Source of the DNA: Methanoculleus caldifontis
GTDB taxonomy: Archaea > Halobacteriota > Methanomicrobia > Methanomicrobiales > Methanoculleaceae
Length of the DNA stretch: 64,000 nucleotides
Direction of reading: 5' to 3'
Assembly: GCF_032842345.1 (NCBI RefSeq)
Contig: NZ_WBKO01000001.1
Coordinates: 434,001 to 498,000, forward strand
The notes beneath the pieces were generated by a model. The model did not search any database, was not told the origin of the DNA, and was given only the letters and a program-made list of their open reading frames with translations. Position 1 is the first letter of the stretch. The number at the start of each line of letters is the position of its first letter. Shown here in pieces: positions 1 through 64,000 of this stretch. A program made the position numbers and the translations under genes.

Positions 1-94
1 AAACATCTGCGTGTATTCTATACGCACGTGACGCGGCGCAAAACCGGATTAATACCGGATGAGCGCCAAAAATAATTCAGGGATGAAACGAAAC

Positions 95-367
95 ATGGAA
101 AAAACCATTATCACCGTCGTCGGAAAGGATGCCGTGGGGATCATCGCGAAGGTCTGCACGTATCTTGCCGATAACCAGGTCAATGTCGAAGATATCTCGC
201 AGACGATCGTGCAGGGATATTTCAATATGATGATGATCGTCGATACCAGCGGATCTCCAAAGCCGTACGCCGGAATGGTGACCGAACTCGATGAACTCGG
301 CGACGCGATCGGTGTTCGGATCCGGTGCCAGCGGGAAGACATCTTCACGAAGATGCACCGGATCTGA
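95..367 (+). CDS. ACT domain protein (UPF0237 family)
   Basis: A 90-residue single-ACT-domain protein. The N-terminal strand and ligand loop read ITVVGKDAVGIIAKVCTYLAD, followed by the VNVEDISQTI helix-strand unit typical of GcvR-like/UPF0237 ACT proteins, which bind small molecules and act as regulators. I chose the ATG at 95 rather than the in-frame ATG at 59, because the core starts directly after 95 and a TATA-like TTAATA near 49-54 would place transcription start downstream of 59. It lies 9 bases before the UPF0210 gene; this pairing is conserved in many archaea and bacteria, so the two are probably co-transcribed. The ligand is unknown. Confidence 0.85.
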   Translation: MEKTIITVVGKDAVGIIAKVCTYLADNQVNVEDISQTIVQGYFNMMMIVDTSGSPKPYAGMVTELDELGDAIGVRIRCQREDIFTKMHRI

Positions 368-376
368 GAGGTTTTT

Positions 377-1741
377 ATGATCAATATTCTCGAGGTGAAC
401 GAGACCAACAAGATGATCGAGCAGGAGAAACTCGATGTCCGGACCATCACGCTCGGCATCAGCCTGCTCGACTGCTGCGACTCCGATCTCGACGCTTTAA
501 ACCGGAATATATACGACAAGATCACCCGGCTCGCTAAAGACCTCGTCTCGACGGGGAGGGAGATCGAGCTCGAGTACGGAATCCCGATCGTCAACAAGAG
601 AATATCCGTAACCCCCATCGCACTGGTCGGCGGGCGGGCCTGCAGGTCCCCGGAAGACTTTGTCGAGGTTGCAAAGACGCTTGATAAAGCCGCACGGGAC
701 ACGGGGGTCAACTTCCTCGGCGGATACTCGGCCATCGTCTCGAAGGGAATGACTCCGACCGACGAAGCGCTCATCCGGTCGATCCCGGCGGCGCTCTCCG
801 CGACAGAGAGGGTCTGCAGCTCGGTGAATATCGGCTCGACGAAGACCGGGATCAACATGGACGCCGTGAAACTGATGGGAGAGATTGTGCGGGAGACGGC
901 CGAGGCGACGAAGGAGAATAACTCTCTCGGCTGCGCGAAACTGGTCGTCCTCTGCAACGCCCCCGACGACAACCCGTTCATGGCCGGGGCGTTTCACGGC
1001 GTCTCCGAGGCCGATGCGGTCATCAACGTGGGCGTAAGCGGCCCGGGCGTCATCAAGCACGCACTCGAGGGGGTCCGGGGCGAGAACTTCGAGGTTCTCT
1101 GCGAGACGGTCAAGAGGACGGCCTTCAAGGTCACCCGCGCCGGGCAGCTTGTCGCCCAGGAGGCGTCGGAGCGGCTCGGGATCCCGTTCGGGATCGTGGA
1201 TCTCTCTCTCGCCCCCACGCCCTCCGTCGGGGACAGCGTCGCCGAGATCCTCGAGGAGATGGGGCTCGAGTCGGTCGGCGCGCCGGGGACGACGGCCGCT
1301 CTTGCCCTCTTAAACGACCAGGTGAAGAAAGGCGGGATCATGGCAAGTTCCTTTGTCGGCGGGCTCTCGGGTGCATTCATCCCGGTCAGCGAGGACCAGG
1401 GGATGATCGACGCGGTGAACCGCGGCGCCCTCACGATTGAGAAGCTCGAGGCGATGACCTGCGTATGCTCGGTCGGCCTCGATATGATCGCGATCCCGGG
1501 CGACACGCCCGCTTCGACGATATCCGGCATCATCGCGGACGAGGCCGCGATCGGGATGATCAACAACAAGACGACCGCCGTCCGGCTGATCCCGGTGATC
1601 GGAAAGGGTGTCGGCGAGAGCGTCGAGTTCGGCGGATTGCTCGGCCATGCGCCGGTTCAGCAGGTCAACAGGTTTTGCTGCGCCGACTTCATCAACCGCG
1701 GCGGACGGATCCCTGCGCCGATTCACAGTTTTAAGAACTGA
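377..1741 (+). CDS. PFL family protein, UPF0210 (DUF711)
   Basis: A 454-residue full-length member of the UPF0210/DUF711 family, which is distantly related to glycyl-radical (pyruvate formate-lyase-like) barrels but has no proven reaction. Recognisable features are the N-terminal [24 protein letters not shown] segment, a central glycine-rich [16 protein letters not shown] motif and a C-terminal stretch ending in [18 protein letters not shown]. No signal peptide or membrane segment is seen. It follows the ACT gene at 9 bases, suggesting that the ACT protein regulates it (inference). A T5 run follows at 1763-1767. Confidence 0.9.
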
Positions 1742-1762
1742 TTGACGGAAGGTCCGGCCCCC

Positions 1763-1767
1763 TTTTT
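1763..1767 (+). terminator. T-run terminator after UPF0210 gene
   Basis: Five consecutive T after a C/G-rich stretch, 21 bases beyond the stop codon. Archaeal transcription ends at short U-tracts, so this is a plausible end of the ACT-UPF0210 operon. Confidence 0.4.
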
Positions 1768-1823
1768 CTGATATCGGCGGCGGACTGATAGGCTTATTAC
1801 CGCCGCCGGAAAGAGACCACTGT

Positions 1824-2228
1824 ATGACCGCACCCGAAGATTCGGCCCGGTTCTTCGCCGCGGATACCTTTGCCCGGCACAACGGAATGGAGTGCGTTGA
1901 GGTCGCACCCGGCAGGGCGGTGGTGAAGATGGAGGTCATGGATTATCACCTCAACAGCCACGGAACCGTCCACGGCGGAGCGCTTTTCACCCTCGCCGAT
2001 ACGGCCTTCGCTCTCGCGTCGAACTCCCACGGGATCCCGGCGGCCGCGATAAACGCCCAGATCTCCTACCTCACGGCAGCACGGGTGGGGCCCCTTTACG
2101 CCGAGGCGGAGGAGTACGCCGCCAACCCGAAACTGGCCTCATACACCGTCAGGATAACGAACGATGCCGCGGAGAAGATCGCCATCTTCCAAGGGATGGT
2201 CTACCGCAAGACGCCCCGGCGCGACTGA
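1824..2228 (+). CDS. PaaI-type hotdog thioesterase
   Basis: A 134-residue cytoplasmic protein with the hotdog-fold signature HGTVHGGALFTLADTAFALASN, where the HGG/LAD helix carries the acyl-CoA binding and catalytic acidic residue. The length matches PaaI-type acyl-CoA thioesterases, which hydrolyse (often aromatic) acyl-CoA esters. The adjacent gene begins 14 bases downstream and may be co-transcribed. There is no phenylacetate degradation operon nearby, so the substrate cannot be named, but the family assignment is secure. Confidence 0.85.
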   Translation: MTAPEDSARFFAADTFARHNGMECVEVAPGRAVVKMEVMDYHLNSHGTVHGGALFTLADTAFALASNSHGIPAAAINAQISYLTAARVGPLYAEAEEYAANPKLASYTVRITNDAAEKIAIFQGMVYRKTPRRD

Positions 2229-2242
2229 CGGGGGCGTAGAGC

Positions 2243-2767
2243 ATGGTGATTACTACGAACAGCAACATCTTTGAAAAAATGACCCCGGAAGAGCTCCGCG
2301 AGTACCTCGCGTTCCTCCTCTGGCACTACCGTGTGGTGGACGCGTTCTGGTTCATCAACATCGCCGGGGAGTTCGGCCAGCCGACCGCGGAGGCGGTCAA
2401 CGAACGTGTCTGGGGCCGCGTCGCCCCGATGGCCGCAAAAGACCTCGTCGCCAGGTTCGATATTCGGGAGAAGGGGCTGAAGGGGTTCGTGAAAGCGCTG
2501 AAACTCTTTCCCTGGGCGATCATCGTGAACTACGATATCGAGGAGAAGGACGACGAGGTCATCATCACCGTCCCCTCGTGCCCGAGCCAGGAAGCCCGGC
2601 TACGGCGCGGTCTCGGCGAGTATGTCTGCCGCGAGATGCACCGGGCGGAGTTCACGGGCTTTGCACGGCAGATCGACGAACGGATCTGCGTCGAGTGCCT
2701 CTTCGCCCCTCCCGACCCGCACCCGGAGAACATCTTCTGCAAGTGGCGGTTTTACCTGAAGGAATAG
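2243..2767 (+). CDS. Conserved protein, probably DUF6125-like
   Basis: A 174-residue soluble protein. The N-terminal half is helical ([33 protein letters not shown]). The C-terminal half has cysteines in [25 protein letters not shown] and [23 protein letters not shown], which could bind a metal or cofactor. The layout resembles proteins annotated as DUF6125 in methanogens and anaerobic bacteria; I assign this from memory of the pattern only. Function unknown. It lies between a thioesterase and a methyltransferase on the same strand. Confidence 0.7.
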
Positions 2768-2822
2768 GGGGCCCGCTCCCCCAAACCTTGAACTCCCGGA
2801 AAACCCCACCTCACCATCGACC

Positions 2823-3668
2823 ATGCCGGACCCCACCGACCTCGAACCGACGGCGGCGCTGGTGATGCTCTGGGCCCGGGACCTCTACCGGACCGGCAGC
2901 GCCGGACGGTTTTACTCCTGCCTTAACCTTGCCGCAGGCGAGCGTATGCGGCGGGAGTGCGAAGCCGTCTGCCCGTGGTATGCAGAGGTGATCCTGAACC
3001 GGAAGTGGTTCATCCGGCACCTCGCGGTCGGGTTTGTCGCCGAGGCGCCCACCCCCTGCCAGGTCGTGATTCCGGCCGCGGGGAGATCCCCTCTCGCCCT
3101 CGAACTCCTGGACGCCTGCAACGATGGGATCGCATCGGTGATCGAGCTCGATATCACGGGGATGGAAGAGAAGCAGCGGCTCTATGAACGGGCAGCACCG
3201 GCCCATGCCGGAAAGATCCAGTGCATCCCGGCCGACCTCTCTGATCGTCCGGCCACGGCAGAGGCGATCGCCGGCGCCGGCTACAATCCGGACATCCCGA
3301 CGGTCGTCATCGTCGAAGGGATCTCCTACTATCTTCCCCCCGCCGTCCTCTCCGGGATCGTCTCGCTCTTTGCATCCCGGAACCGCAAAAACCGTGCGGT
3401 CGTCGAGTACATGCTCCCGTGCCGGCTGATCAACGAAGAACAGCGCAAGATCCCCCGGGGGATCTGGCGGATCATCAACCGCGACTGCAACCAGGGCGGC
3501 ACCGTCACCTACAGCCCGGACGAGATGGAGCGCACACTCGCCCGTGCGGGGTGCGGCCGCGTCGTTCACCACGCCATGCACGAGATCGAGCATGCCCGGA
3601 CCGGCGCGAACCACTACTTCGCCGCCGCTCCCGACGGGTGGATCGGGATCGCCTGCAGCAGGCTCTGA
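2823..3668 (+). CDS. LCM/PPM1-type SAM-dependent methyltransferase
   Basis: A 281-residue class I methyltransferase resembling the leucine carboxyl methyltransferase family. The SAM-binding motif I region reads QVVIPAAGRSPLALELLDAC; the acidic strand 2 is SVIELDITGMEEKQ; and the conserved VIVEGISYYLPPAVLSGIVSLF matches the family's EG-x-YL segment. Archaeal members have no proven substrates, and protein carboxyl methylation or secondary-metabolite O-methylation are both possible. No membrane segments. Confidence 0.75.
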   Translation: MPDPTDLEPTAALVMLWARDLYRTGSAGRFYSCLNLAAGERMRRECEAVCPWYAEVILNRKWFIRHLAVGFVAEAPTPCQVVIPAAGRSPLALELLDACNDGIASVIELDITGMEEKQRLYERAAPAHAGKIQCIPADLSDRPATAEAIAGAGYNPDIPTVVIVEGISYYLPPAVLSGIVSLFASRNRKNRAVVEYMLPCRLINEEQRKIPRGIWRIINRDCNQGGTVTYSPDEMERTLARAGCGRVVHHAMHEIEHARTGANHYFAAAPDGWIGIACSRL

Positions 3669-3735
3669 CGGACGGAGTCGCGAGATGTGGCGACGAAAGA
3701 GCACATTTATCAGATTTCAGGAATTATCCTGAATT

Positions 3736-4200
3736 ATGAAAATGAAAAGCATTTTAGGAGCGAGTATCCTCGTCCTCGCCGTGCTGGTCTGCGGGTGCAC
3801 GACCACCAACGCTCAGAACACTGTTGCTGCTGCCACCCCCGAGATCCCCAACCTCGTCGTCCCCAACCTCGTCGGGAACTGGACCGGCACGATGAAAGGC
3901 TACGACTACGGGACAGGATTCAACGACTACGCCGGCTACACCATGACCCTCGCGGTCCTCGAGCAGCAGGACCGGGTCTTCGCGGGAGAGATCTCCTTCA
4001 CGGCCCCGAACGGCACCCAGGTCTGGGGCGTCACCCCCTGTGCCGGCGTGATCGGCCGTGACGGCAAGGCGATCACCATCATCGAGAACGAGGGAGGGTA
4101 TTCTTCCGGCTCCCTGATTGCTCCGGACGAGATGGAGATCATCTACGCGGACGGAAGAGAGCCCTTCAGCATCGCGATCGACTCGCTGAAGAAGAACTGA
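3736..4200 (+). CDS. Small secreted lipoprotein
   Basis: A 154-residue protein with an N-terminal signal and lipobox (ILVLAVLVCGCTTT, so Cys near residue 20 would be lipidated). The mature part has alternating strands (LVGNWTGTMKGYDYGTG, YTMTLAVLEQQDRVFAGEISF, GVTPCAGVIGRDGKAITIIENEGGYSSGSLI), which suggests a small beta-barrel or lipocalin-like domain. It probably sits on the outer face of the cytoplasmic membrane. Function unknown. A T5 run at 4219-4223 follows the stop. Confidence 0.75.
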   Translation: MKMKSILGASILVLAVLVCGCTTTNAQNTVAAATPEIPNLVVPNLVGNWTGTMKGYDYGTGFNDYAGYTMTLAVLEQQDRVFAGEISFTAPNGTQVWGVTPCAGVIGRDGKAITIIENEGGYSSGSLIAPDEMEIIYADGREPFSIAIDSLKKN

Positions 4201-4218
4201 GCGGGGCAACGCCCTCCA

Positions 4219-4223
4219 TTTTT
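4219..4223 (+). terminator. T-run terminator after lipoprotein gene
   Basis: A T5 run 19 bases after the lipoprotein stop codon, matching the archaeal U-tract terminator pattern. Confidence 0.35.
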
Positions 4224-4258
4224 GCCGCCGGTCCGGGTCGTCCCAAGACCCCGGATCT

Positions 4259-4294
4259 GCCGGCCTCCCCCCACGGGGAGACCGTGACGGTCCA
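4259..4294. repeat. Short dispersed repeat, copy 1 of 3
   Basis: A 36-base stretch closely resembles the end of the cupin gene near 5718 and a third copy near 4808. It contains the perfect palindrome GACCGTGACGGTC at 4280-4292. Read on the minus strand it encodes VTVSPWGEAGRS, comparable to VTVPPWEESGER in the cupin. It could be a decayed cupin fragment or a mobile palindromic repeat. Confidence 0.5.
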
Positions 4295-4360
4295 CAGCAA
4301 ACCTTTTCTCTGAGGGAGTCGTGTCGGGGAGACGGAGCCTTACACAGGAGGAGATGCGAT

Positions 4361-4750
4361 ATGCCGAGAATAGAGACAACCGTACAGTACCCCGTCGTCA
4401 TCACACCCGAGATCGAGAAGTGCAGGGACTTCTACGTCGGGTACTTCGGGTTCGAGATCGTCTTTGAGGCGGACTGGTACATCCAGTTGAAGCACGCGAA
4501 CGGCAACGAGCTGGGATTCATGAGACCGGACCTCCCGAACCAGCCGGAGTTTCTTCACGGCGCGTATGGGGGGAGAGGCATCATCGTCACCTACGATGTA
4601 GCAGATGCCAGAGGAGAGTACGAGAAGGCGCAGCAGATGGAGGGCCTCAAGATCAGGTTCCCGTATACCGAGGAGGAATGGGGCCAGAAACACTTCATCG
4701 TCGAGGACCCGGCAGGCATCTTCGTGGATATCGTCGAGCAGCCTTCGTGA
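4361..4750 (+). CDS. VOC/glyoxalase-fold protein
   Basis: A 129-residue vicinal-oxygen-chelate protein. Two beta-alpha-beta-beta-beta units are visible: TTVQYPVVITPEIEKCRDFYVGYFGFEIVFEADWYIQLKHANG and GIIVTYDVADARGEYEKAQQ...WGQKHFIVEDPAGIFVDIVEQ. The terminal DPAGIFVDIVE strand carries the usual metal-ligand glutamate. The ATG at 4361 is preceded by an AGGAGG Shine-Dalgarno at 4347-4352. VOC proteins of this size include dioxygenase-like, lyase and drug-binding proteins; the substrate is unknown. It is flanked by repeats on both sides. Confidence 0.8.
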   Translation: MPRIETTVQYPVVITPEIEKCRDFYVGYFGFEIVFEADWYIQLKHANGNELGFMRPDLPNQPEFLHGAYGGRGIIVTYDVADARGEYEKAQQMEGLKIRFPYTEEEWGQKHFIVEDPAGIFVDIVEQPS

Positions 4751-4802
4751 GGAGGTTGCGCCAGAACACGGCCGGGGGACCGAGGAGGCCGCCACCTCCC
4801 GC

Positions 4803-4910
4803 ATACGCCGCTCGCCGGACTCCTCCCGTGGGGGGACTGTGACGGGCAGCTGCGCGGAGATGCCCCCAGAAGGCGAAGCCGATCCACGGCGGTACGACGA
4901 CGGCACCGCC
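4803..4910 (-). pseudogene. Degenerate cupin C-terminal fragment
   Basis: On the minus strand this segment matches the last ~36 codons of the intact cupin gene at 5695-6045, but across two reading frames. One frame reads GGAVVVPPWIGFAFWGHLRAA (cupin: GDVVVVPPQNSIYFVGRIRAV); after a frameshift the other reads VTVPPREESGERRMREV (cupin: VTVPPWEESGERHIRDV). No 5' part is present. I read it as a decayed partial duplication, copy 2 of the three related repeats between 4.2 and 5.8 kb. Confidence 0.6.
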
Positions 4911-5012
4911 CGCCCCGACACCCCCACACCTCACAGCACCGGCGAACCCGAACACAAAGATTGATAGCGTGTCCGACCGATCATCTCTGCGTAGTTCACG
5001 TGAGGGCACATC

Positions 5013-5204
5013 ATGACCGGCATCGAATCGGACGTCAGGGAGATCAAAGAGAGCATCAGAGCACTCACCGAAAAGATCGACGATCTTCTCCATGAAAGGG
5101 AGATCCATGCAATGATGAAACTCTCAGAGCAGTCACTCGCCGCTTTTCTCTCCGAGGAGCCCGATCTCTACACCGTCAGGGATATCAGGATCGTGTACCG
5201 ATGA
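5013..5204 (+). CDS. Putative antitoxin, short coiled coil
   Basis: A 63-residue protein that is almost entirely predicted helix (SDVREIKESIRALTEKIDDLLHEREIHAMMKLSEQSLAAFLSEEPDLYTVRDIRIVYR). Its stop overlaps the start of the MazF/PemK-type toxin gene in an ATGA junction (5201-5204), the usual antitoxin-first arrangement of type II modules. No HTH or ribbon-helix-helix DNA-binding domain is evident, so autoregulation is uncertain. Assignment as antitoxin rests on size, composition and context. Confidence 0.65.
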   Translation: MTGIESDVREIKESIRALTEKIDDLLHEREIHAMMKLSEQSLAAFLSEEPDLYTVRDIRIVYR

Positions 5205-5530
5205 AAGGGAAGATCGTTCTGATACCATTTCCCTTTACCGACCTCACTGCAGCAAAACTTCGCCCGGCACTCGTCCTCCATGAGGGTGACCGCGATGTTG
5301 TCCTCGCCTTCATCTCATCGAAAACGCATGCAGGAACGGGACCGGCGGAGATCATGGTGGCCGCTTCACACCCGGGTTTTCTGAAAAGTGGTCTCAAGGT
5401 CGACTCGGTGATCAGACTGGACAAGATCGCAACAGTCTTAAAAGACCTGATGGTCGGCGAACTTGGGGAACTTGACGAAGACCTCAGGGCAGAGGTCAAT
5501 GTAAGACTCACCGCCCTGTTCAAACTCTGA
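5201..5530 (+). CDS. PemK/MazF-type endoribonuclease toxin
   Basis: A 109-residue protein with the PemK/MazF N-terminal signature KGKIVLIPFPFTDLTAAKLRPALVLHEGD, where the PFPFTD and KLRPALVL strands form the SH3-like barrel and the arginine is part of the RNA-cleaving site. The later VDSVIRLDKIATVLKDLMVGELGELDEDL is the expected C-terminal helix region. Family members are sequence-specific mRNA interferases neutralised by the co-encoded antitoxin, which here overlaps by four bases. Length is normal, so it appears intact. Confidence 0.85.
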   Translation: MKGKIVLIPFPFTDLTAAKLRPALVLHEGDRDVVLAFISSKTHAGTGPAEIMVAASHPGFLKSGLKVDSVIRLDKIATVLKDLMVGELGELDEDLRAEVNVRLTALFKL

Positions 5531-5694
5531 ACAACGTAAAACCAGGCCCCAGGATGGTGGATGCACCCACCAGTGGCACCCTCGATCGTCCTGAGCCCTT
5601 CGTGAGATGTTCGCCTGCCCCTTTTCCGTCTTTTGTAAAGAAGGTACAGCAGCCCCCTTCTCCGGGCATCCACTCCTCCTCCGACCGGGGTACC

Positions 5695-6045
5695 TTAGAT
5701 TCTGACATCCCTGATATGCCGCTCGCCGGACTCCTCCCACGGGGGAACCGTGACGAGCACCGCACGGATGCGCCCCACGAAGTAGATGCTGTTTTGTGGG
5801 GGCACGACGACGACGTCCCCTGTCCGGACAGGGTGCTCGACGCCGCCGAGGACGTAGACCCCCTCCCCCTCGATGATATAGTAGATGAACGCGCTCTTCT
5901 CGTGGCAGAACTCCTCCGCATGCCCCGTCTCCGTCTCCAGGTAGACGATCCCGGCCGGGGCGCCCTCCCCCGTATAGACCCGCATCCGGACGCCGTGCTT
6001 CTCGAGGTCGACCGCCTCCTCGCGCCTGATGACCGCCGGCTTCAT
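5695..6045 (-). CDS. Single-domain cupin protein
   Basis: A 116-residue cupin. The double-stranded beta-helix motifs are visible: motif 1 near GHAEEFCHEKSAFIYYIIEGEGVYVLGG and motif 2 in HPVRTGDVVVVPPQNSIYFVGR. Motif 1 has only a partial His set (HxxE..CHE), so metal binding is possible but unproven. Small cupins act as isomerases, epimerases or ligand-binding regulators; no substrate can be inferred. Its 3' segment is the parent-like copy of the repeats at 4259-4294 and 4803-4910. Divergent from the YbgA-like gene. Confidence 0.8.
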   Translation of the reverse strand: MKPAVIRREEAVDLEKHGVRMRVYTGEGAPAGIVYLETETGHAEEFCHEKSAFIYYIIEGEGVYVLGGVEHPVRTGDVVVVPPQNSIYFVGRIRAVLVTVPPWEESGERHIRDVRI

Positions 6046-6115
6046 GAGAGAAGGGTCGTGTCGCGGGGCTATGAAAGTGATGTACGCCCCCCCTCCCCCG
6101 GGTCCAAGGGTTCAT

Positions 6116-7147
6116 ATGCAACCCCTCATACCATGCTGCCCTGTGACCCGGGAATATCCGCGCCCCCGCCTCGTTATCAGCCGTTGCATTGAGTTTGGCC
6201 CCTGCCGTTACGACGGCTCGAAGATACCCTCCCCCACGGTGGCACGCCTGAGGAATTACGCCGACTTCATCCCGGTCTGCCCGGAAGTCGAGATCGGGCT
6301 CGGGGTTCCCCGGGCAACCCTCAGGATCGTGCGGAGAGATGACGCCGATCGCCTCGTGCAGCCGGCTACCGGGCGGGACGTTACGGAGGAGATGTCCGCC
6401 TTTGTAGCCAGGTTCCTCGACTCTCTGCCTCCGATCGACGGCTTCATCCTGAAAGGGGGCTCCCCCACCTCGGGGACCCGGAACGTCCGGGTCTACCCGT
6501 CAATGGAAAAGTCCGCGGCGATAGCAAAGTCCGCGGGCTTCTTCGCCCGCGAGGTGCTGAAGCGCTATCCGGACCTCCCCGTAGAGGACGAGCTGCGCCT
6601 GAACAATGCACGGATCCGGGACCATTTCTTCTCCGCGATCTTTACCCTGGCGGCGTTCCGGGAGATCGAGGCAGCCGGGGACCGGGAGGCCCTCGTGCGG
6701 TTCCACGCAAACAACAAACTCCTCCTGCTCGCCTCGAACGAGAAGATGCTCCGGGAGGCAGGAAGGCTCGTCGCAACCCGCGCGGAGGTTGGACCGGGAG
6801 AACTCTTCCCCCGGTATCGCCGGATGCTCTCCGCGGCGCTCGCACGGGCTCCCCGGTATACCGGCAACGTCAATGTTCTCCAGCACGCGCTGGGCTACTT
6901 CAGCGACCGGATCTCGGACGAGGAGAGGGCGTACTGCATCAGGCTGATCGACCGCTACAAAAACGGCCATGCCACGCTGGCCGAACCCCGCAACCTGCTC
7001 CGCTCGTGGGTGATCCGGTTCCGGGAGCCGTACCTGACGAACCAGTCGTTCTTCGCCCCGTACCCTGCCGAACTCGTGGATCTGCCGGGAGAGGTCACCG
7101 ACCGCGGAAGGGATGTCTGGAGCGGCAGGGAAGAGCCGCCGTCTTAA
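6116..7147 (+). CDS. DUF523-DUF1722 (YbgA-type) protein
   Basis: A 343-residue two-domain protein. The N-terminal DUF523 part starts VVISRC-like (PRLVISRCIEFGPCRYDGSKIPS) with conserved cysteines and continues through FIPVCPEVEIGLGVPR and FILKGGSPTSG. The C-terminal DUF1722/YbgA part is helical (ARIRDHFFSAIFTLAAFREI ... GNVNVLQHALGYFSDRISDEER). The family is widespread and of uncertain function; DUF523 proteins are linked to 2-thiouracil desulfidation. The start may be the GTG at 6143 (VTREYPRPRL...), which also fits homologue length. A start further upstream would overlap the divergent cupin gene. Confidence 0.8.
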   Translation: MQPLIPCCPVTREYPRPRLVISRCIEFGPCRYDGSKIPSPTVARLRNYADFIPVCPEVEIGLGVPRATLRIVRRDDADRLVQPATGRDVTEEMSAFVARFLDSLPPIDGFILKGGSPTSGTRNVRVYPSMEKSAAIAKSAGFFAREVLKRYPDLPVEDELRLNNARIRDHFFSAIFTLAAFREIEAAGDREALVRFHANNKLLLLASNEKMLREAGRLVATRAEVGPGELFPRYRRMLSAALARAPRYTGNVNVLQHALGYFSDRISDEERAYCIRLIDRYKNGHATLAEPRNLLRSWVIRFREPYLTNQSFFAPYPAELVDLPGEVTDRGRDVWSGREEPPS

Positions 7148-7288
7148 CTGCCCGGATCCGGGCTCCGCAGGTCGAAACTCCGTGTCATATGTGGTGTAGA
7201 GAAACAGAAGCGGTAGGGAGAGGGTGCCGGAACCGGATCTAACGGCGCAACCTGCCGGCCTCGTGACGGACCGCCTGCAAGGGAACTG

Positions 7289-7296
7289 TTTATATA
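7289..7296 (+). promoter_or_regulatory. TATA box, leaderless-type promoter
   Basis: TTTATATA lies 23-30 bases upstream of the ATG at 7319, so the expected transcription start coincides with the start codon. The SBP-Cache lipoprotein mRNA is therefore probably leaderless. Confidence 0.6.
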
Positions 7297-7318
7297 TCAT
7301 GACCGTAGACAGCCGCCC

Positions 7319-9262
7319 ATGTCGCAATTGCTACGATATGCATCTCTCTTCCTCGTTGCAGTGCTGATTGGGGCGTTGATTCCTGCAGTGGGATGCGCCC
7401 AGGAGAGCGAAGCCGCATCCGCAGGGCCGGGCAACCTGACATACTACACCGAAGACCTTCCCCCGTATAACTACATGGAGAACGGGACCCTCCAGGGGCT
7501 CTCCGTCGAGTTGCTCGAGGCGATCGCCGAAAAGATGGGGGAGAACGTCTCCCGTGAGGAGCTACGCCTGGTCCCCTGGACCGAGGGCTACCAGGCAGCC
7601 CTCACGCAGAACGCGACGGTGCTCTTCTCCACGGCAAGAACTCCCGGGCGGGAGCAGTCCTTCAAGTGGGCCGGGCCCATCTATTCGGACAGGTACGTCC
7701 TGTTTGCCGCACGAGATCGGGCAGTTGCCATCGACGGCCCCGGCGACCTGAACGATTACCGGATCGGGGCGATCGAGAACGACAGCGCCGTCCAGCAGCT
7801 GCTTGATGCCGGGGTGAACCGGAGCCGGCTCGTCGAGGAGACCAACGCCTCCGTGCTCGCCGCCGGACTCGCGGGCGGCGAGATCGATCTCTGGTGCTAC
7901 CCGGAGACCGCCGGCAGGCATCTCGCGGAAGAAGTGACGGGCAACGCGTACACCTACGAGGTCGTCTACACGCTCGAGGAGACCGGCCTCTACTACGCCT
8001 TCAGCCGGGACGTCCCGAACTCAACGGTGCAGTCATTCCAGCAGGCCCTTGATGACCTCAAGCAGGAGGAAGACGCGGCGGGCGTCAGCACCTACGAGCG
8101 GATCGTCGGGCGGTACATCCCGTCGGTCGGGCTTGCCCAACTAGATTACCTGACGGAGGAATGGGCTCCTTTCAACTACCAGGAGGATGGGAACGTCACC
8201 GGCATCTCCGTCGAGATCCTCGAGGCGGTCTTTGAAAAGACCGGCGCAGACCGCACACGGACAGACGTTCGGATCGTCCCCCTGGCGGAAGGGTTCCGGG
8301 CGGCGCAGAACGATACCGGCACTGTACTCTTCTCCATCGTCCGCACGCCCGAACGCGAACCCCTCTACAGGTGGGCCGGACCGTTCACCAGGGCGAGCTT
8401 CGTCCTCTATGCACCGATGGATAGGAACATCACCATCGCCTCTCCAGAGGACCTGAACAGTTACCGGATCGGTGCGGTCGAAGATTCGATCGAGAACGAC
8501 CTCCTCCTCGGCCAGGGTGTGAATGCTTCCCGCCTGGTCTCCGGTGAGACCCCCGCAGACCTCCTCCGGATGCTGGAGGAGAGGGAGATCGACCTCTGGG
8601 CAACAGGGGATCTTGCCGGGCGGCACCAGATGCTCCAGACCGCAACGGACCCCGACGCCTACGAGATCGTCTACACCTTGAGCGAGAACGACTTCTACTT
8701 CATCTTCAGCAGGGACGTCCCGGAGACGCTGGTCCGTGCATTCGATCAGGCTCTCGGCGTGGTGCGAAACCAGAAGGACGAACAGGGAATCAGTGAGTAC
8801 GAGCGGATCATCTACCGGCACCTCGGGGTCGGCTGCACCCGGCAGACGTTCACCGACGAAGCGGTGATCGCGCTCGTGAACACGACCGCCGCGGCGATCG
8901 AGGAGAACGCCACCGATACCTTCCGGCACATCAACGCGGGCGAAGCGCCGTACCGAGACCTCGAGGACCCGGAGCTCTACGCCTTTGTCTATGATATGAA
9001 CGCGACCATGGTTGCCCATGCAGACAACATCCAGCTCGTCGGCACGAACTTCAGGGGCAAGACGGACGTCACCGGCAAACCGTTCCGCGATGAGATCGTC
9101 GAAGGAGCGCTGGAGAACGGTACCGGGTGGGTGGAGTACGTCTACGTGAACCCGGTCCAGCCGAACCTCTATTACAAGACCACCTACTACCGGCTGACCG
9201 AAGGGAGCGACGGGAACTCCTACATCGTGTGCAGCGGCAACTTCAAGCCCTGCGAGGCATGA
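7319..9262 (+). CDS. Secreted SBP-SBP-Cache lipoprotein
   Basis: A 647-residue exported protein. A signal segment (SLFLVAVLIGALIPAVGCAQ) ends in a lipobox-like Cys. Two tandem bacterial-type family 3 solute-binding modules follow: about residues 38-265 (LTYYTEDLPPYNYMENGTLQGLSVELL) and 275-505 (LDYLTEEWAPFNYQEDGNVTGISVEIL), clearly homologous to each other. The last ~140 residues are a Cache-like domain (EAVIALVNTTAAAIEENATDTF ... LYAFVYDMNATMVAHADNIQLVGTNF). There is no C-terminal membrane segment and no cytoplasmic output domain. It probably binds amino-acid-like or carboxylate ligands outside the cell; the partner is unknown. A dual-Cache protein follows. Confidence 0.8.
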   Translation: MSQLLRYASLFLVAVLIGALIPAVGCAQESEAASAGPGNLTYYTEDLPPYNYMENGTLQGLSVELLEAIAEKMGENVSREELRLVPWTEGYQAALTQNATVLFSTARTPGREQSFKWAGPIYSDRYVLFAARDRAVAIDGPGDLNDYRIGAIENDSAVQQLLDAGVNRSRLVEETNASVLAAGLAGGEIDLWCYPETAGRHLAEEVTGNAYTYEVVYTLEETGLYYAFSRDVPNSTVQSFQQALDDLKQEEDAAGVSTYERIVGRYIPSVGLAQLDYLTEEWAPFNYQEDGNVTGISVEILEAVFEKTGADRTRTDVRIVPLAEGFRAAQNDTGTVLFSIVRTPEREPLYRWAGPFTRASFVLYAPMDRNITIASPEDLNSYRIGAVEDSIENDLLLGQGVNASRLVSGETPADLLRMLEEREIDLWATGDLAGRHQMLQTATDPDAYEIVYTLSENDFYFIFSRDVPETLVRAFDQALGVVRNQKDEQGISEYERIIYRHLGVGCTRQTFTDEAVIALVNTTAAAIEENATDTFRHINAGEAPYRDLEDPELYAFVYDMNATMVAHADNIQLVGTNFRGKTDVTGKPFRDEIVEGALENGTGWVEYVYVNPVQPNLYYKTTYYRLTEGSDGNSYIVCSGNFKPCEA

Positions 9263-9274
9263 CAACCCACCACA

Positions 9275-9279
9275 TTTTT
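9275..9279 (+). terminator. T-run after SBP-Cache gene
   Basis: A T5 run 13 bases past the stop codon, just upstream of the promoter of the next gene. Confidence 0.35.
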
Positions 9280-9287
9280 ACCATCCC

Positions 9288-9294
9288 TTTATTA
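9288..9294 (+). promoter_or_regulatory. TATA box for dual-Cache gene
   Basis: TTTATTA lies 23-29 bases before the ATG at 9317, again consistent with a leaderless transcript separate from that of the upstream gene. Confidence 0.5.
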
Positions 9295-9316
9295 GTGACT
9301 GTCGTGATTTCCATGT

Positions 9317-10300
9317 ATGAGAACGTATGCAGTCCTCCTTATTGTCGCACTCGTCCTGGCGGCCGTCCTCGGTGTCGGCTGTACTGAGACCGGCGTTACT
9401 CTCGACCGGAACCAGTCGGAGACGGTGCCGGGCGCCGATTCCTCCGTATCCCCGGAGAAACTCGTGGCGTTCGTCGAGATAGCCTACGAATACGCCCACG
9501 TCCACGGACGGGAGGCCGCCCTCGCCGGGTTCAATGACCCGAACGGCACGTTCGTCGACGGTGAACTCTATATCTTCGCCTACGACTCGAATGGAACGAC
9601 GCTCGCGCTCCCCTTCCAGCACGAGGTCGTCGGAACGAACCGGTGGAACACCACGGACGCGAACGGCACCGCGTACGTCCAGGATGCGGCCGCCGCCGCC
9701 GAGGCCGGCGGGGGCTTCATCCGCTACCTCTACATAGACCCGGCAGACAACTTCACCGTCAGGGAGAAACTCAGCTACGTGATGATGGTGGACCGGGACT
9801 GGTTTATCGGGGCGGGGATCTACGATCCGGAGGAGGAAGCCCCGATCGTCGCGGTGGGATCGGACCCCCGGGTGAGGGAGGGCCTGAAGGCCTTCGTCGG
9901 GGAGGCGATCGCGTATGCCCGGACGGAGGGAACGGATGAGGCGCTCCGGGAGTTCAACGACCAGAACGGCACCTTCGTCCGCGACAGCCTCTACATCTAC
10001 GCCTTCGATTACAACGGGACGACCCTGGCGCTCCCCCATCAACCACAGTTGATCGGGACCGATCTCTCGGGCCTTCAGGACCCCTTCGGGGTCAACTACA
10101 CCCGGGTCGAGATCCTCCTCGCGCAGCACGGCGGCGGGTTCGTCTTCTACCACTACCAGAACCCGTCGCGCAACATGACCCTCGAGCCCAAGATGAGTTA
10201 CGTCCAGAAGGTCGACGATGCGTGGTGGCTCGGTGCAGGGGTTTACGTGAACGAGGTGGCCGGGGCGGATGCACCCGCTCTCCCTCCGGTCTCCGGATGA
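9317..10300 (+). CDS. Secreted dual-Cache lipoprotein
   Basis: A 327-residue exported protein with signal and lipobox (LVLAAVLGVGCTET) and two tandem Cache (sCache_2-like) modules. Module 1 (about 45-175) contains ELYIFAYDSNGTTLALPFQHEVVGTN and FIGAGIYDPE; module 2 (about 190-320) contains SLYIYAFDYNGTTLALPHQPQLIGTD and WWLGAGVYVNE. The modules are clear duplicates. Cache domains normally sense small molecules for chemoreceptors or kinases, but here no transmembrane exit or signalling domain follows, so the protein may pass information to another receptor or simply bind ligand. Confidence 0.8.
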   Translation: MRTYAVLLIVALVLAAVLGVGCTETGVTLDRNQSETVPGADSSVSPEKLVAFVEIAYEYAHVHGREAALAGFNDPNGTFVDGELYIFAYDSNGTTLALPFQHEVVGTNRWNTTDANGTAYVQDAAAAAEAGGGFIRYLYIDPADNFTVREKLSYVMMVDRDWFIGAGIYDPEEEAPIVAVGSDPRVREGLKAFVGEAIAYARTEGTDEALREFNDQNGTFVRDSLYIYAFDYNGTTLALPHQPQLIGTDLSGLQDPFGVNYTRVEILLAQHGGGFVFYHYQNPSRNMTLEPKMSYVQKVDDAWWLGAGVYVNEVAGADAPALPPVSG

Positions 10301-10307
10301 ACCCTCC

Positions 10308-10313
10308 TTTTTT
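10308..10313 (+). terminator. T6 terminator between convergent genes
   Basis: A T6 run 8 bases after the dual-Cache stop, in the 58-base gap before the convergent VIT-like gene. Confidence 0.45.
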
Positions 10314-10358
10314 GCGATGATGCGACATCGTATCCGGAAAGTATTCCCCCAGGCGCTT

Positions 10359-11015
10359 CTAGCCACCCAGTGCGATCGTTATCACCGCGATGATTATCCC
10401 GATGAACGATGACCCGAACCCGTACAGCACTTTCGAAGGGAAATTCCGGTCACGTGTTCTCGTGTAGCCGATCCCGAAGAGCAGGAGGATCCCTGCAAGG
10501 TTCGAGATAGTCAGGGCCTGTCCGGCACCATCGATGAGAAAGAACGGCAGGACAACGATCGCTCCGGCCCCTGCCGAGAGGAGGAAGGTGCCGAGCATGA
10601 TTGTTGCCGCCTCACGGGGAGACATCTTCTCCCGGCTCTCCACGCCCGCCAGGAACCCTGAGAGCCTCTCGTAGAGCCGGAACCGGTCATCCTCGGGGAT
10701 ATTCCGGAGGACCGTATCGTCGAGCTGCTCCCCGATAAGGGAGAGGGCGGACTCTTTCTGCCCTGCGGACCGCGAAGACTCGATGATCCGGTTCTCCTGC
10801 CGGATGAGGTAGCTCCGCTCCCAGATGTAAAACATCCCGTCCGCGATACCCCAGGCGATGCAGCAGAAGAGGGCTGCAGCCACGACTTTCCCGACGATAA
10901 GCCCGGAGATCTCCGGATACCCACGCAACACGCTGGTGAACGTCATGGCGATGATCACGCCGTACATGACCTCGGCACCCGTCCAGTACCTCCCGATATA
11001 ATCTGCGAGGGGCAT
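10359..11015 (-). CDS. VIT-family-like membrane protein
   Basis: A 218-residue membrane protein. Helices are visible at AEVMYGVIIAMTFTSVL, GKVVAAALFCCIAWGIADGMFYI, AATIMLGTFLLSAGAGAIVVLPFFLI, ALTISNLAGILLLFGIGYT and GFGSSFIGIIIAVITIALGG, with a charged cytoplasmic loop between helices 2 and 3. This layout matches VIT1/CCC1-like iron/manganese transporters, though metal-ligand residues of the loop are not obvious, so transport is unproven. The start at 11015 (MPLADYIGRYWTGAEV) fits family N-termini; an in-frame ATG at 11060 is the alternative. Confidence 0.7.
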   Translation of the reverse strand: MPLADYIGRYWTGAEVMYGVIIAMTFTSVLRGYPEISGLIVGKVVAAALFCCIAWGIADGMFYIWERSYLIRQENRIIESSRSAGQKESALSLIGEQLDDTVLRNIPEDDRFRLYERLSGFLAGVESREKMSPREAATIMLGTFLLSAGAGAIVVLPFFLIDGAGQALTISNLAGILLLFGIGYTRTRDRNFPSKVLYGFGSSFIGIIIAVITIALGG

Positions 11016-11097
11016 ACACGGTCCTTTGTCCGTCAGGATACCGTCATCGGATATGAACATACCCCAGGGTCGCGTGGAGCACCGTCGCGGGCGAGCG

Positions 11098-11105
11098 CTT
11101 ATAAC
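11098..11105 (+). promoter_or_regulatory. TATA box for methyltransferase gene
   Basis: CTTATAAC is centred about 27 bases upstream of the ATG at 11129, implying a leaderless or nearly leaderless mRNA. Confidence 0.5.
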
Positions 11106-11128
11106 ACTCCGGAGCGAGAAGAACAGTT

Positions 11129-11968
11129 ATGCACCGGATCATCGACTGGAACGAACTCTGGAAAGCGATCCACGCAAGTTCGCCGGAGCGGGCCGCAAAA
11201 GACCGCGATCCCGCTGCCGTCTGGGACAAACGCGCCGCCGCCTACCGGAGGGCCACCCGCGGCGAGACGCGGGCGACGGAGCAGGAACTCTCAGTCCTCG
11301 ACCTCCGGCCGGAGGATACCGTGCTCGATATGGGTGCAGGAACGGGGAGGCTCGCCGTGCCGATTGCCGGCACCGCCGCCCACGTCACGGCCCTCGACCC
11401 CTCGGAAGGAATGCTTTCCATCCTCCGCGAGCAGATGGCCGCCGCAGGAAGGACGAACTACTCCTGTCTCCGGAAACGCTGGGAGGATGCCGTCATCGGC
11501 AGGGACGTCCAGCCGCACGACATCGTCATCGCGGCGTTCTCCATCGGGTTCTACGACCTCGCTGCGGCTCTCGAGAAACTCGACGCCGCGGCCCGCCGGG
11601 CGGTCTACCTCTTCTGGCACGCGGGCGAGTGGCGGAGCCCCGGCGAGATGGCGCTCTATAGGGCCGTCTTCGGGGAGGAAGCAGCCATGCAGAAGGGTTA
11701 CCCGGACTACATCTACCCCGTCAACATCCTCCACGACGCCGGGATCTACCCGAACGTCCGGATCTTTTACGCGTTCTGGGACACGGTCTACGACTCCCCC
11801 GAGGATGCCGCCCGGACCTGGGCGGCGATGCACAACCCGGAGATGGAGGACCTTTCGATAATCCGGGAGTATTTCTCGCAGACGCTCCGCAGGAACGAGT
11901 CCGGGCAGTATGTCGAGACGGCCGTACGGCCGACCGCGGCGGTCTGGTGGGTGAAGGAGAGGGCTTAA
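11129..11968 (+). CDS. Class I SAM-dependent methyltransferase
   Basis: A 279-residue soluble methyltransferase. Motif I is TVLDMGAGTGRLAVPIAG, the acidic strand-2 residue is in HVTALDPSEGMLSIL, and motif IV-like DIVIAAFSIGFYDLAAALEKL follows. Family-level assignment is clear; the substrate is unknown. The C-terminal third (NILHDAGIYPNVRIFYAFWDTVYDSPEDAARTW) looks like a substrate-lid region seen in small-molecule methyltransferases of methanogens. It converges on the GNAT gene with only 10 bases between stops. Confidence 0.85.
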   Translation: MHRIIDWNELWKAIHASSPERAAKDRDPAAVWDKRAAAYRRATRGETRATEQELSVLDLRPEDTVLDMGAGTGRLAVPIAGTAAHVTALDPSEGMLSILREQMAAAGRTNYSCLRKRWEDAVIGRDVQPHDIVIAAFSIGFYDLAAALEKLDAAARRAVYLFWHAGEWRSPGEMALYRAVFGEEAAMQKGYPDYIYPVNILHDAGIYPNVRIFYAFWDTVYDSPEDAARTWAAMHNPEMEDLSIIREYFSQTLRRNESGQYVETAVRPTAAVWWVKERA

Positions 11969-11978
11969 GGAAAAACCT

Positions 11979-12509
11979 TCACCGCCCGGTCTCCTCACTC
12001 CCGAACAGGACGTAGACGAACTCGTCGAGGGCGGCACCGTTCTTTGTTATGGCCATCCGGTGAACCGCTTCGCGGGTAAAGCCGCACTTCTCGAGAACAT
12101 GCATCGAGGCGGGGTTGTTCGAGAAGACGCCCGCCTCGAGCCGGACGATATCAAACCTCTCGAAGGCGACCGGGACGAGCGAGCGCACTGCGCCGGTGAC
12201 GATGCCCCGTCCCCAGAACGACTCCGAGAGCCAGTAGCCGATCTCGGCCGTCCTGCGTTTGACGTCATCGAGCGGCTGAATCCCGATGCCGCCCACGGCC
12301 TCACCGCAGACGTCGATCGCAAGGTAGAGGTGCGACGCCGTATCCGTGGCAACGCCGATGAACCGGCAGGCGTCCGCCGGCGTATAGGGGTACGGGAACC
12401 CGTCGCGCATCATTGCCGCTATCCGGGGGTTGTTCGCGTGCCGCACCAGGGACCCGGCGTCGTCGGGCGTCCAGGGGCGGAGCACGGAGCCCGATGTGAC
12501 GATCCGCAT
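11979..12509 (-). CDS. GNAT acetyltransferase, RimJ/RimL type
   Basis: A 176-residue GNAT protein. The N-terminal LRPWTPDDAGSLVRHANNPRIAAMM is typical of RimJ/RimL-like N-acetyltransferases; the acetyl-CoA pyrophosphate loop region reads AEIGYWLSESFWGRGIVTGAVRSLV (R/Q-x-x-G-x-G/A variant), followed by NNPASMHVLEKCGFTREAVHR. The acceptor could be a protein N-terminus or a small amine. It is the last GC-rich gene before the AT-rich island. Confidence 0.85.
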   Translation of the reverse strand: MRIVTSGSVLRPWTPDDAGSLVRHANNPRIAAMMRDGFPYPYTPADACRFIGVATDTASHLYLAIDVCGEAVGGIGIQPLDDVKRRTAEIGYWLSESFWGRGIVTGAVRSLVPVAFERFDIVRLEAGVFSNNPASMHVLEKCGFTREAVHRMAITKNGAALDEFVYVLFGSEETGR

Positions 12510-12766
12510 GCTCGGATATACTGGTCGTTGCCGGGGGTATTAACGATAGGGGCATAAACGACCCCGACGGTTGCCTTACCACTTTGCGGAGCATCCTAGC
12601 GTGCCCGACCGCCGGGTCCACATCCGTTTTGACGTAGCATAATAGAGATCTAGAACCTGATCATAACAACCGAATTTTGGAGATTGCATTTGAACTAGCC
12701 ATAATAAAGAATCGAACTTGATAAATCTATGACAATTGAAGTTCATTAAATAGGGTTGGGATTAGC

Positions 12767-14689
12767 ATGGGTAAGCCGTTCGCTTCGGAGATTGCCAGGT
12801 TATCAGATACGTACAAATGGGCTTTAGCACAACCTATCAGTGAAGTAACATCCTTCATCGAAGATGCCATAGATACTTCCCTGATTGCAGTTGGATCTGG
12901 GGGATCGTCAACTGTTGCAAATTTAGGAGTACTGCTCCATGAGCAGATAGGCATGCTATCAAAAGCAGTTACTCCATTAGAAGTGCTCTATTCGGATATT
13001 GATTTCTCGAATGTTTGCGTACTAATTCCTTCAGCAAGTGGACGCAATCCAGACATCGTAAATGCGTTCGAGCACATAGCAATGTGCGAACCTAAACAGA
13101 TGCTGGCAATCTGCATGCGTACGAGGAGTAAATTAAAAGAAATATCAGACAAATATTCGAACACTCAGATCGTAGAATATGAGAGTCCTGCAGGAAAAGA
13201 TGGATTTTTAGCAACAAATTCGCAAATAGCATTTAGTACGATACTATGCAGGGCATATGAAAATGTGCTAAATACTGAGAGCACTTTGTTAGATGAATTA
13301 TCAATTGATGCCATTAAAGTTAATCAATTAGAGCGTCTTCCTCAACTTGTGTCAAAGGAGACACTCATTGTTTTATATGACAAATGGAGTCTCCCTGCAT
13401 CTCTTGACCTAGAGTCTAAGTATTCTGAGGCAGGTTTGGGCAATGTCCAACTAACCGATTATCGAAATTTTGGTCATGGTCGCCACTATTGGCTTGAAAC
13501 GCAAGGCGACAAAACGGGGATTGTTGCGTTCATTACTCCAGAAAGTAAACGGTTAGCAGAAAAGACGTTCGAATTGATACCTGAAAAAATTCCCATCTTC
13601 CAAATATCCACCGAGAAAAGAACTCATATCGGCGGAATGGAGTTATTAGTAGAAGTACTGCACTTTGTGAATCAAGTGAGTCTATGCAAAGGAGTTGATC
13701 CAGGTAATCCAAAGGTGCCGATGTATGGAAGGAAGTTATATCATTTAGGTATCCCATTTGGAGACCCCCACAAAAACAGTAGGAACACCCAGCGTCAACA
13801 GATTAAAAGAAAATTTGGCATACTCTCGACGGTCAACAGCGATCTTTACAATTTGTGGATTAATTCACTTAAAACATATATAAAAAGAATTGAGGATGAG
13901 GAATATGGATCTGTAATTTTCGATTATGATGGAACACTCTGTAGCAACAGGGAGCGATTTATTGGGATAAGCACCGAAATTGCTCAGGGTTTGATTCGAT
14001 TACTCGAGAATAAAGTAATTGTAGGGATAGCAACTGGCCGGGGAAGGTCAGTGGGAGTTGATCTACGTGAAAAAATCCCACCCCGTTTATGGGATAACAT
14101 CGTTATTGGTTACTATAATTGCTCAGATATTGCACTACTATCAGATAGCAATAGTCCCAATAAAGGATTGCCATTAGACGACAGATTGGATCAGTTCCTC
14201 AATATACTCAAGAACAAAACTCAACTTAATTACATTACAAATGTTACATGCCGTCCTAAACAGATTACTCTCGAACCTACCCACCCCCGGTATCGAAAGT
14301 TATTGAGAAGACTGCTATTCGATCTAAAAGCAAGACACATGTTAAACGATATTCAGGTGTTAGAATCAAGTCATTCATTTGATATTCTAGCATGTGATAA
14401 CCCAAAACAGAACTTAATCGAGATTTGCCGCAGTAAGTCTCTTGACATCAACACATGTGACAAAGTTCTTTGTATCGGAGATAAAGGGGGATGGCCCGGA
14501 AATGACTTTTACCTACTCTCGGGGCCATATTCACTTGGTGTCGATGCCTTATCATCGGACCCCGATAACTGCTGGAACTTATGCAAACCCGGTTATACTG
14601 GACCGCGGGCAACATTAGAATATTTGGAAAAATTTAAATTATCTAATGGGAAATTTAGGTATACTTATACCCAGTTTGGTCGAAAATAA
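12767..14689 (+). CDS. SIS-HAD fusion protein of the island
   Basis: A 640-residue protein, first gene of the island operon. Residues ~35-330 look like a double sugar isomerase (SIS) unit of GlmS type: SLIAVGSGGSSTVANLGVLL and VCVLIPSASGRNPDIVNAF (the sugar-phosphate Ser/Gly loop) in the first half, LIVLYDKWSLPASLDLESKY and DYRNFGHGRHYWLE in the second. Residues ~380-610 are a HAD phosphatase: motif I VIFDYDGTLC (nucleophile D386, acid D388), motif II GIATGRGRS, and motif IV GDKGGWPGND (G571-D580). SIS domains bind or isomerise phospho-sugars and HAD enzymes remove phosphates, so a phospho-sugar substrate is likely. The stop overlaps the next start by one base. Confidence 0.8.
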   Translation: MGKPFASEIARLSDTYKWALAQPISEVTSFIEDAIDTSLIAVGSGGSSTVANLGVLLHEQIGMLSKAVTPLEVLYSDIDFSNVCVLIPSASGRNPDIVNAFEHIAMCEPKQMLAICMRTRSKLKEISDKYSNTQIVEYESPAGKDGFLATNSQIAFSTILCRAYENVLNTESTLLDELSIDAIKVNQLERLPQLVSKETLIVLYDKWSLPASLDLESKYSEAGLGNVQLTDYRNFGHGRHYWLETQGDKTGIVAFITPESKRLAEKTFELIPEKIPIFQISTEKRTHIGGMELLVEVLHFVNQVSLCKGVDPGNPKVPMYGRKLYHLGIPFGDPHKNSRNTQRQQIKRKFGILSTVNSDLYNLWINSLKTYIKRIEDEEYGSVIFDYDGTLCSNRERFIGISTEIAQGLIRLLENKVIVGIATGRGRSVGVDLREKIPPRLWDNIVIGYYNCSDIALLSDSNSPNKGLPLDDRLDQFLNILKNKTQLNYITNVTCRPKQITLEPTHPRYRKLLRRLLFDLKARHMLNDIQVLESSHSFDILACDNPKQNLIEICRSKSLDINTCDKVLCIGDKGGWPGNDFYLLSGPYSLGVDALSSDPDNCWNLCKPGYTGPRATLEYLEKFKLSNGKFRYTYTQFGRK

Positions 14690-15852
14690 TGAATAGCGAT
14701 CTTGCAGAACGGCTGTTAGCCAAAGTTATGGGTTGGGAGGAGGCAGATGTCGCAAGGGAACGTCCGTTAATTCAAGCGTTGGCTTTGTACAAATATGATG
14801 AGTATCAGCAATATTCACCGGGCTTACGATTCATTGTTAACCTTGCCCAGTGGCTATATCAATTCGAGTTACAAGATCGTCAAACAGTATACGATTTTAT
14901 AAAATCTAAGTTGATATTTTTTTCAAACGCAGAAGTATTTCATTTCGTCACAATGGTCTATCCAGATATTGTCCGGCAGTTACTTGTAGAGAGAGTCCAG
15001 AAAAAGGATCGACTGCTGGGTACGAGTATAAGGAAGATCATCAATACACAAGAATATCAGACATTGCTGAGACAATGTTTGTTCCTCGGGTTAAGCGATG
15101 GTGCACATATTGATGTTTTTCGACGATTTAATAGTGCAATAATCTCAAACGAACAGGTTTGGTTGACCTACGAGATCTCTGGAGATAAGGCACAGAAGAT
15201 GCGTAAAAGTTTAAAAGAATGTATATCTAAGGGAACCGGTTCGATACCTTCAGAATCAGACAATAAGTTCAAAATGCTATTTCTCATCGATGATTTTTCT
15301 GCAAGCGGTGTTAGTTACTTAAGAAAAGAGTCAGAGGGATATACTGGAAAAATCAAAAACATCTTAGATAAGTTCTTCCTGCAGAGCACCACTGAGAACA
15401 GGGATAATCTGAGCGAATTGGTGGATTTAGAATCACTAGAAGTCCATATAATATTATATGTAATGACACGTGAGGCGATCGACTATCTGGAAAGAACAAT
15501 TGATTCGTGGCTTCGAGAAAGTGGGATGAACGTGTCTATCGATATTCATCCAGTTCAGATCATTCCAGATATCTGCAAAATAAATTACGATGAGAACCAG
15601 TCTATTGAATTAACAAAAATACTTCATAAATACTATACTCAATGCATAAGTACAAGTCAGGGATTCCTCGACATGTATGAACGCCATTGGAAACTTGCAC
15701 CCAGATGGGACCATCCATGGTTAGGTTACAACGAATGCGCTTTATCGGTTGTAATGAGCCATAATACCCCCAATAATTCAGTACCCCTTCTGTGGTTTGA
15801 TGAGGACAGTAAACATCATGGCTTATTTCCGCGTGTTAACAGGCATAAATGA
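14689..15852 (+). CDS. Phosphoribosyltransferase-like protein (PRTase-CE type)
   Basis: A 387-residue protein. The key motif is FLIDDFSASGVSYL (D201 D202 ... S204-S209), matching the type I phosphoribosyltransferase PRPP loop (hydrophobic strand, two acids, small-residue loop). An N-terminal helical region of ~190 residues precedes it, and a C-terminal segment NTPNNSVPLLWFDEDSKHHGLFPR recalls proteins I remember being named PRTase-CE, found with ORC-CDC6-like ATPases in predicted conflict systems; I could not verify this. It may use PRPP or may only sense it. It starts in a TAATG junction with the SIS-HAD gene and ends 27 bases before the ATPase gene. Confidence 0.75.
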   Translation: MNSDLAERLLAKVMGWEEADVARERPLIQALALYKYDEYQQYSPGLRFIVNLAQWLYQFELQDRQTVYDFIKSKLIFFSNAEVFHFVTMVYPDIVRQLLVERVQKKDRLLGTSIRKIINTQEYQTLLRQCLFLGLSDGAHIDVFRRFNSAIISNEQVWLTYEISGDKAQKMRKSLKECISKGTGSIPSESDNKFKMLFLIDDFSASGVSYLRKESEGYTGKIKNILDKFFLQSTTENRDNLSELVDLESLEVHIILYVMTREAIDYLERTIDSWLRESGMNVSIDIHPVQIIPDICKINYDENQSIELTKILHKYYTQCISTSQGFLDMYERHWKLAPRWDHPWLGYNECALSVVMSHNTPNNSVPLLWFDEDSKHHGLFPRVNRHK

Positions 15853-15879
15853 ATATCTGGGCACCAGTAGGGATGGTCA

Positions 15880-17844
15880 ATGGTAGGCTATAGGAATCCA
15901 TTTAAACTGAGATCTGCCGAACAAATTAACGATCCCCGGCTTTTTTTGCGGGTCTTTGATCCACATATCCTCACGGTCATTAACCAAGACTGGTTTTTAC
16001 CACGAGTCCATAATATTTACAGTTCACCAGGTGCGGGAAAGACTTCAATGCTACGCCTATTTGCTCCTGATGTCTTAATGGAATTAAATAGGGTAAAGGG
16101 CTCTCCGGAATATAATGAAATTTTCTCACAGTTAAAATCAGTCGGAGCAGTCTCTGATAACCGGGTTAACCTCTTAAGTGTCAGACTCTCTTGCTCAGGT
16201 AATTATTCAAGGTTGGAAGATTACCGGTATGACAATAGTCAAAAGGATCAGTTATTATTTACATTACTTAATTCTCGCTTAATCATTTCAATGCTCCAAG
16301 GTGTAATGACATTATTTGAACTAAGATCGGTTGAAGAGTTAAAGAGTTTACAGATTAAGAGATCCCCACTAGAGCAGAGAACCAGTTCTCGATATCCCTT
16401 GCCAAGTACGGGCGACATACTATTCGAATGGGCAGACGATCTCGAAAGACAGGTATGTGAAATTCTTGACAGCTACGATCCAATTTCAGAAGTGGAGTTT
16501 GAGGGTCTTAACGCATTCGATTCGATTTATCTTATGAAGCCAGAGTGCATACTTTTTGATGGTGAAGTGGTTGCAGAAAAAACAATGGTGATGATCGATG
16601 ACTTCCATGAGTTATCGCATGACCAGAGAGATAAGATCCGCGGGTATTTGTATCAGAGCCGCCCACCAGTGTGCTTTTGGATAGCAGAACGTTTTGAGGG
16701 CATGCACCCGCGTGAACTGCTCAGTAATGAGACCCTAAACTCTGCAATTGATGGAAGAGAATACGTTGCAATTGATCTCTACAGATATTGGATAAAGCGC
16801 AATAAAGGCATTATAAAATCATATGAGAAAATATTGAGTAATATTGCAGATAAAAGAATAAGTATTGCTAATGACCGAGACATTAGCTCATTGAAAGACT
16901 GTCTGGAAGAATCTCTTAGCGGGAGGAAATGGGAAAAGAAATATGAAAAGATATATCTGGAGCTCCACAAGCGTTTGAGTCAAAAAATCACCTCGTCGAA
17001 AGCATATTATCAGTGGATCGACAAAGTACAAGGAATCCACAGTGACAACACTTCCTTCCAAGAAAAAGCAATTGCTTTACGTTCTCTAGAAATACTGTTG
17101 GCTCGCGCAGAAAAAAGAGGCCAACTTACTTTAGATTATGAATTTTTAGATGAGTCCTTTGATGATAAAGATATCGTTGACATTAGTTCATATGCAAACT
17201 TTTTGTTAGCAAAAGAATACGAACTCCCTTACTATTTTGGATTCTCCGATTTATCTGAGGCATCGTCATTTAACATTGAGCAGTTTCTAGCTCTATCTTC
17301 TGAATTATTTGAAGAAATCATATCACTACATACATTGGCGAAAAAGAACCATACTCTGTCGCCAGAGAGACAAGATCAGATAATTAAAAATGTTGCTGAA
17401 AAAAGATGGAATGAAATCCCTAAACGAATTCCCCATGGCAAGTCAATTCAAAAATTTCTTACCGAATTTTGTCTTTTTGCTAAAGAGAAGACATTCTTGC
17501 CCTCCGCGTCATATCCTCCGGGAATCACTGGATTCTCGATATTAGACACCGAATTTGCAGTGATATTAAAAGATATAGGATTCGGAAAAAAAGGTGCGTA
17601 CTCGGATTTAGCCCAGATCTTGTACTTATGCACCTCAAACAATCTATTATCAATGGAAAAAGATATCTCGCAGGGAAATCGGATAGGCCATAAGTTCTAT
17701 TTAAACCGACTTATCTGCGTTAAATTTGATTTACCACTAGGCCGGGGTGGTTGGCAGTGGTTAAAAATACGGGATTTGGCAAGATGGATTCCTTTGGAGG
17801 ACTCTTTTGAGGAGAGAGGTCATTTAGATGGTCTTAGAATATAA
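15880..17844 (+). CDS. ORC/CDC6-like P-loop ATPase
   Basis: A 654-residue ATPase. Walker A is SSPGAGKTS (S48-S56, K54 T55), Walker B is MVMIDDFHEL (D240 D241), followed by DQRDKIRGYLYQSRPPVCFWIAERFEG, a sensor-1-like segment. The N-terminal PFKLRSAEQINDPRLFLRVFDPHIL is a characteristic lead-in. The long C-terminal half (~300 residues) is helical and may hold a winged-helix at its end (LAQILYLCTSNNLLSMEKDISQGNRIGHKFYLNRLICVKF). The order with the PRTase gene fits the ORC-CDC6-like/PRTase association I recall from predicted conflict systems. The likely role is sensor or switch, not replication initiation (inference). Confidence 0.75.
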   Translation: MVGYRNPFKLRSAEQINDPRLFLRVFDPHILTVINQDWFLPRVHNIYSSPGAGKTSMLRLFAPDVLMELNRVKGSPEYNEIFSQLKSVGAVSDNRVNLLSVRLSCSGNYSRLEDYRYDNSQKDQLLFTLLNSRLIISMLQGVMTLFELRSVEELKSLQIKRSPLEQRTSSRYPLPSTGDILFEWADDLERQVCEILDSYDPISEVEFEGLNAFDSIYLMKPECILFDGEVVAEKTMVMIDDFHELSHDQRDKIRGYLYQSRPPVCFWIAERFEGMHPRELLSNETLNSAIDGREYVAIDLYRYWIKRNKGIIKSYEKILSNIADKRISIANDRDISSLKDCLEESLSGRKWEKKYEKIYLELHKRLSQKITSSKAYYQWIDKVQGIHSDNTSFQEKAIALRSLEILLARAEKRGQLTLDYEFLDESFDDKDIVDISSYANFLLAKEYELPYYFGFSDLSEASSFNIEQFLALSSELFEEIISLHTLAKKNHTLSPERQDQIIKNVAEKRWNEIPKRIPHGKSIQKFLTEFCLFAKEKTFLPSASYPPGITGFSILDTEFAVILKDIGFGKKGAYSDLAQILYLCTSNNLLSMEKDISQGNRIGHKFYLNRLICVKFDLPLGRGGWQWLKIRDLARWIPLEDSFEERGHLDGLRI

Positions 17845-18985
17845 GTTCAAAAAAAGGTGGGATCCCTATTCGCTCATCGATAATAGTAGTTTTACCATTT
17901 TTTGGCACGATTATCTGCACACGACACGAAAAAGAGTCCTATATATTTTGGGTCTTGGGTTTGATCCCAGAATGCTTTTGGGTATTCAAACGATAATGCA
18001 AAATAGCCCTTTTCAAGAGAGTTGCGACTGTTTACTAATAACATATGATGAAGGTCCTGATTCAACCTCCAATTTACATCGAGATCTAATTTCAAAGAAT
18101 TATGCCGATATTAAAAAATTAGTTCCACATTTCAGAAAGTATAAAGAAAAGAAAATTGGCATGCTTTCAGATGATCTCTTTCATAAAAGAAGAATCGGAG
18201 ATATTGAAGCAATCTCAATAATAGACTCTTTTGAGGAGATTAATGACTATACAGACGTAATTATCGACATAAGTGCACTGCCGAGAGGGATTTATTTTTC
18301 GCTGGTTGCAAAGATATTACATCTTCTACATGAAAGGTCTGCAAACAATTCAACTAAATGCCCTAATTTGTTCGTCATAGTATCAGAAAACGTAGAATTG
18401 GATAAGAGGATTGAGGATTCAGGTGTTGATGAAGAGCCAAAGTATATATCAGGTTTTTCAAGCGACCTTGAACGATCCGCCACGAATGACATACCAATTA
18501 TTTGGATACCTGTTTTAGGTGAGAATAAAAAAATTCAGTTAGAACGAACTCACAGCTGGCTAATGCCAAGCGAGATCTGCCCTGTTGTACCCTCACCATC
18601 TATTAATCCAAGACGTGGTGATGACTTAGTTATCGAGTATCACTCAATCTTATTCGATGAGTGGGTTGTCGAACCAAAGAATATAATATTCGCCGATGAA
18701 AGGAACCCATTCGATTTATATCGGCAAATAATTGACACTGTATTAAGATATGATGCCGCATTAGCAGCATTGAAGGGTTTAAAGGTGGTCATCTCATCAG
18801 ATTCCAGTAAATTGATCTCAGTTGGGGCCTTACTGGCCGCGTACGATCTCAAAAAAAATATGCGCAGTGTAGGACTAGCAAATATTGAACCGCGAGGCTA
18901 TGATATACTAGAAAAGGAAAATATTGACAAAATAAACCGAAACTCTGAACTATTTGCCTTGCTATTATTTCATGAAGATGAGTGA
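17828..18985 (+). CDS. Unrecognised island protein, Rossmann-like
   Basis: A 385-residue protein that I do not recognise. It overlaps the ATPase gene by 17 bases and the kinase gene by 14. The N-terminal half looks like an alternating alpha/beta fold: RVLYILGLGFDPRM (G42-R48) is a glycine-rich strand-loop, DCLLITYDEG a second strand, and TDVIIDISALPRGIY (D147-G154) a strand with conserved-looking D-S-PRG. The C-terminal half has NPRRGDDLVIEYHSILFDEW and KVVISSDSSKLISVGALLAAYDL, which again suggest a Rossmannoid strand-helix. No signal or membrane segments. Nuclease, nucleotide-binding sensor or effector are all possible. Confidence 0.65.
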   Translation: MVLEYKFKKRWDPYSLIDNSSFTIFWHDYLHTTRKRVLYILGLGFDPRMLLGIQTIMQNSPFQESCDCLLITYDEGPDSTSNLHRDLISKNYADIKKLVPHFRKYKEKKIGMLSDDLFHKRRIGDIEAISIIDSFEEINDYTDVIIDISALPRGIYFSLVAKILHLLHERSANNSTKCPNLFVIVSENVELDKRIEDSGVDEEPKYISGFSSDLERSATNDIPIIWIPVLGENKKIQLERTHSWLMPSEICPVVPSPSINPRRGDDLVIEYHSILFDEWVVEPKNIIFADERNPFDLYRQIIDTVLRYDAALAALKGLKVVISSDSSKLISVGALLAAYDLKKNMRSVGLANIEPRGYDILEKENIDKINRNSELFALLLFHEDE

Positions 18986-20075
18986 CAGTTTACCAATAGG
19001 CTCTAGAAGCAATAGATTGACATGTGCTGGGACAGGATTAATTGCACTGGACGTGATCATCGATAAGCTCTCAAGTACCTGCCCGATCTTTAAGGCTGGG
19101 GGATCCTGCACTAATGTGTTGACCATCCTGTCCTTCTTAGGTTGGAATTCCATACTTATAGGCAGAACTGGAGATGATCAGTTTTCAAAAATACTCTTTG
19201 ACGATCTTCATAGATGGGGTGTAGACACAAGACTCATTAATGTTGATAGTGGCCGAAACACTCCAATTATTGTTGAAAAAATTGATAAGAATAGAAAAGG
19301 TGAATATCGACACTCCTTCAGCATGACCTGCCCGATCTGCGGTTCATACCTGCCAAAATATCGGCCATTAACAATGAAACAGACGTCCGATATTTTGAAT
19401 AAAGACCTTACACCCTGCGTTTTCTATGTAGATAGAGTATCGAATAGTTCTGTGAAAATAGCTAAAGAACTAAAAAAACGTAAGTCGCTAATTTTCTTTG
19501 AGCCAACGAAATTAAAGAAAACAAACCTATTCTACGAATGCAGCCAACTAGCCGACATTATCAAACTATCACATGATAAACTTGACAAAAAAAGCAGCAA
19601 TATCTTTGAGGAGTTAAACAACCAACTGATTATCGAAACTTTAGGGGTTAAAGGGCTTAATTTCCGTCTCAAGTCCGAGCCGTGGGAGCATTTAGATGCC
19701 TTTAGAGTTCAAAATTTCCGGGATGCAGCGGGTGCAGGAGATTGGTGCAGTGCAGGCTTAATCCATTATATATTAAAAAATAGGACCTGCGAGGGCAGTA
19801 TTCTTGGGGAAAATCTTGTAAGAGAAGCGTTGATGTTTGGACAAAGCTTGTCAGCAGTTAATTGCAACTTCCCTGGTGCCAGAGGAAGTATGTATAAACT
19901 CTCAAATAACCAGATAATGAGTATTGCCTTAAGCATTATGAACAAAAGACCGGAATCCTTTGAACTTGATCTAGATCCAAAAACAGAGGATAAGTTTACG
20001 GATTCTATGAATATCTGTCCGCGGTGTAGTTTAAAATGCCATTCATACAACTCTAAAGTAGGGTTAGAGAAATAG
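18972..20075 (+). CDS. PfkB-family sugar/nucleoside kinase with Cys motifs
   Basis: A 367-residue ribokinase-like protein. The N-terminal AGGSCTNVLTILSFLGWNSILIGRTGDDQFSK is the PfkB substrate-binding signature, and NFRDAAGAGDWCSAG (D251-D257) is the ATP/anion-hole motif with the catalytic base D257. Unusual additions are CPIC at 120-123 and CPRCSLKC at 349-356 near the C-terminus, which together could form a zinc site. It probably phosphorylates a sugar or nucleoside linked to the SIS, HAD and PRTase partners. The start is at ATG 18972 (or 18978), inside the preceding gene's end. A T6 run follows at 20113-20118. Confidence 0.8.
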   Translation: MKMSDSLPIGSRSNRLTCAGTGLIALDVIIDKLSSTCPIFKAGGSCTNVLTILSFLGWNSILIGRTGDDQFSKILFDDLHRWGVDTRLINVDSGRNTPIIVEKIDKNRKGEYRHSFSMTCPICGSYLPKYRPLTMKQTSDILNKDLTPCVFYVDRVSNSSVKIAKELKKRKSLIFFEPTKLKKTNLFYECSQLADIIKLSHDKLDKKSSNIFEELNNQLIIETLGVKGLNFRLKSEPWEHLDAFRVQNFRDAAGAGDWCSAGLIHYILKNRTCEGSILGENLVREALMFGQSLSAVNCNFPGARGSMYKLSNNQIMSIALSIMNKRPESFELDLDPKTEDKFTDSMNICPRCSLKCHSYNSKVGLEK

Positions 20076-20112
20076 TATTCGTGGGGTTAACCGACGTAGG
20101 ATACTTCCCCAG

Positions 20113-20118
20113 TTTTTT
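20113..20118 (+). terminator. T6 terminator of the island operon
   Basis: A T6 run 38 bases after the kinase stop, the first clear U-tract in the island after the operon. Confidence 0.45.
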
Positions 20119-20206
20119 AAGTTGCATGACCAGAATAGTGTTTTCCGATCACACCTTTGTTGGAAACAAAAATTATCTGATGATTCTGAAGAAATCAGGT
20201 CGCGCG

Positions 20207-20258
20207 TAAGGCACTGGATCAAAACGGTTTGACCAGATAAGGCACCGATTCAAACCGA
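20207..20258. repeat. Imperfect tandem repeat at the island's right edge
   Basis: Two 21-base units start at 20207 and 20238, a 31-base period, each beginning TAAGGCAC and sharing 16 of 21 positions. They sit exactly where composition returns to GC-rich and just upstream of the ribonuclease promoter. They may be an operator for the ribonuclease gene or a relic of island insertion. Confidence 0.45.
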
Positions 20259-20270
20259 GTTGTAGGGAGT

Positions 20271-20278
20271 ATTTATAC
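20271..20278 (+). promoter_or_regulatory. TATA box for RNB ribonuclease gene
   Basis: ATTTATAC is centred 30 bases before the ATG at 20304, giving a very short 5' leader. Confidence 0.5.
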
Positions 20279-20303
20279 ACTAAAACAGATCTCTCAAGTA
20301 GAT

Positions 20304-21773
20304 ATGCAGGACCAGCCGTACGTAGACCTTGAGGGCATCTCGTGGATGGCGATGGAGCAGTACGGGTTTCTCCCGGTGTTCCCCCCGCCCGTCGTCCGGG
20401 AAGTAGGGGCTCTTCCCGCGAACGCGTTCTCGGACCCCCCGGACGATCCCCGCGACCTCCGGCCCCTCCTCTGGTCGTCGATCGACAACCACGACTCGCA
20501 GGACCTCGACCAGATAGAGGTCTGCGAGCGCGCTCCCGGCGGGGAGATCCGGGTCCGGGTCGCGATCGCCGATGTCGACGCTCTCGTCCCGAAGGGGTCG
20601 TGGACGGACCGGCACGCCGCCAACAACGGGACCTCGGTCTACACCGGCGTCGTGACCTTCCCGATGCTCCCCGACCGCCTCTCGGCGGACCTCACCTCCC
20701 TCCTCCCCAGAAAGGACCGGGCCGCGGTCGTTATCGAGTACACCGTCCTCCCCGACGGGGATACGAAGCCAGGAGAGGTCTACCGGGCTGTCGTCAGGAA
20801 CCATGCGAAGCTCGTCTACGAGGAGATCGGCGACTGGCTCGCGGGGACCGGGCCGGTCCCCCGGGCGGTCGCGGAGACGCCGGGCCTCAAGGAACAGGTC
20901 CTTCTCCAGCACGAGGCCGCGACGCGGATGAAGAGGCGCCGGACGGAGAGAGGAGCGCTCGCCCTCGAGACGATCGAGGCCGAGCCGGTTGTTGCCGAAG
21001 GCAAGGTCACGGCCCTCGTCGTCCAGGAGCAGAACCTCGCCCGGTGCCTGATCGAGGAGTTCATGGTCGCGGCGAACGGCAGCCTGACGGCGTTCCTCGC
21101 GGCCGCCGGCCTCCCCATGATCCACCGGGTCGTCCGCACCCCGAAGAACTGGGAAGGGATCGTGAGGGAGGCGGCGGAGCGCGGCGAGACCCTCCCCGCC
21201 GAGCCGGATGCGGAGGCGCTCACGCGGTTCCTCCTCCGGCAGAAGACGGCCGACCCCGACCGCTTCCCCGACCTCTCCCTCACAGTCGTGAAACTGATGG
21301 GGGCGGGCGAGTACGTCGCGTTCCGGCCGGGCGATGACCCGATCGGTCACTTCGCCCTCGCCGTCGCCGACTACACCCACGGCACCGCCCCGAACCGGCG
21401 CTACGTCGACCTGATCATCCAGCGGCTGGTCAAATCGGCTCTCGACGGGGAGCGCTATCCCCCCTACGCCCCGGAAGAACTCGACGATCTTGCTCTCCGC
21501 CTCACCGGCCGCGAGAAAGCGTCCCAGAAGGTCGAGCGGTTCGTCAGAAAGGCGGCGGCCGCGGTCCTCCTCCGCGAGAGGATCGGTGAGGTCTTTGCGG
21601 CGTTCGTCACCGGCGCCTCGGAGAAGGGAACCTACGTTCGGTTGGTCGATCCGCCGGCCGAGGGGAGGGTCATGCTCGGCGCAGATAGCCTCAGGGTCGG
21701 CCAGAGGGTGCGGGTCCGCCTGATGGCGACGGACCCCTCCAGGGGGTTCATCGACTTTCAGCACGCCGGGTGA
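20304..21773 (+). CDS. RNB-domain (RNase II/R family) ribonuclease
   Basis: A 489-residue ribonuclease II-type protein. The catalytic RNB signature is LRPLLWSSIDNHDSQDLDQIEVCER with the acidic cluster D-x5-D-x2-D that binds Mg2+, and HFALAVADYTHGTAPNRRYVDLIIQRLV is the conserved C-terminal RNB helix (YTHFTSPIRRY-type in bacteria). No N-terminal cold-shock domains are present; a short C-terminal OB/S1-like segment (GRVMLGADSLRVGQRVRVRLMATDP) follows. The expected role is 3'-5' processive RNA degradation. This compact form occurs in some archaea. Its downstream neighbour converges. Confidence 0.85.
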   Translation: MQDQPYVDLEGISWMAMEQYGFLPVFPPPVVREVGALPANAFSDPPDDPRDLRPLLWSSIDNHDSQDLDQIEVCERAPGGEIRVRVAIADVDALVPKGSWTDRHAANNGTSVYTGVVTFPMLPDRLSADLTSLLPRKDRAAVVIEYTVLPDGDTKPGEVYRAVVRNHAKLVYEEIGDWLAGTGPVPRAVAETPGLKEQVLLQHEAATRMKRRRTERGALALETIEAEPVVAEGKVTALVVQEQNLARCLIEEFMVAANGSLTAFLAAAGLPMIHRVVRTPKNWEGIVREAAERGETLPAEPDAEALTRFLLRQKTADPDRFPDLSLTVVKLMGAGEYVAFRPGDDPIGHFALAVADYTHGTAPNRRYVDLIIQRLVKSALDGERYPPYAPEELDDLALRLTGREKASQKVERFVRKAAAAVLLRERIGEVFAAFVTGASEKGTYVRLVDPPAEGRVMLGADSLRVGQRVRVRLMATDPSRGFIDFQHAG

Positions 21774-21791
21774 GGGAGAGGAGCCTCCCGC

Positions 21792-22484
21792 TCAGTAGCC
21801 GAGCCGCTCCCGGATCAGGACCAGGGTTATCCTCCCCTCCTCCACTTCGTTATCGAGGATCACGTGCTTGCCGATGAAACTCCCGGTCCCGTAGGCCCGT
21901 TGCGCACGCTGGTTCTCGAGGGGCAGGCAGTACTCCCGGCACCGGCGGAGCGCATCGTCGAGGGTCGGCACGATCTTGTTCACCCCGGAGACGAGGACGA
22001 GATGGGCCGCCGCGTGAGGCCACGCCCCCATCCGGCTCCCGGTCTTGTCGCACCCGACAATCTCGCCCGACTCGGCGATCGCCTGCACCCCGGAGAGGAA
22101 GTACTCGGTGGCCACGCTTTTCCGGCGGAGCGCGTGCCGCTTTGCCGTATCGTTCTCGGCCGTGATGACGGCGTGGTAGTCCTGCCATCCCTTCCGGTTC
22201 TCCTTCGCCACCCGGTCGAACCCCATCTCGATCAGGGTCGTCGAGTAGCCGTTCATGATCTCGGCCCCTTCGGGGAGCAGGTTGACGACGGCCCCGAGTG
22301 CCTCCTCCGCGGTATCCACAAGGATAACCCTGACGTTCCGTGCCTCTATAGCCGCGACCGTCCTCTCGATCGTCGCCTCGTCCGGCACCCGGTTCCACCG
22401 TTCCGTATCCACCCCGGCATCCTTCATGAGGTTGGCCGCGCTGTACTCGGTCTCTCTCGCCATCTGTTGGGTAACATTCGCCAT
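21792..22484 (-). CDS. LUD-domain (LutC/YkgG-like) protein
   Basis: A 230-residue LUD-domain protein. Typical features are the N-terminal helix-rich start, NVRVILVDTAEEALGAVVNLLPEGAEIMNGYSTTLIEMGFD, and the C-terminal GANxx-like AAHLVLVSGVNKIVPTLDDALRRCREYCLPLEN. LUD proteins take part in lactate or organic-acid oxidation complexes in bacteria. Here no LutA/LutB partners or Fe-S proteins are adjacent, so the protein is an orphan and its role is unclear. It has no signal peptide. Confidence 0.85.
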   Translation of the reverse strand: MANVTQQMARETEYSAANLMKDAGVDTERWNRVPDEATIERTVAAIEARNVRVILVDTAEEALGAVVNLLPEGAEIMNGYSTTLIEMGFDRVAKENRKGWQDYHAVITAENDTAKRHALRRKSVATEYFLSGVQAIAESGEIVGCDKTGSRMGAWPHAAAHLVLVSGVNKIVPTLDDALRRCREYCLPLENQRAQRAYGTGSFIGKHVILDNEVEEGRITLVLIRERLGY

Positions 22485-22575
22485 CCGATCACCCGGAGAC
22501 GGGGTGGCGCGATCCTACATATACCTCTGCATGGAACCGGGCTCGCAACGGAGAACCGCGCGGAAGACCGCGGCC

Positions 22576-23157
22576 TCAGTACCACACGCGTTCCAGGATC
22601 GCCCGGCCGTCCTCCCGGAACCGGACGCCCTCCATCTCAAGCAGCCTCCGCTTCATCCGCTGGCCCGCCTGAAACCCGCCCGGCCGGCCGTCCGACCGCA
22701 AGGCGCGGTGGCAGGGAATGACGGGCGGAAACGGGTTTGCGGCAAGCGCGTTTCCCACCGCCCGTGCAGCGCCGGGATTCCCCAGGTGCCGGGCAATGCG
22801 CCCGTAGGTGCTGACATACCCCCGGGGTATGCCGTATTCGGCAAGGAGGACGCGCCGCCGGAAGGGCGGGCACCGATCGAGGTCGAGGAGATCGATATCG
22901 AACCGCACGTCGTTCCCCGCAAGGAATGACTGTATCCCGGCGATCAACGTCCGGATGCTGATATCGCGGGGGGTCCGGATGGAAAGCATGCTTTCGGCCG
23001 GGACCGTATCGGAGCGCACGTCGCCGGGGAGGATGATCCTCCGTACCTTCGGCCCCGATGCGGACAGAACCCAGATGAGGCGAACCCGGCCGGATACGGT
23101 CGCGATATCGGTGACCGCCGGCATCGCGCCGGGCGGGCTGTCGGGAGAGCGATCCAT
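22576..23157 (-). CDS. ogt: Methylated-DNA-protein-cysteine methyltransferase
   Basis: A 193-residue MGMT. The active-site motif NPFPPVIPCHRALRSDGRPGGF contains PCHR with the alkyl-accepting Cys; the DNA-binding HTH before it reads GYVSTYGRIARHLGNPGAARAVGNAL with the arginine finger, as in Ogt/Ada C-domains. It removes O6-alkyl groups from guanine by suicide transfer. I use the ATG at 23157 (MDRSPDS); longer in-frame versions would overlap the divergent Cache gene. An ATG at 23124 is also possible. Confidence 0.9.
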   Translation of the reverse strand: MDRSPDSPPGAMPAVTDIATVSGRVRLIWVLSASGPKVRRIILPGDVRSDTVPAESMLSIRTPRDISIRTLIAGIQSFLAGNDVRFDIDLLDLDRCPPFRRRVLLAEYGIPRGYVSTYGRIARHLGNPGAARAVGNALAANPFPPVIPCHRALRSDGRPGGFQAGQRMKRRLLEMEGVRFREDGRAILERVWY

Positions 23158-23294
23158 GCTCCGGAGATGCCGCCGCCCATCGTCAATCTTACGCACGCCG
23201 CCGGCGCCGGGTCCGTGCCGGGGAACAGACGGGGAACGCACTGCAGCCTCTTGAGACGGTTTCCGGCGTGTTTTTTTGCTCAGTCGGCCCATGT

Positions 23295-24236
23295 ATGAGC
23301 ATGAAGCGATGCTATCTCATCGGTATGGTCTGCCTTCTCGCGCTCCTCGCGATCCTCGCGGCCGGGTGCAGCAGCCCCGGCGTCCAGGGGGCCGGGGAGG
23401 AGAATACGACCGCAGGGGACCTCGCGGCCTTCGTCCGGGGAGCCGCGGCCTATGCGGAGACTGCCGGAACGGATGCGGCTCTCGCCGAGTTCGGCAGCGC
23501 GTCCGGCCGGTTCGCGCAGGGAGACCTCTGCGTGTATGCCTACGGCTACAACGGGACGCTTCTTGCCCACCCCGGACAGAGCGAGGCGGTCGGAACGAAC
23601 CAGGAGAACATGACCGACATCCGGGGGCTGCCGGTGGTCCGCATCGGTGCAGCGACGGCGGCGACCGGCGGCGGCTTCATCACCTACCTCGCCCCGGCGC
23701 GGGAGGCCGGGTCCGCCGGTGAAGCGTACGTCCCGGTCCTCGGCTACGTCGCCCCCGCCGGCGATACGTGGTGGATCGGGTCGGCCGTCTCTCTCTCCGG
23801 GACCGGAGGGGAAGCGTATCCCGGTCCCGTATCGGCGATGGTCGACCTCGTCGAGCGTGGTGCCGCATACGGCCGCGACCATAGCAGGGAGGCCGCATTC
23901 GCGGAGATCTCGAACCGGACGGGGAGCCTCGTCGACCCCGCGGGACACTACCTCTACGCCTACGACTACAACGGGACGCTCCTCGCCCACCCCCATCTCC
24001 AGGCCGCGATCGGGAGCAGTCTGATCGAGAGGCGGGACCCCTTCGGAATGGAGAACATCCGGGCGCTCAGGGACACGGCGCAGGACGGAGGAGGGTTCAT
24101 CGTCTTCGTCTGGCCGAACCCCGACCAGGGGAACCGCGAGGAGTTGAAGATCGGCTACGTCCTTCCGGTCGATGAGGACTGGTGGGTCGGGTCAGGGGTC
24201 TACTTAAGCGAGATTACCGGAGAGAACTCCCGATAA
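23295..24236 (+). CDS. Secreted dual-Cache lipoprotein (paralogue)
   Basis: A 313-residue exported protein, start at ATG 23295 (or 23301). The signal ends in ILAAGCSSPG, a lipobox. It has two Cache (sCache_2-like) modules: DLCVYAYGYNGTLLAHPGQSEAVGTN ... WWIGSAVSL and YLYAYDYNGTLLAHPHLQAAIGSS ... DEDWWVGSGVYLSE. Architecture and motifs match the protein at 9317-10300, so they are paralogues. No output domain. It is divergent from the MGMT gene. A T5 run follows at 24240-24244. Confidence 0.8.
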   Translation: MSMKRCYLIGMVCLLALLAILAAGCSSPGVQGAGEENTTAGDLAAFVRGAAAYAETAGTDAALAEFGSASGRFAQGDLCVYAYGYNGTLLAHPGQSEAVGTNQENMTDIRGLPVVRIGAATAATGGGFITYLAPAREAGSAGEAYVPVLGYVAPAGDTWWIGSAVSLSGTGGEAYPGPVSAMVDLVERGAAYGRDHSREAAFAEISNRTGSLVDPAGHYLYAYDYNGTLLAHPHLQAAIGSSLIERRDPFGMENIRALRDTAQDGGGFIVFVWPNPDQGNREELKIGYVLPVDEDWWVGSGVYLSEITGENSR

Positions 24237-24239
24237 CTC

Positions 24240-24244
24240 TTTTT
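24240..24244 (+). terminator. T-run after Cache gene
   Basis: A T5 run 4 bases after the stop codon in otherwise GC-rich sequence. Confidence 0.4.
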
Positions 24245-24416
24245 ACTCTCATTTGCAAGCGATCGATACGCCCATCTCTCCCGGATCGTACTCACGGAAC
24301 CGCACACAAGGAGCGTGTCGTGGAGGAATATCCTATGAGAATCGTTGCATGGACCGGAGCATCGCGGCGAACCGGAGGACATGACCCCTCCCCGCGGGAC
24401 CCGGTCCCAAAAGAGT

Positions 24417-24731
24417 TCAGGGGGTCGGTGCGGCCTCCACGGCCGCCTCTTCCTCCTCGAGGGCCTCGCTGTCCCAGACCATGGGGCTCTTCATCTCGGT
24501 CATGATCACCCGCGAGCCGGAAGGAACCCGGATCGCGTCGCCGATGTCTTCGGGAGCCCCCGCCCAGACGATCTGGTGCTTGACGTCCCCGTCGGGCAGC
24601 AGCACCACGAGGCTGTAGGTGTTCATGCCCTCTTCAGGGATACCCTCGCCCTCGCCCGGCGTCACCCGGTAGCAGTTGAACGTGACCGGCCCCGATTCTT
24701 CCGACATACTCTGTTCTGTTTCGCCTTTCAT
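24417..24731 (-). CDS. Small acidic protein, function unknown
   Basis: A 104-residue soluble protein that I do not recognise. The core (PVTFNCYRVTPGEGEGIPEEGMNTYSLVVLLPDGDVKHQIVWAGAPEDIGDAIRVPSGSRVIMTEMKSPMVWDSE) looks like a small beta-rich domain, and the tail is acidic (EEEEAAVEAAPTP). The ATG at 24731 follows a GGAGGT site at 24740-24745, supporting that start and the reality of the gene. It is isolated: the M28 genes lie upstream on the same strand, 134 bases away. Confidence 0.55.
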   Translation of the reverse strand: MKGETEQSMSEESGPVTFNCYRVTPGEGEGIPEEGMNTYSLVVLLPDGDVKHQIVWAGAPEDIGDAIRVPSGSRVIMTEMKSPMVWDSEALEEEEAAVEAAPTP

Positions 24732-24864
24732 TACGCATACCTCCATCATCCGGAGTGCAGGCGGTCCGGCGGGCCTGCACGATTCCGGCGACTGCCGGAG
24801 ACCATATCCTTCGCCGCCGGGGTCCCCGCCCCACTCCGGAGAGCCACCTCCTCTGGACCCCCTC

Positions 24865-25977
24865 CTAATAATAACTTACCCCTGCAGCACTCCCCGGCGG
24901 GGTGGATACCGCGACGCCCGGGAGCATGAGGAGGCCGGGGCCCTGGAGGAGGCGGGGGGAGCCTGCTGCCAGGGTACCGGGATAATCGCATCCCGCGATG
25001 GTGAACAACCGGCTCCAATCGGGTGCGGTATGGAGAACGGTCCAGCGGGTGGCGATCCCGCCCTCCGCATCCGCGGCCTTTGCGAGGACCGAGAGGCCGA
25101 GCCGGGCGTTTTTCACGGCATACGGAAACGAGATCCGGTCGATGGTATCGTCCGGTGTGTGGGCCGACTGCTGCGGCGGGGCGTGCGTCATCATCGCCGG
25201 ATACCCTGCCGCCCAGAACGGCGTGTGGTCGGATACATGCGAGCCCGGCTTCCGGGTCAGGGTGAGGTTGATGCCGTAGATGGTGTTGTGGTGCGCCGCG
25301 AGCACCGCCGCCTCGTGGGCCTCCTTATTGTAGAGGACATTCGCGACCGGAGGGCCTCCCGGTTCGCCGCAGGCCGAGTCGTAGTTGAGGTAGAGCAGGA
25401 TCTCCGATTCCCGGTCGGCCGCGGCCCCGACGTACCTGCGGCTGCCGACCAGACCGATCTCCTCCGCGTTCCAGAACGCGAACTCTACGGTCCGGTCGAA
25501 CGAGCGCTCGCTCATCACCCGGGCGAGCTCAAGAACGATCGCGACCCCGCACCCGTTGTCGGCGGCCCCGGGGGCGCGGGCGGGATCCGACGACGTGCTG
25601 TCGTAGTGCGCACCCACCACCACGACCCCGTCGGAGGCGTTGCCGCTCCCGGGAAGGGTCGCAACGACGTTCCGGAGATCCCCGCCCTGGAACTCCACGG
25701 AGAGACCCGGGATCTCCGCAAGCCTCCGGTAGAGGTACCCGCCCGCCTCGCGGTTCCCGTCCGTCCCGAACGCCCGCGTCGGGAAGTTCTGCAGGTCGCG
25801 GGTCGTCCGGTAGAGTTCGGTCCCGTCGATCTCTTCAAGCATCGCGGCGATCTCCGGGTCGTATGCCGGCTCTTCGGGCACGTCGGCCGCGGTTGCAGCT
25901 GTCGCGAGGAACGCCGCAACACCGACCGCCACGAGGAGCAGGAGACGCCCGTCATACCGCGACGACATCGGTCTCAC
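24865..25977 (-). CDS. Secreted M28 family aminopeptidase (second copy)
   Basis: A 370-residue exported zinc peptidase. A signal peptide (GRLLLLVAVGVAAFLATAATAA) precedes the M28 domain: VVVVGAHYDSTSSDPARAPGAADNGCG supplies His, the bridging Asp and its context; FAFWNAEEIGLVGSRRY the catalytic Glu pair; LYLNYDSAC a ligand Asp; and SHVSDHTPFWAAGYPAMMTH the last His. The M28 domain ends near residue 310; the final ~55 residues (GCDYPGTLAAGSPRLLQGPGLLMLPG) are not part of it. The gene starts within ATGA overlap of the preceding M28 gene and is its tandem duplicate. Confidence 0.85.
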   Translation of the reverse strand: MRPMSSRYDGRLLLLVAVGVAAFLATAATAADVPEEPAYDPEIAAMLEEIDGTELYRTTRDLQNFPTRAFGTDGNREAGGYLYRRLAEIPGLSVEFQGGDLRNVVATLPGSGNASDGVVVVGAHYDSTSSDPARAPGAADNGCGVAIVLELARVMSERSFDRTVEFAFWNAEEIGLVGSRRYVGAAADRESEILLYLNYDSACGEPGGPPVANVLYNKEAHEAAVLAAHHNTIYGINLTLTRKPGSHVSDHTPFWAAGYPAMMTHAPPQQSAHTPDDTIDRISFPYAVKNARLGLSVLAKAADAEGGIATRWTVLHTAPDWSRLFTIAGCDYPGTLAAGSPRLLQGPGLLMLPGVAVSTPPGSAAGVSYY

Positions 25978-26972
25978 CGGGCGGGCGGGGTGTTCGGGGA
26001 GACGACGCTCTCGTGGTTGTCGCGGGGCACGGCGGTCTCCGTGAGGACCGCGAGGCCGAGCCGGGCGTTCCCTGCGGCATACGGAAACGAGACGTGGTCG
26101 AGGGTGTCGTCCGGGGTATGGGCCGGGCCGTGCTCCTCGCAGTGCGTCGTCACCGCCGGGTATCCCCGGTCACGGAAGGGGATATGGTCCGAGGCGCAGG
26201 CGTGGGCGTTCTCGGTCAGGGTGAAGTTGATCCCGTAGAGAGCGTTGTACTCCGCCATGAGCGCCGCAACGTCTTTCGAGCGCTCATCGTACATGAGGTC
26301 GAGGACGAAGCGGTCCTCCGGGTCATAGCAGGCCGAGTCGTAGTTGAGGTAGAGCGGGATGGGGTCCGACGAGTCCGCCGCGCTCTCTGCATACGCGGCG
26401 CTGCCGTAGCGCCCGTCTTCCTCGGCATTCCAGAAGGCGAACCGGACCGTCCGGTCAAACGAGTGCCCGCTCATCACCCGGGCGAGCTCGAGGACGATCG
26501 CGACCCCGCACCCGTTGTCGGTAGCCCCGGGAGCGCGGGCGGGGTCCCACGACGTGCTGTCGTAGTGCGCCCCCACCACGACGACCTCGCCGGCGGCCTC
26601 CCCGCTCCCGGGCAGGGTCGCAACGACGTTCCGGAGATCCCCGCCCTGGAACTCCACGGAAAGACCCGGGATCCCGGCAAGCCTCCGGTGGAGGTACTCG
26701 CCCGCCTCGTGGTTCCCGTCCGTCCCGAAGACCCGCGTCGGGAACTCCTCGAGGTCGCGGGTCGTCTGCTGGAGTTCGGTCTCGTCGATCTCTTCGAGCA
26801 TCGCAGCGACGGCGAAACGGTACTCCGCTCCTTCCTCCGGCATGCCGGCGGCGCCTGCCGGGGGAGCCATAAGCAGGACGGCCATCCCGGTGAGGAGCAT
26901 GAGAGAGGCAACCATCCTCCAGAGGCGGATAGGCTGTCGGGGGGATCTGTCGTGGGTTGAGATCGGTTCCAT
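25974..26972 (-). CDS. Secreted M28 family aminopeptidase (first copy)
   Basis: A 332-residue exported peptidase with a signal segment (VASLMLLTGMAVLLMAPPAGAAG) and a full M28 core: AHYDSTSWDPARAPGATDNGCG, FAFWNAEEDGRYGS, LYLNYDSACYDPED and ASDHIPFRDRGYPAVTTHCEEHG. It probably releases amino acids from extracellular peptides using two zinc ions. The stretch around VEFQGGDLRNVVATLPGSG and CGVAIVLELARVMS is almost the same in the neighbouring copy. It is the promoter-proximal gene of the two-gene operon. Confidence 0.85.
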   Translation of the reverse strand: MEPISTHDRSPRQPIRLWRMVASLMLLTGMAVLLMAPPAGAAGMPEEGAEYRFAVAAMLEEIDETELQQTTRDLEEFPTRVFGTDGNHEAGEYLHRRLAGIPGLSVEFQGGDLRNVVATLPGSGEAAGEVVVVGAHYDSTSWDPARAPGATDNGCGVAIVLELARVMSGHSFDRTVRFAFWNAEEDGRYGSAAYAESAADSSDPIPLYLNYDSACYDPEDRFVLDLMYDERSKDVAALMAEYNALYGINFTLTENAHACASDHIPFRDRGYPAVTTHCEEHGPAHTPDDTLDHVSFPYAAGNARLGLAVLTETAVPRDNHESVVSPNTPPAR

Positions 26973-27034
26973 GGATGATCACGCAGGAGACGCCGTTTAG
27001 GGCCGGGAGTTCTTAAACTTTCGTCCGGGGCCAG

Positions 27035-27042
27035 GTATATAT
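27035..27042 (+). promoter_or_regulatory. TATA box for UPF0216 gene
   Basis: GTATATAT lies ~62 bases upstream of the ATG at 27102, giving a predicted 5' leader of about 35-40 bases. Confidence 0.45.
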
Positions 27043-27101
27043 GACATGCCGGAGACTCGTCTGTACACCGGCCAGAGAGCGGTCATCACCAGGAGCATAC
27101 C

Positions 27102-27533
27102 ATGCCTTTGCAACCATCAGCAGGCGACGAGTCGACCCTATTACGGTGGATGCGGCTTGAGATCGGCAGGATCAACGACGGCATCGTTTCCGAGCGCAAA
27201 CGCCTCTCCCGGCTCCTCCGCGAGGAGCATCCGTCATCCGTCACGAAGGGCGGGGAGCCATACGACTTCGACCGCGACGTCCTGGCGAGGCTAAAAGAGG
27301 TCCTCCCCGGGGTGCTGCAGAGGCGCCTCCGGCTCCCGATCCTCTTCTACTTCGACTCCACCGTCCCGGACAGTTTCTTCCTTGCGGACGAGACGGCACT
27401 CGAGGCCCTCCAGTGCCTGGAAGAGATCAGCCCACTCAGGAGGATGCGGAACGGAAGGCTCTGGGTGGCGAAACCGCTCGTGTATACCATCATGAACCGC
27501 TACCCGACGGCCGTCCAGATCGTGATGGGATGA
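27102..27533 (+). CDS. UPF0216 (DUF61) family protein
   Basis: A 143-residue archaea-type protein. It shows the DUF61 layout: an N-terminal helix with RINDGIVSERKRLSRLL, a middle YDFDRDVLARLKEVLPGVLQRRLRLPILFYFDSTVP segment (family: ...LP..L..RL.LPI...), and a C-terminal strand-helix. Function unknown in the family; soluble. It is flanked by an operator-like region and minus-strand genes, so it appears monocistronic. Confidence 0.75.
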   Translation: MPLQPSAGDESTLLRWMRLEIGRINDGIVSERKRLSRLLREEHPSSVTKGGEPYDFDRDVLARLKEVLPGVLQRRLRLPILFYFDSTVPDSFFLADETALEALQCLEEISPLRRMRNGRLWVAKPLVYTIMNRYPTAVQIVMG

Positions 27534-27541
27534 GAGCCGGC

Positions 27542-27814
27542 TCATGCCGAAAAGGAGAGGGTGTGCCCCCCGGAGGGGTCGGGCTGAACGCTCACCTGCA
27601 CCCGGACCTCCGGCAACCCGTCGGCGGGATGCCCGGCCGGCGGAAGGGTGTCGGGCCGGTCGTCAACGTTCCGTATCCCGGCGGACGGTGAGGCCTCAAG
27701 AGACGACCCGTTCTGCGGTCCGATGACGATGCAGGCTACCAATCCACCGACGACCAGGGCCTGGATGGCGAAGGTCAGTGCGGCGGCCACATACTGCTGG
27801 GAGATCTCAATCAC
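27542..27814 (-). CDS. Small one-helix membrane protein
   Basis: A 90-residue protein with a GTG start. One membrane helix near the N-terminus (YVAAALTFAIQALVVGGLVACIVIG) is followed by a ~55-residue hydrophilic, Pro/Asp-rich tail. I do not recognise a family. Its reality is supported by a minus-strand TATA box (27838-27845) 24-31 bases upstream of the GTG, implying a leaderless mRNA, and by a phased repeat operator just beyond it. It converges on the UPF0216 gene with 8 bases between stops. Confidence 0.6.
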   Translation of the reverse strand: MIEISQQYVAAALTFAIQALVVGGLVACIVIGPQNGSSLEASPSAGIRNVDDRPDTLPPAGHPADGLPEVRVQVSVQPDPSGGHTLSFSA

Positions 27815-27835
27815 CTCGCACGCAGGTTGCAGGGA

Positions 27836-27886
27836 TGCTATATAACATTTGTGAAAAATTTGCTATTGTGTGCTATATTTTGCTAC
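27836..27886 (-). promoter_or_regulatory. Promoter with phased TGCTA repeats
   Basis: TGCTA occurs at 27836, 27861, 27871 and 27881; the last three are exactly 10 bases apart, one helical turn. A minus-strand TATA (TTATATAG, 27845-27838) lies between copies 1 and 2. The array sits immediately upstream of the small membrane protein gene and beside the 3' end of a MerR-like regulator gene, so it is a likely binding site for that regulator (inference). Confidence 0.6.
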
Positions 27887-27924
27887 AGAAACACTATAGC
27901 CGTAGCGAAGGGCGGGCGACCCCG

Positions 27925-28524
27925 TCACCCGGAACGCCCGGTGCCCTTCCCGAAGGTCCGCCGGACCCGTTCGAGTGCCGGCAGGGCGACCTCGTCCATC
28001 TGCCGGTCGAAGTAGTCCACCCACTCCGCGACGACCGCGAGCTGCTCCTGCTGCCGGTCGAGACGCCCCTGGAGGCGGTCGAGGGCCTGCCGGAACCGGA
28101 CGGCCTCCTCCTCGCGGAGATGACGCTCACGCTCGAGTTCCTCCGCCAGGTGCGCGATCCGGCGCTCCTGCCGGGCGATCGTCTCCTGGATCACCCGGAG
28201 GTCGATCACCGCCTCGACCGGGAGCGGGGCGGCGGTCCGGGCGACCTCCTTTGCCGGCTCCTCCGGTGGGGCCTGCTTCTTGACCGAACGGACCTCGCTC
28301 TCGACCTCTTCGGCAGTGAGGCCTCTCCCGGAGAGGTCGACGAGTTCCCTCACGATCCTGACCGCCTTCTCGGGAAAGAGCTTCACCCGGCCGATGGTCC
28401 GGTAGGAAAAGAGGCTGTCGTAGGTCTGGACGAGCTCCCGGACGTCCTGCTCGGAGAGTCCGGTGAGGTGCGCGATATCGCCGATCTTGAGTTCCTTCTC
28501 GCTCACGGTTGCCACCCTCTGCAC
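27925..28524 (-). CDS. MerR-like HTH regulator with coiled coil
   Basis: A 199-residue protein, GTG start. The N-terminal domain resembles a MerR helix-turn-helix: LKIGDIAHLTGLSEQDVRELVQTYDSLFSYRTIGRVKLFPEKAVRIVRELVDLSGRGLTAEEV. Residues ~110-180 are a long coiled coil (VIQETIARQERRIAHLAEELERERHLREEEAVRFRQALDRLQGRLDRQQEQ) for dimerisation. The C-terminus is basic. The neighbouring TGCTA array is a candidate operator. No cysteine-based metal site is present, so the effector is unknown. Confidence 0.75.
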   Translation of the reverse strand: MQRVATVSEKELKIGDIAHLTGLSEQDVRELVQTYDSLFSYRTIGRVKLFPEKAVRIVRELVDLSGRGLTAEEVESEVRSVKKQAPPEEPAKEVARTAAPLPVEAVIDLRVIQETIARQERRIAHLAEELERERHLREEEAVRFRQALDRLQGRLDRQQEQLAVVAEWVDYFDRQMDEVALPALERVRRTFGKGTGRSG

Positions 28525-28631
28525 CCGCCCGCACGCCGGACGGAAGCCGTACCATACGTTTGTCGCTATCTGGTATAGGTGCGTGCCGGATCGTGGAGTT
28601 TTTCCCCCCGCACAGCCCGGGTACTGGTACG

Positions 28632-29315
28632 ATGGGAGAGAGGAGCGAGGAGAGGAGCCCGGACGGGACGACCGTTGTCCGGAAGGCGGTGCGGTCCGCC
28701 CGGCTCCAGGTGAGGCCGGACGGGACGGTGCGGGTGGTCGCTCCCCCCGCGTTCGACGTCACGGGGTTTCTCACGCGCCACGAGGCCTGGATCGCGAAAC
28801 GGCGGGAGGAACTGGATACCCTCGCCGCCGAAGGGCGCGGCAGGGAAGACCGGCTCCTCCTCTACGGGCGGTTCTACAGCCTCGCCCCCGGCCCGCGGTT
28901 CGCGGTCGACGAGGCCGGCGGCGCCGTCGCCTATCCGTCGTTCCCCGCCCTCCGGGGGAGGCTTGCCCGGATGCTGAAGGAAGAGGCCGGCGAACGCCTC
29001 GCTGCCCTCCCCGATCTCGCCGGAGAAGGACCGGGCCGGATCGCGGTGAAACTCCAGAAGACCCGGTGGGGGAGCTGCTCGTCGCTGGGGAACATCAACC
29101 TCAACCTGCGCGTGATAGCCCTCCCCCGGACGCTCCGGGAGTACGTCATCGTCCACGAGGCTGCCCACCTCCGCGAGCAGAACCACTCCGGCAGGTTCTG
29201 GCATCTCGTAGCCGGCCACTATCCCGGGTACCGGGCTGCCGAGGCCGAACTGCGGCGCTACCGGGTCATCCTCGAGCGGAACCGGGTCTGGGGAGCGTTG
29301 CGGGATACCGGCTGA
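28632..29315 (+). CDS. SprT-like/DUF45 (YgjP-type) metallopeptidase
   Basis: A 227-residue YgjP/DUF45-family protein. The zinc site is VIVHEAAHLREQNHSGRFW (HExxH plus a downstream His), preceded by the family hallmark KTRWGSCSSLGNINLNLRVIALP. The N-terminal strand unit reads VRKAVRSARLQVRPDGTVRVVAPPAFDVTGFL. In bacteria such proteins are often beside restriction genes; here no such neighbour is seen. The start is set at ATG 28632 because upstream in-frame codons overlap the divergent regulator's promoter region. Confidence 0.85.
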   Translation: MGERSEERSPDGTTVVRKAVRSARLQVRPDGTVRVVAPPAFDVTGFLTRHEAWIAKRREELDTLAAEGRGREDRLLLYGRFYSLAPGPRFAVDEAGGAVAYPSFPALRGRLARMLKEEAGERLAALPDLAGEGPGRIAVKLQKTRWGSCSSLGNINLNLRVIALPRTLREYVIVHEAAHLREQNHSGRFWHLVAGHYPGYRAAEAELRRYRVILERNRVWGALRDTG

Positions 29316-29327
29316 GAAGAGCGGGGA

Positions 29328-30947
29328 TCAGGAGTATCTCCGCCAGAACATGGAGAGTTTCCGCGACTCCGCCCACCGCCCGTCGAGCTGATCGATGATC
29401 CCGTTGATCCGCTGCACCTGCTGCCGGATCTTCTCCCTCGCCTCGGCATCGTCGATCAGTTCCGCGCGCCCCACGATCGCCTGGAGCGGGTTGCGGATAT
29501 GGTCGGCAAGCAGGGCGAACTGCTCCATGTTCCGCTCGATCTGGCCGTAAGCCCTGGATTTCAACTCTTCGACCTCTCTCTGCGCGGTGATGTCCCGGCT
29601 GATGTTGATGACCCTCGCGACCTCGCCGTTCTCGAAGATCGGGATCAGGGTCTCGCGGAGGATCACGGTCCGCTCGCTGAGCCTGATAGGACGGTCCGAG
29701 GTCAGCGGCCGTCCCGTGCGGATGACCCGCTCGTACTGCTGCCGGGCCGCCGGCGGGAGGAACGGCAGGACGGAGAAGAGGTCCCTTCCGACGACGTCCG
29801 TCGCGAGGCCGAGCTCCTCGCACCAGGCGATGAAGGCGTCGTTTGCGAGGAGGAGAGCGAGATGGGTGTCCACGACGATGACGGCATCGGTGATCGCGTC
29901 GAGGACGATCTGGTAGAGGCCTTCCGACTCCCGGAAGATGTACTCGGACTGCTTCCGGTCGAGCGCCCCGGCGACGATCTGGACGGCGGCAGAAAGGAGC
30001 GCGACGTCCTCGCCTCCGAACCGGCCGCTGCCGACGCCCCGCTCGAACCCGACGTAGCCGACCACCGCCCCGTTCAGCCGGAGGGGGATCATCAGCACCG
30101 TGCCTGCCTCCTGCCGCTTCAGGAAGTCGCGCTCCTCCCGCCGGAGCCTCACGTCCCCCGATGTTCCATCCACGAGCACCGTCTCCCCCTGGAGGACCTG
30201 CACGGCCCACCAGGGGAGGTCGTCTGCGAGGAGCTTCTGAAAATCGCCCCGGTGGGGTTTTACGCCCGGCACGCACCACTCGTGCGTCGTGCCGAGCAGC
30301 GTCCGGGACTCGTTGAAGAGGGAGAGCGAGGACCGGCTCGCCCCGCACGCCCGGCCGAGGCTCTCAAGCGAGGCGTCGATCGCCGGGTCGATCTGCGCAG
30401 GGTCCGTAAAACGGGAGGGCATCGCCGCGACGGCTCCTGCAAGGCCGCTCTGGCGGCCGGGTGCGCCCATCGGCCTCTCCTCCCCGTCAGCGTCGGCGCA
30501 GGAGAGGACGAGCCAGACCCCGTCGGTGCCGGGGCAGGGGGCGGCGCCGATCGAGACCCGGACGTCGAAACGCGACGAGTCGCTCCGCCGGGCGTCGATC
30601 GTCCCGCTCCACCGCCCTGCAGTGAGGGCCGAGCCGATGCAGTCCGCTCCCTCTCTCCGGGAGGACCAGAGCAGGTCAACGGGCATGCCCACCGCGGTAT
30701 CCCGGTCATACCTCCAGAGGGCAAGCAGCGCATCGTTGGCGACGGCGATGCGCCCTTCCCGGTCGACGATGCAGGTGCCGGAGAGCGAGGTCTCGACCAC
30801 CTGCTGCAGCAGCAGAGCGGCGACGTCCGATATCCCGGCCGGAACCCGGCTGGTGACGGGATCGTACTCTCTCCGGCAGTCCTGAACGCCCCCCTGCTGT
30901 ACTGGAGGTTCGCCTGCTCCAGACTCCTCTGCGGTATGCAGATCCAT
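29328..30947 (-). CDS. PAS-GAF-PAS histidine kinase lacking ATPase domain
   Basis: A 539-residue soluble sensor protein. PAS 1 (QQVVETSLSGTCIVDREGRIAVANDALLALW), GAF (ASLESLGRACGASRSSLSLFNESRTLLGTTHEW ... IPLRLNGAVVGYVGFERG), PAS 2 (YQIVLDAITDAVIVVDTHLALLLANDAFI ... GEVARVINISRDITAQREVEEL), then a HisKA-like dimerisation helix with the phosphoacceptor LLADHIRNPLQAIVGRAEL. The protein ends ~45 residues later with no N/G1/G2 ATP-binding motifs. It may be phosphorylated by a partner kinase or be a pure sensor. ATG 30947 is chosen because a TATA-like element near 31005 is too close to the TTG at 30995. Confidence 0.75.
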   Translation of the reverse strand: MDLHTAEESGAGEPPVQQGGVQDCRREYDPVTSRVPAGISDVAALLLQQVVETSLSGTCIVDREGRIAVANDALLALWRYDRDTAVGMPVDLLWSSRREGADCIGSALTAGRWSGTIDARRSDSSRFDVRVSIGAAPCPGTDGVWLVLSCADADGEERPMGAPGRQSGLAGAVAAMPSRFTDPAQIDPAIDASLESLGRACGASRSSLSLFNESRTLLGTTHEWCVPGVKPHRGDFQKLLADDLPWWAVQVLQGETVLVDGTSGDVRLRREERDFLKRQEAGTVLMIPLRLNGAVVGYVGFERGVGSGRFGGEDVALLSAAVQIVAGALDRKQSEYIFRESEGLYQIVLDAITDAVIVVDTHLALLLANDAFIAWCEELGLATDVVGRDLFSVLPFLPPAARQQYERVIRTGRPLTSDRPIRLSERTVILRETLIPIFENGEVARVINISRDITAQREVEELKSRAYGQIERNMEQFALLADHIRNPLQAIVGRAELIDDAEAREKIRQQVQRINGIIDQLDGRWAESRKLSMFWRRYS

Positions 30948-31085
30948 CCTGATCACCCCCGGACCGGCGAGAGCCGGTGCGGTCAGGTTGATCAATCCCC
31001 TGACTTGTATATCAATATTTTGATCCGAACCGCGGCGAATCCACCTCCAGCTGAACTAACCGCTCCGTCAGGATCACCGGCGAAG

Positions 31086-31766
31086 TCAGACGTTCGTTTC
31101 CCGCATCAACGAACGGCTCCGGTACATCACGAGAAGCGCGATCCCGATCAGGATGAAGACGGCGAGCGAGACCCAGGGCCCCGCGCCGGCCGGGATGAGG
31201 TTCGTGACCCAGTCGATGCCGAGGGCGATAGCGAAGCTGCCGATGATCCCCCCGATGGTGATGCAGGCGACGACCTCCGTCTTCGTCATCCCGAGCATCC
31301 TTCCGATGACGGAGCCGACGATGCTCCCCGACCCGTCGAAGGGGAGGCTCACGAAGAGGATGAGGCCGACGAAGTAGAGCCGCTCGAGCCACGGCCGCCG
31401 GTCGAGGAACGTCCTGCCCGCGACCATAAAGCGCCGGATCCAGGGGCCGGCGTAGGGGATGCGCAGGACGAGCGGGAAGTTCCAGGCCATGAAGAGCCCG
31501 CCGGCGAAGTCCAGGAACGCGAGAGCAGACGCGACCAGCCACCAGGGGATGCCGAGAAGGATGCAGACCGGGATGATCGTCTCCCGGCCGAGCGGCGGGA
31601 CGATGTAGGCGACCATCATCCCGACGAGGAGGAGCCACTGTTCGGACGGGAGGAGGAACCAGACGACGGCAAGAAAGAGCCCGCAGAGCAGGGGCGGGAC
31701 CGAGACCTTCAGGAGATCTATCCGGCCGTCTACCCCGTCATCGTCCCATACGCCGGCCCGCCGCAT
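31086..31766 (-). CDS. Small-multidrug-export-type membrane protein
   Basis: A 226-residue membrane protein. Hydrophobic helices: VPPLLCGLFLAVVWFLL, WLLLVGMMVAYIV, TIIPVCILLGIPWWLVASALAFLDFAGG, YFVGLILFVSLPFDGSGSIVGSVIG, ITIGGIIGSFAIALGIDWV and GPWVSLAVFILIGIALLVMY. The PFDGSGSIVGSVIGRMLGM segment matches the putative small multidrug export family (PF06695-like). Transport substrate unknown. It lies 24 bases downstream of ribL on the same strand. Confidence 0.7.
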   Translation of the reverse strand: MRRAGVWDDDGVDGRIDLLKVSVPPLLCGLFLAVVWFLLPSEQWLLLVGMMVAYIVPPLGRETIIPVCILLGIPWWLVASALAFLDFAGGLFMAWNFPLVLRIPYAGPWIRRFMVAGRTFLDRRPWLERLYFVGLILFVSLPFDGSGSIVGSVIGRMLGMTKTEVVACITIGGIIGSFAIALGIDWVTNLIPAGAGPWVSLAVFILIGIALLVMYRSRSLMRETNV

Positions 31767-31790
31767 AGCCTGCCTTCCCCGGCGCGGGTA

Positions 31791-32243
31791 TCACTCCCCC
31801 TCGCCGGTGGGACCGGCGGGAGGAGAGGGTTCCCGGGTCTTTAAGATATGCCCGACGATATTCGACGAACTGGCGAGCGAGCCGGGGTACCCGGGGATCC
31901 GGACGACTTCCGCGTCGAGCCCGCGGTCGCGGAGCCGCTGCCGGAGGCTTCCCTCGTCGAAGTGCTGGTTGAAGCCGAGCGTGATGATCTCCGGCTTTAT
32001 CTCTGCGATCGGGAGGAACATATCGTGCAGGTCGCCGAGGAGCGCGTGGTCGACCGGCTTCAAGGCCCGGACCATCAGAAGGCGCTGGTCCTCAGGGATG
32101 ATCGGGCGGGGCTTGTGTTTCACGTTCGCGTCCCGCGCCACGATCACGAAGAGTTCGTCGCCGAGCCTCCGCGACTCCTCAAGGTAGTAGAGGTGCCCGG
32201 GATGGAGGAGATCGAACGTCCCCGTCGCGACGACGCGGGTCAT
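31791..32243 (-). CDS. ribL: Archaeal FAD synthase (RibL)
   Basis: A 150-residue cytidylyltransferase-like protein: VVATGTFDLLHPGHLYYLEESRRLGDELFVIVARD has the HxGH (HPGH) nucleotide-binding motif, and IITLGFNQHFDEGSLRQRL is characteristic of archaeal RibL, which adenylylates FMN to FAD. The C-terminal SSSNIVGHI replaces the ISSTxxR signature. The ATG at 32243 overlaps the stop of the JAMM gene by four bases (ATGA), so they are translationally coupled. The in-frame upstream start would lie inside that gene. Confidence 0.85.
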   Translation of the reverse strand: MTRVVATGTFDLLHPGHLYYLEESRRLGDELFVIVARDANVKHKPRPIIPEDQRLLMVRALKPVDHALLGDLHDMFLPIAEIKPEIITLGFNQHFDEGSLRQRLRDRGLDAEVVRIPGYPGSLASSSNIVGHILKTREPSPPAGPTGEGE

Positions 32244-32611
32244 TCGACCACCTCGAGTTCCACGGGGCTGCCGTCGGCCCGGTAGCACCGCCAGTCCCGC
32301 GGGCCGTAGGGGTAGCCGACGATGATATGGTACCGGCCCACCGTCGGGAAGAACCCGAGGTCCGCTGAAGAGGGCGAGAGGACACCGTTCGGATGGCTAT
32401 GGGCGCTGCCGGCCTGGTGGATGTCCAGCGGGAGCATATCGACGAAGAACGAGGCGCTATCCTCCCCGACGATGGTGCCCGGCACCAGGTCGAGGTCCCG
32501 GATGATGCCGTTCCTCTCTCGCAGCACCGCAACGAACTCGTCCGGGTGATGCTCTCTTGCGAGTTCAAAGAGCATTGAAAGCAGATCCCTGCTGATCCCG
32601 CATACAGCCAT
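32240..32611 (-). CDS. JAMM (Mov34/MPN/PAD-1) metalloprotease domain protein
   Basis: A 123-residue stand-alone JAB1/MPN domain. The zinc site is complete: the catalytic Glu in HPDEFVAVL, then SAHSHPNGVLSPSSADLGFF (H-x-H plus S...D). Such proteins cleave isopeptide bonds of ubiquitin-like SAMP modifiers in archaea, or process sulfur carriers. No Ubl or E1 gene is nearby. It overlaps ribL by four bases and would be first in the operon. The start at 32611 (MAVCGISRD) is preferred; 32641 is an in-frame alternative. Confidence 0.85.
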   Translation of the reverse strand: MAVCGISRDLLSMLFELAREHHPDEFVAVLRERNGIIRDLDLVPGTIVGEDSASFFVDMLPLDIHQAGSAHSHPNGVLSPSSADLGFFPTVGRYHIIVGYPYGPRDWRCYRADGSPVELEVVE

Positions 32612-32684
32612 TCTACTGAATGGTAGGGGAGAAGTGAACATAAGTCCTCGTGTCCGGCATCCGGCCCTGCCGGACCCGGGCGGG

Positions 32685-32689
32685 AAAAA
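32685..32689 (-). terminator. T-run after fasciclin gene
   Basis: A minus-strand T5 run 17 bases past the end of the fasciclin/cupredoxin gene. Confidence 0.35.
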
Positions 32690-32705
32690 GAAGGGGGGAA
32701 CGGAT

Positions 32706-33974
32706 TTAAGGAATGATCCTGTCTTCCGGTGTGGCGTTCTCCACCGGAGTCACGTTCTCGTCAGGCAACCCTCCGGTAATGTTGAAGGCCTGCTGGACAG
32801 GTGTCCCGTTCACCAGGACCGGGACGTCGGGGCCCGGGAACTCATGGACGCCCTGCTCGCCTGCGTCGATGTGGAGCATGGCCCAGAGCACCGGTGTCGC
32901 GTTCTCGACCTCGATCGTGACGGTTACGTTCTCGTTCACGCCCTCGCTGATCTGGCTGTAACCGATGATCGGCCCGGGCGTCCCGTTCAGGTCGGCGTGA
33001 ATATCCGCCCAGCCCGTCTGGTTCATCACGGCGCGGTCGACGATCACTGTGTCGTTCTCGATCGGCTGATCGGAGACGTTGACGGACGGGGTCTCGTTCT
33101 CGACCGGCTCCGGGGTCACGTTCTCCGGCAGGGTGAGACCCGGCGGTATGAGAACGATCCCGATGATCTGGACGATGCCGTTTGCAGCCTCGAGATCGGA
33201 GGCGACGATCGTGGCGTTCTCCACCGTGACGTTGCCGTCGACCACGCTGACGTTGAGGGTCTCCCCGCCGAGCGTCTCAAGGGTCGTCTCGTTCTCGGTG
33301 GCGTTGGCCGCCGCCATCAGGTCTTCCACGGTGAGGTTCCCCTCGACCACGTGATACGTGAGCAGGGTCTCGAGCAGTACCGTATCGTTCAAGACCGCCG
33401 CAAGGGTCTCGTTGCCGAGCGCCTCAAAGGCAGCGTCTTCCGGGGCAAAGACCGTGTAGGGGCCCTCGTCGGCGAATGTCTGCGTGAGGTTGGCCCTCTC
33501 CAGGGCGTCCGCGAAGATGGTCAGGTTCGCTTCGCCGGCGACCAGATCGACCAGCGTCAGATCCGCCGGCTCCTCGCCGGGCGTCTCGTTCTCGCCGGGG
33601 GTCTCATTCTCGCCCGGCCCGACCATCTCCCCTTCGGGGACGACGATGACGACACCCTGCATGGGCGTCTCCTGCACCGAGGCGTTGATCGCACAACCGT
33701 ACGGGTAGGTTCCCGTATCGGTGAACATATACTCGAACGTCTCGTTCTCTTCTATCGGCCCGGAGTCGAAGACCCCATCCGTGCTCGTGACGGAATGGCT
33801 TACCGGGTCATAATTCGTCCAGATTACCGTTGTGTTGCTCTCGACCGTGAGTGAGGCCGGGTAGTACAACCCGTCGCGGATCTCAACGTCGGCGGTCGCG
33901 GCGAGAGCCGGCACGGCAACGAGGCTGATGACCAGGGCTGCTAAGAGCCCGAGTGTGACTGGATTCCTTCTCAT
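32706..33974 (-). CDS. Secreted cupredoxin-fasciclin surface protein
   Basis: A 422-residue exported protein with signal peptide (VTLGLLAALVISLVAVPALA). Residues ~28-112 are a cupredoxin-like domain (NTTVIWTNYDPVSHSVTSTDGVFDSG ... GTYPYGCAINASVQETPMQG); the His and Cys ligands are present but the usual second His after Cys is not. An acidic GENETPGENETPG linker leads to a fasciclin (FAS1) domain, ~135-270 (GPYTVFAPEDAAFEALGNETL ... YHVVEGNLTVEDL ... NGIVQIIGIVLIPP). Residues ~290-410 resemble a DUF7282-type module (VSDQPIENDTVIVDRAVMNQTGWADIHAD). It is rich in N-x-T/S sequons. A cell-surface adhesin or redox role is likely. Confidence 0.8.
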   Translation of the reverse strand: MRRNPVTLGLLAALVISLVAVPALAATADVEIRDGLYYPASLTVESNTTVIWTNYDPVSHSVTSTDGVFDSGPIEENETFEYMFTDTGTYPYGCAINASVQETPMQGVVIVVPEGEMVGPGENETPGENETPGEEPADLTLVDLVAGEANLTIFADALERANLTQTFADEGPYTVFAPEDAAFEALGNETLAAVLNDTVLLETLLTYHVVEGNLTVEDLMAAANATENETTLETLGGETLNVSVVDGNVTVENATIVASDLEAANGIVQIIGIVLIPPGLTLPENVTPEPVENETPSVNVSDQPIENDTVIVDRAVMNQTGWADIHADLNGTPGPIIGYSQISEGVNENVTVTIEVENATPVLWAMLHIDAGEQGVHEFPGPDVPVLVNGTPVQQAFNITGGLPDENVTPVENATPEDRIIP

Positions 33975-34133
33975 TCAGTTTCACCACGCTTATGAACCCT
34001 GACAGGGGAGCAGCCGGTTCCCGTATTGAGGGCAGATATCCTCTCATTCCGGGGTGAGCACGCTACCTGCGGCACCCGCTGGAGGGACCGGCACGCTCCG
34101 TGCTGCCACGGGGCGTAAAATAATCAGGAGAGT

Positions 34134-34157
34134 ATATAATGATTATTATAATTCGCA
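34134..34157 (-). promoter_or_regulatory. AT-rich promoter-like segment
   Basis: A 24-base A/T block (TATATAATGATTATTATAAT) stands out in GC-rich sequence 160-180 bases upstream of the fasciclin gene and past the 3' end of the DHPS-like gene. It probably contains the minus-strand TATA box of the fasciclin gene with a leader of over 100 bases. Confidence 0.35.
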
Positions 34158-34214
34158 GAGAGGCAGACCGGGAAAGGGCCCCGGCCCCACCCGGGAGAGA
34201 GGCTGCCGGGCCGC

Positions 34215-35648
34215 TCAGAACGGCCCGTCCTGTTCGAAGCCCCGGCCCAGCCGGATAGCGAGTTCGGCCTTGAAGAGTTCTTTTCCGAGGTAGGCGGCAT
34301 GGTCGAGCCGGGAGAGGGATCCCTGGAGAAGAAGCGTATGGAAGACATCCTCCCAGCACCGCCCCCGCACGGCACGGCCCTTGTGGACCGCGACGATGAA
34401 GTCGCCCTCGATACCGATGCGGATGCAGCCCAGGGGGTCGTAGACGATCTCGTCGGGCGCAGGGTGCGCGTCCATGATGCTCTCGTATGCGAGCGGAGGT
34501 TCGCGCCGCCGCCGCTTCTCCTTCAGAAGAAGGAGGTCGAGCCCCAGGTCCTTGGGGTAGGGCCGGCCGGCCATGAGGGCCATCATCTCGGTCGCCCGCC
34601 GCATCTCCGCGACCGACCCCCGGGTCTTGTCGCTGTGCTCGCTCGTGAAGACGACCGCTGCCCCGACCTCGTGCGCCATCCCCGCGAGGAGCGCGTTCAC
34701 GCCGGGAGAGTCGGCGTCCAGGAGCTCCGCCACGTTCCCCGCCCCGAAGAAGGCCGGGCATGGGAGTCCGGAAAACCCGGCGAGCGACGGGACGAGCCCC
34801 GATCCCACCGGCTGGAGGAGGGGGTCGGCGATCAGGCGCGAGATCCCGGCTTCCTTCGCTGCCGCAAGGTTCCCGGCAAGCGTCCGCTCGCCCGGCACCA
34901 CGACCGCGGCCGCCCCGGCGTCAGCGACCGTCTTCCCGACGGCGGGGATATTCCCCTCGTGGAGAGAGAGCACCAGGTCGGCACGGGGCATGGCCGCCGC
35001 GATGAGGATGGGGTCCTGGGTATCGACCGCGAGAGGCCCTTCAACCCCCGAGAGGGCGGCAAAACACCGCCGGACGTCGTCCGCCGTCGCATCGAACCCG
35101 AAGCCCAGGTCTACGATATCCGCCCCGTCGGCAAAGAACCGCCGGACTTCGGCGAGCAGGTCCTCGCGCCTGTGCGCGTCCATGATCTCCGCGAGCACCT
35201 TCATCCTCGAACCCCCGCCGATCTTCACTCCCCGGAGAGTGAAGTAGGCGCCTGCCTCCGCCTCCCGGAGCGCGAGGCGGCGAGAGGCCTCCTCGCGGCG
35301 TGTTTCGGCGAGGAAGTCGTCGGCAGGGACGGTCCTTGAGAGCGTGACGCGGCCAAGGACCGCGAGGACCTGCGGAAGGTCGGCCGCATGCCGCGGCCCC
35401 CGGTAGACCGGGACGCCGGTCTCGCGCTCGACATCGGCAAAGGATGCGGTGCACATCCCGGAGACGATCGCCATGTCGTAGGCGCCCGCGGCAAGCAGCC
35501 GCCGGAGCTCGCCGGGAGTCAGGAACGACGCGAGTTCGCCGGTGACTGCCACGTCGATCTCGTGGCGGTCGCAGAACCTCCCGGCCGCCGCTCTCACGAT
35601 CTCGGCCGTCGCCGATCCGGTCGGAAGCAGAATACGCATACGTCTCAA
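34215..35648 (-). CDS. Dihydropteroate synthase-like protein (H4MPT pathway)
   Basis: A 477-residue archaeal DHPS-related protein (TIGR00284-like). The N-terminal ~155 residues (RILLPTGSATAEIVRAAAGRFCDRHEIDVAVTGELASFLTPGEL) form an archaea-specific domain. The C-terminal TIM-barrel part has pterin-binding features: VLAEIMDAHR, ADIVDLGFGFDATADDVRRCF, PLAVDTQDPILIAAAM, and a final archaeal extension. Family members are thought to act in tetrahydromethanopterin synthesis. It is divergent from the PHP gene with only 34 bases between starts, so promoters overlap. Confidence 0.85.
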   Translation of the reverse strand: MRRMRILLPTGSATAEIVRAAAGRFCDRHEIDVAVTGELASFLTPGELRRLLAAGAYDMAIVSGMCTASFADVERETGVPVYRGPRHAADLPQVLAVLGRVTLSRTVPADDFLAETRREEASRRLALREAEAGAYFTLRGVKIGGGSRMKVLAEIMDAHRREDLLAEVRRFFADGADIVDLGFGFDATADDVRRCFAALSGVEGPLAVDTQDPILIAAAMPRADLVLSLHEGNIPAVGKTVADAGAAAVVVPGERTLAGNLAAAKEAGISRLIADPLLQPVGSGLVPSLAGFSGLPCPAFFGAGNVAELLDADSPGVNALLAGMAHEVGAAVVFTSEHSDKTRGSVAEMRRATEMMALMAGRPYPKDLGLDLLLLKEKRRRREPPLAYESIMDAHPAPDEIVYDPLGCIRIGIEGDFIVAVHKGRAVRGRCWEDVFHTLLLQGSLSRLDHAAYLGKELFKAELAIRLGRGFEQDGPF

Positions 35649-35682
35649 TTATTATTCTCGCCGCGGTACATAATCTGATCTC

Positions 35683-36348
35683 ATGCTGCGGTGCGATCTG
35701 CATGTCCACACCGGGTTCTCCAAAGATGGGGAGAGCAGTGTGGAAGAAATCCTTCGGCGGGCGGAGGCGGTCGGCCTCGACGCCGTCGCGATCACCGATC
35801 ACGATACAGTAGAAGGCGCCCGGTACGCCCTCCGGTGCGAGACCTCCGTGACCGTGATCCCGGGCACCGAGATATCGACAAAACAGGGCCATCTGCTCGC
35901 CCTCGGGGTCACGGACCCCCTCCCGGCAGGGCTCGACTTCTTCGAGACCGTCGCGCTCGCCCGTGCCCGGGGCGCTCTCCTGATCCTCCCCCACCCCTAC
36001 CATCGCTGGCGCCACGGCGTCGGGAGGAGGCTCGCGGCCGGGATCGGGGCGGTCGATGCGGTGGAGGTCTTCAACAGCCGTTACATCACCGGGTCGGCGA
36101 ACAGGAAGGCCGCAGCCATCGCGCGGAAGTTCGGAAAACCCGGGGTCGCCGGGAGCGACGCCCACAACGCCCGCTACGTCGGGTTCGGCGTCACCTACGT
36201 CGCCGCCGAGCCTGACCTCGCCTCGATCCTCGCCGCGATTCGCGAAGGGAAGACGATGGCGGGGGGGAAGATGACCCCGCTCCACACCTACACCCGCCAG
36301 TCCATCAAGGGGGCTCTCCGCAGGATCCGGCGCACGGTGTACCGATGA
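35683..36348 (+). CDS. PHP-domain metal-dependent phosphoesterase
   Basis: A 221-residue stand-alone PHP protein. The metal ligands are visible: motif 1 [21 protein letters not shown], motif 2 [25 protein letters not shown], and [16 protein letters not shown]. These proteins hydrolyse phosphoesters (tRNA 3' ends, nucleotides, or histidinol phosphate in relatives). No substrate can be fixed from context. Its stop overlaps truA in an ATGA junction (36345-36348). Confidence 0.85.
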
Positions 36349-37154
36349 GCCTGGCGTTCCGCTTCTCGTACTTCGGGGACCGGTTCTTCGGCTCGCAGAT
36401 GCAGCCGGGGCTCCGGACCGTGGAGGGAGAGTTCGTCGCGGCATGCATGCGTCTCCACCTCTTCGAGGACTGGCGGGAGGCGAACTTTGCCACCGCCGGA
36501 CGGACCGACCGCGGGGTGCATGCCAGAAACCAGGTCTGCACATTCCGGACTGATATGCCGGACCGGGCAATCGCGGCGCTGAACCAGGTGCTCCCGGCCG
36601 ATATCTGGTGCACGGGGTGGGCCGGGGTGCCGGAGGGGTTCCACCCCCGATACAGCACCATATCGCGGACCTACCGCTACTACTTCTCAGAGACGCCCGG
36701 CAACACCCCCGCCATGCATGCTGCGGCCCAGGCGTTCGTCGGAGAGCACGACTTCTCGTCGTTCTCCCGCTCAAGCGACCGGAACCCGGAGCGGAGGATC
36801 TTCGCGGCACGGGTCTTTGAAGAAGGGCCGTTCGTCGTCTTCGAGGTGATCGGGGAGAGCTTTCTCTGGAATATGGTCAGGTGCATGGCGACGGCGCTCG
36901 GACGGGTGGGAGCAGGCGAGGCGGAGGCCGGGGAGATCGTCCGGCTCCTTGGTGGTCCGGCGGACCAGAGAGTCCCCGCCGCTCCCCCCGAAGGGCTGAT
37001 ATTCTGGGATATCGACTGTGGAGTCTCCTTTGCACCGATCCCGGCCGATGAGAAGAGTTCCCTGTACCGTGCAGACCGACGCCGCTACCACGCCCTGATG
37101 GCAGAGGTCGCGGCACGCCTTGCGCCGGATGCGGCACAGGATACGCCCGGATAA
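36345..37154 (+). CDS. truA: tRNA pseudouridine(38-40) synthase TruA
   Basis: A 269-residue TruA. The catalytic aspartate lies in [18 protein letters not shown]; other family segments are [25 protein letters not shown] and [17 protein letters not shown]. It isomerises uridine to pseudouridine in the anticodon stem-loop of tRNAs. Translationally coupled to the upstream PHP gene. The start at 36345 ([18 protein letters not shown]) gives the usual length. Confidence 0.92.
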
Positions 37155-37573
37155 TACCTTCGGTCGAGGCAATAAATGAAGAGAGTGATCGGAAAACCGG
37201 TCTCTCTCAGCACCTCTGTTTTAAAAGGATCAGATCGCAGGCGATGAATCCTCTAAAGGAGGTGCGGCAGGGTAAATTCTGTCTTTTATGGGTCATCCGA
37301 CGCATCCCAGGATAAAGGTTCCGGATAGCGATACGCAACGCAGCTCACCACTGCCGGAATCACCCCATGCCAGCCACTCCGTCACCGGGGAATGCGGGAT
37401 GCCGGGTTGCATCCGCCTGACCGGAAGACATAAGTAGCCAGAGAGAGTTTTAGCGGCCACTTCGTAAACAAAATCAGGCTAATTTTAGGCATAGTAAATG
37501 AGATACAGTTAATAATAACCTATTAATATATCCCGGCACAGTCCCGTTTCAGTACGTCAAGAGGGGAAAGTGG
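37155..37573. other. 419-base intergenic region before the glycan locus
   Basis: No convincing gene. The left two-thirds are mixed composition with an AAAGGAGGT-like site that leads to no long frame. The right end is AT-rich and carries the promoter of the polysaccharide operon (TTAATATA at 37523-37530) and an AG-rich ribosome site just before 37574. Confidence 0.6.
37523..37530 (+). promoter_or_regulatory. TATA box of polysaccharide operon
   Basis: TTAATATA lies ~47 bases upstream of the GT2 start at 37574, followed by GAGGGGAAAGTGG as a probable ribosome-binding site. It would drive the six-gene operon to 45.8 kb. Confidence 0.5.
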
Positions 37574-38725
37574 ATGTACGACAAGGATCCGGTTCGGGCG
37601 AGACCACCCGCTCATATGGAGGGGTGGTTCGTCGAAGAAACAACTGTGCCGTTGCCACAGTACATAGATGCAGAGACAGACAGATGGATAGAACGACATA
37701 TACCCCGGAGTATCGGAGAGGAGAGCCCGATAGAGGTCCCTGCTCTCCACTGTGAGGTCCAGGAGCAGGTCAACCCCTTACGGACGCCGGCGGTCCCGGG
37801 ACACCGGCGTATGGTGAGCGAGACCGCCGAGGCCGCCACTCCGGCCCGCCGTCCGGGCAGGGTGAGAACCCTCGCGGCGATCCCCTGCTTCAACGAGGAG
37901 GTCGCGATCGGCTCGGTCGTCCTGAAAGCCCGGCAGCACGCCGACGAGGTCCTGGTGATCGACGACGGGTGCACCGACGGCACCGCGAAGGTCGCACGGG
38001 AGGCGGGAGCGACCGTCATCTCGCACGGAGCCTGCAGGGGAAAGGGGCAGGGGATCAAGAGTGCTCTCCGGTACGCGGTCGACCACAACTACGACTGCCT
38101 GGTCCTCATGGACGGCGACGGTCAGCACGATCCCTCCGAGATTCCCCTTCTGGTCGAACCGATCCTCACTGATTCTGCCGACCTCGTCATCGGTTTTCGG
38201 ACCTTCGACCAGATGCCCTTCTACCGGAGATTCGGCCGGGCGGTCCTCGACGTCGCCTCGAGCAACGGCAGCTCGATAACCGACTCGCAGTGCGGATATC
38301 GGGCGCTCAACAGGAGGACGATGGAGTCGATGCTCGGAACGCTGAAGAAGGACGACTTCTCGACCGAATCGGAGATGCTCCGGATCGCACAGGAGAAGCA
38401 CCTGCGCATCGGCGAGACCCCGATCAACTGCAAGTACGGTGATTTCGACACATCCACGAAGAACCCCGTCTCTCATGGAATCGAAGTGCTCGGATCGTTA
38501 TTCTGGCTCGCCGTGGAGAGGAAGCCTCTTCTGCACATCGGCCTACCCGGATTCACCGCGATGCTCGCCGGGATCTTTCTCCTGCTCCAGTTCCTCGAAG
38601 GGTTCAGCGAGACCGGTCTCGTCGGGGTCGAGCAGGGCATGCTTGCCTCGATCTTCCTGATCCCCGGCACCATGGCGGTCGTGCTGGGTCTCGCGCTTGC
38701 CCTTGTCGCAAGAACACGGGAGTGA
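37574..38725 (+). CDS. GT2 family glycosyltransferase, membrane-anchored
   Basis: A 383-residue glycosyltransferase. After a ~95-residue low-homology N-terminus, the GT-A domain begins RTLAAIPCFNEEVAIGSVVLKA, with VLVIDDGCTDGTAKVAREAGA and the metal-binding LVLMDGDGQHDPSEI (DxD). The conserved SITDSQCGYRALNRR region follows. Two C-terminal membrane helices (GLPGFTAMLAGIFLLLQFL; MLASIFLIPGTMAVVLGLALALV) suggest a dolichyl-phosphate-sugar synthase-like role. The start at 37574 has the better ribosome site; an ATG near 37811 would remove the extra N-terminus. First gene of the operon. Confidence 0.85.
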   Translation: MYDKDPVRARPPAHMEGWFVEETTVPLPQYIDAETDRWIERHIPRSIGEESPIEVPALHCEVQEQVNPLRTPAVPGHRRMVSETAEAATPARRPGRVRTLAAIPCFNEEVAIGSVVLKARQHADEVLVIDDGCTDGTAKVAREAGATVISHGACRGKGQGIKSALRYAVDHNYDCLVLMDGDGQHDPSEIPLLVEPILTDSADLVIGFRTFDQMPFYRRFGRAVLDVASSNGSSITDSQCGYRALNRRTMESMLGTLKKDDFSTESEMLRIAQEKHLRIGETPINCKYGDFDTSTKNPVSHGIEVLGSLFWLAVERKPLLHIGLPGFTAMLAGIFLLLQFLEGFSETGLVGVEQGMLASIFLIPGTMAVVLGLALALVARTRE

Positions 38726-38745
38726 GCAGAGATGAGAGGTGCATC

Positions 38746-39825
38746 ATGATCGGCATAGTACTCGGCACGCGGCCGGAGATCATCAAGATGTCTCCCGTCA
38801 TCAGGGAGTGCGAGCGCAGGGGTATCGACTATTTCATCCTTCATTCCGGGCAGCATTACTCCTACGAGATGGACCGGGTCTTCTTTGAGGAACTCGATCT
38901 CCCGGAACCGAACTACAGCCTCGACGTGGGCTCCGGCACGCACGCCGCCCAGACCGCGACGATCATGACCGGCGTCGAAGATGTTCTCGTCAAGGAGTCC
39001 CCGGAGATCGTCCTCGTCCAGGGGGACACGAACACCGTCATGGCCGCGGCCGTCGCGGCATCGAAACTTCAGATACGGGTAGGACACATCGAGGCGGGCC
39101 TCCGGAGTTTCAACCGCCGGATGCCGGAGGAGATCAACCGCGTGCTCACCGACCACATCTCCGACTACCTCTTCGCCCCGACGGAGACCGCCCGGGGAAA
39201 CCTTCTCGCCGAGGGAATCCCGGAGAGGAAGATCTGCGTGACCGGCAACACCGTCGTCGACGCGGTCTACCAGAACCTCGACATATCGAGGAGGAAGGTC
39301 GACGTCCTCAGGGACCTCGACCTCGCGCCCCGCGAGTACTTCCTCGTCACCGCCCACCGCCAGGAGAACGTGGATAACCGCGCCAGGCTCAAGGAGATCC
39401 TCAAAGGGCTCGATAGGGTGCAGAAGGAGTTCTCTCTTCCCATCGTCTTCCCGGTCCACCCGAGGACGGAGAAGAGGATCCAGGAACTCGGCATCGGGAC
39501 CGACGGGTTGAACCTGACCAAACCCTTCGGGTTCCTCGAGTTCCTCCAGCTGGAGTCGCAGGCGAAGGTCGTCCTGACCGACTCCGGCGGCGTTCAGGAG
39601 GAGACCTGCGTTCTCGGCGTCCCCTGCGCCACGATGCGTTACGACACGGAACGCCCGGAGACGCTTGAGATCGGATCGAACATCCTGGTCGGTGCCGATT
39701 CGAGAAGGATCCTCGAAGGAGTCCGCTCCGCCACCGCCTGGAAGTCCGGCTGGCAAAACCCCTACGGCGACGGGATCGCCGGAAAGATGATTATCATGGT
39801 CTGTGCAGCCGCACGGCCGCAATAA
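38746..39825 (+). CDS. wecB: UDP-N-acetylglucosamine 2-epimerase (non-hydrolysing)
   Basis: A 359-residue WecB/MnaA-type epimerase converting UDP-GlcNAc to UDP-ManNAc. Motifs: IGIVLGTRPEIIKMSPVIREC, ILHSGQHYSYEMDRVF, VGHIEAGLRSFNRRMPEEINR, VTAHRQENVDNR and the UDP-binding LTDSGGVQEETCVLGVPC. The ATG at 38746 is preceded by GAGAGGTG; a GTG at 38722 overlapping the GT2 stop is a weaker alternative. Followed by wecC at 20 bases, so UDP-ManNAcA is made. Confidence 0.92.
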   Translation: MIGIVLGTRPEIIKMSPVIRECERRGIDYFILHSGQHYSYEMDRVFFEELDLPEPNYSLDVGSGTHAAQTATIMTGVEDVLVKESPEIVLVQGDTNTVMAAAVAASKLQIRVGHIEAGLRSFNRRMPEEINRVLTDHISDYLFAPTETARGNLLAEGIPERKICVTGNTVVDAVYQNLDISRRKVDVLRDLDLAPREYFLVTAHRQENVDNRARLKEILKGLDRVQKEFSLPIVFPVHPRTEKRIQELGIGTDGLNLTKPFGFLEFLQLESQAKVVLTDSGGVQEETCVLGVPCATMRYDTERPETLEIGSNILVGADSRRILEGVRSATAWKSGWQNPYGDGIAGKMIIMVCAAARPQ

Positions 39826-39845
39826 ACCGTACGAGGAAGATACGT

Positions 39846-41219
39846 ATGAAGATCTGTATACTGGGATTAGGATACATAGGACTGCCGACCGCGCTGCTAT
39901 TTGCCGCTCACGGGGCAGACGTCGTCGGCGTCGACGTAAAACAGAGCGTGGTAGACTGCTTAAACCACGGGAACCTCCCGTTCAGCGAGCCGGGGATCGA
40001 AGACCTCTACCGCGATGCAAAAGGCCGGTTTGTCGCAAAGACCGAGCCCGAGGCCGCCGACGTCTTCCTGATCGCCGTCCCGACACCGCTCGACTCCGCA
40101 ACGAAGGTCTCCGACCTCTCCTACGTCAAGAAGGCGGCCGAGACGATCTCCCGCCACCTCAGCGCGGGGAACCTCGTCATCCTCGAATCGACCGTACCGC
40201 CCGGAACGAGCGAACGGGTCGTCATCCCGAGACTGGAGCGGAGCGGTCTTGCCGCCGGGGACTTCCTCTACGCCCACTGTCCCGAGCGGGCGATACCCGG
40301 ACGGACCCTGCAGGAGATGACCGGCAACAACCGTATCATCGGCGGGTACGACCGGGACTCGACCAACCGGGCGACCTCCATCTACCGGACGTTCGTCCGC
40401 GGGCAGATCTACCAGACGGACACGCGGACGGCGGAGTTCGTCAAGCTGATGGAGAACACCTGCCGCGACGTGAACATCGCGCTCGCAAACGAGTTCGCCC
40501 AGCTCGCCGAAGAGTGCGGGATCAACGTCTGGGAGGCCATCACCCTCGCAAACAAGCACCCCCGCGTCTCCGTCCTCAACCCCGGGCCGGGGGTGGGCGG
40601 GCACTGCATCGCCGTCGACCCCTGGTTCCTGACCGAGAACTCGACCCGCTGCAAGATGGTCTCCACGGCGCGTGAGGTCAACGACTCGATGCCGAACTAT
40701 GTCCTGCATGTCGTCCGCAACCTGCTTGCCGGGATCAGGCACCCGACGATCAGCGTATTCGGGGTCGCCTACAAGGGCAACATCGGCGACACCCGCGAGA
40801 GTCCCGCAATCAAGTTCATCCAGCTCGCCGAGAACGAGGGCTACGCCGTCAGGTGCCACGACCCCTACGTGGGGGAGTTCCCGCACTCTCTCATGGACGC
40901 CCTGGACGCGACGGACGGGAGCGACTGCCTCGTCGTCCTCACGGATCACGACTGCTTCCGCACGATCGATCCGGCGGGGCTCCGCATGAGGACCAGACTG
41001 GTCATAGACGCGAGAAACATCCTCGACCACGAGAAATGGGCCGGCCAGGGATTCGCCGTCCGCGTGCTGGGCGACGGCGCGTCGGTGCAGCCGGTGCCTC
41101 TGGGGGATCTTGCGCCCCCGACGGCCCTCTACGCCGCGGAGGCGGCACGGCCGATCGCATCCTCATCACCGCCGTCTATTTCCCTGCTCTCTCCGAACGG
41201 GCGGGAGGGATACCTCTAA
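39846..41219 (+). CDS. wecC: UDP-N-acetyl-D-mannosamine dehydrogenase
   Basis: A 457-residue UDP-sugar dehydrogenase. NAD-binding ILGLGYIGLPTALLFAAHGADVVGVD; substrate motifs STVPPGTSERVVIPRLE and AEFVKLMENTCRDVNIALANEFA; catalytic Cys in NPGPGVGGHCIAVDPWF; C-terminal GVAYKGNIGDTRESPA and VLTDHDCFR. With WecB it supplies UDP-ManNAcA. The last ~45 residues (GDGASVQPVPLGDLAPPTALYAAEAARPIASSSPPSISLL) are a low-complexity extension beyond the usual end. Confidence 0.92.
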   Translation: MKICILGLGYIGLPTALLFAAHGADVVGVDVKQSVVDCLNHGNLPFSEPGIEDLYRDAKGRFVAKTEPEAADVFLIAVPTPLDSATKVSDLSYVKKAAETISRHLSAGNLVILESTVPPGTSERVVIPRLERSGLAAGDFLYAHCPERAIPGRTLQEMTGNNRIIGGYDRDSTNRATSIYRTFVRGQIYQTDTRTAEFVKLMENTCRDVNIALANEFAQLAEECGINVWEAITLANKHPRVSVLNPGPGVGGHCIAVDPWFLTENSTRCKMVSTAREVNDSMPNYVLHVVRNLLAGIRHPTISVFGVAYKGNIGDTRESPAIKFIQLAENEGYAVRCHDPYVGEFPHSLMDALDATDGSDCLVVLTDHDCFRTIDPAGLRMRTRLVIDARNILDHEKWAGQGFAVRVLGDGASVQPVPLGDLAPPTALYAAEAARPIASSSPPSISLLSPNGREGYL

Positions 41220-41295
41220 CCCTCCGCGTCCGGTCAGGCACGAGAGACTCGAGATCCAGCCTCCGGCGACCGCAGCAGATACCACGAGGAGTTGC

Positions 41296-42504
41296 ATGAA
41301 ACAGGTCTGTATCGTATCACAACACTTCCCGCCTGAAAAATCGGGTAACGCATCACGGATCTATGATACCGCCGTGCATCTCGCGAGATTGGGCATCGAC
41401 GTGACGGTGCTTGCACCCCACCCCACGTTCCCCACCGGTTCGTTTCCCCGCACCTGGAAACGATCGGAGACCCGATGGGTCGACGGTGTCCGGGTCGTCC
41501 GCCTCTGGACGTGGCAGCCGGGCTCCGGGGACCCCGGATTCCCGAGCAGGATGGCGTATTACCTCCTCTTCCCGCTGCACGCGGCACTCTGGCTTCTCGC
41601 CAACCGGAGCCGGTTCGACGTGATCGTCACGTCCACGCCGCCGCTCTTCACCGGGATCCCGGGCTACGTCCTGAAGCGGACATCGAACGTCCGGTGGATC
41701 CTCGATATCCGCGACCTCTGGATCGACGCATCGATCAGCCTCGGCTTCCTCAGAGAGGGAAGCCTCTACGAGAGGATGAGCCGCCGGTTCGAGCAGATGT
41801 GCCTTAGCCGGACTGACCTCGTCGGCGTCACGACCGAAGAACTCGGCCGGAGGATCAGGTCCCGCTACGAGGTCACGGCACCGATGGAACTGATGCCGAA
41901 CGGTGTCAACACCGAGTTCTTCCGCCCCGCGAGCCAGCAGAAGAAGCGGCAGATCGTCTACGCCGGCAACGTCGGGCACGCCCAGGACCTCGATAAGGTG
42001 GCGCTCGCCGTAAAATCGATGAACGGCACCTATAACCTGAAGTTCCTCATCGTCGGCGACGGCGACACGCGCGAGAGCCTGGAGCGGCTGGTGAAGGCCG
42101 AGAACCTGACGGACTCGGTCATCTTCGCAGGGACTCTTCCGCGCGAGGAGATCCCGCGGCTCCTCTCCGAGTCGCTTCTCGGGGTGGCGCCCTTAAAGCT
42201 GCTCGAGAACCTCGAGTACGCCGCCCCGACGAAGGCCTACGAGTACATGGCATGCGGGATTCCCTTCGTCGGCTGCGGGAACGGCGAGATCGCGCACCTC
42301 GCAGAGGATTCGGGCGCCGGGGTCATCGCCGGGAACACGCCCGAGGCGATCGCCGCGACCCTCTCCTCGCTCCTCGACGATCCGGAGAGGATGGAGGAGA
42401 TGGGGCGCCGGGGCCGGGAGTACGTCGCAAAGCATTACGACAGAAAGTCGGTCGCCATGAAACTGAAGCAGCAGATCGAGAGGATGACATGGACGGGCGC
42501 CTGA
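41296..42504 (+). CDS. GT4 family glycosyltransferase
   Basis: A 402-residue GT-B enzyme. The N-terminal acceptor domain starts CIVSQHFPPEKSGNASRIYDTAVHLARLGIDVTVLAPHPTFP (WbuB/WcaI-like). The C-terminal donor domain has IVYAGNVGHAQDLDKVALA, LKFLIVGDGDTRESLERL and the E-x7-E region PTKAYEYMACGIPFVG. The ATG at 41296 follows GAGGA. It transfers a sugar during polymer repeat assembly, probably at the membrane. The downstream gene starts 15 bases before its stop. Confidence 0.88.
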   Translation: MKQVCIVSQHFPPEKSGNASRIYDTAVHLARLGIDVTVLAPHPTFPTGSFPRTWKRSETRWVDGVRVVRLWTWQPGSGDPGFPSRMAYYLLFPLHAALWLLANRSRFDVIVTSTPPLFTGIPGYVLKRTSNVRWILDIRDLWIDASISLGFLREGSLYERMSRRFEQMCLSRTDLVGVTTEELGRRIRSRYEVTAPMELMPNGVNTEFFRPASQQKKRQIVYAGNVGHAQDLDKVALAVKSMNGTYNLKFLIVGDGDTRESLERLVKAENLTDSVIFAGTLPREEIPRLLSESLLGVAPLKLLENLEYAAPTKAYEYMACGIPFVGCGNGEIAHLAEDSGAGVIAGNTPEAIAATLSSLLDDPERMEEMGRRGREYVAKHYDRKSVAMKLKQQIERMTWTGA

Positions 42505-43676
42505 CGTCCCTGCTTGCCCGGATCACCGGGGAAGTCCGTGGTCTTGCGGTGGTCGACGGCGAGACCGCGTACATCCGCGACCCGGTCTTCCCGGTCGTCC
42601 GGAACCGCGTCCACGCCGAGGTCGTGAAAGCGATGCTCCGTGCAGGCGGCGATCCGCTCGTAGAGCCGATCTTAAACTACGTCGCGGAGTGCCAGAACCC
42701 CAGCGGGTCATGGAACGAACTCCACGTCAACTACAGCGAGCCCTCGGCCCTGATCACCTCCTTCATCGGCGACGCGCTCCTCGAGGCCGCGGACCGGTAT
42801 CCGCACGAGGAGGCGCTCACAAAAGCCCGCGACTTCGTCCTCGCCGCCGAGAGGCGTCCGGGCTACTTCCTGAAGTCGTCGGGGTATACCGCCGACCACC
42901 TGAACGTCGACGCCTCCTGTGGGGCGTTTCTTGCACGCTATGCGGAGCGTTACGACGACCCGGAAGCCCGTGCGGCGGCAGAGAGAGCGGCGGAGAACGT
43001 CGTCTCCCACCAGCGGGACGGGTTCTTTCCGTATGCCGTCGATAAGGGGACCTACCCGTACGTCTTCGACATCCCCTGCGTCCACTACCAGGGGGTGACG
43101 ATCTACTATCTCGCAAAGATCAACGACGTTCTCCACGACGAACGGGTCGAAAGAAGCCTCGCCGAGGGCGTGGACTGGCTCGCGGCCGCCCAGCGGCCCG
43201 ATGGCCGGTTCGACTGGTCGAGGAGCGGGCTCTCCTTCGCCTACTACCTCTCCGGGGCATATGCCTTCGCCCACGCCTCCTTCACCTACGCATCAAGGTA
43301 TGACGATCGTTACCGCGAGCACGCCGACCTCTGCCTCGACCGGCTCGATGCGAGCGCGGAAGGCCTCGTGCCCCGGTGGGAGCCGGGCGGCTGGCCCGGT
43401 CTCCTCCCTTCGGTCGCGACGGCGGCAAAGACGGCGGCGCTCGGGAGCTACCCTCCGGGGCACCGGGCATTCCGGTTCGGCTACGGCATGTACCGCGAGA
43501 TCGCCCGCAGGCGGTATGCGGAGACCGCCGAGACGCGATCGTTTGAGGCGCTCTGCCGGGTGCTCCGGATCCGGTCGTCGACCGTGGAGCCGTCGAAGAA
43601 CTTTCCCGACCTCTTCATGACATCAGAGGTGCTCGACTGCCTTAGCCAGTCAGGGATATGGGGGAACCACGCATGA
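42489..43676 (+). CDS. Alpha/alpha-toroid protein of the glycan operon
   Basis: A 395-residue soluble protein with repeated helical hairpins: ILNYVAECQNPSGSWNELHVNYSEPSALITSFIGDALLEA, VDASCGAFLARYAERYDDPEARAAAERAAENVVSHQRDGFFPYAV, HYQGVTIYYLAKINDVL, GVDWLAAAQRPDGRFDWSRSGLSFAYYLSGAYAFAHASFTYA. Motifs such as QxPDGxF suggest the six-hairpin or terpenoid-cyclase toroid fold also used by heparinase-like and glucuronyl-modifying enzymes. The substrate is probably the locus glycan. Overlaps neighbours at both ends (ATGA with the oxidoreductase gene). Confidence 0.7.
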   Translation: MDGRLTSLLARITGEVRGLAVVDGETAYIRDPVFPVVRNRVHAEVVKAMLRAGGDPLVEPILNYVAECQNPSGSWNELHVNYSEPSALITSFIGDALLEAADRYPHEEALTKARDFVLAAERRPGYFLKSSGYTADHLNVDASCGAFLARYAERYDDPEARAAAERAAENVVSHQRDGFFPYAVDKGTYPYVFDIPCVHYQGVTIYYLAKINDVLHDERVERSLAEGVDWLAAAQRPDGRFDWSRSGLSFAYYLSGAYAFAHASFTYASRYDDRYREHADLCLDRLDASAEGLVPRWEPGGWPGLLPSVATAAKTAALGSYPPGHRAFRFGYGMYREIARRRYAETAETRSFEALCRVLRIRSSTVEPSKNFPDLFMTSEVLDCLSQSGIWGNHA

Positions 43677-45820
43677 AACAGGTATTGCTCGACCTTCAGT
43701 CAGGGTCCATCCAGGTGGAGGACGTTCCCGTCCCCGCCGCAACGAGGGGGGTCGTCGTTCAGAACGCCTACTCTCTCATCAGCGCCGGCACCGAGTCATC
43801 GCTGATCAACCTCGCACAGCAGTCACTCATCGGCAAGGCGAAAGCGCGTCCCGACGACGTGAAGAAAGTCCTCCAGAAGATAGGGACGGACGGCCCCCTC
43901 TCGGCCTACCAGCAGGCGATGGGCCGCCTCTCGCGGCCCGAGCCGCTCGGCTACAGCTGCGCGGGAACGGTGGTGACGACCGGGAGCGACGACTTCGAGG
44001 TCGGCGACCGGGTCGCCTGTGCCGGTGCCGGCTACGCGATCCATGCCGAGTATGTCGCGGTCCCGAAGAACCTCTGTGTCAGGGTTCCGGACGGCGTCAG
44101 TTTCCAGGAAGCGGCGTTCACGACCGTGGGGTCGATCGCGATGCAGGGCGTCAGGAACGCAGAGGTCACCGTAGGCGAGAACGTCGCGGTGATCGGCCTC
44201 GGCCTGATCGGGCTCCTCACCGTCCAGATCCTCAAGGCCGCCGGGTGCCGGGTGATCGGGATCGATATCGACCGGGAGAAACTCGCGCTCGCGGGGAACC
44301 TCGGTGCCGACGTCGTCTCGAACTACGACGGGCTCGCCGAGCGGGTGAAGGCCTTCTCGCCGTTCGGCGCGGACGCGGTCATCATCACCGCGGCGACCCG
44401 GTCGAGCGCCCCCGTCGAGGCTGCCGGCCGCCTGGTCAGGGAGAAGGGCAGGGTCGTGGTCGTCGGGAACGTGGGGATGAACATCCCCCGCGAAGTCTTC
44501 TACGAGAAGGAGGCGGAGGTCGTTGTATCCAAGTCCTACGGCCCCGGCCGCTACGACCGGAACTACGAGGAGAAAGGGATCGACTACCCGATCCTCGTCC
44601 GCTGGACCGAGCGGAGGAACATGGAGGCGTTCCTCGGCCTCGTGCAGCAGAAGAGGATCGACCTCGACCGCCTGATCACCCACACCTTCCCCCTCGATAG
44701 CGCACCGGAAGCCTACAATCTCATCAACACCGGAAAAGAACGGTTCATCGGGGTCCTTCTGCAGTACAGCCCGAACGGGGCGGGCGCCGCCGGCACCGTC
44801 ACCCGCCTCCCGGAGCCGGCGACCCGGCGGCGGGAGGTGCCGGCCGGGACGAGGACGATCGGGTGCATCGGCGCCGGGGTCCACGCCCAGAGCGCCCTCT
44901 ACCCGAACCTCCGAAGCCTCCCGGTGAATCTCGGCGGGGTCGCGACCGCGACCGGGCTCTCGGCGCAGGCGGTGGCGAAGAAGTACGGGTTTGCCTACTG
45001 CACCACCGACTACCGCAAGCTCCTCGATGACCCCGGGATCGACGCGGTGATGATCGCGACGAGAAACGACCTGCACGCCCCGATGGCGATCGAGGCCCTG
45101 CAGGCCGGAAAAGACGTCTTCGTGGAAAAACCGCTCGCCACCGATATCGACGGGCTCAGGAGCCTCGTCCGTGCATGGAGCGAGTCCGGGCAACGGCTGA
45201 TGGTCGGGTTCAACCGGCGCCACTCGCCGCTCGCGCAGAAGATGAAGGAGTTCTTCGCGAACCGGTCGACGCCGATGGTCCTGCACTACCGGGTCAACGC
45301 CGGACAGATCCCGCCCGAACACTGGGTCCACGACGACGAGCAGGGCGGCGGGATGCTGATCTCGGAGTGCTGCCACTTCTTCGACTTCATGCAGTACATG
45401 ACCGGGTCGCGGCCGGTCCAGGTCTACGCGAGAGCGATCGAGCCGACCGGGACCCTCCGGAAGTACGACAACTTCCAGGCAACCCTGGCGTTCGCCGACG
45501 GGTCGCTCGGCACCGTCACCTACACGACGCTCGGCGACCGCTCCTACTCGAAGGAGAGCGTCGAGGCCTTCTGCGACGGCGCCGTAGGCCGGATCACCGA
45601 CTTCCGCGACCTCGAACTCCGGCGGGATGGAAGAGCGTCGCGGGAGAGGAGATGGCTCTCCCAGGAGAAGGGATTCGCCGAGGAACTCCGGGCGTTCGTG
45701 AAGGGAGAGGTCCCGGACCTTGCGGATAGTGTCGCGACGACGCTCGCGACGTTCCTCGCGTGGGAGTCGATCGATACCGGGACGCCCCGGACGATCGACC
45801 TCGGAAAGGTCGGGCTCTGA
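43673..45820 (+). CDS. Bidomain ADH-Gfo/Idh/MocA oxidoreductase
   Basis: A 715-residue fusion. Residues ~1-365 are a medium-chain (zinc-type) alcohol dehydrogenase-like domain: GYSCAGTVVTTGSDDFEVGDRVACAG, NADH loop VIGLGLIGLLTVQILKAAGCRVIGIDID. Residues ~385-700 are a Gfo/Idh/MocA domain: TIGCIGAGVHAQSALYPNLRSL, ATRNDLHAPMAIEALQAGKDVFVEKPLATD (EKP), and HWVHDDEQGGGMLISECCHFFDFM. The fusion is found in surface polysaccharide loci; exact chemistry is unknown, but dehydrogenation or epimerisation of a sugar is likely. Start overlaps the upstream stop in ATGA. Confidence 0.85.
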   Translation: MKQVLLDLQSGSIQVEDVPVPAATRGVVVQNAYSLISAGTESSLINLAQQSLIGKAKARPDDVKKVLQKIGTDGPLSAYQQAMGRLSRPEPLGYSCAGTVVTTGSDDFEVGDRVACAGAGYAIHAEYVAVPKNLCVRVPDGVSFQEAAFTTVGSIAMQGVRNAEVTVGENVAVIGLGLIGLLTVQILKAAGCRVIGIDIDREKLALAGNLGADVVSNYDGLAERVKAFSPFGADAVIITAATRSSAPVEAAGRLVREKGRVVVVGNVGMNIPREVFYEKEAEVVVSKSYGPGRYDRNYEEKGIDYPILVRWTERRNMEAFLGLVQQKRIDLDRLITHTFPLDSAPEAYNLINTGKERFIGVLLQYSPNGAGAAGTVTRLPEPATRRREVPAGTRTIGCIGAGVHAQSALYPNLRSLPVNLGGVATATGLSAQAVAKKYGFAYCTTDYRKLLDDPGIDAVMIATRNDLHAPMAIEALQAGKDVFVEKPLATDIDGLRSLVRAWSESGQRLMVGFNRRHSPLAQKMKEFFANRSTPMVLHYRVNAGQIPPEHWVHDDEQGGGMLISECCHFFDFMQYMTGSRPVQVYARAIEPTGTLRKYDNFQATLAFADGSLGTVTYTTLGDRSYSKESVEAFCDGAVGRITDFRDLELRRDGRASRERRWLSQEKGFAEELRAFVKGEVPDLADSVATTLATFLAWESIDTGTPRTIDLGKVGL

Positions 45821-45832
45821 TCCGGCTAAACC

Positions 45833-45838
45833 TTTTTT
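45833..45838 (+). terminator. T6 terminator of the GT operon
   Basis: A T6 run 13 bases past the oxidoreductase stop ends the six-gene operon. Confidence 0.5.
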
Positions 45839-46022
45839 CACGAGGGTTACTGACGGGTTCGTCTGCAGCCTCGATGGCAGTCCTAGAAAGCCTCCGCCGG
45901 AAACGGGGCACCCTATCCACGGCTTTCTCCCGGCTATCGCCACGCACTGCCCCCGTTCCCCGCCGGGGAGCGACCGGCCAAAGGGTGCGAAGGGCATTAC
46001 ACACCTATATTACTGAGCTTCG

Positions 46023-46047
46023 CGCTCCTCGCACCTGACGGTGCTCA
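46023..46047. repeat. 25-base direct repeat, copy 1
   Basis: Identical over 25 bases to 46069-46093; period 46 bases. Each copy contains the hairpin GCACCTGACGGTGC. Confidence 0.8.
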
Positions 46048-46068
46048 TGCTCCTGCCCTGCAGGCAGT

Positions 46069-46093
46069 CGCTCCTCGCACCTGACGGTGCTCA
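46069..46093. repeat. 25-base direct repeat, copy 2
   Basis: Second copy of the 46023-46047 repeat, also carrying the GCACC/GGTGC hairpin. Confidence 0.8.
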
Positions 46094-46129
46094 AACTCCC
46101 TCCCCTTCTGGGAGGTCGTTCTTCGCGGC

Positions 46130-46191
46130 TTCGCGGCTTCGCGTGAGCTCATAGGGCAAAATAACAGTACGGCCTCATGCGAAGCCGCGAA
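46130..46191. repeat. Long imperfect inverted repeat (hairpin)
   Basis: Left arm 46130-46149 and right arm 46172-46191 pair over 13 perfect bases (TTCGCGGCTTCGC), then one G-U wobble and four more pairs, with a ~22-base loop. The left arm also contains a tandem TTCGCGGCT at 46122. It could be an RNA structure, a terminator, or the end of a small element. Confidence 0.6.
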
Positions 46192-46509
46192 AGTGCCTGT
46201 AGCGCCACCCACCGGGCTTCGTGTCTTATTGCGGCTCGAAGCCTGATGGCTCCCCACTCTCGCTCGCAATTAGCATGAGGTCTGAGCACGCCGACCCCGT
46301 GTAGATTCGGACGTTCCGGAAAGTCTGCGCCTCCGGAAGCATGAAGGCACGTTGCCTGCCGGGATCGTGACCGGACCCGGGGCGCAACTGCCCCTTACTG
46401 GCCGGAAGAGAGGGAAACGCATCAAAAAAAAGTATCCAGGATGAGGCCGGCCCCACTCCGGCTCCCCGGCAGGTTCACAATGGAGGTATGAATGGGCAGG
46501 AGGGACCGC

Positions 46510-47697
46510 CTACATCGTGGACAACCTCGCCTGCCTGACATACGCAAGCTGCTCGCGGATCCTCTCCGGTATCGAGCGGGGGTCCTCTCTCACCGCGGCC
46601 TCCTTCCACTCGTCGTCGCGGCAGGAGCAGTCCAGCCCTGCGAACTCGGACGTATCGAAGTTGAGGTTGTAGCGCTCGATCGCTTTGACGAACTCCGCGT
46701 CGCACGACCCGCAGTTCCGTGCCCAGTCGAGCGACTCGACCGAGTAGGTCCAGGGACTGACGTAGACGTGGGCGCGGTCCCCGAACCGCTCATGGCACTG
46801 CTGCAGGAGGTCGATCAGGCTCCAGAGCCACGGGGGGCGGTAGAGGTTGTTCTTCCAGAGCTCGTGCACGACCGTATTCTTCTCGACCGTCGTCACTTCG
46901 AGATCCACGTGGTCGATCCCGCGGGAGACGCAGTAAGAGACGGTCGAGAGGACGTCGCGCACCGCCTCGGCGTCGGTGAGGAACGGCGGTTTGACGAGCA
47001 GGAGCGGCTTCGTCAGCACGCCCATGCTCCTCATCCTCGAGTGGAAGTGGTCGAAGTTGTTGGCCGAGAACCCCTTGTTGATGCAGAGGTTCATCACCAG
47101 GGGGTCGGCCGACTCGAATCCGAACGCCACCTCGAGCTGCCGGCCGTTCAGGGACTTCTTCATCTTCGCCACGTGTTCGTCGGGCGAGTAATCGATCCTT
47201 GATTCGACGACGACCTTCTTGATGTTCTTGTAGCCGTCGATGTACGAGCAGATCTTCTCGATGGCGGCGACCGGCATCTCGCGCTCGTTGAAGATATTGC
47301 CGTCGTTGTAGACCGAGACAACCGGGTAGTCCCCGAGATCGACGGCGTCCATCACGTACTCGAACTGCGCGACGTACTCCTTCGCCGAGACCTCTCTGCC
47401 CCGGGAGGTCGCGCAGTAAAACCCGCACATGGTACATCCCCCGGTCTTCTCGACCCACTCGCAGCCCGTCGAGCGGAGGAAGATGATCAGCCGTTTGATG
47501 GGTTCACCGTCAAGGTGTCCGATCCGCTCCTCCCAGCCGATAGGGATGGTGAAATCAAGGTTCTCCGGGGCGGCTCCGTTCTGCCTGCGCAGGCCGCCGG
47601 CCAGTGCCCGGACCTCGTCCAGGACGTCATTCTCTGCAGGGAGACCCGTAAAAATCTCCGCATTGCTACTGCTATCTGATATGGCCTTCTGTAGAAT
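46510..47697 (-). CDS. Radical SAM protein, RaSEA-like (TIGR01210 type)
   Basis: About 395 residues if translated from the first open codon. The [4Fe-4S] cysteines are in RSTGCEWVEKTGGCTMCGFYC (C-x8-C-x2-C). Other RaSEA hallmarks: VVVESRIDY, LEVAFGFESADPLVMNLCINKGF, LLLVKPPFLTDAEAVRDVL, YRPPWLWSLIDLL. Family proteins include the radical SAM subunit of archaeosine synthesis. The first ATG (47430) would remove the first cluster Cys, yet no ATG, GTG or TTG occurs in frame between the upstream stop and there; candidates are ATT at 47697 after AAGGGGGG, or ATG at 47663 if a base is missing in the T5 run. The context suggests a paralogue acting on the surface polymer. Confidence 0.7.
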   Translation of the reverse strand: MLQKAISDSSSNAEIFTGLPAENDVLDEVRALAGGLRRQNGAAPENLDFTIPIGWEERIGHLDGEPIKRLIIFLRSTGCEWVEKTGGCTMCGFYCATSRGREVSAKEYVAQFEYVMDAVDLGDYPVVSVYNDGNIFNEREMPVAAIEKICSYIDGYKNIKKVVVESRIDYSPDEHVAKMKKSLNGRQLEVAFGFESADPLVMNLCINKGFSANNFDHFHSRMRSMGVLTKPLLLVKPPFLTDAEAVRDVLSTVSYCVSRGIDHVDLEVTTVEKNTVVHELWKNNLYRPPWLWSLIDLLQQCHERFGDRAHVYVSPWTYSVESLDWARNCGSCDAEFVKAIERYNLNFDTSEFAGLDCSCRDDEWKEAAVREDPRSIPERIREQLAYVRQARLSTM

Positions 47698-48183
47698 ACT
47701 CTATCCCCCCTTGCCCCCGGCCCGCACCCCCATTCCGGGGGTGCCGACCCGGTGGCTGTCGCCTGATTGTATCGAGACGTACCCCTGATAGGCTTCTGCA
47801 TATTTATACTTTGCCCAGATGCTCCCACGATAGAGGTGTGTTTGCCAAACGGCAATTTATCGCAGGAAATCGCGGGAATCGGACCTCTCGCAGAGAAGAG
47901 CGCGATCCGCGCCGGCCCATACCCGCCCGGACAGGGTATCCGGGTACCTAAAAGACCCCGATTAGCGGCGGAACCCTTGACGGCATGCCAATTTATTTAT
48001 ACACCCTTCAGGAGTATACACTCCCGATGCACCGGGGGACCGATGTCCAGGATCGCCCTCCGGAGTGTCGTCCGGCGACAGAGATCCCGGGCGAGTACCG
48101 GAGCGTGCCTGCGGACGGAGGAGGTACCACGACGCCGCTCCGGTGCGCACGGCCAAAGAGCACCCAGAATGAGGAGAGATAAT
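47698..48183. other. 486-base intergenic region with two TATA boxes
   Basis: No convincing gene. TATTTATACT at 47801-47810 and ATTTATTTAT at 47991-48000 are TATA-like on the plus strand. A TTGCC/GGCAA palindrome lies at 47842-47855. The region seems to hold the ligase promoter and a leader of ~150 bases, plus the 5' side of the radical SAM gene. Confidence 0.5.
47991..48001 (+). promoter_or_regulatory. TATA box upstream of first ligase gene
   Basis: ATTTATTTATA followed by a predicted start near 48025 gives a leader of ~160 bases before the ATG at 48184. Confidence 0.4.
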
Positions 48184-49611
48184 ATGGTACACCCGGAGGA
48201 GAGAGCCTGCGACCGGGATTCGTTCACGGCGAGAGCTCTCGGCATCCTCCCATCCTACAATATCTACAGAGAGACCTACGCCCTTCTCCGGCAGTCCCGG
48301 CAGTGGAGCCGGGAGGAACTCGAGGCCTACCAGGCGAAAGCGCTCTCGCGCCTGCTCGACCACGCCTACGAGAACGTCCCCTACTACCGCCGGGTCTTCC
48401 GCGAGCGGGAGCTCGTCCCCGCGGACATCGCGACCCCCGCCGACCTTGCCCTCCTCCCCTTCCTGACGCGGGAGGGCCTGCAGAACAACCTCTCCGACCT
48501 CAAAGCCCGGAACTACCCGGAGTCGGCCTTCGAGTACGTCACCACCGGCGGCTCCACCGGTATACCCGTCGGGTTCTACTACGAGAAAGGGGCCTCGCGG
48601 GCGCGGGAATGGGCGTTCATGAAGACCCAGTGGGACCGCGTCGGCTACCGCTTCCGCGACCGGTGCGTCATCCTCAGAGGCTACATCGTCGGCTCCCCGC
48701 ATAGCGGGGTCTACTGGAAGAAGGCGCTCTTCGGGCGGTGGCTGTTGATGTCCTCCCACTGCATGACCGACGAGAACCTCCCGGCCTACATCGACCGGAT
48801 CCGGAAGTTCCGGCCCCGGTTCATCCAGGCCTACCCGTCGATGGCCGTGGTCCTCGCCCGCTACATGGTGGAGCACGACGTCGAGCCGTTCCCGACCGTC
48901 AAAGCGATCCTCTGCGGCTCCGAGAACCTCTACCCCTGGCAGCGGAGTATGCTCGCGGAGGCCTTCGGGTGCCGGGTCTTCTCCTGGTACGGGAACTCCG
49001 AGCAGACGGTCCTCGCCGGCGAGTGCGAGGAGAGCACCCACTACCACATCTTTCCCGAGTACGGCATCGTCGAGCTGATCGGGAGAGACGGCCGGCCCGT
49101 CTCGGGACCGGGCACGATGGGCGAGGTGGTCGCGACCAACCTCACGAACTACGTCTGCCCCCTCATCCGCTACCGCACCATGGACCTTGCGACGGAGGCC
49201 GAGGGTCCCTGCGCCTGCGGCCGTGCCTACCCGCTGCTCAAGCGCGTGGAAGGAAGGGTCCAGGACTTCATCGTGACCGGCAAAGGCGAGCTTCTCTCGG
49301 GGATCACGATGAACATCGACACCGATGCGTTCGATAATGTTAAACAGTTCCAGTTCTACCAGGAGAAAGTCGGAGAAGTCATCCTGAACATCGTGAGGAA
49401 GCCTGCGTTCAGCGAGCGGGATGCCGAGTACCTCTATCACGAAGCGAGCAGGAGCTGCGGCGACGACGTCGCCATCACCATCAGGTACGTCGAGAGCATC
49501 CCGCTCACCGCCCGCGGCAAGTACCGCTACTTCGTCCAGAACCTGCCGGTACGGTTCGGCGAGAGGGAAGCGACGAAGGTCGAGCACACATCCCCCGACA
49601 TACCCGCCTGA
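48184..49611 (+). CDS. CapK/PaaK-type adenylate-forming ligase, copy 1
   Basis: A 475-residue ANL-superfamily protein of the phenylacetate-CoA ligase/CapK group. The N-terminal AYENVPYYRRVFRERELVPADI is family-typical; the ATP P-loop is YVTTGGSTGIPVGFYYE; further motifs are AILCGSENLYPWQRSMLAEAFGCRVFSWYGNSEQ, CPLIRYRTMDLA, and the hinge KRVEGRVQDFIVTGKGELLS. It lies in a surface polymer locus, so it probably activates an acyl or carboxyl group for polymer modification rather than phenylacetate. The ATG at 48184 follows GAGGAGAG. Ten bases separate it from copy 2. Confidence 0.85.
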   Translation: MVHPEERACDRDSFTARALGILPSYNIYRETYALLRQSRQWSREELEAYQAKALSRLLDHAYENVPYYRRVFRERELVPADIATPADLALLPFLTREGLQNNLSDLKARNYPESAFEYVTTGGSTGIPVGFYYEKGASRAREWAFMKTQWDRVGYRFRDRCVILRGYIVGSPHSGVYWKKALFGRWLLMSSHCMTDENLPAYIDRIRKFRPRFIQAYPSMAVVLARYMVEHDVEPFPTVKAILCGSENLYPWQRSMLAEAFGCRVFSWYGNSEQTVLAGECEESTHYHIFPEYGIVELIGRDGRPVSGPGTMGEVVATNLTNYVCPLIRYRTMDLATEAEGPCACGRAYPLLKRVEGRVQDFIVTGKGELLSGITMNIDTDAFDNVKQFQFYQEKVGEVILNIVRKPAFSERDAEYLYHEASRSCGDDVAITIRYVESIPLTARGKYRYFVQNLPVRFGEREATKVEHTSPDIPA

Positions 49612-49621
49612 TACGGGAGGC

Positions 49622-51016
49622 ATGCAGATGACAGTCAGTTCCTTCACAGCAGCATCCCATGCGAACCCGCTCACGGTGAAAGCCCTCAGTCTGGTACCGT
49701 CCTACCGCACCTACCGGGAGATGTACAGGCTCCTGCAACGGTCCCAGTGGTGGAGCCGCGAGGAACTCGAGGCCTACCAGACAGAGGCGCTCTCGCGCCT
49801 GCTCGACCACGCCTACGAAAACGTCCCCTACTACCGCCGGGTCTTTCGGGAGCAGGGGCTCGTGCCCGGAGATATCGCGGCCCCCGCCGACCTCGCCCTC
49901 CTCCCCTTCCTGACCAAGGAGATCGTCCAGGCCAACCTCCCCGACCTCAAAGCCCGGAACTACCCGGAGTCGGCCTTCGAGTATGTCCGGACATCCGGCT
50001 CAACCGGGACCCCCATGGGGTTCTACTACGAGAAAGGAGCCTCGCGGGCGCGGGAGTGGGCGTTCATGAAGACCCAGTGGGACCGCGTCGGCTACCGCTT
50101 CCACGACCGGTGCGTCATTCTCAGGGGCCACGTGGTGGACGCAGCCTCAAGCGGGACCTACTGGAAGAGGGCGCTCTTCGGGCGGTGGCTGATCATGTCC
50201 TCGCACCAGATGACCGAGGAGGCGCTGCCGGCCTACATCGACCGGATCCGGGGGTTCCGGCCCCGGTTCATCCATGCTTACCCCTCGACCGCCGTGATCC
50301 TCGCCCGCTACATGCGCGAGCACGACGTCGAACCGTTCCCGACGGTGAAGGCGGTCCTCTGCGGCTCCGAGAACCTCTACCCCTGGCAGCGGAGCCTGCT
50401 CGCGGAAGCCTTCGGGTGCCGGATCTTCTCCTGGTACGGGAACTCCGAGCAGACCGTCCTCGCCGGCGAGTGCGAGGAGAGCACCCACTACCACATCTTT
50501 CCCGAGTACAGCATCGTCGAATTGATCGGGAGGGACGGCCGGCCCGTCTCAGGACCGGGCGCTATGGGCGAGGTGGTCGCGACGAACCTCACGAACTTCG
50601 TCTGCCCCCTCATCCGCTACCGCACCATGGACGTCGCGGTCGCGACGGAGAAGCAGTGCTCGTGCGGGAGGGGGTATCCCCTGCTCGAGAAGGTGGAGGG
50701 AAGGCTCCAGGAGTTCATCGTGACCCGGAACGGGCACCTGATCTCCGTCACCCCCATCAACTACGAGTCGAGCGCGTTCGAGAACATCAGGCAGTTCCAG
50801 CTGTACCAGGAGGAGATCGGGGAGCTGGTCATGAAGGTCGTCAGAAAGCCGACCTACACCGAGGAGGATACGCAGCAGCTGACCCGGGAACTCCTCTGGC
50901 AGCTCGGCGACGAGGTGAACGTCCATGTCCGCTTCGTCGACGAGATACCCCGCACCGAGGGGGGCAAGTTCCGTTACCTGATCCAGAAACTCCCGATCTC
51001 GATCGGGGACCTCTGA
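49622..51016 (+). CDS. CapK/PaaK-type adenylate-forming ligase, copy 2
   Basis: A 464-residue paralogue of the upstream ligase. It starts MQMTVSSFTAASHANPLTVKALSLVPSYRTYREMY; the P-loop differs (YVRTSGSTGTPMGFYYE), being closer to the canonical TSGSTGTP. Cysteines in VATEKQCSCGRGYPLLEKVEGRLQEFIV resemble the Zn-like CxC of PaaK-type enzymes. Long nucleotide tracts are identical to copies 1 and 3. Co-transcribed with copy 1 (10-base gap, GGGAGGC site). The C-terminal ~110 residues diverge most, perhaps setting substrate choice. Confidence 0.85.
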   Translation: MQMTVSSFTAASHANPLTVKALSLVPSYRTYREMYRLLQRSQWWSREELEAYQTEALSRLLDHAYENVPYYRRVFREQGLVPGDIAAPADLALLPFLTKEIVQANLPDLKARNYPESAFEYVRTSGSTGTPMGFYYEKGASRAREWAFMKTQWDRVGYRFHDRCVILRGHVVDAASSGTYWKRALFGRWLIMSSHQMTEEALPAYIDRIRGFRPRFIHAYPSTAVILARYMREHDVEPFPTVKAVLCGSENLYPWQRSLLAEAFGCRIFSWYGNSEQTVLAGECEESTHYHIFPEYSIVELIGRDGRPVSGPGAMGEVVATNLTNFVCPLIRYRTMDVAVATEKQCSCGRGYPLLEKVEGRLQEFIVTRNGHLISVTPINYESSAFENIRQFQLYQEEIGELVMKVVRKPTYTEEDTQQLTRELLWQLGDEVNVHVRFVDEIPRTEGGKFRYLIQKLPISIGDL

Positions 51017-51303
51017 CGATCAGTCGACGTAGGGGACAAAACGGCGTTCCGGCCGGGAACGAACCCCGCCTACAGGGTCGGACGACGGGAGGAGCGTCCC
51101 GATCTCGTGCATGCTCAGGAAGCGGAGCGAAACGAGGCGGCCCGGTTCCTCCCTGCTTTAGACCCTATAGGGAAGGAGCCGACACTCACCGTACGGCCCC
51201 GCTTGCCGGTTCAAAGTCGTAGATAAAGAGGATTCAGGCCGCTTCCGAACAACAAGGGCCAGCGAGATTATCGGTGGGTCCGCGGACCCTTCCACCATGC
51301 ACA

Positions 51304-52332
51304 TCACCTCACGTAAGGGACCATCCGTTTCTTGATCTGGGGTCTGTTGATGATGTTGCTGTAGGCCCACTTCGCGACCCTGCCCACGCCGTCTTCTCTG
51401 CTCACCTCAAAAAAGATCGAGAGGTCCGGGTTGTACTTCGCCTTGTGCATATTCAGGTTCGGGTTGTTCGCCCCCGTGTTCTCGAACTCCGGAAAGCCTT
51501 TCAGTTTGGCGTCCCGGAGCAGGGACCACTGGAGATACTCGTTCGCCGACGTACCTTCGATCTTCGGCCCCCCCACCCAGAGGATGTAGCGCTTGTACTC
51601 CTGGGTCGTGCCGACTCCTTTCAGGTCCCCGTCCCGGTCGTAGAGGTGGTAGACGTGGACGTACTCCGGGTAGGCGCGGAAGACGTCCTCGAAGTAATCC
51701 AGGGTGATCATCGGGATGTTCATCTCCGGCCGGCCGAACCGCTGGCGCACCGTATCGTAGAAGAGAGAGAGGTCGCTCCCTTCCTCCAGGTAGTAGCCCT
51801 CCTTCTCGAACCGCCGAAGGCTCGTCCTGAGTTTCGCGTTCAGGTTCCCCCAGAGGGTCTCGAGCGACGGTGCGAGGTCGATCGTATACGAGTAGCTGAT
51901 CCGGGTCTGGTAACCGTCCCAGATGAACCGGCGCACGTCGTGAAAGCCGGGGACGAATGTTATCGAGAGGTAATTCGGTGCGAGCGTCCCGACGGCCTCC
52001 CCGAGCCCGTCTGCGATCACCTGCAGTATCGACTCTTTCTTGCTCTGCTTTGCCGCGGCATACTCCCTGCCCATGACCACGCCCTGGTAGGGGATGACCG
52101 CCTGCATCGGCGGCGGCGAGAGCACAATGGAGATGCCGTTTGTCTGCCTGCAGAAGAGGGGGCAGACGGCGAGGAGCTCCTCGCCCTTGTAGATGCCGTA
52201 GGGGAGAAATCGATACCCCGTATGCCGTTCCGTGATCTTCAGGAAATCCCATCGGTGAAAGAGGAGACCCGACGGGCTCTCATCGATGAATGCGTCCCAG
52301 ACCTCTCTGTCGGTGATGATACTGGCTGACAA
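51304..52332 (-). CDS. FemAB-type aminoacyl/acyltransferase, copy 1
   Basis: A 342-residue GNAT-like FemAB/acetyltransf_6 protein. The start ITDREVWDAFIDESPSGLLFHRWDFLKI matches the paralogue; the second lobe has RTSLRRFEKEGYYLEEGSDLSLFYDTVRQRFGR and KGVGTTQEYKRYILWVGGPKIEGTSANEYLQWSLLRDAKLKGFPEFENTGANNPNLNMHKAKYNPDL. A TTG start at 52332 is chosen: GGAGG lies at 52342-52346, a TATA box lies 59-66 bases upstream, and N-terminal alignment with the paralogue begins here; an ATG at 52392 sits on the TATA box. It probably transfers an amino acid or acyl group to the surface polymer. Confidence 0.78.
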   Translation of the reverse strand: MSASIITDREVWDAFIDESPSGLLFHRWDFLKITERHTGYRFLPYGIYKGEELLAVCPLFCRQTNGISIVLSPPPMQAVIPYQGVVMGREYAAAKQSKKESILQVIADGLGEAVGTLAPNYLSITFVPGFHDVRRFIWDGYQTRISYSYTIDLAPSLETLWGNLNAKLRTSLRRFEKEGYYLEEGSDLSLFYDTVRQRFGRPEMNIPMITLDYFEDVFRAYPEYVHVYHLYDRDGDLKGVGTTQEYKRYILWVGGPKIEGTSANEYLQWSLLRDAKLKGFPEFENTGANNPNLNMHKAKYNPDLSIFFEVSREDGVGRVAKWAYSNIINRPQIKKRMVPYVR

Positions 52333-52390
52333 CCTGGTGTTCCTCCGCTCTGCCGGAACTCTCCGGCAGGTCTGTAATTTCTGCAACCAC

Positions 52391-52398
52391 ATATAAAG
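52391..52398 (-). promoter_or_regulatory. TATA box for FemAB copy 1
   Basis: CTTTATAT on the minus strand places transcription start near 52368, leaving a ~36-base leader with GGAGG before the TTG start at 52332. This excludes the in-frame ATG at 52392. Confidence 0.55.
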
Positions 52399-52571
52399 AT
52401 ATCGGCCGATGCCGCAGCAGCGGGACACGGAGCCCCGGGCGCAGGGAAAAACCGGTATCCGTTCAGGCCCGCGGGAGTATCGGGTCTTTCGGGCCGGCGA
52501 CTCCCTGATTGCATGCATCGCCCGGTGTCAGACACGGCCGGGAAGGAGAGGGAGGGGTTCGGCAACGGGGC

Positions 52572-53588
52572 CTAGGCCCTGTCGGCCGCTATCATCAGTT
52601 TCTTCACAAAGGAGAGGTATGCCCACTCGGAGATTGCGCCGAGAGAGTCTTTCTTCTCGATCTCGAAGTACATCGTGAGATCCGGGTTGAACCTGGATTT
52701 GAAGAAGACCAGATCCGGGTTGTTCGCCCCCATGTTCTCGAATGTCCGGTAGCCTTCGGCCTGCGCACGCTGGATCAGGAGCCACTGGAGGTACTCGTTG
52801 CCCGCGTGGACGCTCTCGACCTTCGGCGTCCCTATCCAGAGCAGGAACCGCTTGTATTCCTGGGTCGCCACCACGGCCGCGACCTCGTCCTCTGCGTCGT
52901 AGAGGCAGTATGTGTTGATCCTGTCAGGGTAGGCACGCACGAGGTCTTCGAGATACTCCCGCTTTATCGGCGGGATGTCGAGCGACGGGTCCCGGTACCG
53001 ATCGGCAATCAGCCGGTGGAGCGTGGAGATATCGTTGCTCCTCTCCAGCCGGAGACCGGCGTTCGCCTCTTTTTTCAGTTTGTTCCGGAGCTTGTAGTGG
53101 AGGTTGCCCCAGAGCTCCTCGAGCGGCCGGTTAAGGTCGATGGTATAGGTATATCTGACCCTTGCGGTGCACCGGTCCCAGAGGTAGTGGCGGATATCGT
53201 TGAACTCCGGGACAAATGCCACCGAGAGGTAGTTCGGTGCGAGAGCCTGGATCTCGTCCCGGATCTCTCCTGCGACCATCCCGAGAACGGACTCCTTCTT
53301 GCTCTGCTTGAGTCCTTCAAACCCCCTGCTCATCACGCACCCGAGATGGGGTATCACGGTGAGCGGCGGTGGGGAAAAGACTGCATTGAGGCCGTGCATC
53401 CGCCGGCAGAAGAGCGGGAAGAGACAGACGGGTTCGTCCCCCTTATAGACCGCGTACGGAAGGAGCGTGCCCCCGGTATGCTTTGCCGTCAGGTGCAGGT
53501 AGTCCCACTTATGGAAGAGGAGCCCGGAGGGACTCTCGTCGATGAAGGTGTCCCAGGTATCTCTGTCGTCAACTTTGCTCACTGTCAT
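52572..53588 (-). CDS. FemAB-type aminoacyl/acyltransferase, copy 2
   Basis: A 338-residue paralogue of the FemAB gene downstream on the same strand. MTVSKVDDRDTWDTFIDESPSGLLFHKWDYLHLTAKHTGG; second lobe KLRNKLKKEANAGLRLERSNDISTLHRLIADRYRDPSLD and YCLYDAEDEVAAVVATQEYKRFLLWIGTPKVES, then EYLQWLLIQRAQAEGYRTFENMGANNPDLVFFKSRFNPDLTMYFEIEK. In bacteria the fold transfers amino acids from aminoacyl-tRNA to peptidoglycan; methanogens of this group lack murein, so the acceptor must differ. A minus-strand TATA (GGTATATAG) near 53650-53658 is the likely promoter. Confidence 0.8.
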   Translation of the reverse strand: MTVSKVDDRDTWDTFIDESPSGLLFHKWDYLHLTAKHTGGTLLPYAVYKGDEPVCLFPLFCRRMHGLNAVFSPPPLTVIPHLGCVMSRGFEGLKQSKKESVLGMVAGEIRDEIQALAPNYLSVAFVPEFNDIRHYLWDRCTARVRYTYTIDLNRPLEELWGNLHYKLRNKLKKEANAGLRLERSNDISTLHRLIADRYRDPSLDIPPIKREYLEDLVRAYPDRINTYCLYDAEDEVAAVVATQEYKRFLLWIGTPKVESVHAGNEYLQWLLIQRAQAEGYRTFENMGANNPDLVFFKSRFNPDLTMYFEIEKKDSLGAISEWAYLSFVKKLMIAADRA

Positions 53589-53803
53589 GCCGTCACCATC
53601 TTCTCGTCACCCTGTTTGTCATTCGGCGACCTCCAATCACCTCCCCGGTCTATATACCTTTCCCCAGGCCCGCAACGGAACCGCCGGGGGCCGGGTGCGG
53701 CCGCCCTGTGCAAGGGGAGAGGCCGGGCGACCGGGACGCCGGCAGTCGTCCGGCCGATCTACGGACAGCAACCGTTATATATGCCGACACATGAGGTAGG
53801 GGC

Positions 53804-53995
53804 ATGGTCGCACTCCGCCTTCTTGCTCTGGACGATGTCTCGTTTCGGTCGTGGGAGGGCAACGGTTCCGGCGCCTGTAGTGACATCTGGGTCATCATCT
53901 CCGAAAAGACTCTTTTTCCGGAGTTCCTGAAACACTTCCACCGCGCATCCGGCCGGGACCTGGTTTCCATACCCTACTCCGAGAACTTCTTCTGA
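53804..53995 (+). CDS. Possible small protein of 63 residues
   Basis: A short frame (MVALRLLALDDVSFRSWEGNGSGACSDIWVIISEKTLFPEFLKHFHRASG...). The only support is a TATA-like TTATATAT at 53774-53781, 23-30 bases upstream of its ATG, which would make a leaderless mRNA. The same promoter could instead serve the third ligase gene at 54089 with a long leader. No family recognised; may not be real. Confidence 0.3.
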   Translation: MVALRLLALDDVSFRSWEGNGSGACSDIWVIISEKTLFPEFLKHFHRASGRDLVSIPYSENFF

Positions 53996-54088
53996 TTGGG
54001 TACGCACCGTCCGGGCGGAACCCTGTCTCCGTCACGCTGCCGGTGCCGCCTCTCTTATTGGGAGCAAAGCTTTAAGCAGGAGGATCGC

Positions 54089-55537
54089 ATGAGCAGTGTC
54101 GATGGGTGTGCAACGATGTATCGGAGATTGAAGGCGCTCCGACTTGAGAATTCTATAACGGCCCGGGCACTTCACATCCTCCCCGCATACTCAACATACA
54201 GAAAGACTTACGCCCTTCTCCGGCAGTCCCGGCAGTGGAGCCGGGAGGAACTCGAGGCCTACCAGACAGAGGCGCTCTCGCGCCTCCTCGACCACGCCTA
54301 CGAGAACGTCCCCTACTACCGCCGGGTCTTTCAGGAGCGGGGGCTCGTGCCCGCGGACATCGCGACCCCCGCCGACCTCGACCTTCTCCCCATCCTGACC
54401 AAGGAGATCGTCCAGGCCAACCTCCCCGACCTCAAAGCCCGGAACTATCCCGAGTCGGCCTTCGAGTATGTCACCACCGGCGGCTCCACCGGCATACCCG
54501 TCGGGTTCTACTACGAGAAAGGGGCCTCGCGAGCGCGGGAGTGGGCGTTCATGAAGACCCAGTGGGACCGTGTCGGCTACCGCTTCCGCGACCGGTGCGT
54601 CATCCTCCGCGGCTACATCGTCGGCTCAGGAAAGGAGGATGTCTACTGGAAGAAGGCGCTCTTCGGGCGGTGGCTGCTGATGTCCTCCCATCACATGACC
54701 GAGGAGACCCTCCCGGCCTACATCGACCGGATCCGGAAGTTCCGGCCCCGGTTCATCCAGGCCTACCCGTCGATGGCCGTGGTCCTCGCCCGCTACATGG
54801 CGGAGCACGGCGTCGAACCGTTCCCGACGGTGAAAGCGATCCTCTGCGGCTCCGAGAACCTCTACCCCTGGCAGCGGAGCCTGCTCACGGAAGCCTTCGG
54901 GTGCCGGGTCTTCTCCTGGTACGGGAACTCCGAGCAGACCGTCCTCGCCGGCGAGTGCGAGGAGAGCACCCGCTACCACATCTTCCCCGAATACGGCATC
55001 CTCGAATTGATCGGGAGAGACGGACGGCCCGTGACGACGCCGGGCGAGACGGGCGAGGTGGTCACCACGAGCCTCGTCAACCCGATCTGTCCCTTCATCC
55101 GTTACCGCACCATGGACGCCGCCGTCCTCGGGGACGGACCGTGCTCCTGCGGCCGTTCCTACCCGCTGCTCGAGAAGGTGGAGGGGAGGCTCCAGGAGTT
55201 CATCGTGACGAAGGACCGCCGGCTCATATCGATGACGGCGGTGAACATGCACTCCGGCGTATTTGATAACGTCGCGCAGTTCCAGTTCTACCAGAAGAGG
55301 GAGGGGGAGGTCCTGATCCGGATCGTCAGGAGGCCGGGGTATACCGAGGAGGATACGGAGCAGATCCTCCGGGAGCTTGGAAAGAAGTTTGAAGGCGACG
55401 TGGATGTGACCGTCCGCTTCGTCGGAACGATCCCCCGCACGCGGCGCGGCAAGTATCAGTTCCTGATACAGGATCTGCCGCTCGACCTGTGGGGCATTTC
55501 AGGGTGTGAGAAAGAATGCAGAACCAAATCAGGCTGA
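54089..55537 (+). CDS. CapK/PaaK-type adenylate-forming ligase, copy 3
   Basis: A 482-residue ligase, paralogous to the copies at 48184 and 49622. P-loop YVTTGGSTGIPVGFYYEK; AILCGSENLYPWQRSLLTEAFGCRVFSWYGNSEQ; CPFIRYRTMDAAVLGDGPCSCGRSYPLLEKVEGRLQEFIVTKDRRLIS. It shares the EIVQANLPDLKARNYPESAFEYV tract with copy 2 and the GYIVGS and RKFRPRFIQAYPSMAVVLARYM tracts with copy 1, so it is mosaic. The ATG at 54089 follows AGGAGG (54078-54083). The CapA gene starts 22 bases before its stop. Confidence 0.85.
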   Translation: MSSVDGCATMYRRLKALRLENSITARALHILPAYSTYRKTYALLRQSRQWSREELEAYQTEALSRLLDHAYENVPYYRRVFQERGLVPADIATPADLDLLPILTKEIVQANLPDLKARNYPESAFEYVTTGGSTGIPVGFYYEKGASRAREWAFMKTQWDRVGYRFRDRCVILRGYIVGSGKEDVYWKKALFGRWLLMSSHHMTEETLPAYIDRIRKFRPRFIQAYPSMAVVLARYMAEHGVEPFPTVKAILCGSENLYPWQRSLLTEAFGCRVFSWYGNSEQTVLAGECEESTRYHIFPEYGILELIGRDGRPVTTPGETGEVVTTSLVNPICPFIRYRTMDAAVLGDGPCSCGRSYPLLEKVEGRLQEFIVTKDRRLISMTAVNMHSGVFDNVAQFQFYQKREGEVLIRIVRRPGYTEEDTEQILRELGKKFEGDVDVTVRFVGTIPRTRRGKYQFLIQDLPLDLWGISGCEKECRTKSG

Positions 55538-56628
55538 CAGCGGCCGGCGACATCTGGCTGCGGACAGGAGGAGACCGGCACCCGTTCGAGGAGGTCCGCC
55601 ATCTCCTCCGGGATAAAGACATCCTCTTCGGTAACCTGGAGACCACCCTCTCGGAGACAGGGGAGCCGGCGGAGAAGCACCACGTCATCTATACTTCCCC
55701 TGACGCGGCCGGATACCTGGTGGATGCAGGGTTCGACGTCATGAGCGTGGCAAACAACCACTCCGGCGACCGGGGCGCCGAAGGGTTCATGAACACCCTC
55801 AACGCGCTCGAGCGTCACGGCATCCTCGCCGTCGGAGGTTCGACGGGAGAGGAACGGCAGGAACCGGTCATCATCGAGAGGAACGGCATCTCTGTCGGGT
55901 TTGCGGGTTACACGATCGGCAAACTCGCCCTCTCGCGCGAGGTATCGGTCAACCGGCTGGTCGAGGAGGAGGTCTTCAAGGATATCGCCTCCCTCAAGGG
56001 TCGGTGCGATCACATCGCCGTCTCGCTGCACTGGGGAACGGAGATGGCCTATTACCCGTCCCCTGCGCAGATCGACCTCGCGCACCGGCTCATCGACGCG
56101 GGGGCCACCCTGATCCTCGGCCACCACCCCCATACCATGCAGGCGATCGAGCGCTACCACGGGGGGCTCATCGCCTACTCGCTCGGCATGCTCCAGTTCG
56201 AGCCCCGCTGGCCCCACAATATCTCGCGGGAGGCGGTGATCCTCTCGGTCGATCTGCAGAGCGACGGCGTCGTCGGGGAGCACGGGGTGACGCCGCTCCT
56301 CGTCGACGACGATTTCGTGCCTCACGTCGCGGCGGGGGCTGCAGGCGAGCAGATCGTGACCTTCCTCGACGGGATCTCCAGAGAGGTCGCGGAAGGCAGG
56401 ATCACCGAGAAGAGATGGTTTGAGGAGATCGCGCCGGTTTACATGAAGATGAACTTCGAGAGTTACCGGTACCGTATACGCCATAACGGCCCCCTCCCCA
56501 TCCTGGAGATGGGTGTCTGGTTCTTCACCCCGTTCTGCCTGAAGTGCTTCGCCGGTCTGGCCCGCCGGGCGCTTCGCCCGGGCTCGGCGCCGCAGAGGCG
56601 CATGCCGGGAAGCGGGACCGGGAACTGA
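55516..56628 (+). CDS. CapA/PgsA-type metallophosphoesterase
   Basis: A 370-residue CapA-family protein. Calcineurin-like metal motifs: LTAAGDIWL (D), ILFGNLETTLSE (GNLE), VMSVANNHSGDRGAEGF (ANNH-D), IAVSLHWGTEMAYYPSPAQ and LILGHHPHTMQAIERYHGGLIAYSLGM. The C-terminus has a short hydrophobic stretch (PILEMGVWFFTPFCLKCF). In bacteria CapA acts in capsule or poly-gamma-glutamate assembly. No N-terminal signal peptide is seen. It overlaps ligase copy 3, tying it to the polymer locus. A T5 run lies at 56649-56653. Confidence 0.85.
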   Translation: MQNQIRLTAAGDIWLRTGGDRHPFEEVRHLLRDKDILFGNLETTLSETGEPAEKHHVIYTSPDAAGYLVDAGFDVMSVANNHSGDRGAEGFMNTLNALERHGILAVGGSTGEERQEPVIIERNGISVGFAGYTIGKLALSREVSVNRLVEEEVFKDIASLKGRCDHIAVSLHWGTEMAYYPSPAQIDLAHRLIDAGATLILGHHPHTMQAIERYHGGLIAYSLGMLQFEPRWPHNISREAVILSVDLQSDGVVGEHGVTPLLVDDDFVPHVAAGAAGEQIVTFLDGISREVAEGRITEKRWFEEIAPVYMKMNFESYRYRIRHNGPLPILEMGVWFFTPFCLKCFAGLARRALRPGSAPQRRMPGSGTGN

Positions 56629-56648
56629 TCCGGGGCCCGCCCCGTCTC

Positions 56649-56653
56649 TTTTT
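56649..56653 (+). terminator. T-run after CapA gene
   Basis: A T5 run 21 bases after the CapA stop, in the 154-base gap before porB. Confidence 0.4.
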
Positions 56654-56782
56654 CAGCGTATACCGCGTTCCGGCACCGTCGGATCGGGGGATATTCCGGA
56701 AGGCCCCCCGGTACCCGGAGGGGATATCGCAAACTCTCATTACAAATGGTGACAGATTACTGATGAGAGGAGCGTAACAAAT

Positions 56783-57664
56783 TTGTCCGCGATTCCAAAG
56801 GAGGAGTATCTCTTCAAGTGCACGTCCGCCTGCGCGGGGTGCAGCTCTTCCCTGTGTCTGCGCTACGTGCTCAAGGCTGCCGGCCCCGATACCATTCTGG
56901 TCGTGCCCGCCTGCTGCACCAGCGTCATCCAGGGAATGTACCCCGGCACGGCGATGAACGTGCCCGTCTATAACATAGCGTTCGGCGCAGCCGCCGCCTG
57001 CGCGTCCGGCCTGAGCAACGCATTTGAGGCCCGGGGGGAGAAGACCAACGTCATCGTCTACGCCGGCGACGGCGGAACGGGCGATATCGGGATCCAGGCG
57101 CTCTCGGGAGCCCTTGAGCGCGGGACCAACTTCCTCTACATCTGCTACGACAACGAGGCCTACGGCAACACCGGGATGCAGCGGTCGGGCTCGACCCCGC
57201 TTGGGGCGCGCACCACCACGACCCCCGGCGGCAAGCCCACGGTGAAGAAGGACCTCGACCGGATCGTCGAGGCGCACAACCCGCCCTACATGGCGACCGC
57301 CTGCAGCGCCTACCCCCTCGACCTCTACAAGAAGGTGAAGAAGGCGCTCTCGATAGAGGGGCCCAAGTTCATTCACATCCTCGCGCCCTGCCCGCCGGGA
57401 TGGCGCTACCCCGCCGAGAAGACCGTCGAGATGGGCAAACTCGCGGTGAAGACCGGCACGTGGATCCTCTATGAGCGCGAGTTCGGGAAACTCACGATCA
57501 ACGGTCCGTCGAAGACGGCGATGAAGAAGCCCGTGCCGCTCGAGGACTACGTCCGGGGCCAGGGCAGGTTCAAGAACGTGAGCCCGGAGATCTTTGACAT
57601 GATGCGGCAGCAGGTAGAACAGAACATCCAGCGCCTTTCCCGCGAGGAGGCCGGCGTATGCTGA
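56783..57664 (+). CDS. porB: Pyruvate:ferredoxin oxidoreductase subunit beta
   Basis: A 293-residue PorB. It binds thiamine diphosphate and an Fe-S cluster: CTSACAGCSSSLCLRYVLKAAG supplies cluster cysteines; AGDGGTGDIGIQALSGALERGTNFLYICYDNEAYGNTGMQRSGSTP is the ThDP/Mg2+ motif (GDG...NEAYGNTG). The start is TTG at 56783: GAGAGGAG precedes it and an upstream ATG leads straight to a stop. Gene order beta-alpha-gamma-delta differs from the common gamma-delta-alpha-beta. It overlaps porA by 7 bases. Role: reversible acetyl-CoA + CO2 to pyruvate for biosynthesis. Confidence 0.9.
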   Translation: MSAIPKEEYLFKCTSACAGCSSSLCLRYVLKAAGPDTILVVPACCTSVIQGMYPGTAMNVPVYNIAFGAAAACASGLSNAFEARGEKTNVIVYAGDGGTGDIGIQALSGALERGTNFLYICYDNEAYGNTGMQRSGSTPLGARTTTTPGGKPTVKKDLDRIVEAHNPPYMATACSAYPLDLYKKVKKALSIEGPKFIHILAPCPPGWRYPAEKTVEMGKLAVKTGTWILYEREFGKLTINGPSKTAMKKPVPLEDYVRGQGRFKNVSPEIFDMMRQQVEQNIQRLSREEAGVC

Positions 57665-58770
57665 CGATCGCAACCGGCAACAAGGCAGTCGCGGACGCGG
57701 TGAAGGCCGCAAAGCCCGGCGTCATCGCCGCGTACCCGATCACCCCCCAGACCGAGATCGTGGAGCAGATCGCCGAGTACGTCACCGACGGCGAACTCGC
57801 GAGCAAATACGTCCCCGTGGAGAGCGAGCACTCCGCGATGGCCGCCTGTATCGGGGCGAGCGCCGGAGGCGTGCGCACCTTCACGGCGACGAGCTCCCAC
57901 GGACTCCTCTACATGCACGAGATGGTCCACTGGGCGGCGGGCGCGCGCCTGCCGATCGTGATGGCGAACGTCAACCGTGCCCTCGGCCCCGGCTGGAACA
58001 CCTGGGCGGAGCACACCGACGCCTTCTCCCAGCGCGACACGGGCTGGCTGCAGGTCTTCGTGAGCACGGTCCAGGAAGCCTACGACGCCACGCTGATGGC
58101 GTTCAAGATCGCCGAGGACGAGCGGGTCCTCCTTCCCGTGATGGTCAACCTGGACGGGTTCGCGCTCAGCCACATCACGCAGTCGCTCGCGACGGTGGAA
58201 CCGGGCGACTTCCTGCCCCCCTACCGCCTCCCGCACGCCATCGACACGGAGAACCCCTGCGTCTACGGCCCCATGACCGGACCGAACGACTACTTCCGGT
58301 TCCGCTGGGACATCGAGCGTTCGATGCGCGACGCAAAGGGCGTCATCGCCGATGTGGAGCGCGAGTTCGCGGAACGGTTCGGCCGCTCTTACGGCCCGAC
58401 CGAGGACTACCGGTGCGAGGACGCCGACGTCATCGTCATCGCGATGGGAACGCTCGGGAAAGAGGCCGAGGTAGCTGTCGACCGCCTCCGCGAGGAGGGG
58501 ATAAAGGCCGGGTCCATGCGCCTGCGCTGGTTCCGCCCCTTCCCCGACCTTAATCTCGCCGGGAAGGAGGTCGTCGTCATCGACCGCGACTACTCCTTCG
58601 GCTTTGGGGGCGTGGTCGCGCACTCGGTCAGGTCGAAGACCGGCGTCGAGCCCTACAGCGTGATCGCCGGCCTCGGCGGCCAGGAGGTCACCTACGACGA
58701 TATCGCAGGGTTCGTCCGGGACAGGCATCCCGGCAAAGAGATGTGGTTTGGGGTGAGCGACCATGTATGA
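57658..58770 (+). CDS. porA: Pyruvate:ferredoxin oxidoreductase subunit alpha
   Basis: A 370-residue PorA: ITPQTEIVEQIAEYV, YVPVESEHSAMAACIGASAGGVRTFTATSSHGLLYMHEMVHWAAGARLPIVMANVNRALGPGWNTWAEHTDAFSQRDTGW contain the pyruvate-binding and domain I motifs. The C-terminal transketolase-type domain reads ADVIVIAMGTLGKEAEVAVDRLREEGIKAGSMRLRWFRPFP. It overlaps porB at its start and porC by eight bases at its end, so translation is coupled. Confidence 0.92.
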   Translation: MLTIATGNKAVADAVKAAKPGVIAAYPITPQTEIVEQIAEYVTDGELASKYVPVESEHSAMAACIGASAGGVRTFTATSSHGLLYMHEMVHWAAGARLPIVMANVNRALGPGWNTWAEHTDAFSQRDTGWLQVFVSTVQEAYDATLMAFKIAEDERVLLPVMVNLDGFALSHITQSLATVEPGDFLPPYRLPHAIDTENPCVYGPMTGPNDYFRFRWDIERSMRDAKGVIADVEREFAERFGRSYGPTEDYRCEDADVIVIAMGTLGKEAEVAVDRLREEGIKAGSMRLRWFRPFPDLNLAGKEVVVIDRDYSFGFGGVVAHSVRSKTGVEPYSVIAGLGGQEVTYDDIAGFVRDRHPGKEMWFGVSDHV

Positions 58771-59290
58771 GATCAGGATTCACTCCCGGGGCGGGCAGGG
58801 CGGCGTGACCGCCGCAAAACTCCTCGCCCTCGCGGCATTCAGGGATGGGAAACACGCGACCGCCTGCCCGTTCTACGGGGCGGAGCGGCGCGGGGCGGCG
58901 GTCGTCTCCTATGTCAGGATAGACGATCAGCCGATCAGAATCTACAGCCAGATCCGCCGGCCCGACCTCGTGATCGTGCTGGATACGAGCGTCATGGACG
59001 TGGTGGACGTCCTCCAGGGCTTAAAAGAGAACGGGACCGTCCTCCTCAACAGCGCCCACACACTCGAGGAGTGCAACGGGACCTGCCGCCACGTCGACCT
59101 GACCGGGATCGCGCTCGCAGAGAACCTGATCGTCGCCGGAAGCCCGATCCTGAACACCCCGGTGCTCGGGGCGCTCGCGAAGATGGGCGTCATCACCCTC
59201 TCTTCGGCACGGTCGGCTATCCAGGAGATGTTCGCCGACGAGCGGAACGTGAAGGCCGCAGAAGCGGCATACGAGGAGCTGAAGGTATGA
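58763..59290 (+). CDS. porC: Pyruvate:ferredoxin oxidoreductase subunit gamma
   Basis: A 175-residue gamma subunit (2-oxoacid:acceptor oxidoreductase gamma domain): EIRIHSRGGQGGVTAAKLLALAAFRDGKHATACPFYGAERRGAAVVSYVRIDDQPIRIYSQI; then DLVIVLDTSVMDVVDVLQGLKENGTVLLNSA. This domain contacts CoA. It overlaps the delta gene in ATGA (59287-59290). Confidence 0.92.
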   Translation: MYEIRIHSRGGQGGVTAAKLLALAAFRDGKHATACPFYGAERRGAAVVSYVRIDDQPIRIYSQIRRPDLVIVLDTSVMDVVDVLQGLKENGTVLLNSAHTLEECNGTCRHVDLTGIALAENLIVAGSPILNTPVLGALAKMGVITLSSARSAIQEMFADERNVKAAEAAYEELKV

Positions 59291-59532
59291 GAGAGAGACT
59301 TGCGCTCAGCAGGCCCAAAGAGGCCTCTTCAGGGAAGACGGGGTCCTGGCGGACGTTCCGTCCCGTCGTCGACAGGGAGGCCTGCAACGCCTGCGGGCTC
59401 TGTGCCCAGTACTGCCCGGACGGGGTCATCGACGAGGAACTCAACGTGGACCTGGACTACTGCAAGGGATGCGGCATCTGCGCGAACGAGTGCCCCAAGC
59501 AGGCGATCGCTATGGTGCGGGAGGAGCGCTGA
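59287..59532 (+). CDS. porD: Pyruvate:ferredoxin oxidoreductase subunit delta
   Basis: An 81-residue two-cluster ferredoxin-like subunit: CNACGLCAQYCPDG and CKGCGICANECPKQA give two [4Fe-4S] clusters that pass electrons to ferredoxin. Four-base overlap with porC. Its last 23 bases overlap the 3' end of the convergent zinc-ribbon gene. Confidence 0.9.
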   Translation: MRERLALSRPKEASSGKTGSWRTFRPVVDREACNACGLCAQYCPDGVIDEELNVDLDYCKGCGICANECPKQAIAMVREER

Positions 59533-59920
59533 CCTCCTCCTCTTCATCCTCCCCGACCTCCTTGTCGAGGGCGCACTGCGCCATATACTCAAGATTGAAC
59601 CGGTAGAAGTGCGTGTAGCCGCAGTTACGGCACCGGGTCGTGAGGTGGCTGCACCCGACCGTGAGGTCATGGGGCCCCGCGACCCCGCAGCTGCTGCATC
59701 GCGCACCGGCCTCGAGCTGCCAGACTTCGTAGCAGCCGATCGGGGTGCAGACCCGGGCGGCCCTGCTGTTCTGGAACCGGGGGATGAAGATCCGCGTCGC
59801 CCCGCAGGCCGAGCAGATCACCTGCGCCTGCGTGGGGACCACTTTTATGATCTGGTCTGCATCCTCGCCGCAGTGGTAGCAGTCGACGCGATGCCTGGTG
59901 AAGATGAATCGCCGGGTCAT
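59510..59920 (-). CDS. Multi-zinc-ribbon protein
   Basis: A 136-residue protein with four CxxC pairs: DCYHCGEDADQ, VICSACGATRIF, ARCSSCGVAG and TRCRNCGYTH, enough for two zinc ribbons. The C-terminus is acidic (EVGEDEEEEVSAPPAP). It may bind nucleic acid or protein; no family name is certain. Start ATG 59920 (MTRRFIFTRHRVDCYHCG) is chosen since the upstream part is low-complexity. It overlaps porD tail to tail. Confidence 0.7.
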   Translation of the reverse strand: MTRRFIFTRHRVDCYHCGEDADQIIKVVPTQAQVICSACGATRIFIPRFQNSRAARVCTPIGCYEVWQLEAGARCSSCGVAGPHDLTVGCSHLTTRCRNCGYTHFYRFNLEYMAQCALDKEVGEDEEEEVSAPPAP

Positions 59921-60058
59921 GCACGGATACCCGCCGGAGCAGAGATAAAACCTCCGTCCCGGGAACTGTCGGGTGCGTGCCGTGCCCGGACCTGGCCGCG
60001 GCGGGGGCAAGCATTAAATAGCACACCCACTCTCTGTTGCCGAATAGGAGGTCATGAG

Positions 60059-60361
60059 ATGGCAGCGTTAAGAGTCGCACCCTACGTCTGTGCTTACTCG
60101 GATGAGAACGAAGAGAACCTTCACATCGAGATCGAACTGCCGGGGGTCGAGAAGAAGGACATCTCCTTCAAGATGCAGGAGACGAGTTTCTCCATCGACG
60201 CCTCCCGCGGCGACATCCGCTACGTCGGGACCTACGCGGTGGGATGCCCCGTCGATCCCGCCCAGGCGAAGGCGACGTTCAGGAACGGTCTCCTGACCGT
60301 GGACGCCCCCTACGTGCAGCCTGTCGCGGAGGAGACAAAGGAGATCCCCATCGCGGAATAA
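60059..60361 (+). CDS. Small Hsp20/CS-domain protein
   Basis: A 100-residue alpha-crystallin/p23-like protein: [71 protein letters not shown]. The GLLTVDAPY is the A-x-x-x-n-G-v-L strand of Hsp20. It is short for an Hsp20 (no N-terminal oligomerisation arm), so it is closer to a CS-domain cochaperone. AGGAGGT precedes the start; TATA-like ATTAAATA near 60012-60019 is the likely promoter. A T5 run at 60378-60382 follows. Confidence 0.85.
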
Positions 60362-60377
60362 GAGGGCCCGCACTCCC

Positions 60378-60382
60378 TTTTT
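60378..60382 (+). terminator. T-run after Hsp20 gene
   Basis: A T5 run 16 bases after the stop codon. Confidence 0.4.
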
Positions 60383-60509
60383 GATTCCCGACAGGCGGCA
60401 CGGTCTCGCGCGAAGACGTGAAGGCCGCAGCGTTGGGAACGGTCCCGTCCGGAGCATCATTTCACCGGGAAGAGTCACCTTTATTAGCCTGCATCCGCAC
60501 GTCAGGGGT

Positions 60510-62675
60510 ATGAACCCGGCACGCGGACATGACCCGGAAGCTCCTGGAGCGCCGGTGCGGGAAGAGCCGTCACCGAACCGGCTTATCCACGAAAAAAGCC
60601 CTTACCTGCTCCAGCACGCCCATAACCCCGTCGACTGGTACCCCTGGGGAGAGGAGGCATTCTCACGGGCACGGCAGGAGGGCAGGCCGATCTTCCTCTC
60701 CATCGGCTACTCGGCCTGCCACTGGTGCCACGTCATGGAGGAAGAATCGTTTGCGGACCCACAGGTCGCGAAACTCTTAAACGACATCTTCGTCTGCATC
60801 AAGGTGGACCGCGAGGAACGGCCGGACATCGACCAGATTTACATGTCGGCCGCCCACGTGATGACCGGGGCGGGGGGCTGGCCTCTCAGCATCTTCATGA
60901 CCCCGGAGAAGAAGCCGTTCTTTGCCGCGAGTTACATCCCGAAGGGGAGCCGTTACGGGATGACCGGCCTTCTCGACCTCGTCCCCCGGATCAACAAGGT
61001 CTGGCAGAGCCAGCGCCAGGAACTCGAGAATGCCGGCGACCAGGTGCTGGAAGCGCTCCGGAACGCGGCCCGCACCCCGCCGGGGGAAGAGGAACTTACC
61101 GAAGCCGTTCTCGACGAGGCCTACGAGATCTTCTTCCGGGTCTTCGACGGGGAGAACGGCGGTTTTGGGGACGCGCCCAAGTTCCCGACCCCGCACAACC
61201 TCGTATTCCTGCTCCGCTACGGGAACCGGACCGGGAAGGCGCCGGCGTATGCGATGGTCGAGAAGACGCTTCACGCCATGCGGCAGGGCGGGGTCTTCGA
61301 CCAGGTCGGCTACGGGTTCCACCGCTACTCAACAGACGCCGAGTGGTTCGTTCCCCACTTCGAGAAGATGCTCTACGACCAGGCTCTCCTTGTGATGGCG
61401 TATACGGAGGCCTACCTCGCGACGGGGAGAGAGGAGTTCGCCCGGACCGCACGGGAGACGATCTCCTACGTACTGCGGGATATGACCGATCCTGCCGGCG
61501 GGTTCTACTCGGCGGAGGATGCGGACAGCGAGGGCGAGGAGGGGAAGTTCTATCTCTGGACGAAGGACGAGATAACCGGGATCCTCGGCCCCGATGACGG
61601 GGAGCGGTTCTCGCGGGTCTTCAACGTCACGGAGGCCGGCAACTACCGGGAGCAGCCGGGCGGGAGGAGGACGGGGAAGAACATCCTCCGCCTCCGGCGA
61701 CCGCTGGCGTCGTGGGCCCACGAGTTCTCGATGACGGAAGAGGACCTCTCGTGGTTTGTGGAGAGCGCCCGGCAGAAGATCTTCTCCGCCCGCGAGGGGA
61801 GGGTCCGCCCGGCAAAGGACGACAAGATCCTGACCGACTGGAACGGCCTGATGATCGCCGCTCTCGCGAAGGCCGCCAGGGCCTTCGACAACCCGGAGTA
61901 CCTGGCGGCAGCGGAGAGGGCGACGGCGTTCGTCCTCGATAACCTTCGCCGGCCCGACGGGCGTCTCCTCCACCGCTACCGGGGCGGCGAGGCGGGCCTG
62001 CCCGCGACGCTCGACGACTACGCGTTCATGCTCTGGGCCCTCATCGAGGTCTACGAGGCGTCGTTTGCCCCCCGCTACCTCAGAACCGCCACAGAACTCT
62101 CGCGGGACCTCGTCGCCCGGTACTGGGACTGCAGCCACGGCGGGTTCTTCTTCACCCCCGACGACGAGGACGTCCCCGTCCGGCAGAAACCGGTCTACGA
62201 CGCGGCGATCCCATCGGGCAACAGCGTGGCTATGAACGCCCTCTTCATCCTCGGCCGGATGACCGCAAACCTCGAACTCGAGGAGACGGCGAACCGGATC
62301 CGGCAGGTCTTCGCCGGGACCGTCCGGGCATCCCCGACCAGCTGCACCCACTTCCTCACCGGCCTTGAGTTCATGCTGGGGCCGAACTTCGAGGTGATCG
62401 TCACCGGAATCACGGGCGCAGAGGACACGACGGCGATGGTCCGGGCAATCCGCTCGCACTATGCGCCCGACGCCGTCGTCATCTTCCGCCCCTCCGGCGA
62501 GGAGAGCCCGGAGATCGTGGAGGTGGCCGGGTTCACCCGGGATATCGTGGCGATCGAGGAGTCGGCGACGGCGTACGTCTGCACCAACTATGCCTGCGAC
62601 ATTCCGACGACCGATCCCGACGAGATGCTGCGGCTGATCGGGTCGAAGGAGCGGCCGCCGGAGCCGATCGTCTGA
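60510..62675 (+). CDS. YyaL-type thioredoxin-domain protein (DUF255)
   Basis: A 721-residue protein of the spermatogenesis-associated 20/YyaL family. N-terminal [46 protein letters not shown] has the thioredoxin-like CHWC motif; [14 protein letters not shown] follows. The remainder is an (alpha/alpha)6 barrel of N-acylglucosamine 2-epimerase type (KEDA-like [67 protein letters not shown]). Usual family length. Function uncertain; a redox or sugar-related role is guessed. The OsmC gene follows at 11 bases. Confidence 0.88.
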
Positions 62676-62686
62676 GGGGGGCCGCG

Positions 62687-63226
62687 ATGATGCGAAACGG
62701 GGTCGATCTCGAGAGGCTGGAAGCCTTCAAGGAGACGGTGCAGAGAGAGGCCGGGGCGGGGAGACGGACCCTCTCCGGCATCACGAGCTGGAACGGCGGC
62801 GCCCACTCCACCACCATCGTCCGGAACTTCGCCGTCCCCGCCGACGAGCCGGCCGCCGTCGGCGGGACCAACCGGGGGCCGAGCCCGACGGAGCTGGTGC
62901 TGACGGGGCTCTCGGCCTGTATCGCGATCTCGATCGCATACAGCGCGGCTGAAGAAGGGATCGAGGTCGACCTGATCGAGATCGACGTCGCGGGCGACCT
63001 CGACCTTGCCGGGTTCCTGGGAGTCGGGAATGCCCGGCCGGGCCTTGAGGAGGTTCGCCTGACCGTCAGGGTGGATGCCGACGCACCGCGGGAGAAGATC
63101 CGGGAACTCGTCGACCACGGCTACCGGCGCTCGCCGGTCGCGGCTGCGCTCGAGGGCAGGGTGCCGGTCAGGGTCTGCATCGGGTGGGAGGAGACGCGGG
63201 CGGAAGAAGCCCGGACCGCCCCATAA
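62687..63226 (+). CDS. OsmC family peroxiredoxin-like protein
   Basis: A 179-residue OsmC/Ohr-family protein: GGTNRGPSPTELVLTGLSACIAISIAYSAAEEGIEVDLIEIDVAGDLD has the central redox Cys, and a more N-terminal Cys is absent in the expected place, so it is closer to YhfA-like OsmC than to Ohr. It probably handles organic hydroperoxides or thiols. Likely co-transcribed with the YyaL-type gene. Confidence 0.8.
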   Translation: MMRNGVDLERLEAFKETVQREAGAGRRTLSGITSWNGGAHSTTIVRNFAVPADEPAAVGGTNRGPSPTELVLTGLSACIAISIAYSAAEEGIEVDLIEIDVAGDLDLAGFLGVGNARPGLEEVRLTVRVDADAPREKIRELVDHGYRRSPVAAALEGRVPVRVCIGWEETRAEEARTAP

Positions 63227-63448
63227 CTTCCGATGGACGCGAGTCTTTGCCGTCCTCGCGAAACTCCGGATGCTTCAGCGGGTGACGGGGATGTCGTATC
63301 GTCAGGTCAGGCGGATCTCAATGTTCTGTGACGGATCCGCCTCATCGGCGATCCGCGTGCCTGAATAAACTGCAACTCAGTCACTTCTCTTTCTCGTTTA
63401 AACATCCTGCTAACACAAAAAGCGCGCAAGTTATGGGACACAACCATG

Positions 63449-64000
63449 CTACGGGCTCTTTTGAAGTGTGAACCGGAACGCCGCCCCACCCTCCGGGTGC
63501 CCGGGCACCCGGTCCTCGACCCGGACCTTCCCGCCGTATCGCTCGACGAGGGTCCGGCAGATGTAGAGACCAAGGCCCTGGCCGCTTGCTGCTGTCTGGC
63601 CCCGCTCGAACCGGTGGAAGAGCTTCTTCTTAGTCTCATCCGGAACGCCCGGTCCGGTGTCCTCGACCGAGACCAGCACCTCGCCGTCCCGCACCTCAAC
63701 CCGGATCCAGACCACTACATCCGGTCCGCCGAATTTGACGGCATTGCCAATCAGGTTTGTAAAGATCACCGGGAGGAGACCGTCGGCGCAGACCTTGATC
63801 GGCCGGCCTTCGTACCGGATCGAAGCCACCGGGAAACTCCCGATCTCCTCCCGTATTATGGTATCAAGGTCGATTGGCGATAGACCGGTAGAGTCCTCAT
63901 GAATCCGGCGAATGGTCGCGACATTTTGTAAGATCTCGTTGCTCCGCCAGATGCCGTTGTGCAATTTTTGCGCATATGTCTTCAGGTCGTCTTCAGCGAG
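63449..64000 (-). CDS. Histidine kinase C-terminal part, runs off right edge
   Basis: The reading frame continues past the window end, so the 5' part is missing. The visible ~183 residues contain the end of a HisKA-type helix (LAEDDLKTYAQKLHNGIWRSNEILQNVATIRRI) and a full HATPase: VIFTNLIGNAVKFGG (N box), VEDTGPGVPDETKKKLFHRFERG (G1/F), GQGLGLYICRTLVERYGG (G2). It therefore is a catalytically equipped kinase, unlike the one at 29328-30947. Its sensor domains and partner regulator lie outside the window. Confidence 0.85.
   Translation of the reverse strand, partial: LAEDDLKTYAQKLHNGIWRSNEILQNVATIRRIHEDSTGLSPIDLDTIIREEIGSFPVASIRYEGRPIKVCADGLLPVIFTNLIGNAVKFGGPDVVVWIRVEVRDGEVLVSVEDTGPGVPDETKKKLFHRFERGQTAASGQGLGLYICRTLVERYGGKVRVEDRVPGHPEGGAAFRFTLQKSP

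Follow-up and report, generated by a model that had tools for sequence, protein, structure and literature searches.

A mobile five-gene operon of Methanoculleus caldifontis with a PRTase-CE phosphoribosyltransferase is probably a conflict or defence system

An AT-rich island in the genome of Methanoculleus caldifontis (2.6 Mb) carries five genes, termed A to E here, which form a conserved operon that is foreign to its host and mobile. It is probably a conflict or defence operon with a phosphoribosyltransferase of the PRTase-CE family, encoded by gene B, as effector. The stretch of DNA analyzed (64,000 nucleotides, bases 434001-498000 of contig 1) is referred to as the window, and all positions are those of the window (Table 1).

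Table 1. Features of the AT-rich island, with positions in the window.
Feature	Position	Strand	Remarks
AT-rich island	12620..20260	+	GC 0.39 vs 0.62-0.65 in flanks; five same-strand genes
Gene A: double SIS + HAD protein, 640 aa	12767..14689	+	conserved in 38 homologues
Double-SIS half of A (GlmS / GlcN6P-deaminase type)	12767..13846	+	E221, H237, H240, K349 invariant
HAD motif I DYDGT of A, residues 386-390	13922..13936	+	D386, D388 invariant in 38 homologues
Gene B: PRTase-CE phosphoribosyltransferase, 387 aa	14689..15852	+	PF24390 E 2e-22
Predicted PRPP-binding loop FLIDDFSASGVS of B	15280..15315	+	D201, D202, S206, G207, S209 invariant
PNN signature of PRTase-CE family, residues 361-363 of B	15769..15777	+	17-18/18 distant members
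Gene C: ORC-CDC6-like AAA+ ATPase, 654 aa	15880..17844	+	PF24389 E 1.2e-27
Walker A SSPGAGKT of C	16021..16044	+	motif
Gene D: CARF6-family protein, 385 aa	17828..18985	+	PADLOC CARF6 E 1e-108
Gene E: PfkB kinase with extra CxxC motifs	18954..20075 (ORF limits)	+	PF00294 55 bits
PfkB catalytic GAGD of E	19731..19742	+	G260, G262, D263 invariant in 36 homologues

The genes are tightly packed, with intergenic distances of -1 (A/B), +27 (B/C), -17 (C/D) and -32 (D/E) bases; the probable start codon of gene E is the ATG at 18972 or 18978. The original prediction had placed a sugar-phosphate pathway of A, B and the kinase at positions 12767-15852. This interval does hold A and B, but the kinase gene is located outside of it. 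Next to the operon lie genes for a GNAT protein, a SAM methyltransferase-like protein and an RNB nuclease. No further defence genes could be established beside the operon, and no convincing insertion-marking repeats were detected flanking the island. The idea that the insertion site is a defence hotspot was not supported, since the flanks are adjacent in one relative and other genes of ordinary GC content are found there in the remaining ones.

Gene B is present in only one of 40 genomes of the host family, which is the window genome itself, and relatives of B are encoded on 18 plasmids. In the relative G010 the two genes flanking the island directly adjoin each other. The sporadic presence, the plasmid locations and the adjacent flanks in G010 thus identify the operon as mobile. 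Carriers were found among archaea, several bacterial phyla and plasmids, and across these the operon genes are mostly annotated as hypothetical proteins. A phage origin of the PRTase was not supported, as none of 50,697 phage records contained a relative.

To define the operon, one genome per species was scanned, which yielded 24 loci with relatives of B; all five genes were present at every one of these loci that was not truncated by a contig end. At one locus (L005), A, C and D are in broken frames. Addition of plasmids and of a draw of Pseudomonadota resulted in 37 complete loci (the window and L010 counted). A, B, C and D occur at every one of them, and E at 36. Since this gene set is conserved across phyla, the genes are associated far more than expected by chance. 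Four gene orders were observed (A-B-C-D-E, A-E-B-C-D, B-C-D-A-E and A-E-NADAR-HTH-B-C-D): the order B-C-D is constant, and A and E are movable and adjacent to each other in the rearranged forms. On plasmids of Sinorhizobium and Rhizobium tumorigenes two B-C-D blocks are present per A-E block. The archaeon G175 encodes a PfkB-SIS fusion protein of 751 residues, and its neighbours are a PRTase-CE gene and an HAD gene of its own. The linkage of the four predicted activities is therefore borne out, with A and E as one block that is even fused next to PRTase-CE.

Open reading frames, motifs and profile scores agree that a double-SIS protein fused to HAD, a protein with a PRPP-type loop and a PfkB kinase are encoded, as had been predicted, and the catalytic residues, whose loss would speak against these activities, are conserved in sequence alignments of 24-38 homologues. 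In the SIS lobe of A, GSGGS (43-47), N94-x-D96, E221, H237/H240 and K349 are invariant or nearly so among 38 homologues, as are DYDGT (386-390), T423, K547, GD571-572 and ND579-580 in the HAD lobe. E221, D231, R233, H237, H240, K349, D386, D388, R425, K547 and D572 are unchanged in all 38 proteins; position 423 is T or S, and ND579-580 is missing once. The phosphate loop (GSGGS) and the catalytic Glu and His (E221, H237) of a double-SIS protein are thus invariant, and the HAD phosphatase motifs (DxDGT, T/S, K and GD..ND) are all present. When profiles were compared to solved structures, the SIS half matched glucosamine-6-phosphate deaminase best (8eol, E 9e-6), and the HAD half matched HAD-IIB-type phosphatases (E 7e-8). 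Glucosamine-6-phosphate deaminase is a C-N bond enzyme. The HAD Pfam score of the window protein (18.2) is below the cut-off of 20.9, which is exceeded by the homologues L010, L047, L048 and L052; the SIS domain of the fused archaeal PfkB-SIS homologue scores above the PF01380 cut-off.

The kinase E is well above the PfkB cut-off of 25.8 bits, and D33, N54, E183, D257 and the GxGD motif are unchanged in 36 of 36 homologues. Its profile matches fructokinases (5e-22) far ahead of entries named plainly ribokinase (1e-9 range), with a weak match to fructoselysine kinase (5.5e-6). Judged by sequence, E resembles fructokinases and ketose kinases more than ribokinase, which leaves the sugar, predicted to be ribose-like, uncertain at the kinase step. 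Because the kinase and SIS families are broad, substrate guesses for A and E are loose.

Gene B scored 80.8 bits against the PRTase-CE family PF24390 (curated cut-off 27), and its predicted loop fits the PRPP loop of type I phosphoribosyltransferases (hhhhDDhxxxGxS/T). The loop residues listed in Table 1 are invariant in 24 homologues, and D201, D202, G207 and PNN361-363 are retained in 17-18 of 18 highly diverse PRTase-CE members. The AF2 model of B is of moderate quality (pLDDT 79), and its nearest Foldseek matches are uracil phosphoribosyltransferases, with a weak E value of 0.011. For B and D, as for the E. coli PRTase described below, profile or sequence searches found no relative among solved structures. 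PADLOC models termed PRTase_III-A match gene B; reading this label as type III CRISPR was dropped, since a type III-A retron fits better and the genome is without Cas10.

In the ATPase C, residues G51, G53, K54, T55 and D240 are invariant, even when distant methyltransferase-linked ATPases with 15-17% identity are included. For D, both the CARF6 profile and structure matches indicate a CARF protein with a Rossmann fold. Its AF2 model (pLDDT 87) is built of Rossmann-type layers; the local matches include Csm6 and Csa3, which are not top-ranked. The top Foldseek matches were to tails of chloride co-transporters and to universal stress proteins; these were discounted, since they share Rossmann layers at an rmsd of 17-18. 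No effector domain was recognized in D. The window genome (G000) contains no match to the Cas10 palm, so that D does not qualify as an ancillary CARF protein of a type III CRISPR system, and strong Cas10 matches were found in only two of 21 operon carriers. To our knowledge, D has no known role beyond the sensing of cyclic oligonucleotides.

PRTase-CE proteins occur in three settings without A and E, and in each of them they look like effectors. In the first, PRTase-CE and NADAR genes form two-gene pairs, seven of which were found, in an archaeon, Methylobacterium, Vibrio, Klebsiella, two further Pseudomonadota and a lambdoid prophage of E. coli. In 62 E. coli genomes, DNA was detected that resembles the NADAR portion of the pair from Klebsiella. 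The NADAR of the E. coli pair (L080) scored 259.8 bits (cut-off 240) against the NCBI equivalog DS32_2, "NADAR family anti-phage protein". A PRTase is mentioned among the validated anti-phage systems in the DefensePredictor paper (PMC13092281), and from this mention and the adjacency of the two genes at L080 we infer that DS32 consists of NADAR and the PRTase-CE protein, a link that the main text of that paper does not draw. The putative DS32 PRTase of E. coli prophages shares the PRTase-CE family, the DD..SG loop and the PNN signature with B; however, DS32 comprises two genes only and is without ATPase, CARF, SIS-HAD and PfkB proteins. The window operon, which has no NADAR partner, is thus not a DS32 system.

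In the second setting, PRTase-CE is located beside a conserved partner at eight loci, and reverse transcriptase was identified in three of three partners tested. In type III-A retrons the PRTase is the stated effector (PMC12548924); Retron-Ppe1 belongs to this type, and its authors were unable to transform E. coli with it, presumably, in their view, because of toxicity. No reverse transcriptase was found beside the window genes, which therefore do not constitute a type III-A retron. The retron effector resembles B, but B belongs to a separate well-supported clade: in the PRTase-CE tree (read without the misframed first copy in row L052), the five-gene group clusters with the G175 fusion relative (0.97), and two further clades comprise the NADAR pairs (1.00) and the reverse-transcriptase group (0.98).

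The third setting comprises operons with DNA methyltransferases, which have the B-C-D core in the same order as the window operon. B-C-D is combined with an N6 methyltransferase in Klebsiella (pKPHS2), Moraxella and another proteobacterium, and with a C5 methyltransferase and an HhH-GPD glycosylase in two archaea. Here, the methyltransferase replaces SIS-HAD and PfkB, and the ATPases are only 15-17% identical to C. Since PRTase-CE occurs without A and E, a self-contained pathway of the four activities is not supported; C and D are as conserved in the operon as the predicted enzymes and are part of the same unit. The prediction of a PRPP-derived small molecule is partly supported, by the encoded activities and their conserved active sites; a biosynthetic line looks less apt, since PRTase-CE is effector-like without A and E.

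NADAR genes adjoin 16 of the 37 five-gene loci. These NADARs are 56-77% identical among themselves and only 21-32% identical to those of the two-gene pairs, including DS32. The two lineages differ, and therefore the PRTase-CE family acquired NADAR at least twice. NADAR is otherwise scarce: none was found in the window genome, and among 16 genomes whose PRTase locus is without NADAR only two encode one elsewhere. NADAR enzymes hydrolyse N-glycosidic bonds to ribose; their substrates include riboflavin intermediates as well as ADP-ribosyl-guanine (PMC11543638, PMC11125620). The simplest reading is that PRTase-CE would form an N-ribosyl bond that sometimes needs reversal. A functional parallel is DarT1-NADAR, in which a transferase adds a ribosyl group to a base amine and NADAR removes it; DarT is, however, an NAD-using ADP-ribosyltransferase with a fold different from that of B, and no homology is claimed. 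PRTase-CE is effector-like without A and E, and one NADAR pair belongs to an anti-phage family; therefore companions of the A/E type look like safeguards or adduct processors.

The explanation we favour, with a probability somewhat below even, is a mobile anti-invader operon in which B would be the effector, C and D would control it, and A and E would process or remove a sugar adduct. B would use PRPP to place 5-phosphoribose on an amine, for which a nucleobase amine of a nucleic acid or nucleotide is the likeliest candidate, and we propose this N-linked phosphoribosylation tentatively. The ORC/CDC6-like ATPase C may be an ATP-driven switch that senses the invader, and D a ligand-binding control subunit. 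In a side arm, the PfkB kinase, the double-SIS protein as C-N bond isomerase or deglycase and the HAD phosphatase would act on the adduct or on the released sugar phosphate, and the host cell would thereby be protected or the system reset. The protecting role might be taken over by NADAR in relatives and by DNA methylation in others. We infer PRPP as donor, an amine as acceptor, the direction in which A and E work and what C and D do.

That A and E undo or process the adduct is the more doubtful part of this proposal. A ketosamine can arise from an N-ribosylamine by rearrangement; it would not be expected to be cleavable by a glycosidase such as NADAR, whereas a kinase together with a deglycase could act on it. 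Such a pair is a known route for Amadori products in fructosamine breakdown (PMC12632257). The kinase FrlD and the deglycase FrlB likewise free the amine of its sugar, but E matches fructoselysine kinase only weakly, the transporter and regulator of the FrlB/FrlD operon are absent here, and no curated model places A or E in it. The window genome and most other carriers whose locus is without NADAR encode none at all, so that adduct reversal there would depend on A and E.

A less likely explanation is that B, A and E synthesize a nucleoside-like or sugar-phosphate messenger upon infection, with the CARF6 protein D as its receptor. CARF domains bind nucleotides, and a CARF protein would fit a nucleotide signal equally well; since Cas10 partners are absent from the operon and the window genome, D needs another ligand. 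Ter systems are described as making a nucleoside-derivative threat signal by PRTase and HAD enzymes, a combination in a conflict setting as found here (PMC7824862), and no Ter genes were seen at the window operon. However, D is retained in the methyltransferase variants where A and E are absent, and therefore its ligand cannot require A and E. PRTase-CE also has no CARF partner in the NADAR pairs and the reverse-transcriptase loci, and no recognizable effector domain is left that could be switched on.

The interchange of A/E and DNA methyltransferases beside B-C-D is what would be seen with alternative modification modules, and isomerase, kinase and phosphatase are typical for the synthesis of activated sugars. 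A and E could accordingly provide a tailored sugar donor or acceptor, other than plain PRPP, which B attaches, marking self or invader nucleic acid. We regard this as improbable, because PRTase-CE does without A and E in other settings, a nucleotidyltransferase or PRPP-synthetase-like enzyme for an activated donor is missing from the operon, and NADAR joins rather than replaces A and E at 16 loci. Depletion of PRPP or of a nucleotide pool by B, halting growth while A, E and NADAR recycle the waste, is a markedly weaker candidate: defence commonly works by depleting a pool and PRTase-CE is a stand-alone effector elsewhere, but the recurrent DNA methyltransferase partner and the ORC/CDC6-type ATPase suggest a nucleic acid as the target and not a pool. 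A horizontally gained operon for ordinary sugar catabolism is very improbable even though SIS, PfkB and HAD proteins are frequent in sugar pathways, since it has no transporter, the ORC/CDC6-like ATPase, CARF6 and PRTase-CE are invariant members, and it has NADAR and methyltransferase links and a sporadic, plasmid-borne spread.

The family to which each protein belongs is already known, and PRTase-CE, CARF6 and the retron PRTases have been described before. In the literature searched, we found no description of the combination of these five genes, of the orders in which they occur, of the twofold recruitment of NADAR or of the A/E-methyltransferase exchange; the 2020 CARF classification and the 2020 survey of prokaryotic immune systems were outside this search and may hold an earlier one. 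The same literature gave no account of how PRTase effectors act, which are named in retrons and apparently in an anti-phage pair. We know of no described defence system with a deglycation arm of kinase, SIS and HAD proteins. The anti-invader reading might extend to a reversible phosphoribosylation of nucleobase amines as antiviral weapon, based on PRPP and not on NAD, with NADAR hydrolysis, DNA methylation and kinase/SIS/HAD deglycation as three interchangeable safeguards, although in this full form we consider it rather unlikely. The two independent NADAR pairings and the exchange of methyltransferase and A-E modules lead to a testable prediction, namely that phosphoribose would be found on an amine and would be removable by NADAR. 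A five-gene operon of mostly hypothetical proteins becomes linked to antiviral defence.

In the lambdoid prophage of E. coli STN0717-20, gene P and ninE flank a pair formed by PRTase-CE and the N-ribosyl glycosidase NADAR, and this NADAR scores above the threshold of DS32_2, the NCBI model for NADAR family anti-phage protein. The rhizobial plasmid loci L052 and L050 combine one A-E(-NADAR) block, carrying SIS-HAD and PfkB, with two B-C-D blocks (PRTase-CE, ORC/CDC6-like ATPase and CARF6), which are placed around or after A-E. PRTase-CE is also found in fusions and beside other genes (see table); a divergent AAA_21 ATPase gene adjoins the TOPRIM fusion gene. Outside the operon, the window encodes two clear paralogues that look like secreted M28-type peptidases.

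Coordinates of PRTase-CE loci and of window genes outside the operon
Locus	Position	Strand	Feature
L080 (E. coli STN0717-20 prophage)	2441-4074		PRTase-CE and NADAR
L101	7902-9449		OLD-like TOPRIM domain fused with PRTase-CE
L044 (one archaeon)	8289-11552		radical SAM domain fused with PRTase-CE, 1087 aa
L054 (another archaeon)	7493-9218		ParB_N gene, then PRTase-CE
Window	24865-26972	minus	two adjoining ORFs of the M28-type-like paralogues, 370 and 332 aa
Window	7319-10300, 23268-24236		repeated Cache-like module common to several lipoprotein-like genes
L066 (Klebsiella pneumoniae pKPHS2)	3723-8799		N6 methyltransferase, PRTase-CE, ORC/CDC6-like, CARF6
L041	6617-12536		C5 methyltransferase, PRTase, ATPase, CARF6, HhH-GPD glycosylase (archaeal)
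L042	1940-7622		as L041

The methyltransferase-linked operon of pKPHS2 is annotated for the most part as hypothetical proteins. Its ORC/CDC6-like ATPase is present in 129 Klebsiella plasmid records and is frequent on conjugative plasmids of this genus. In the archaeal C5 methyltransferase operons, the PRTase core occupies the place of the expected restriction nuclease.
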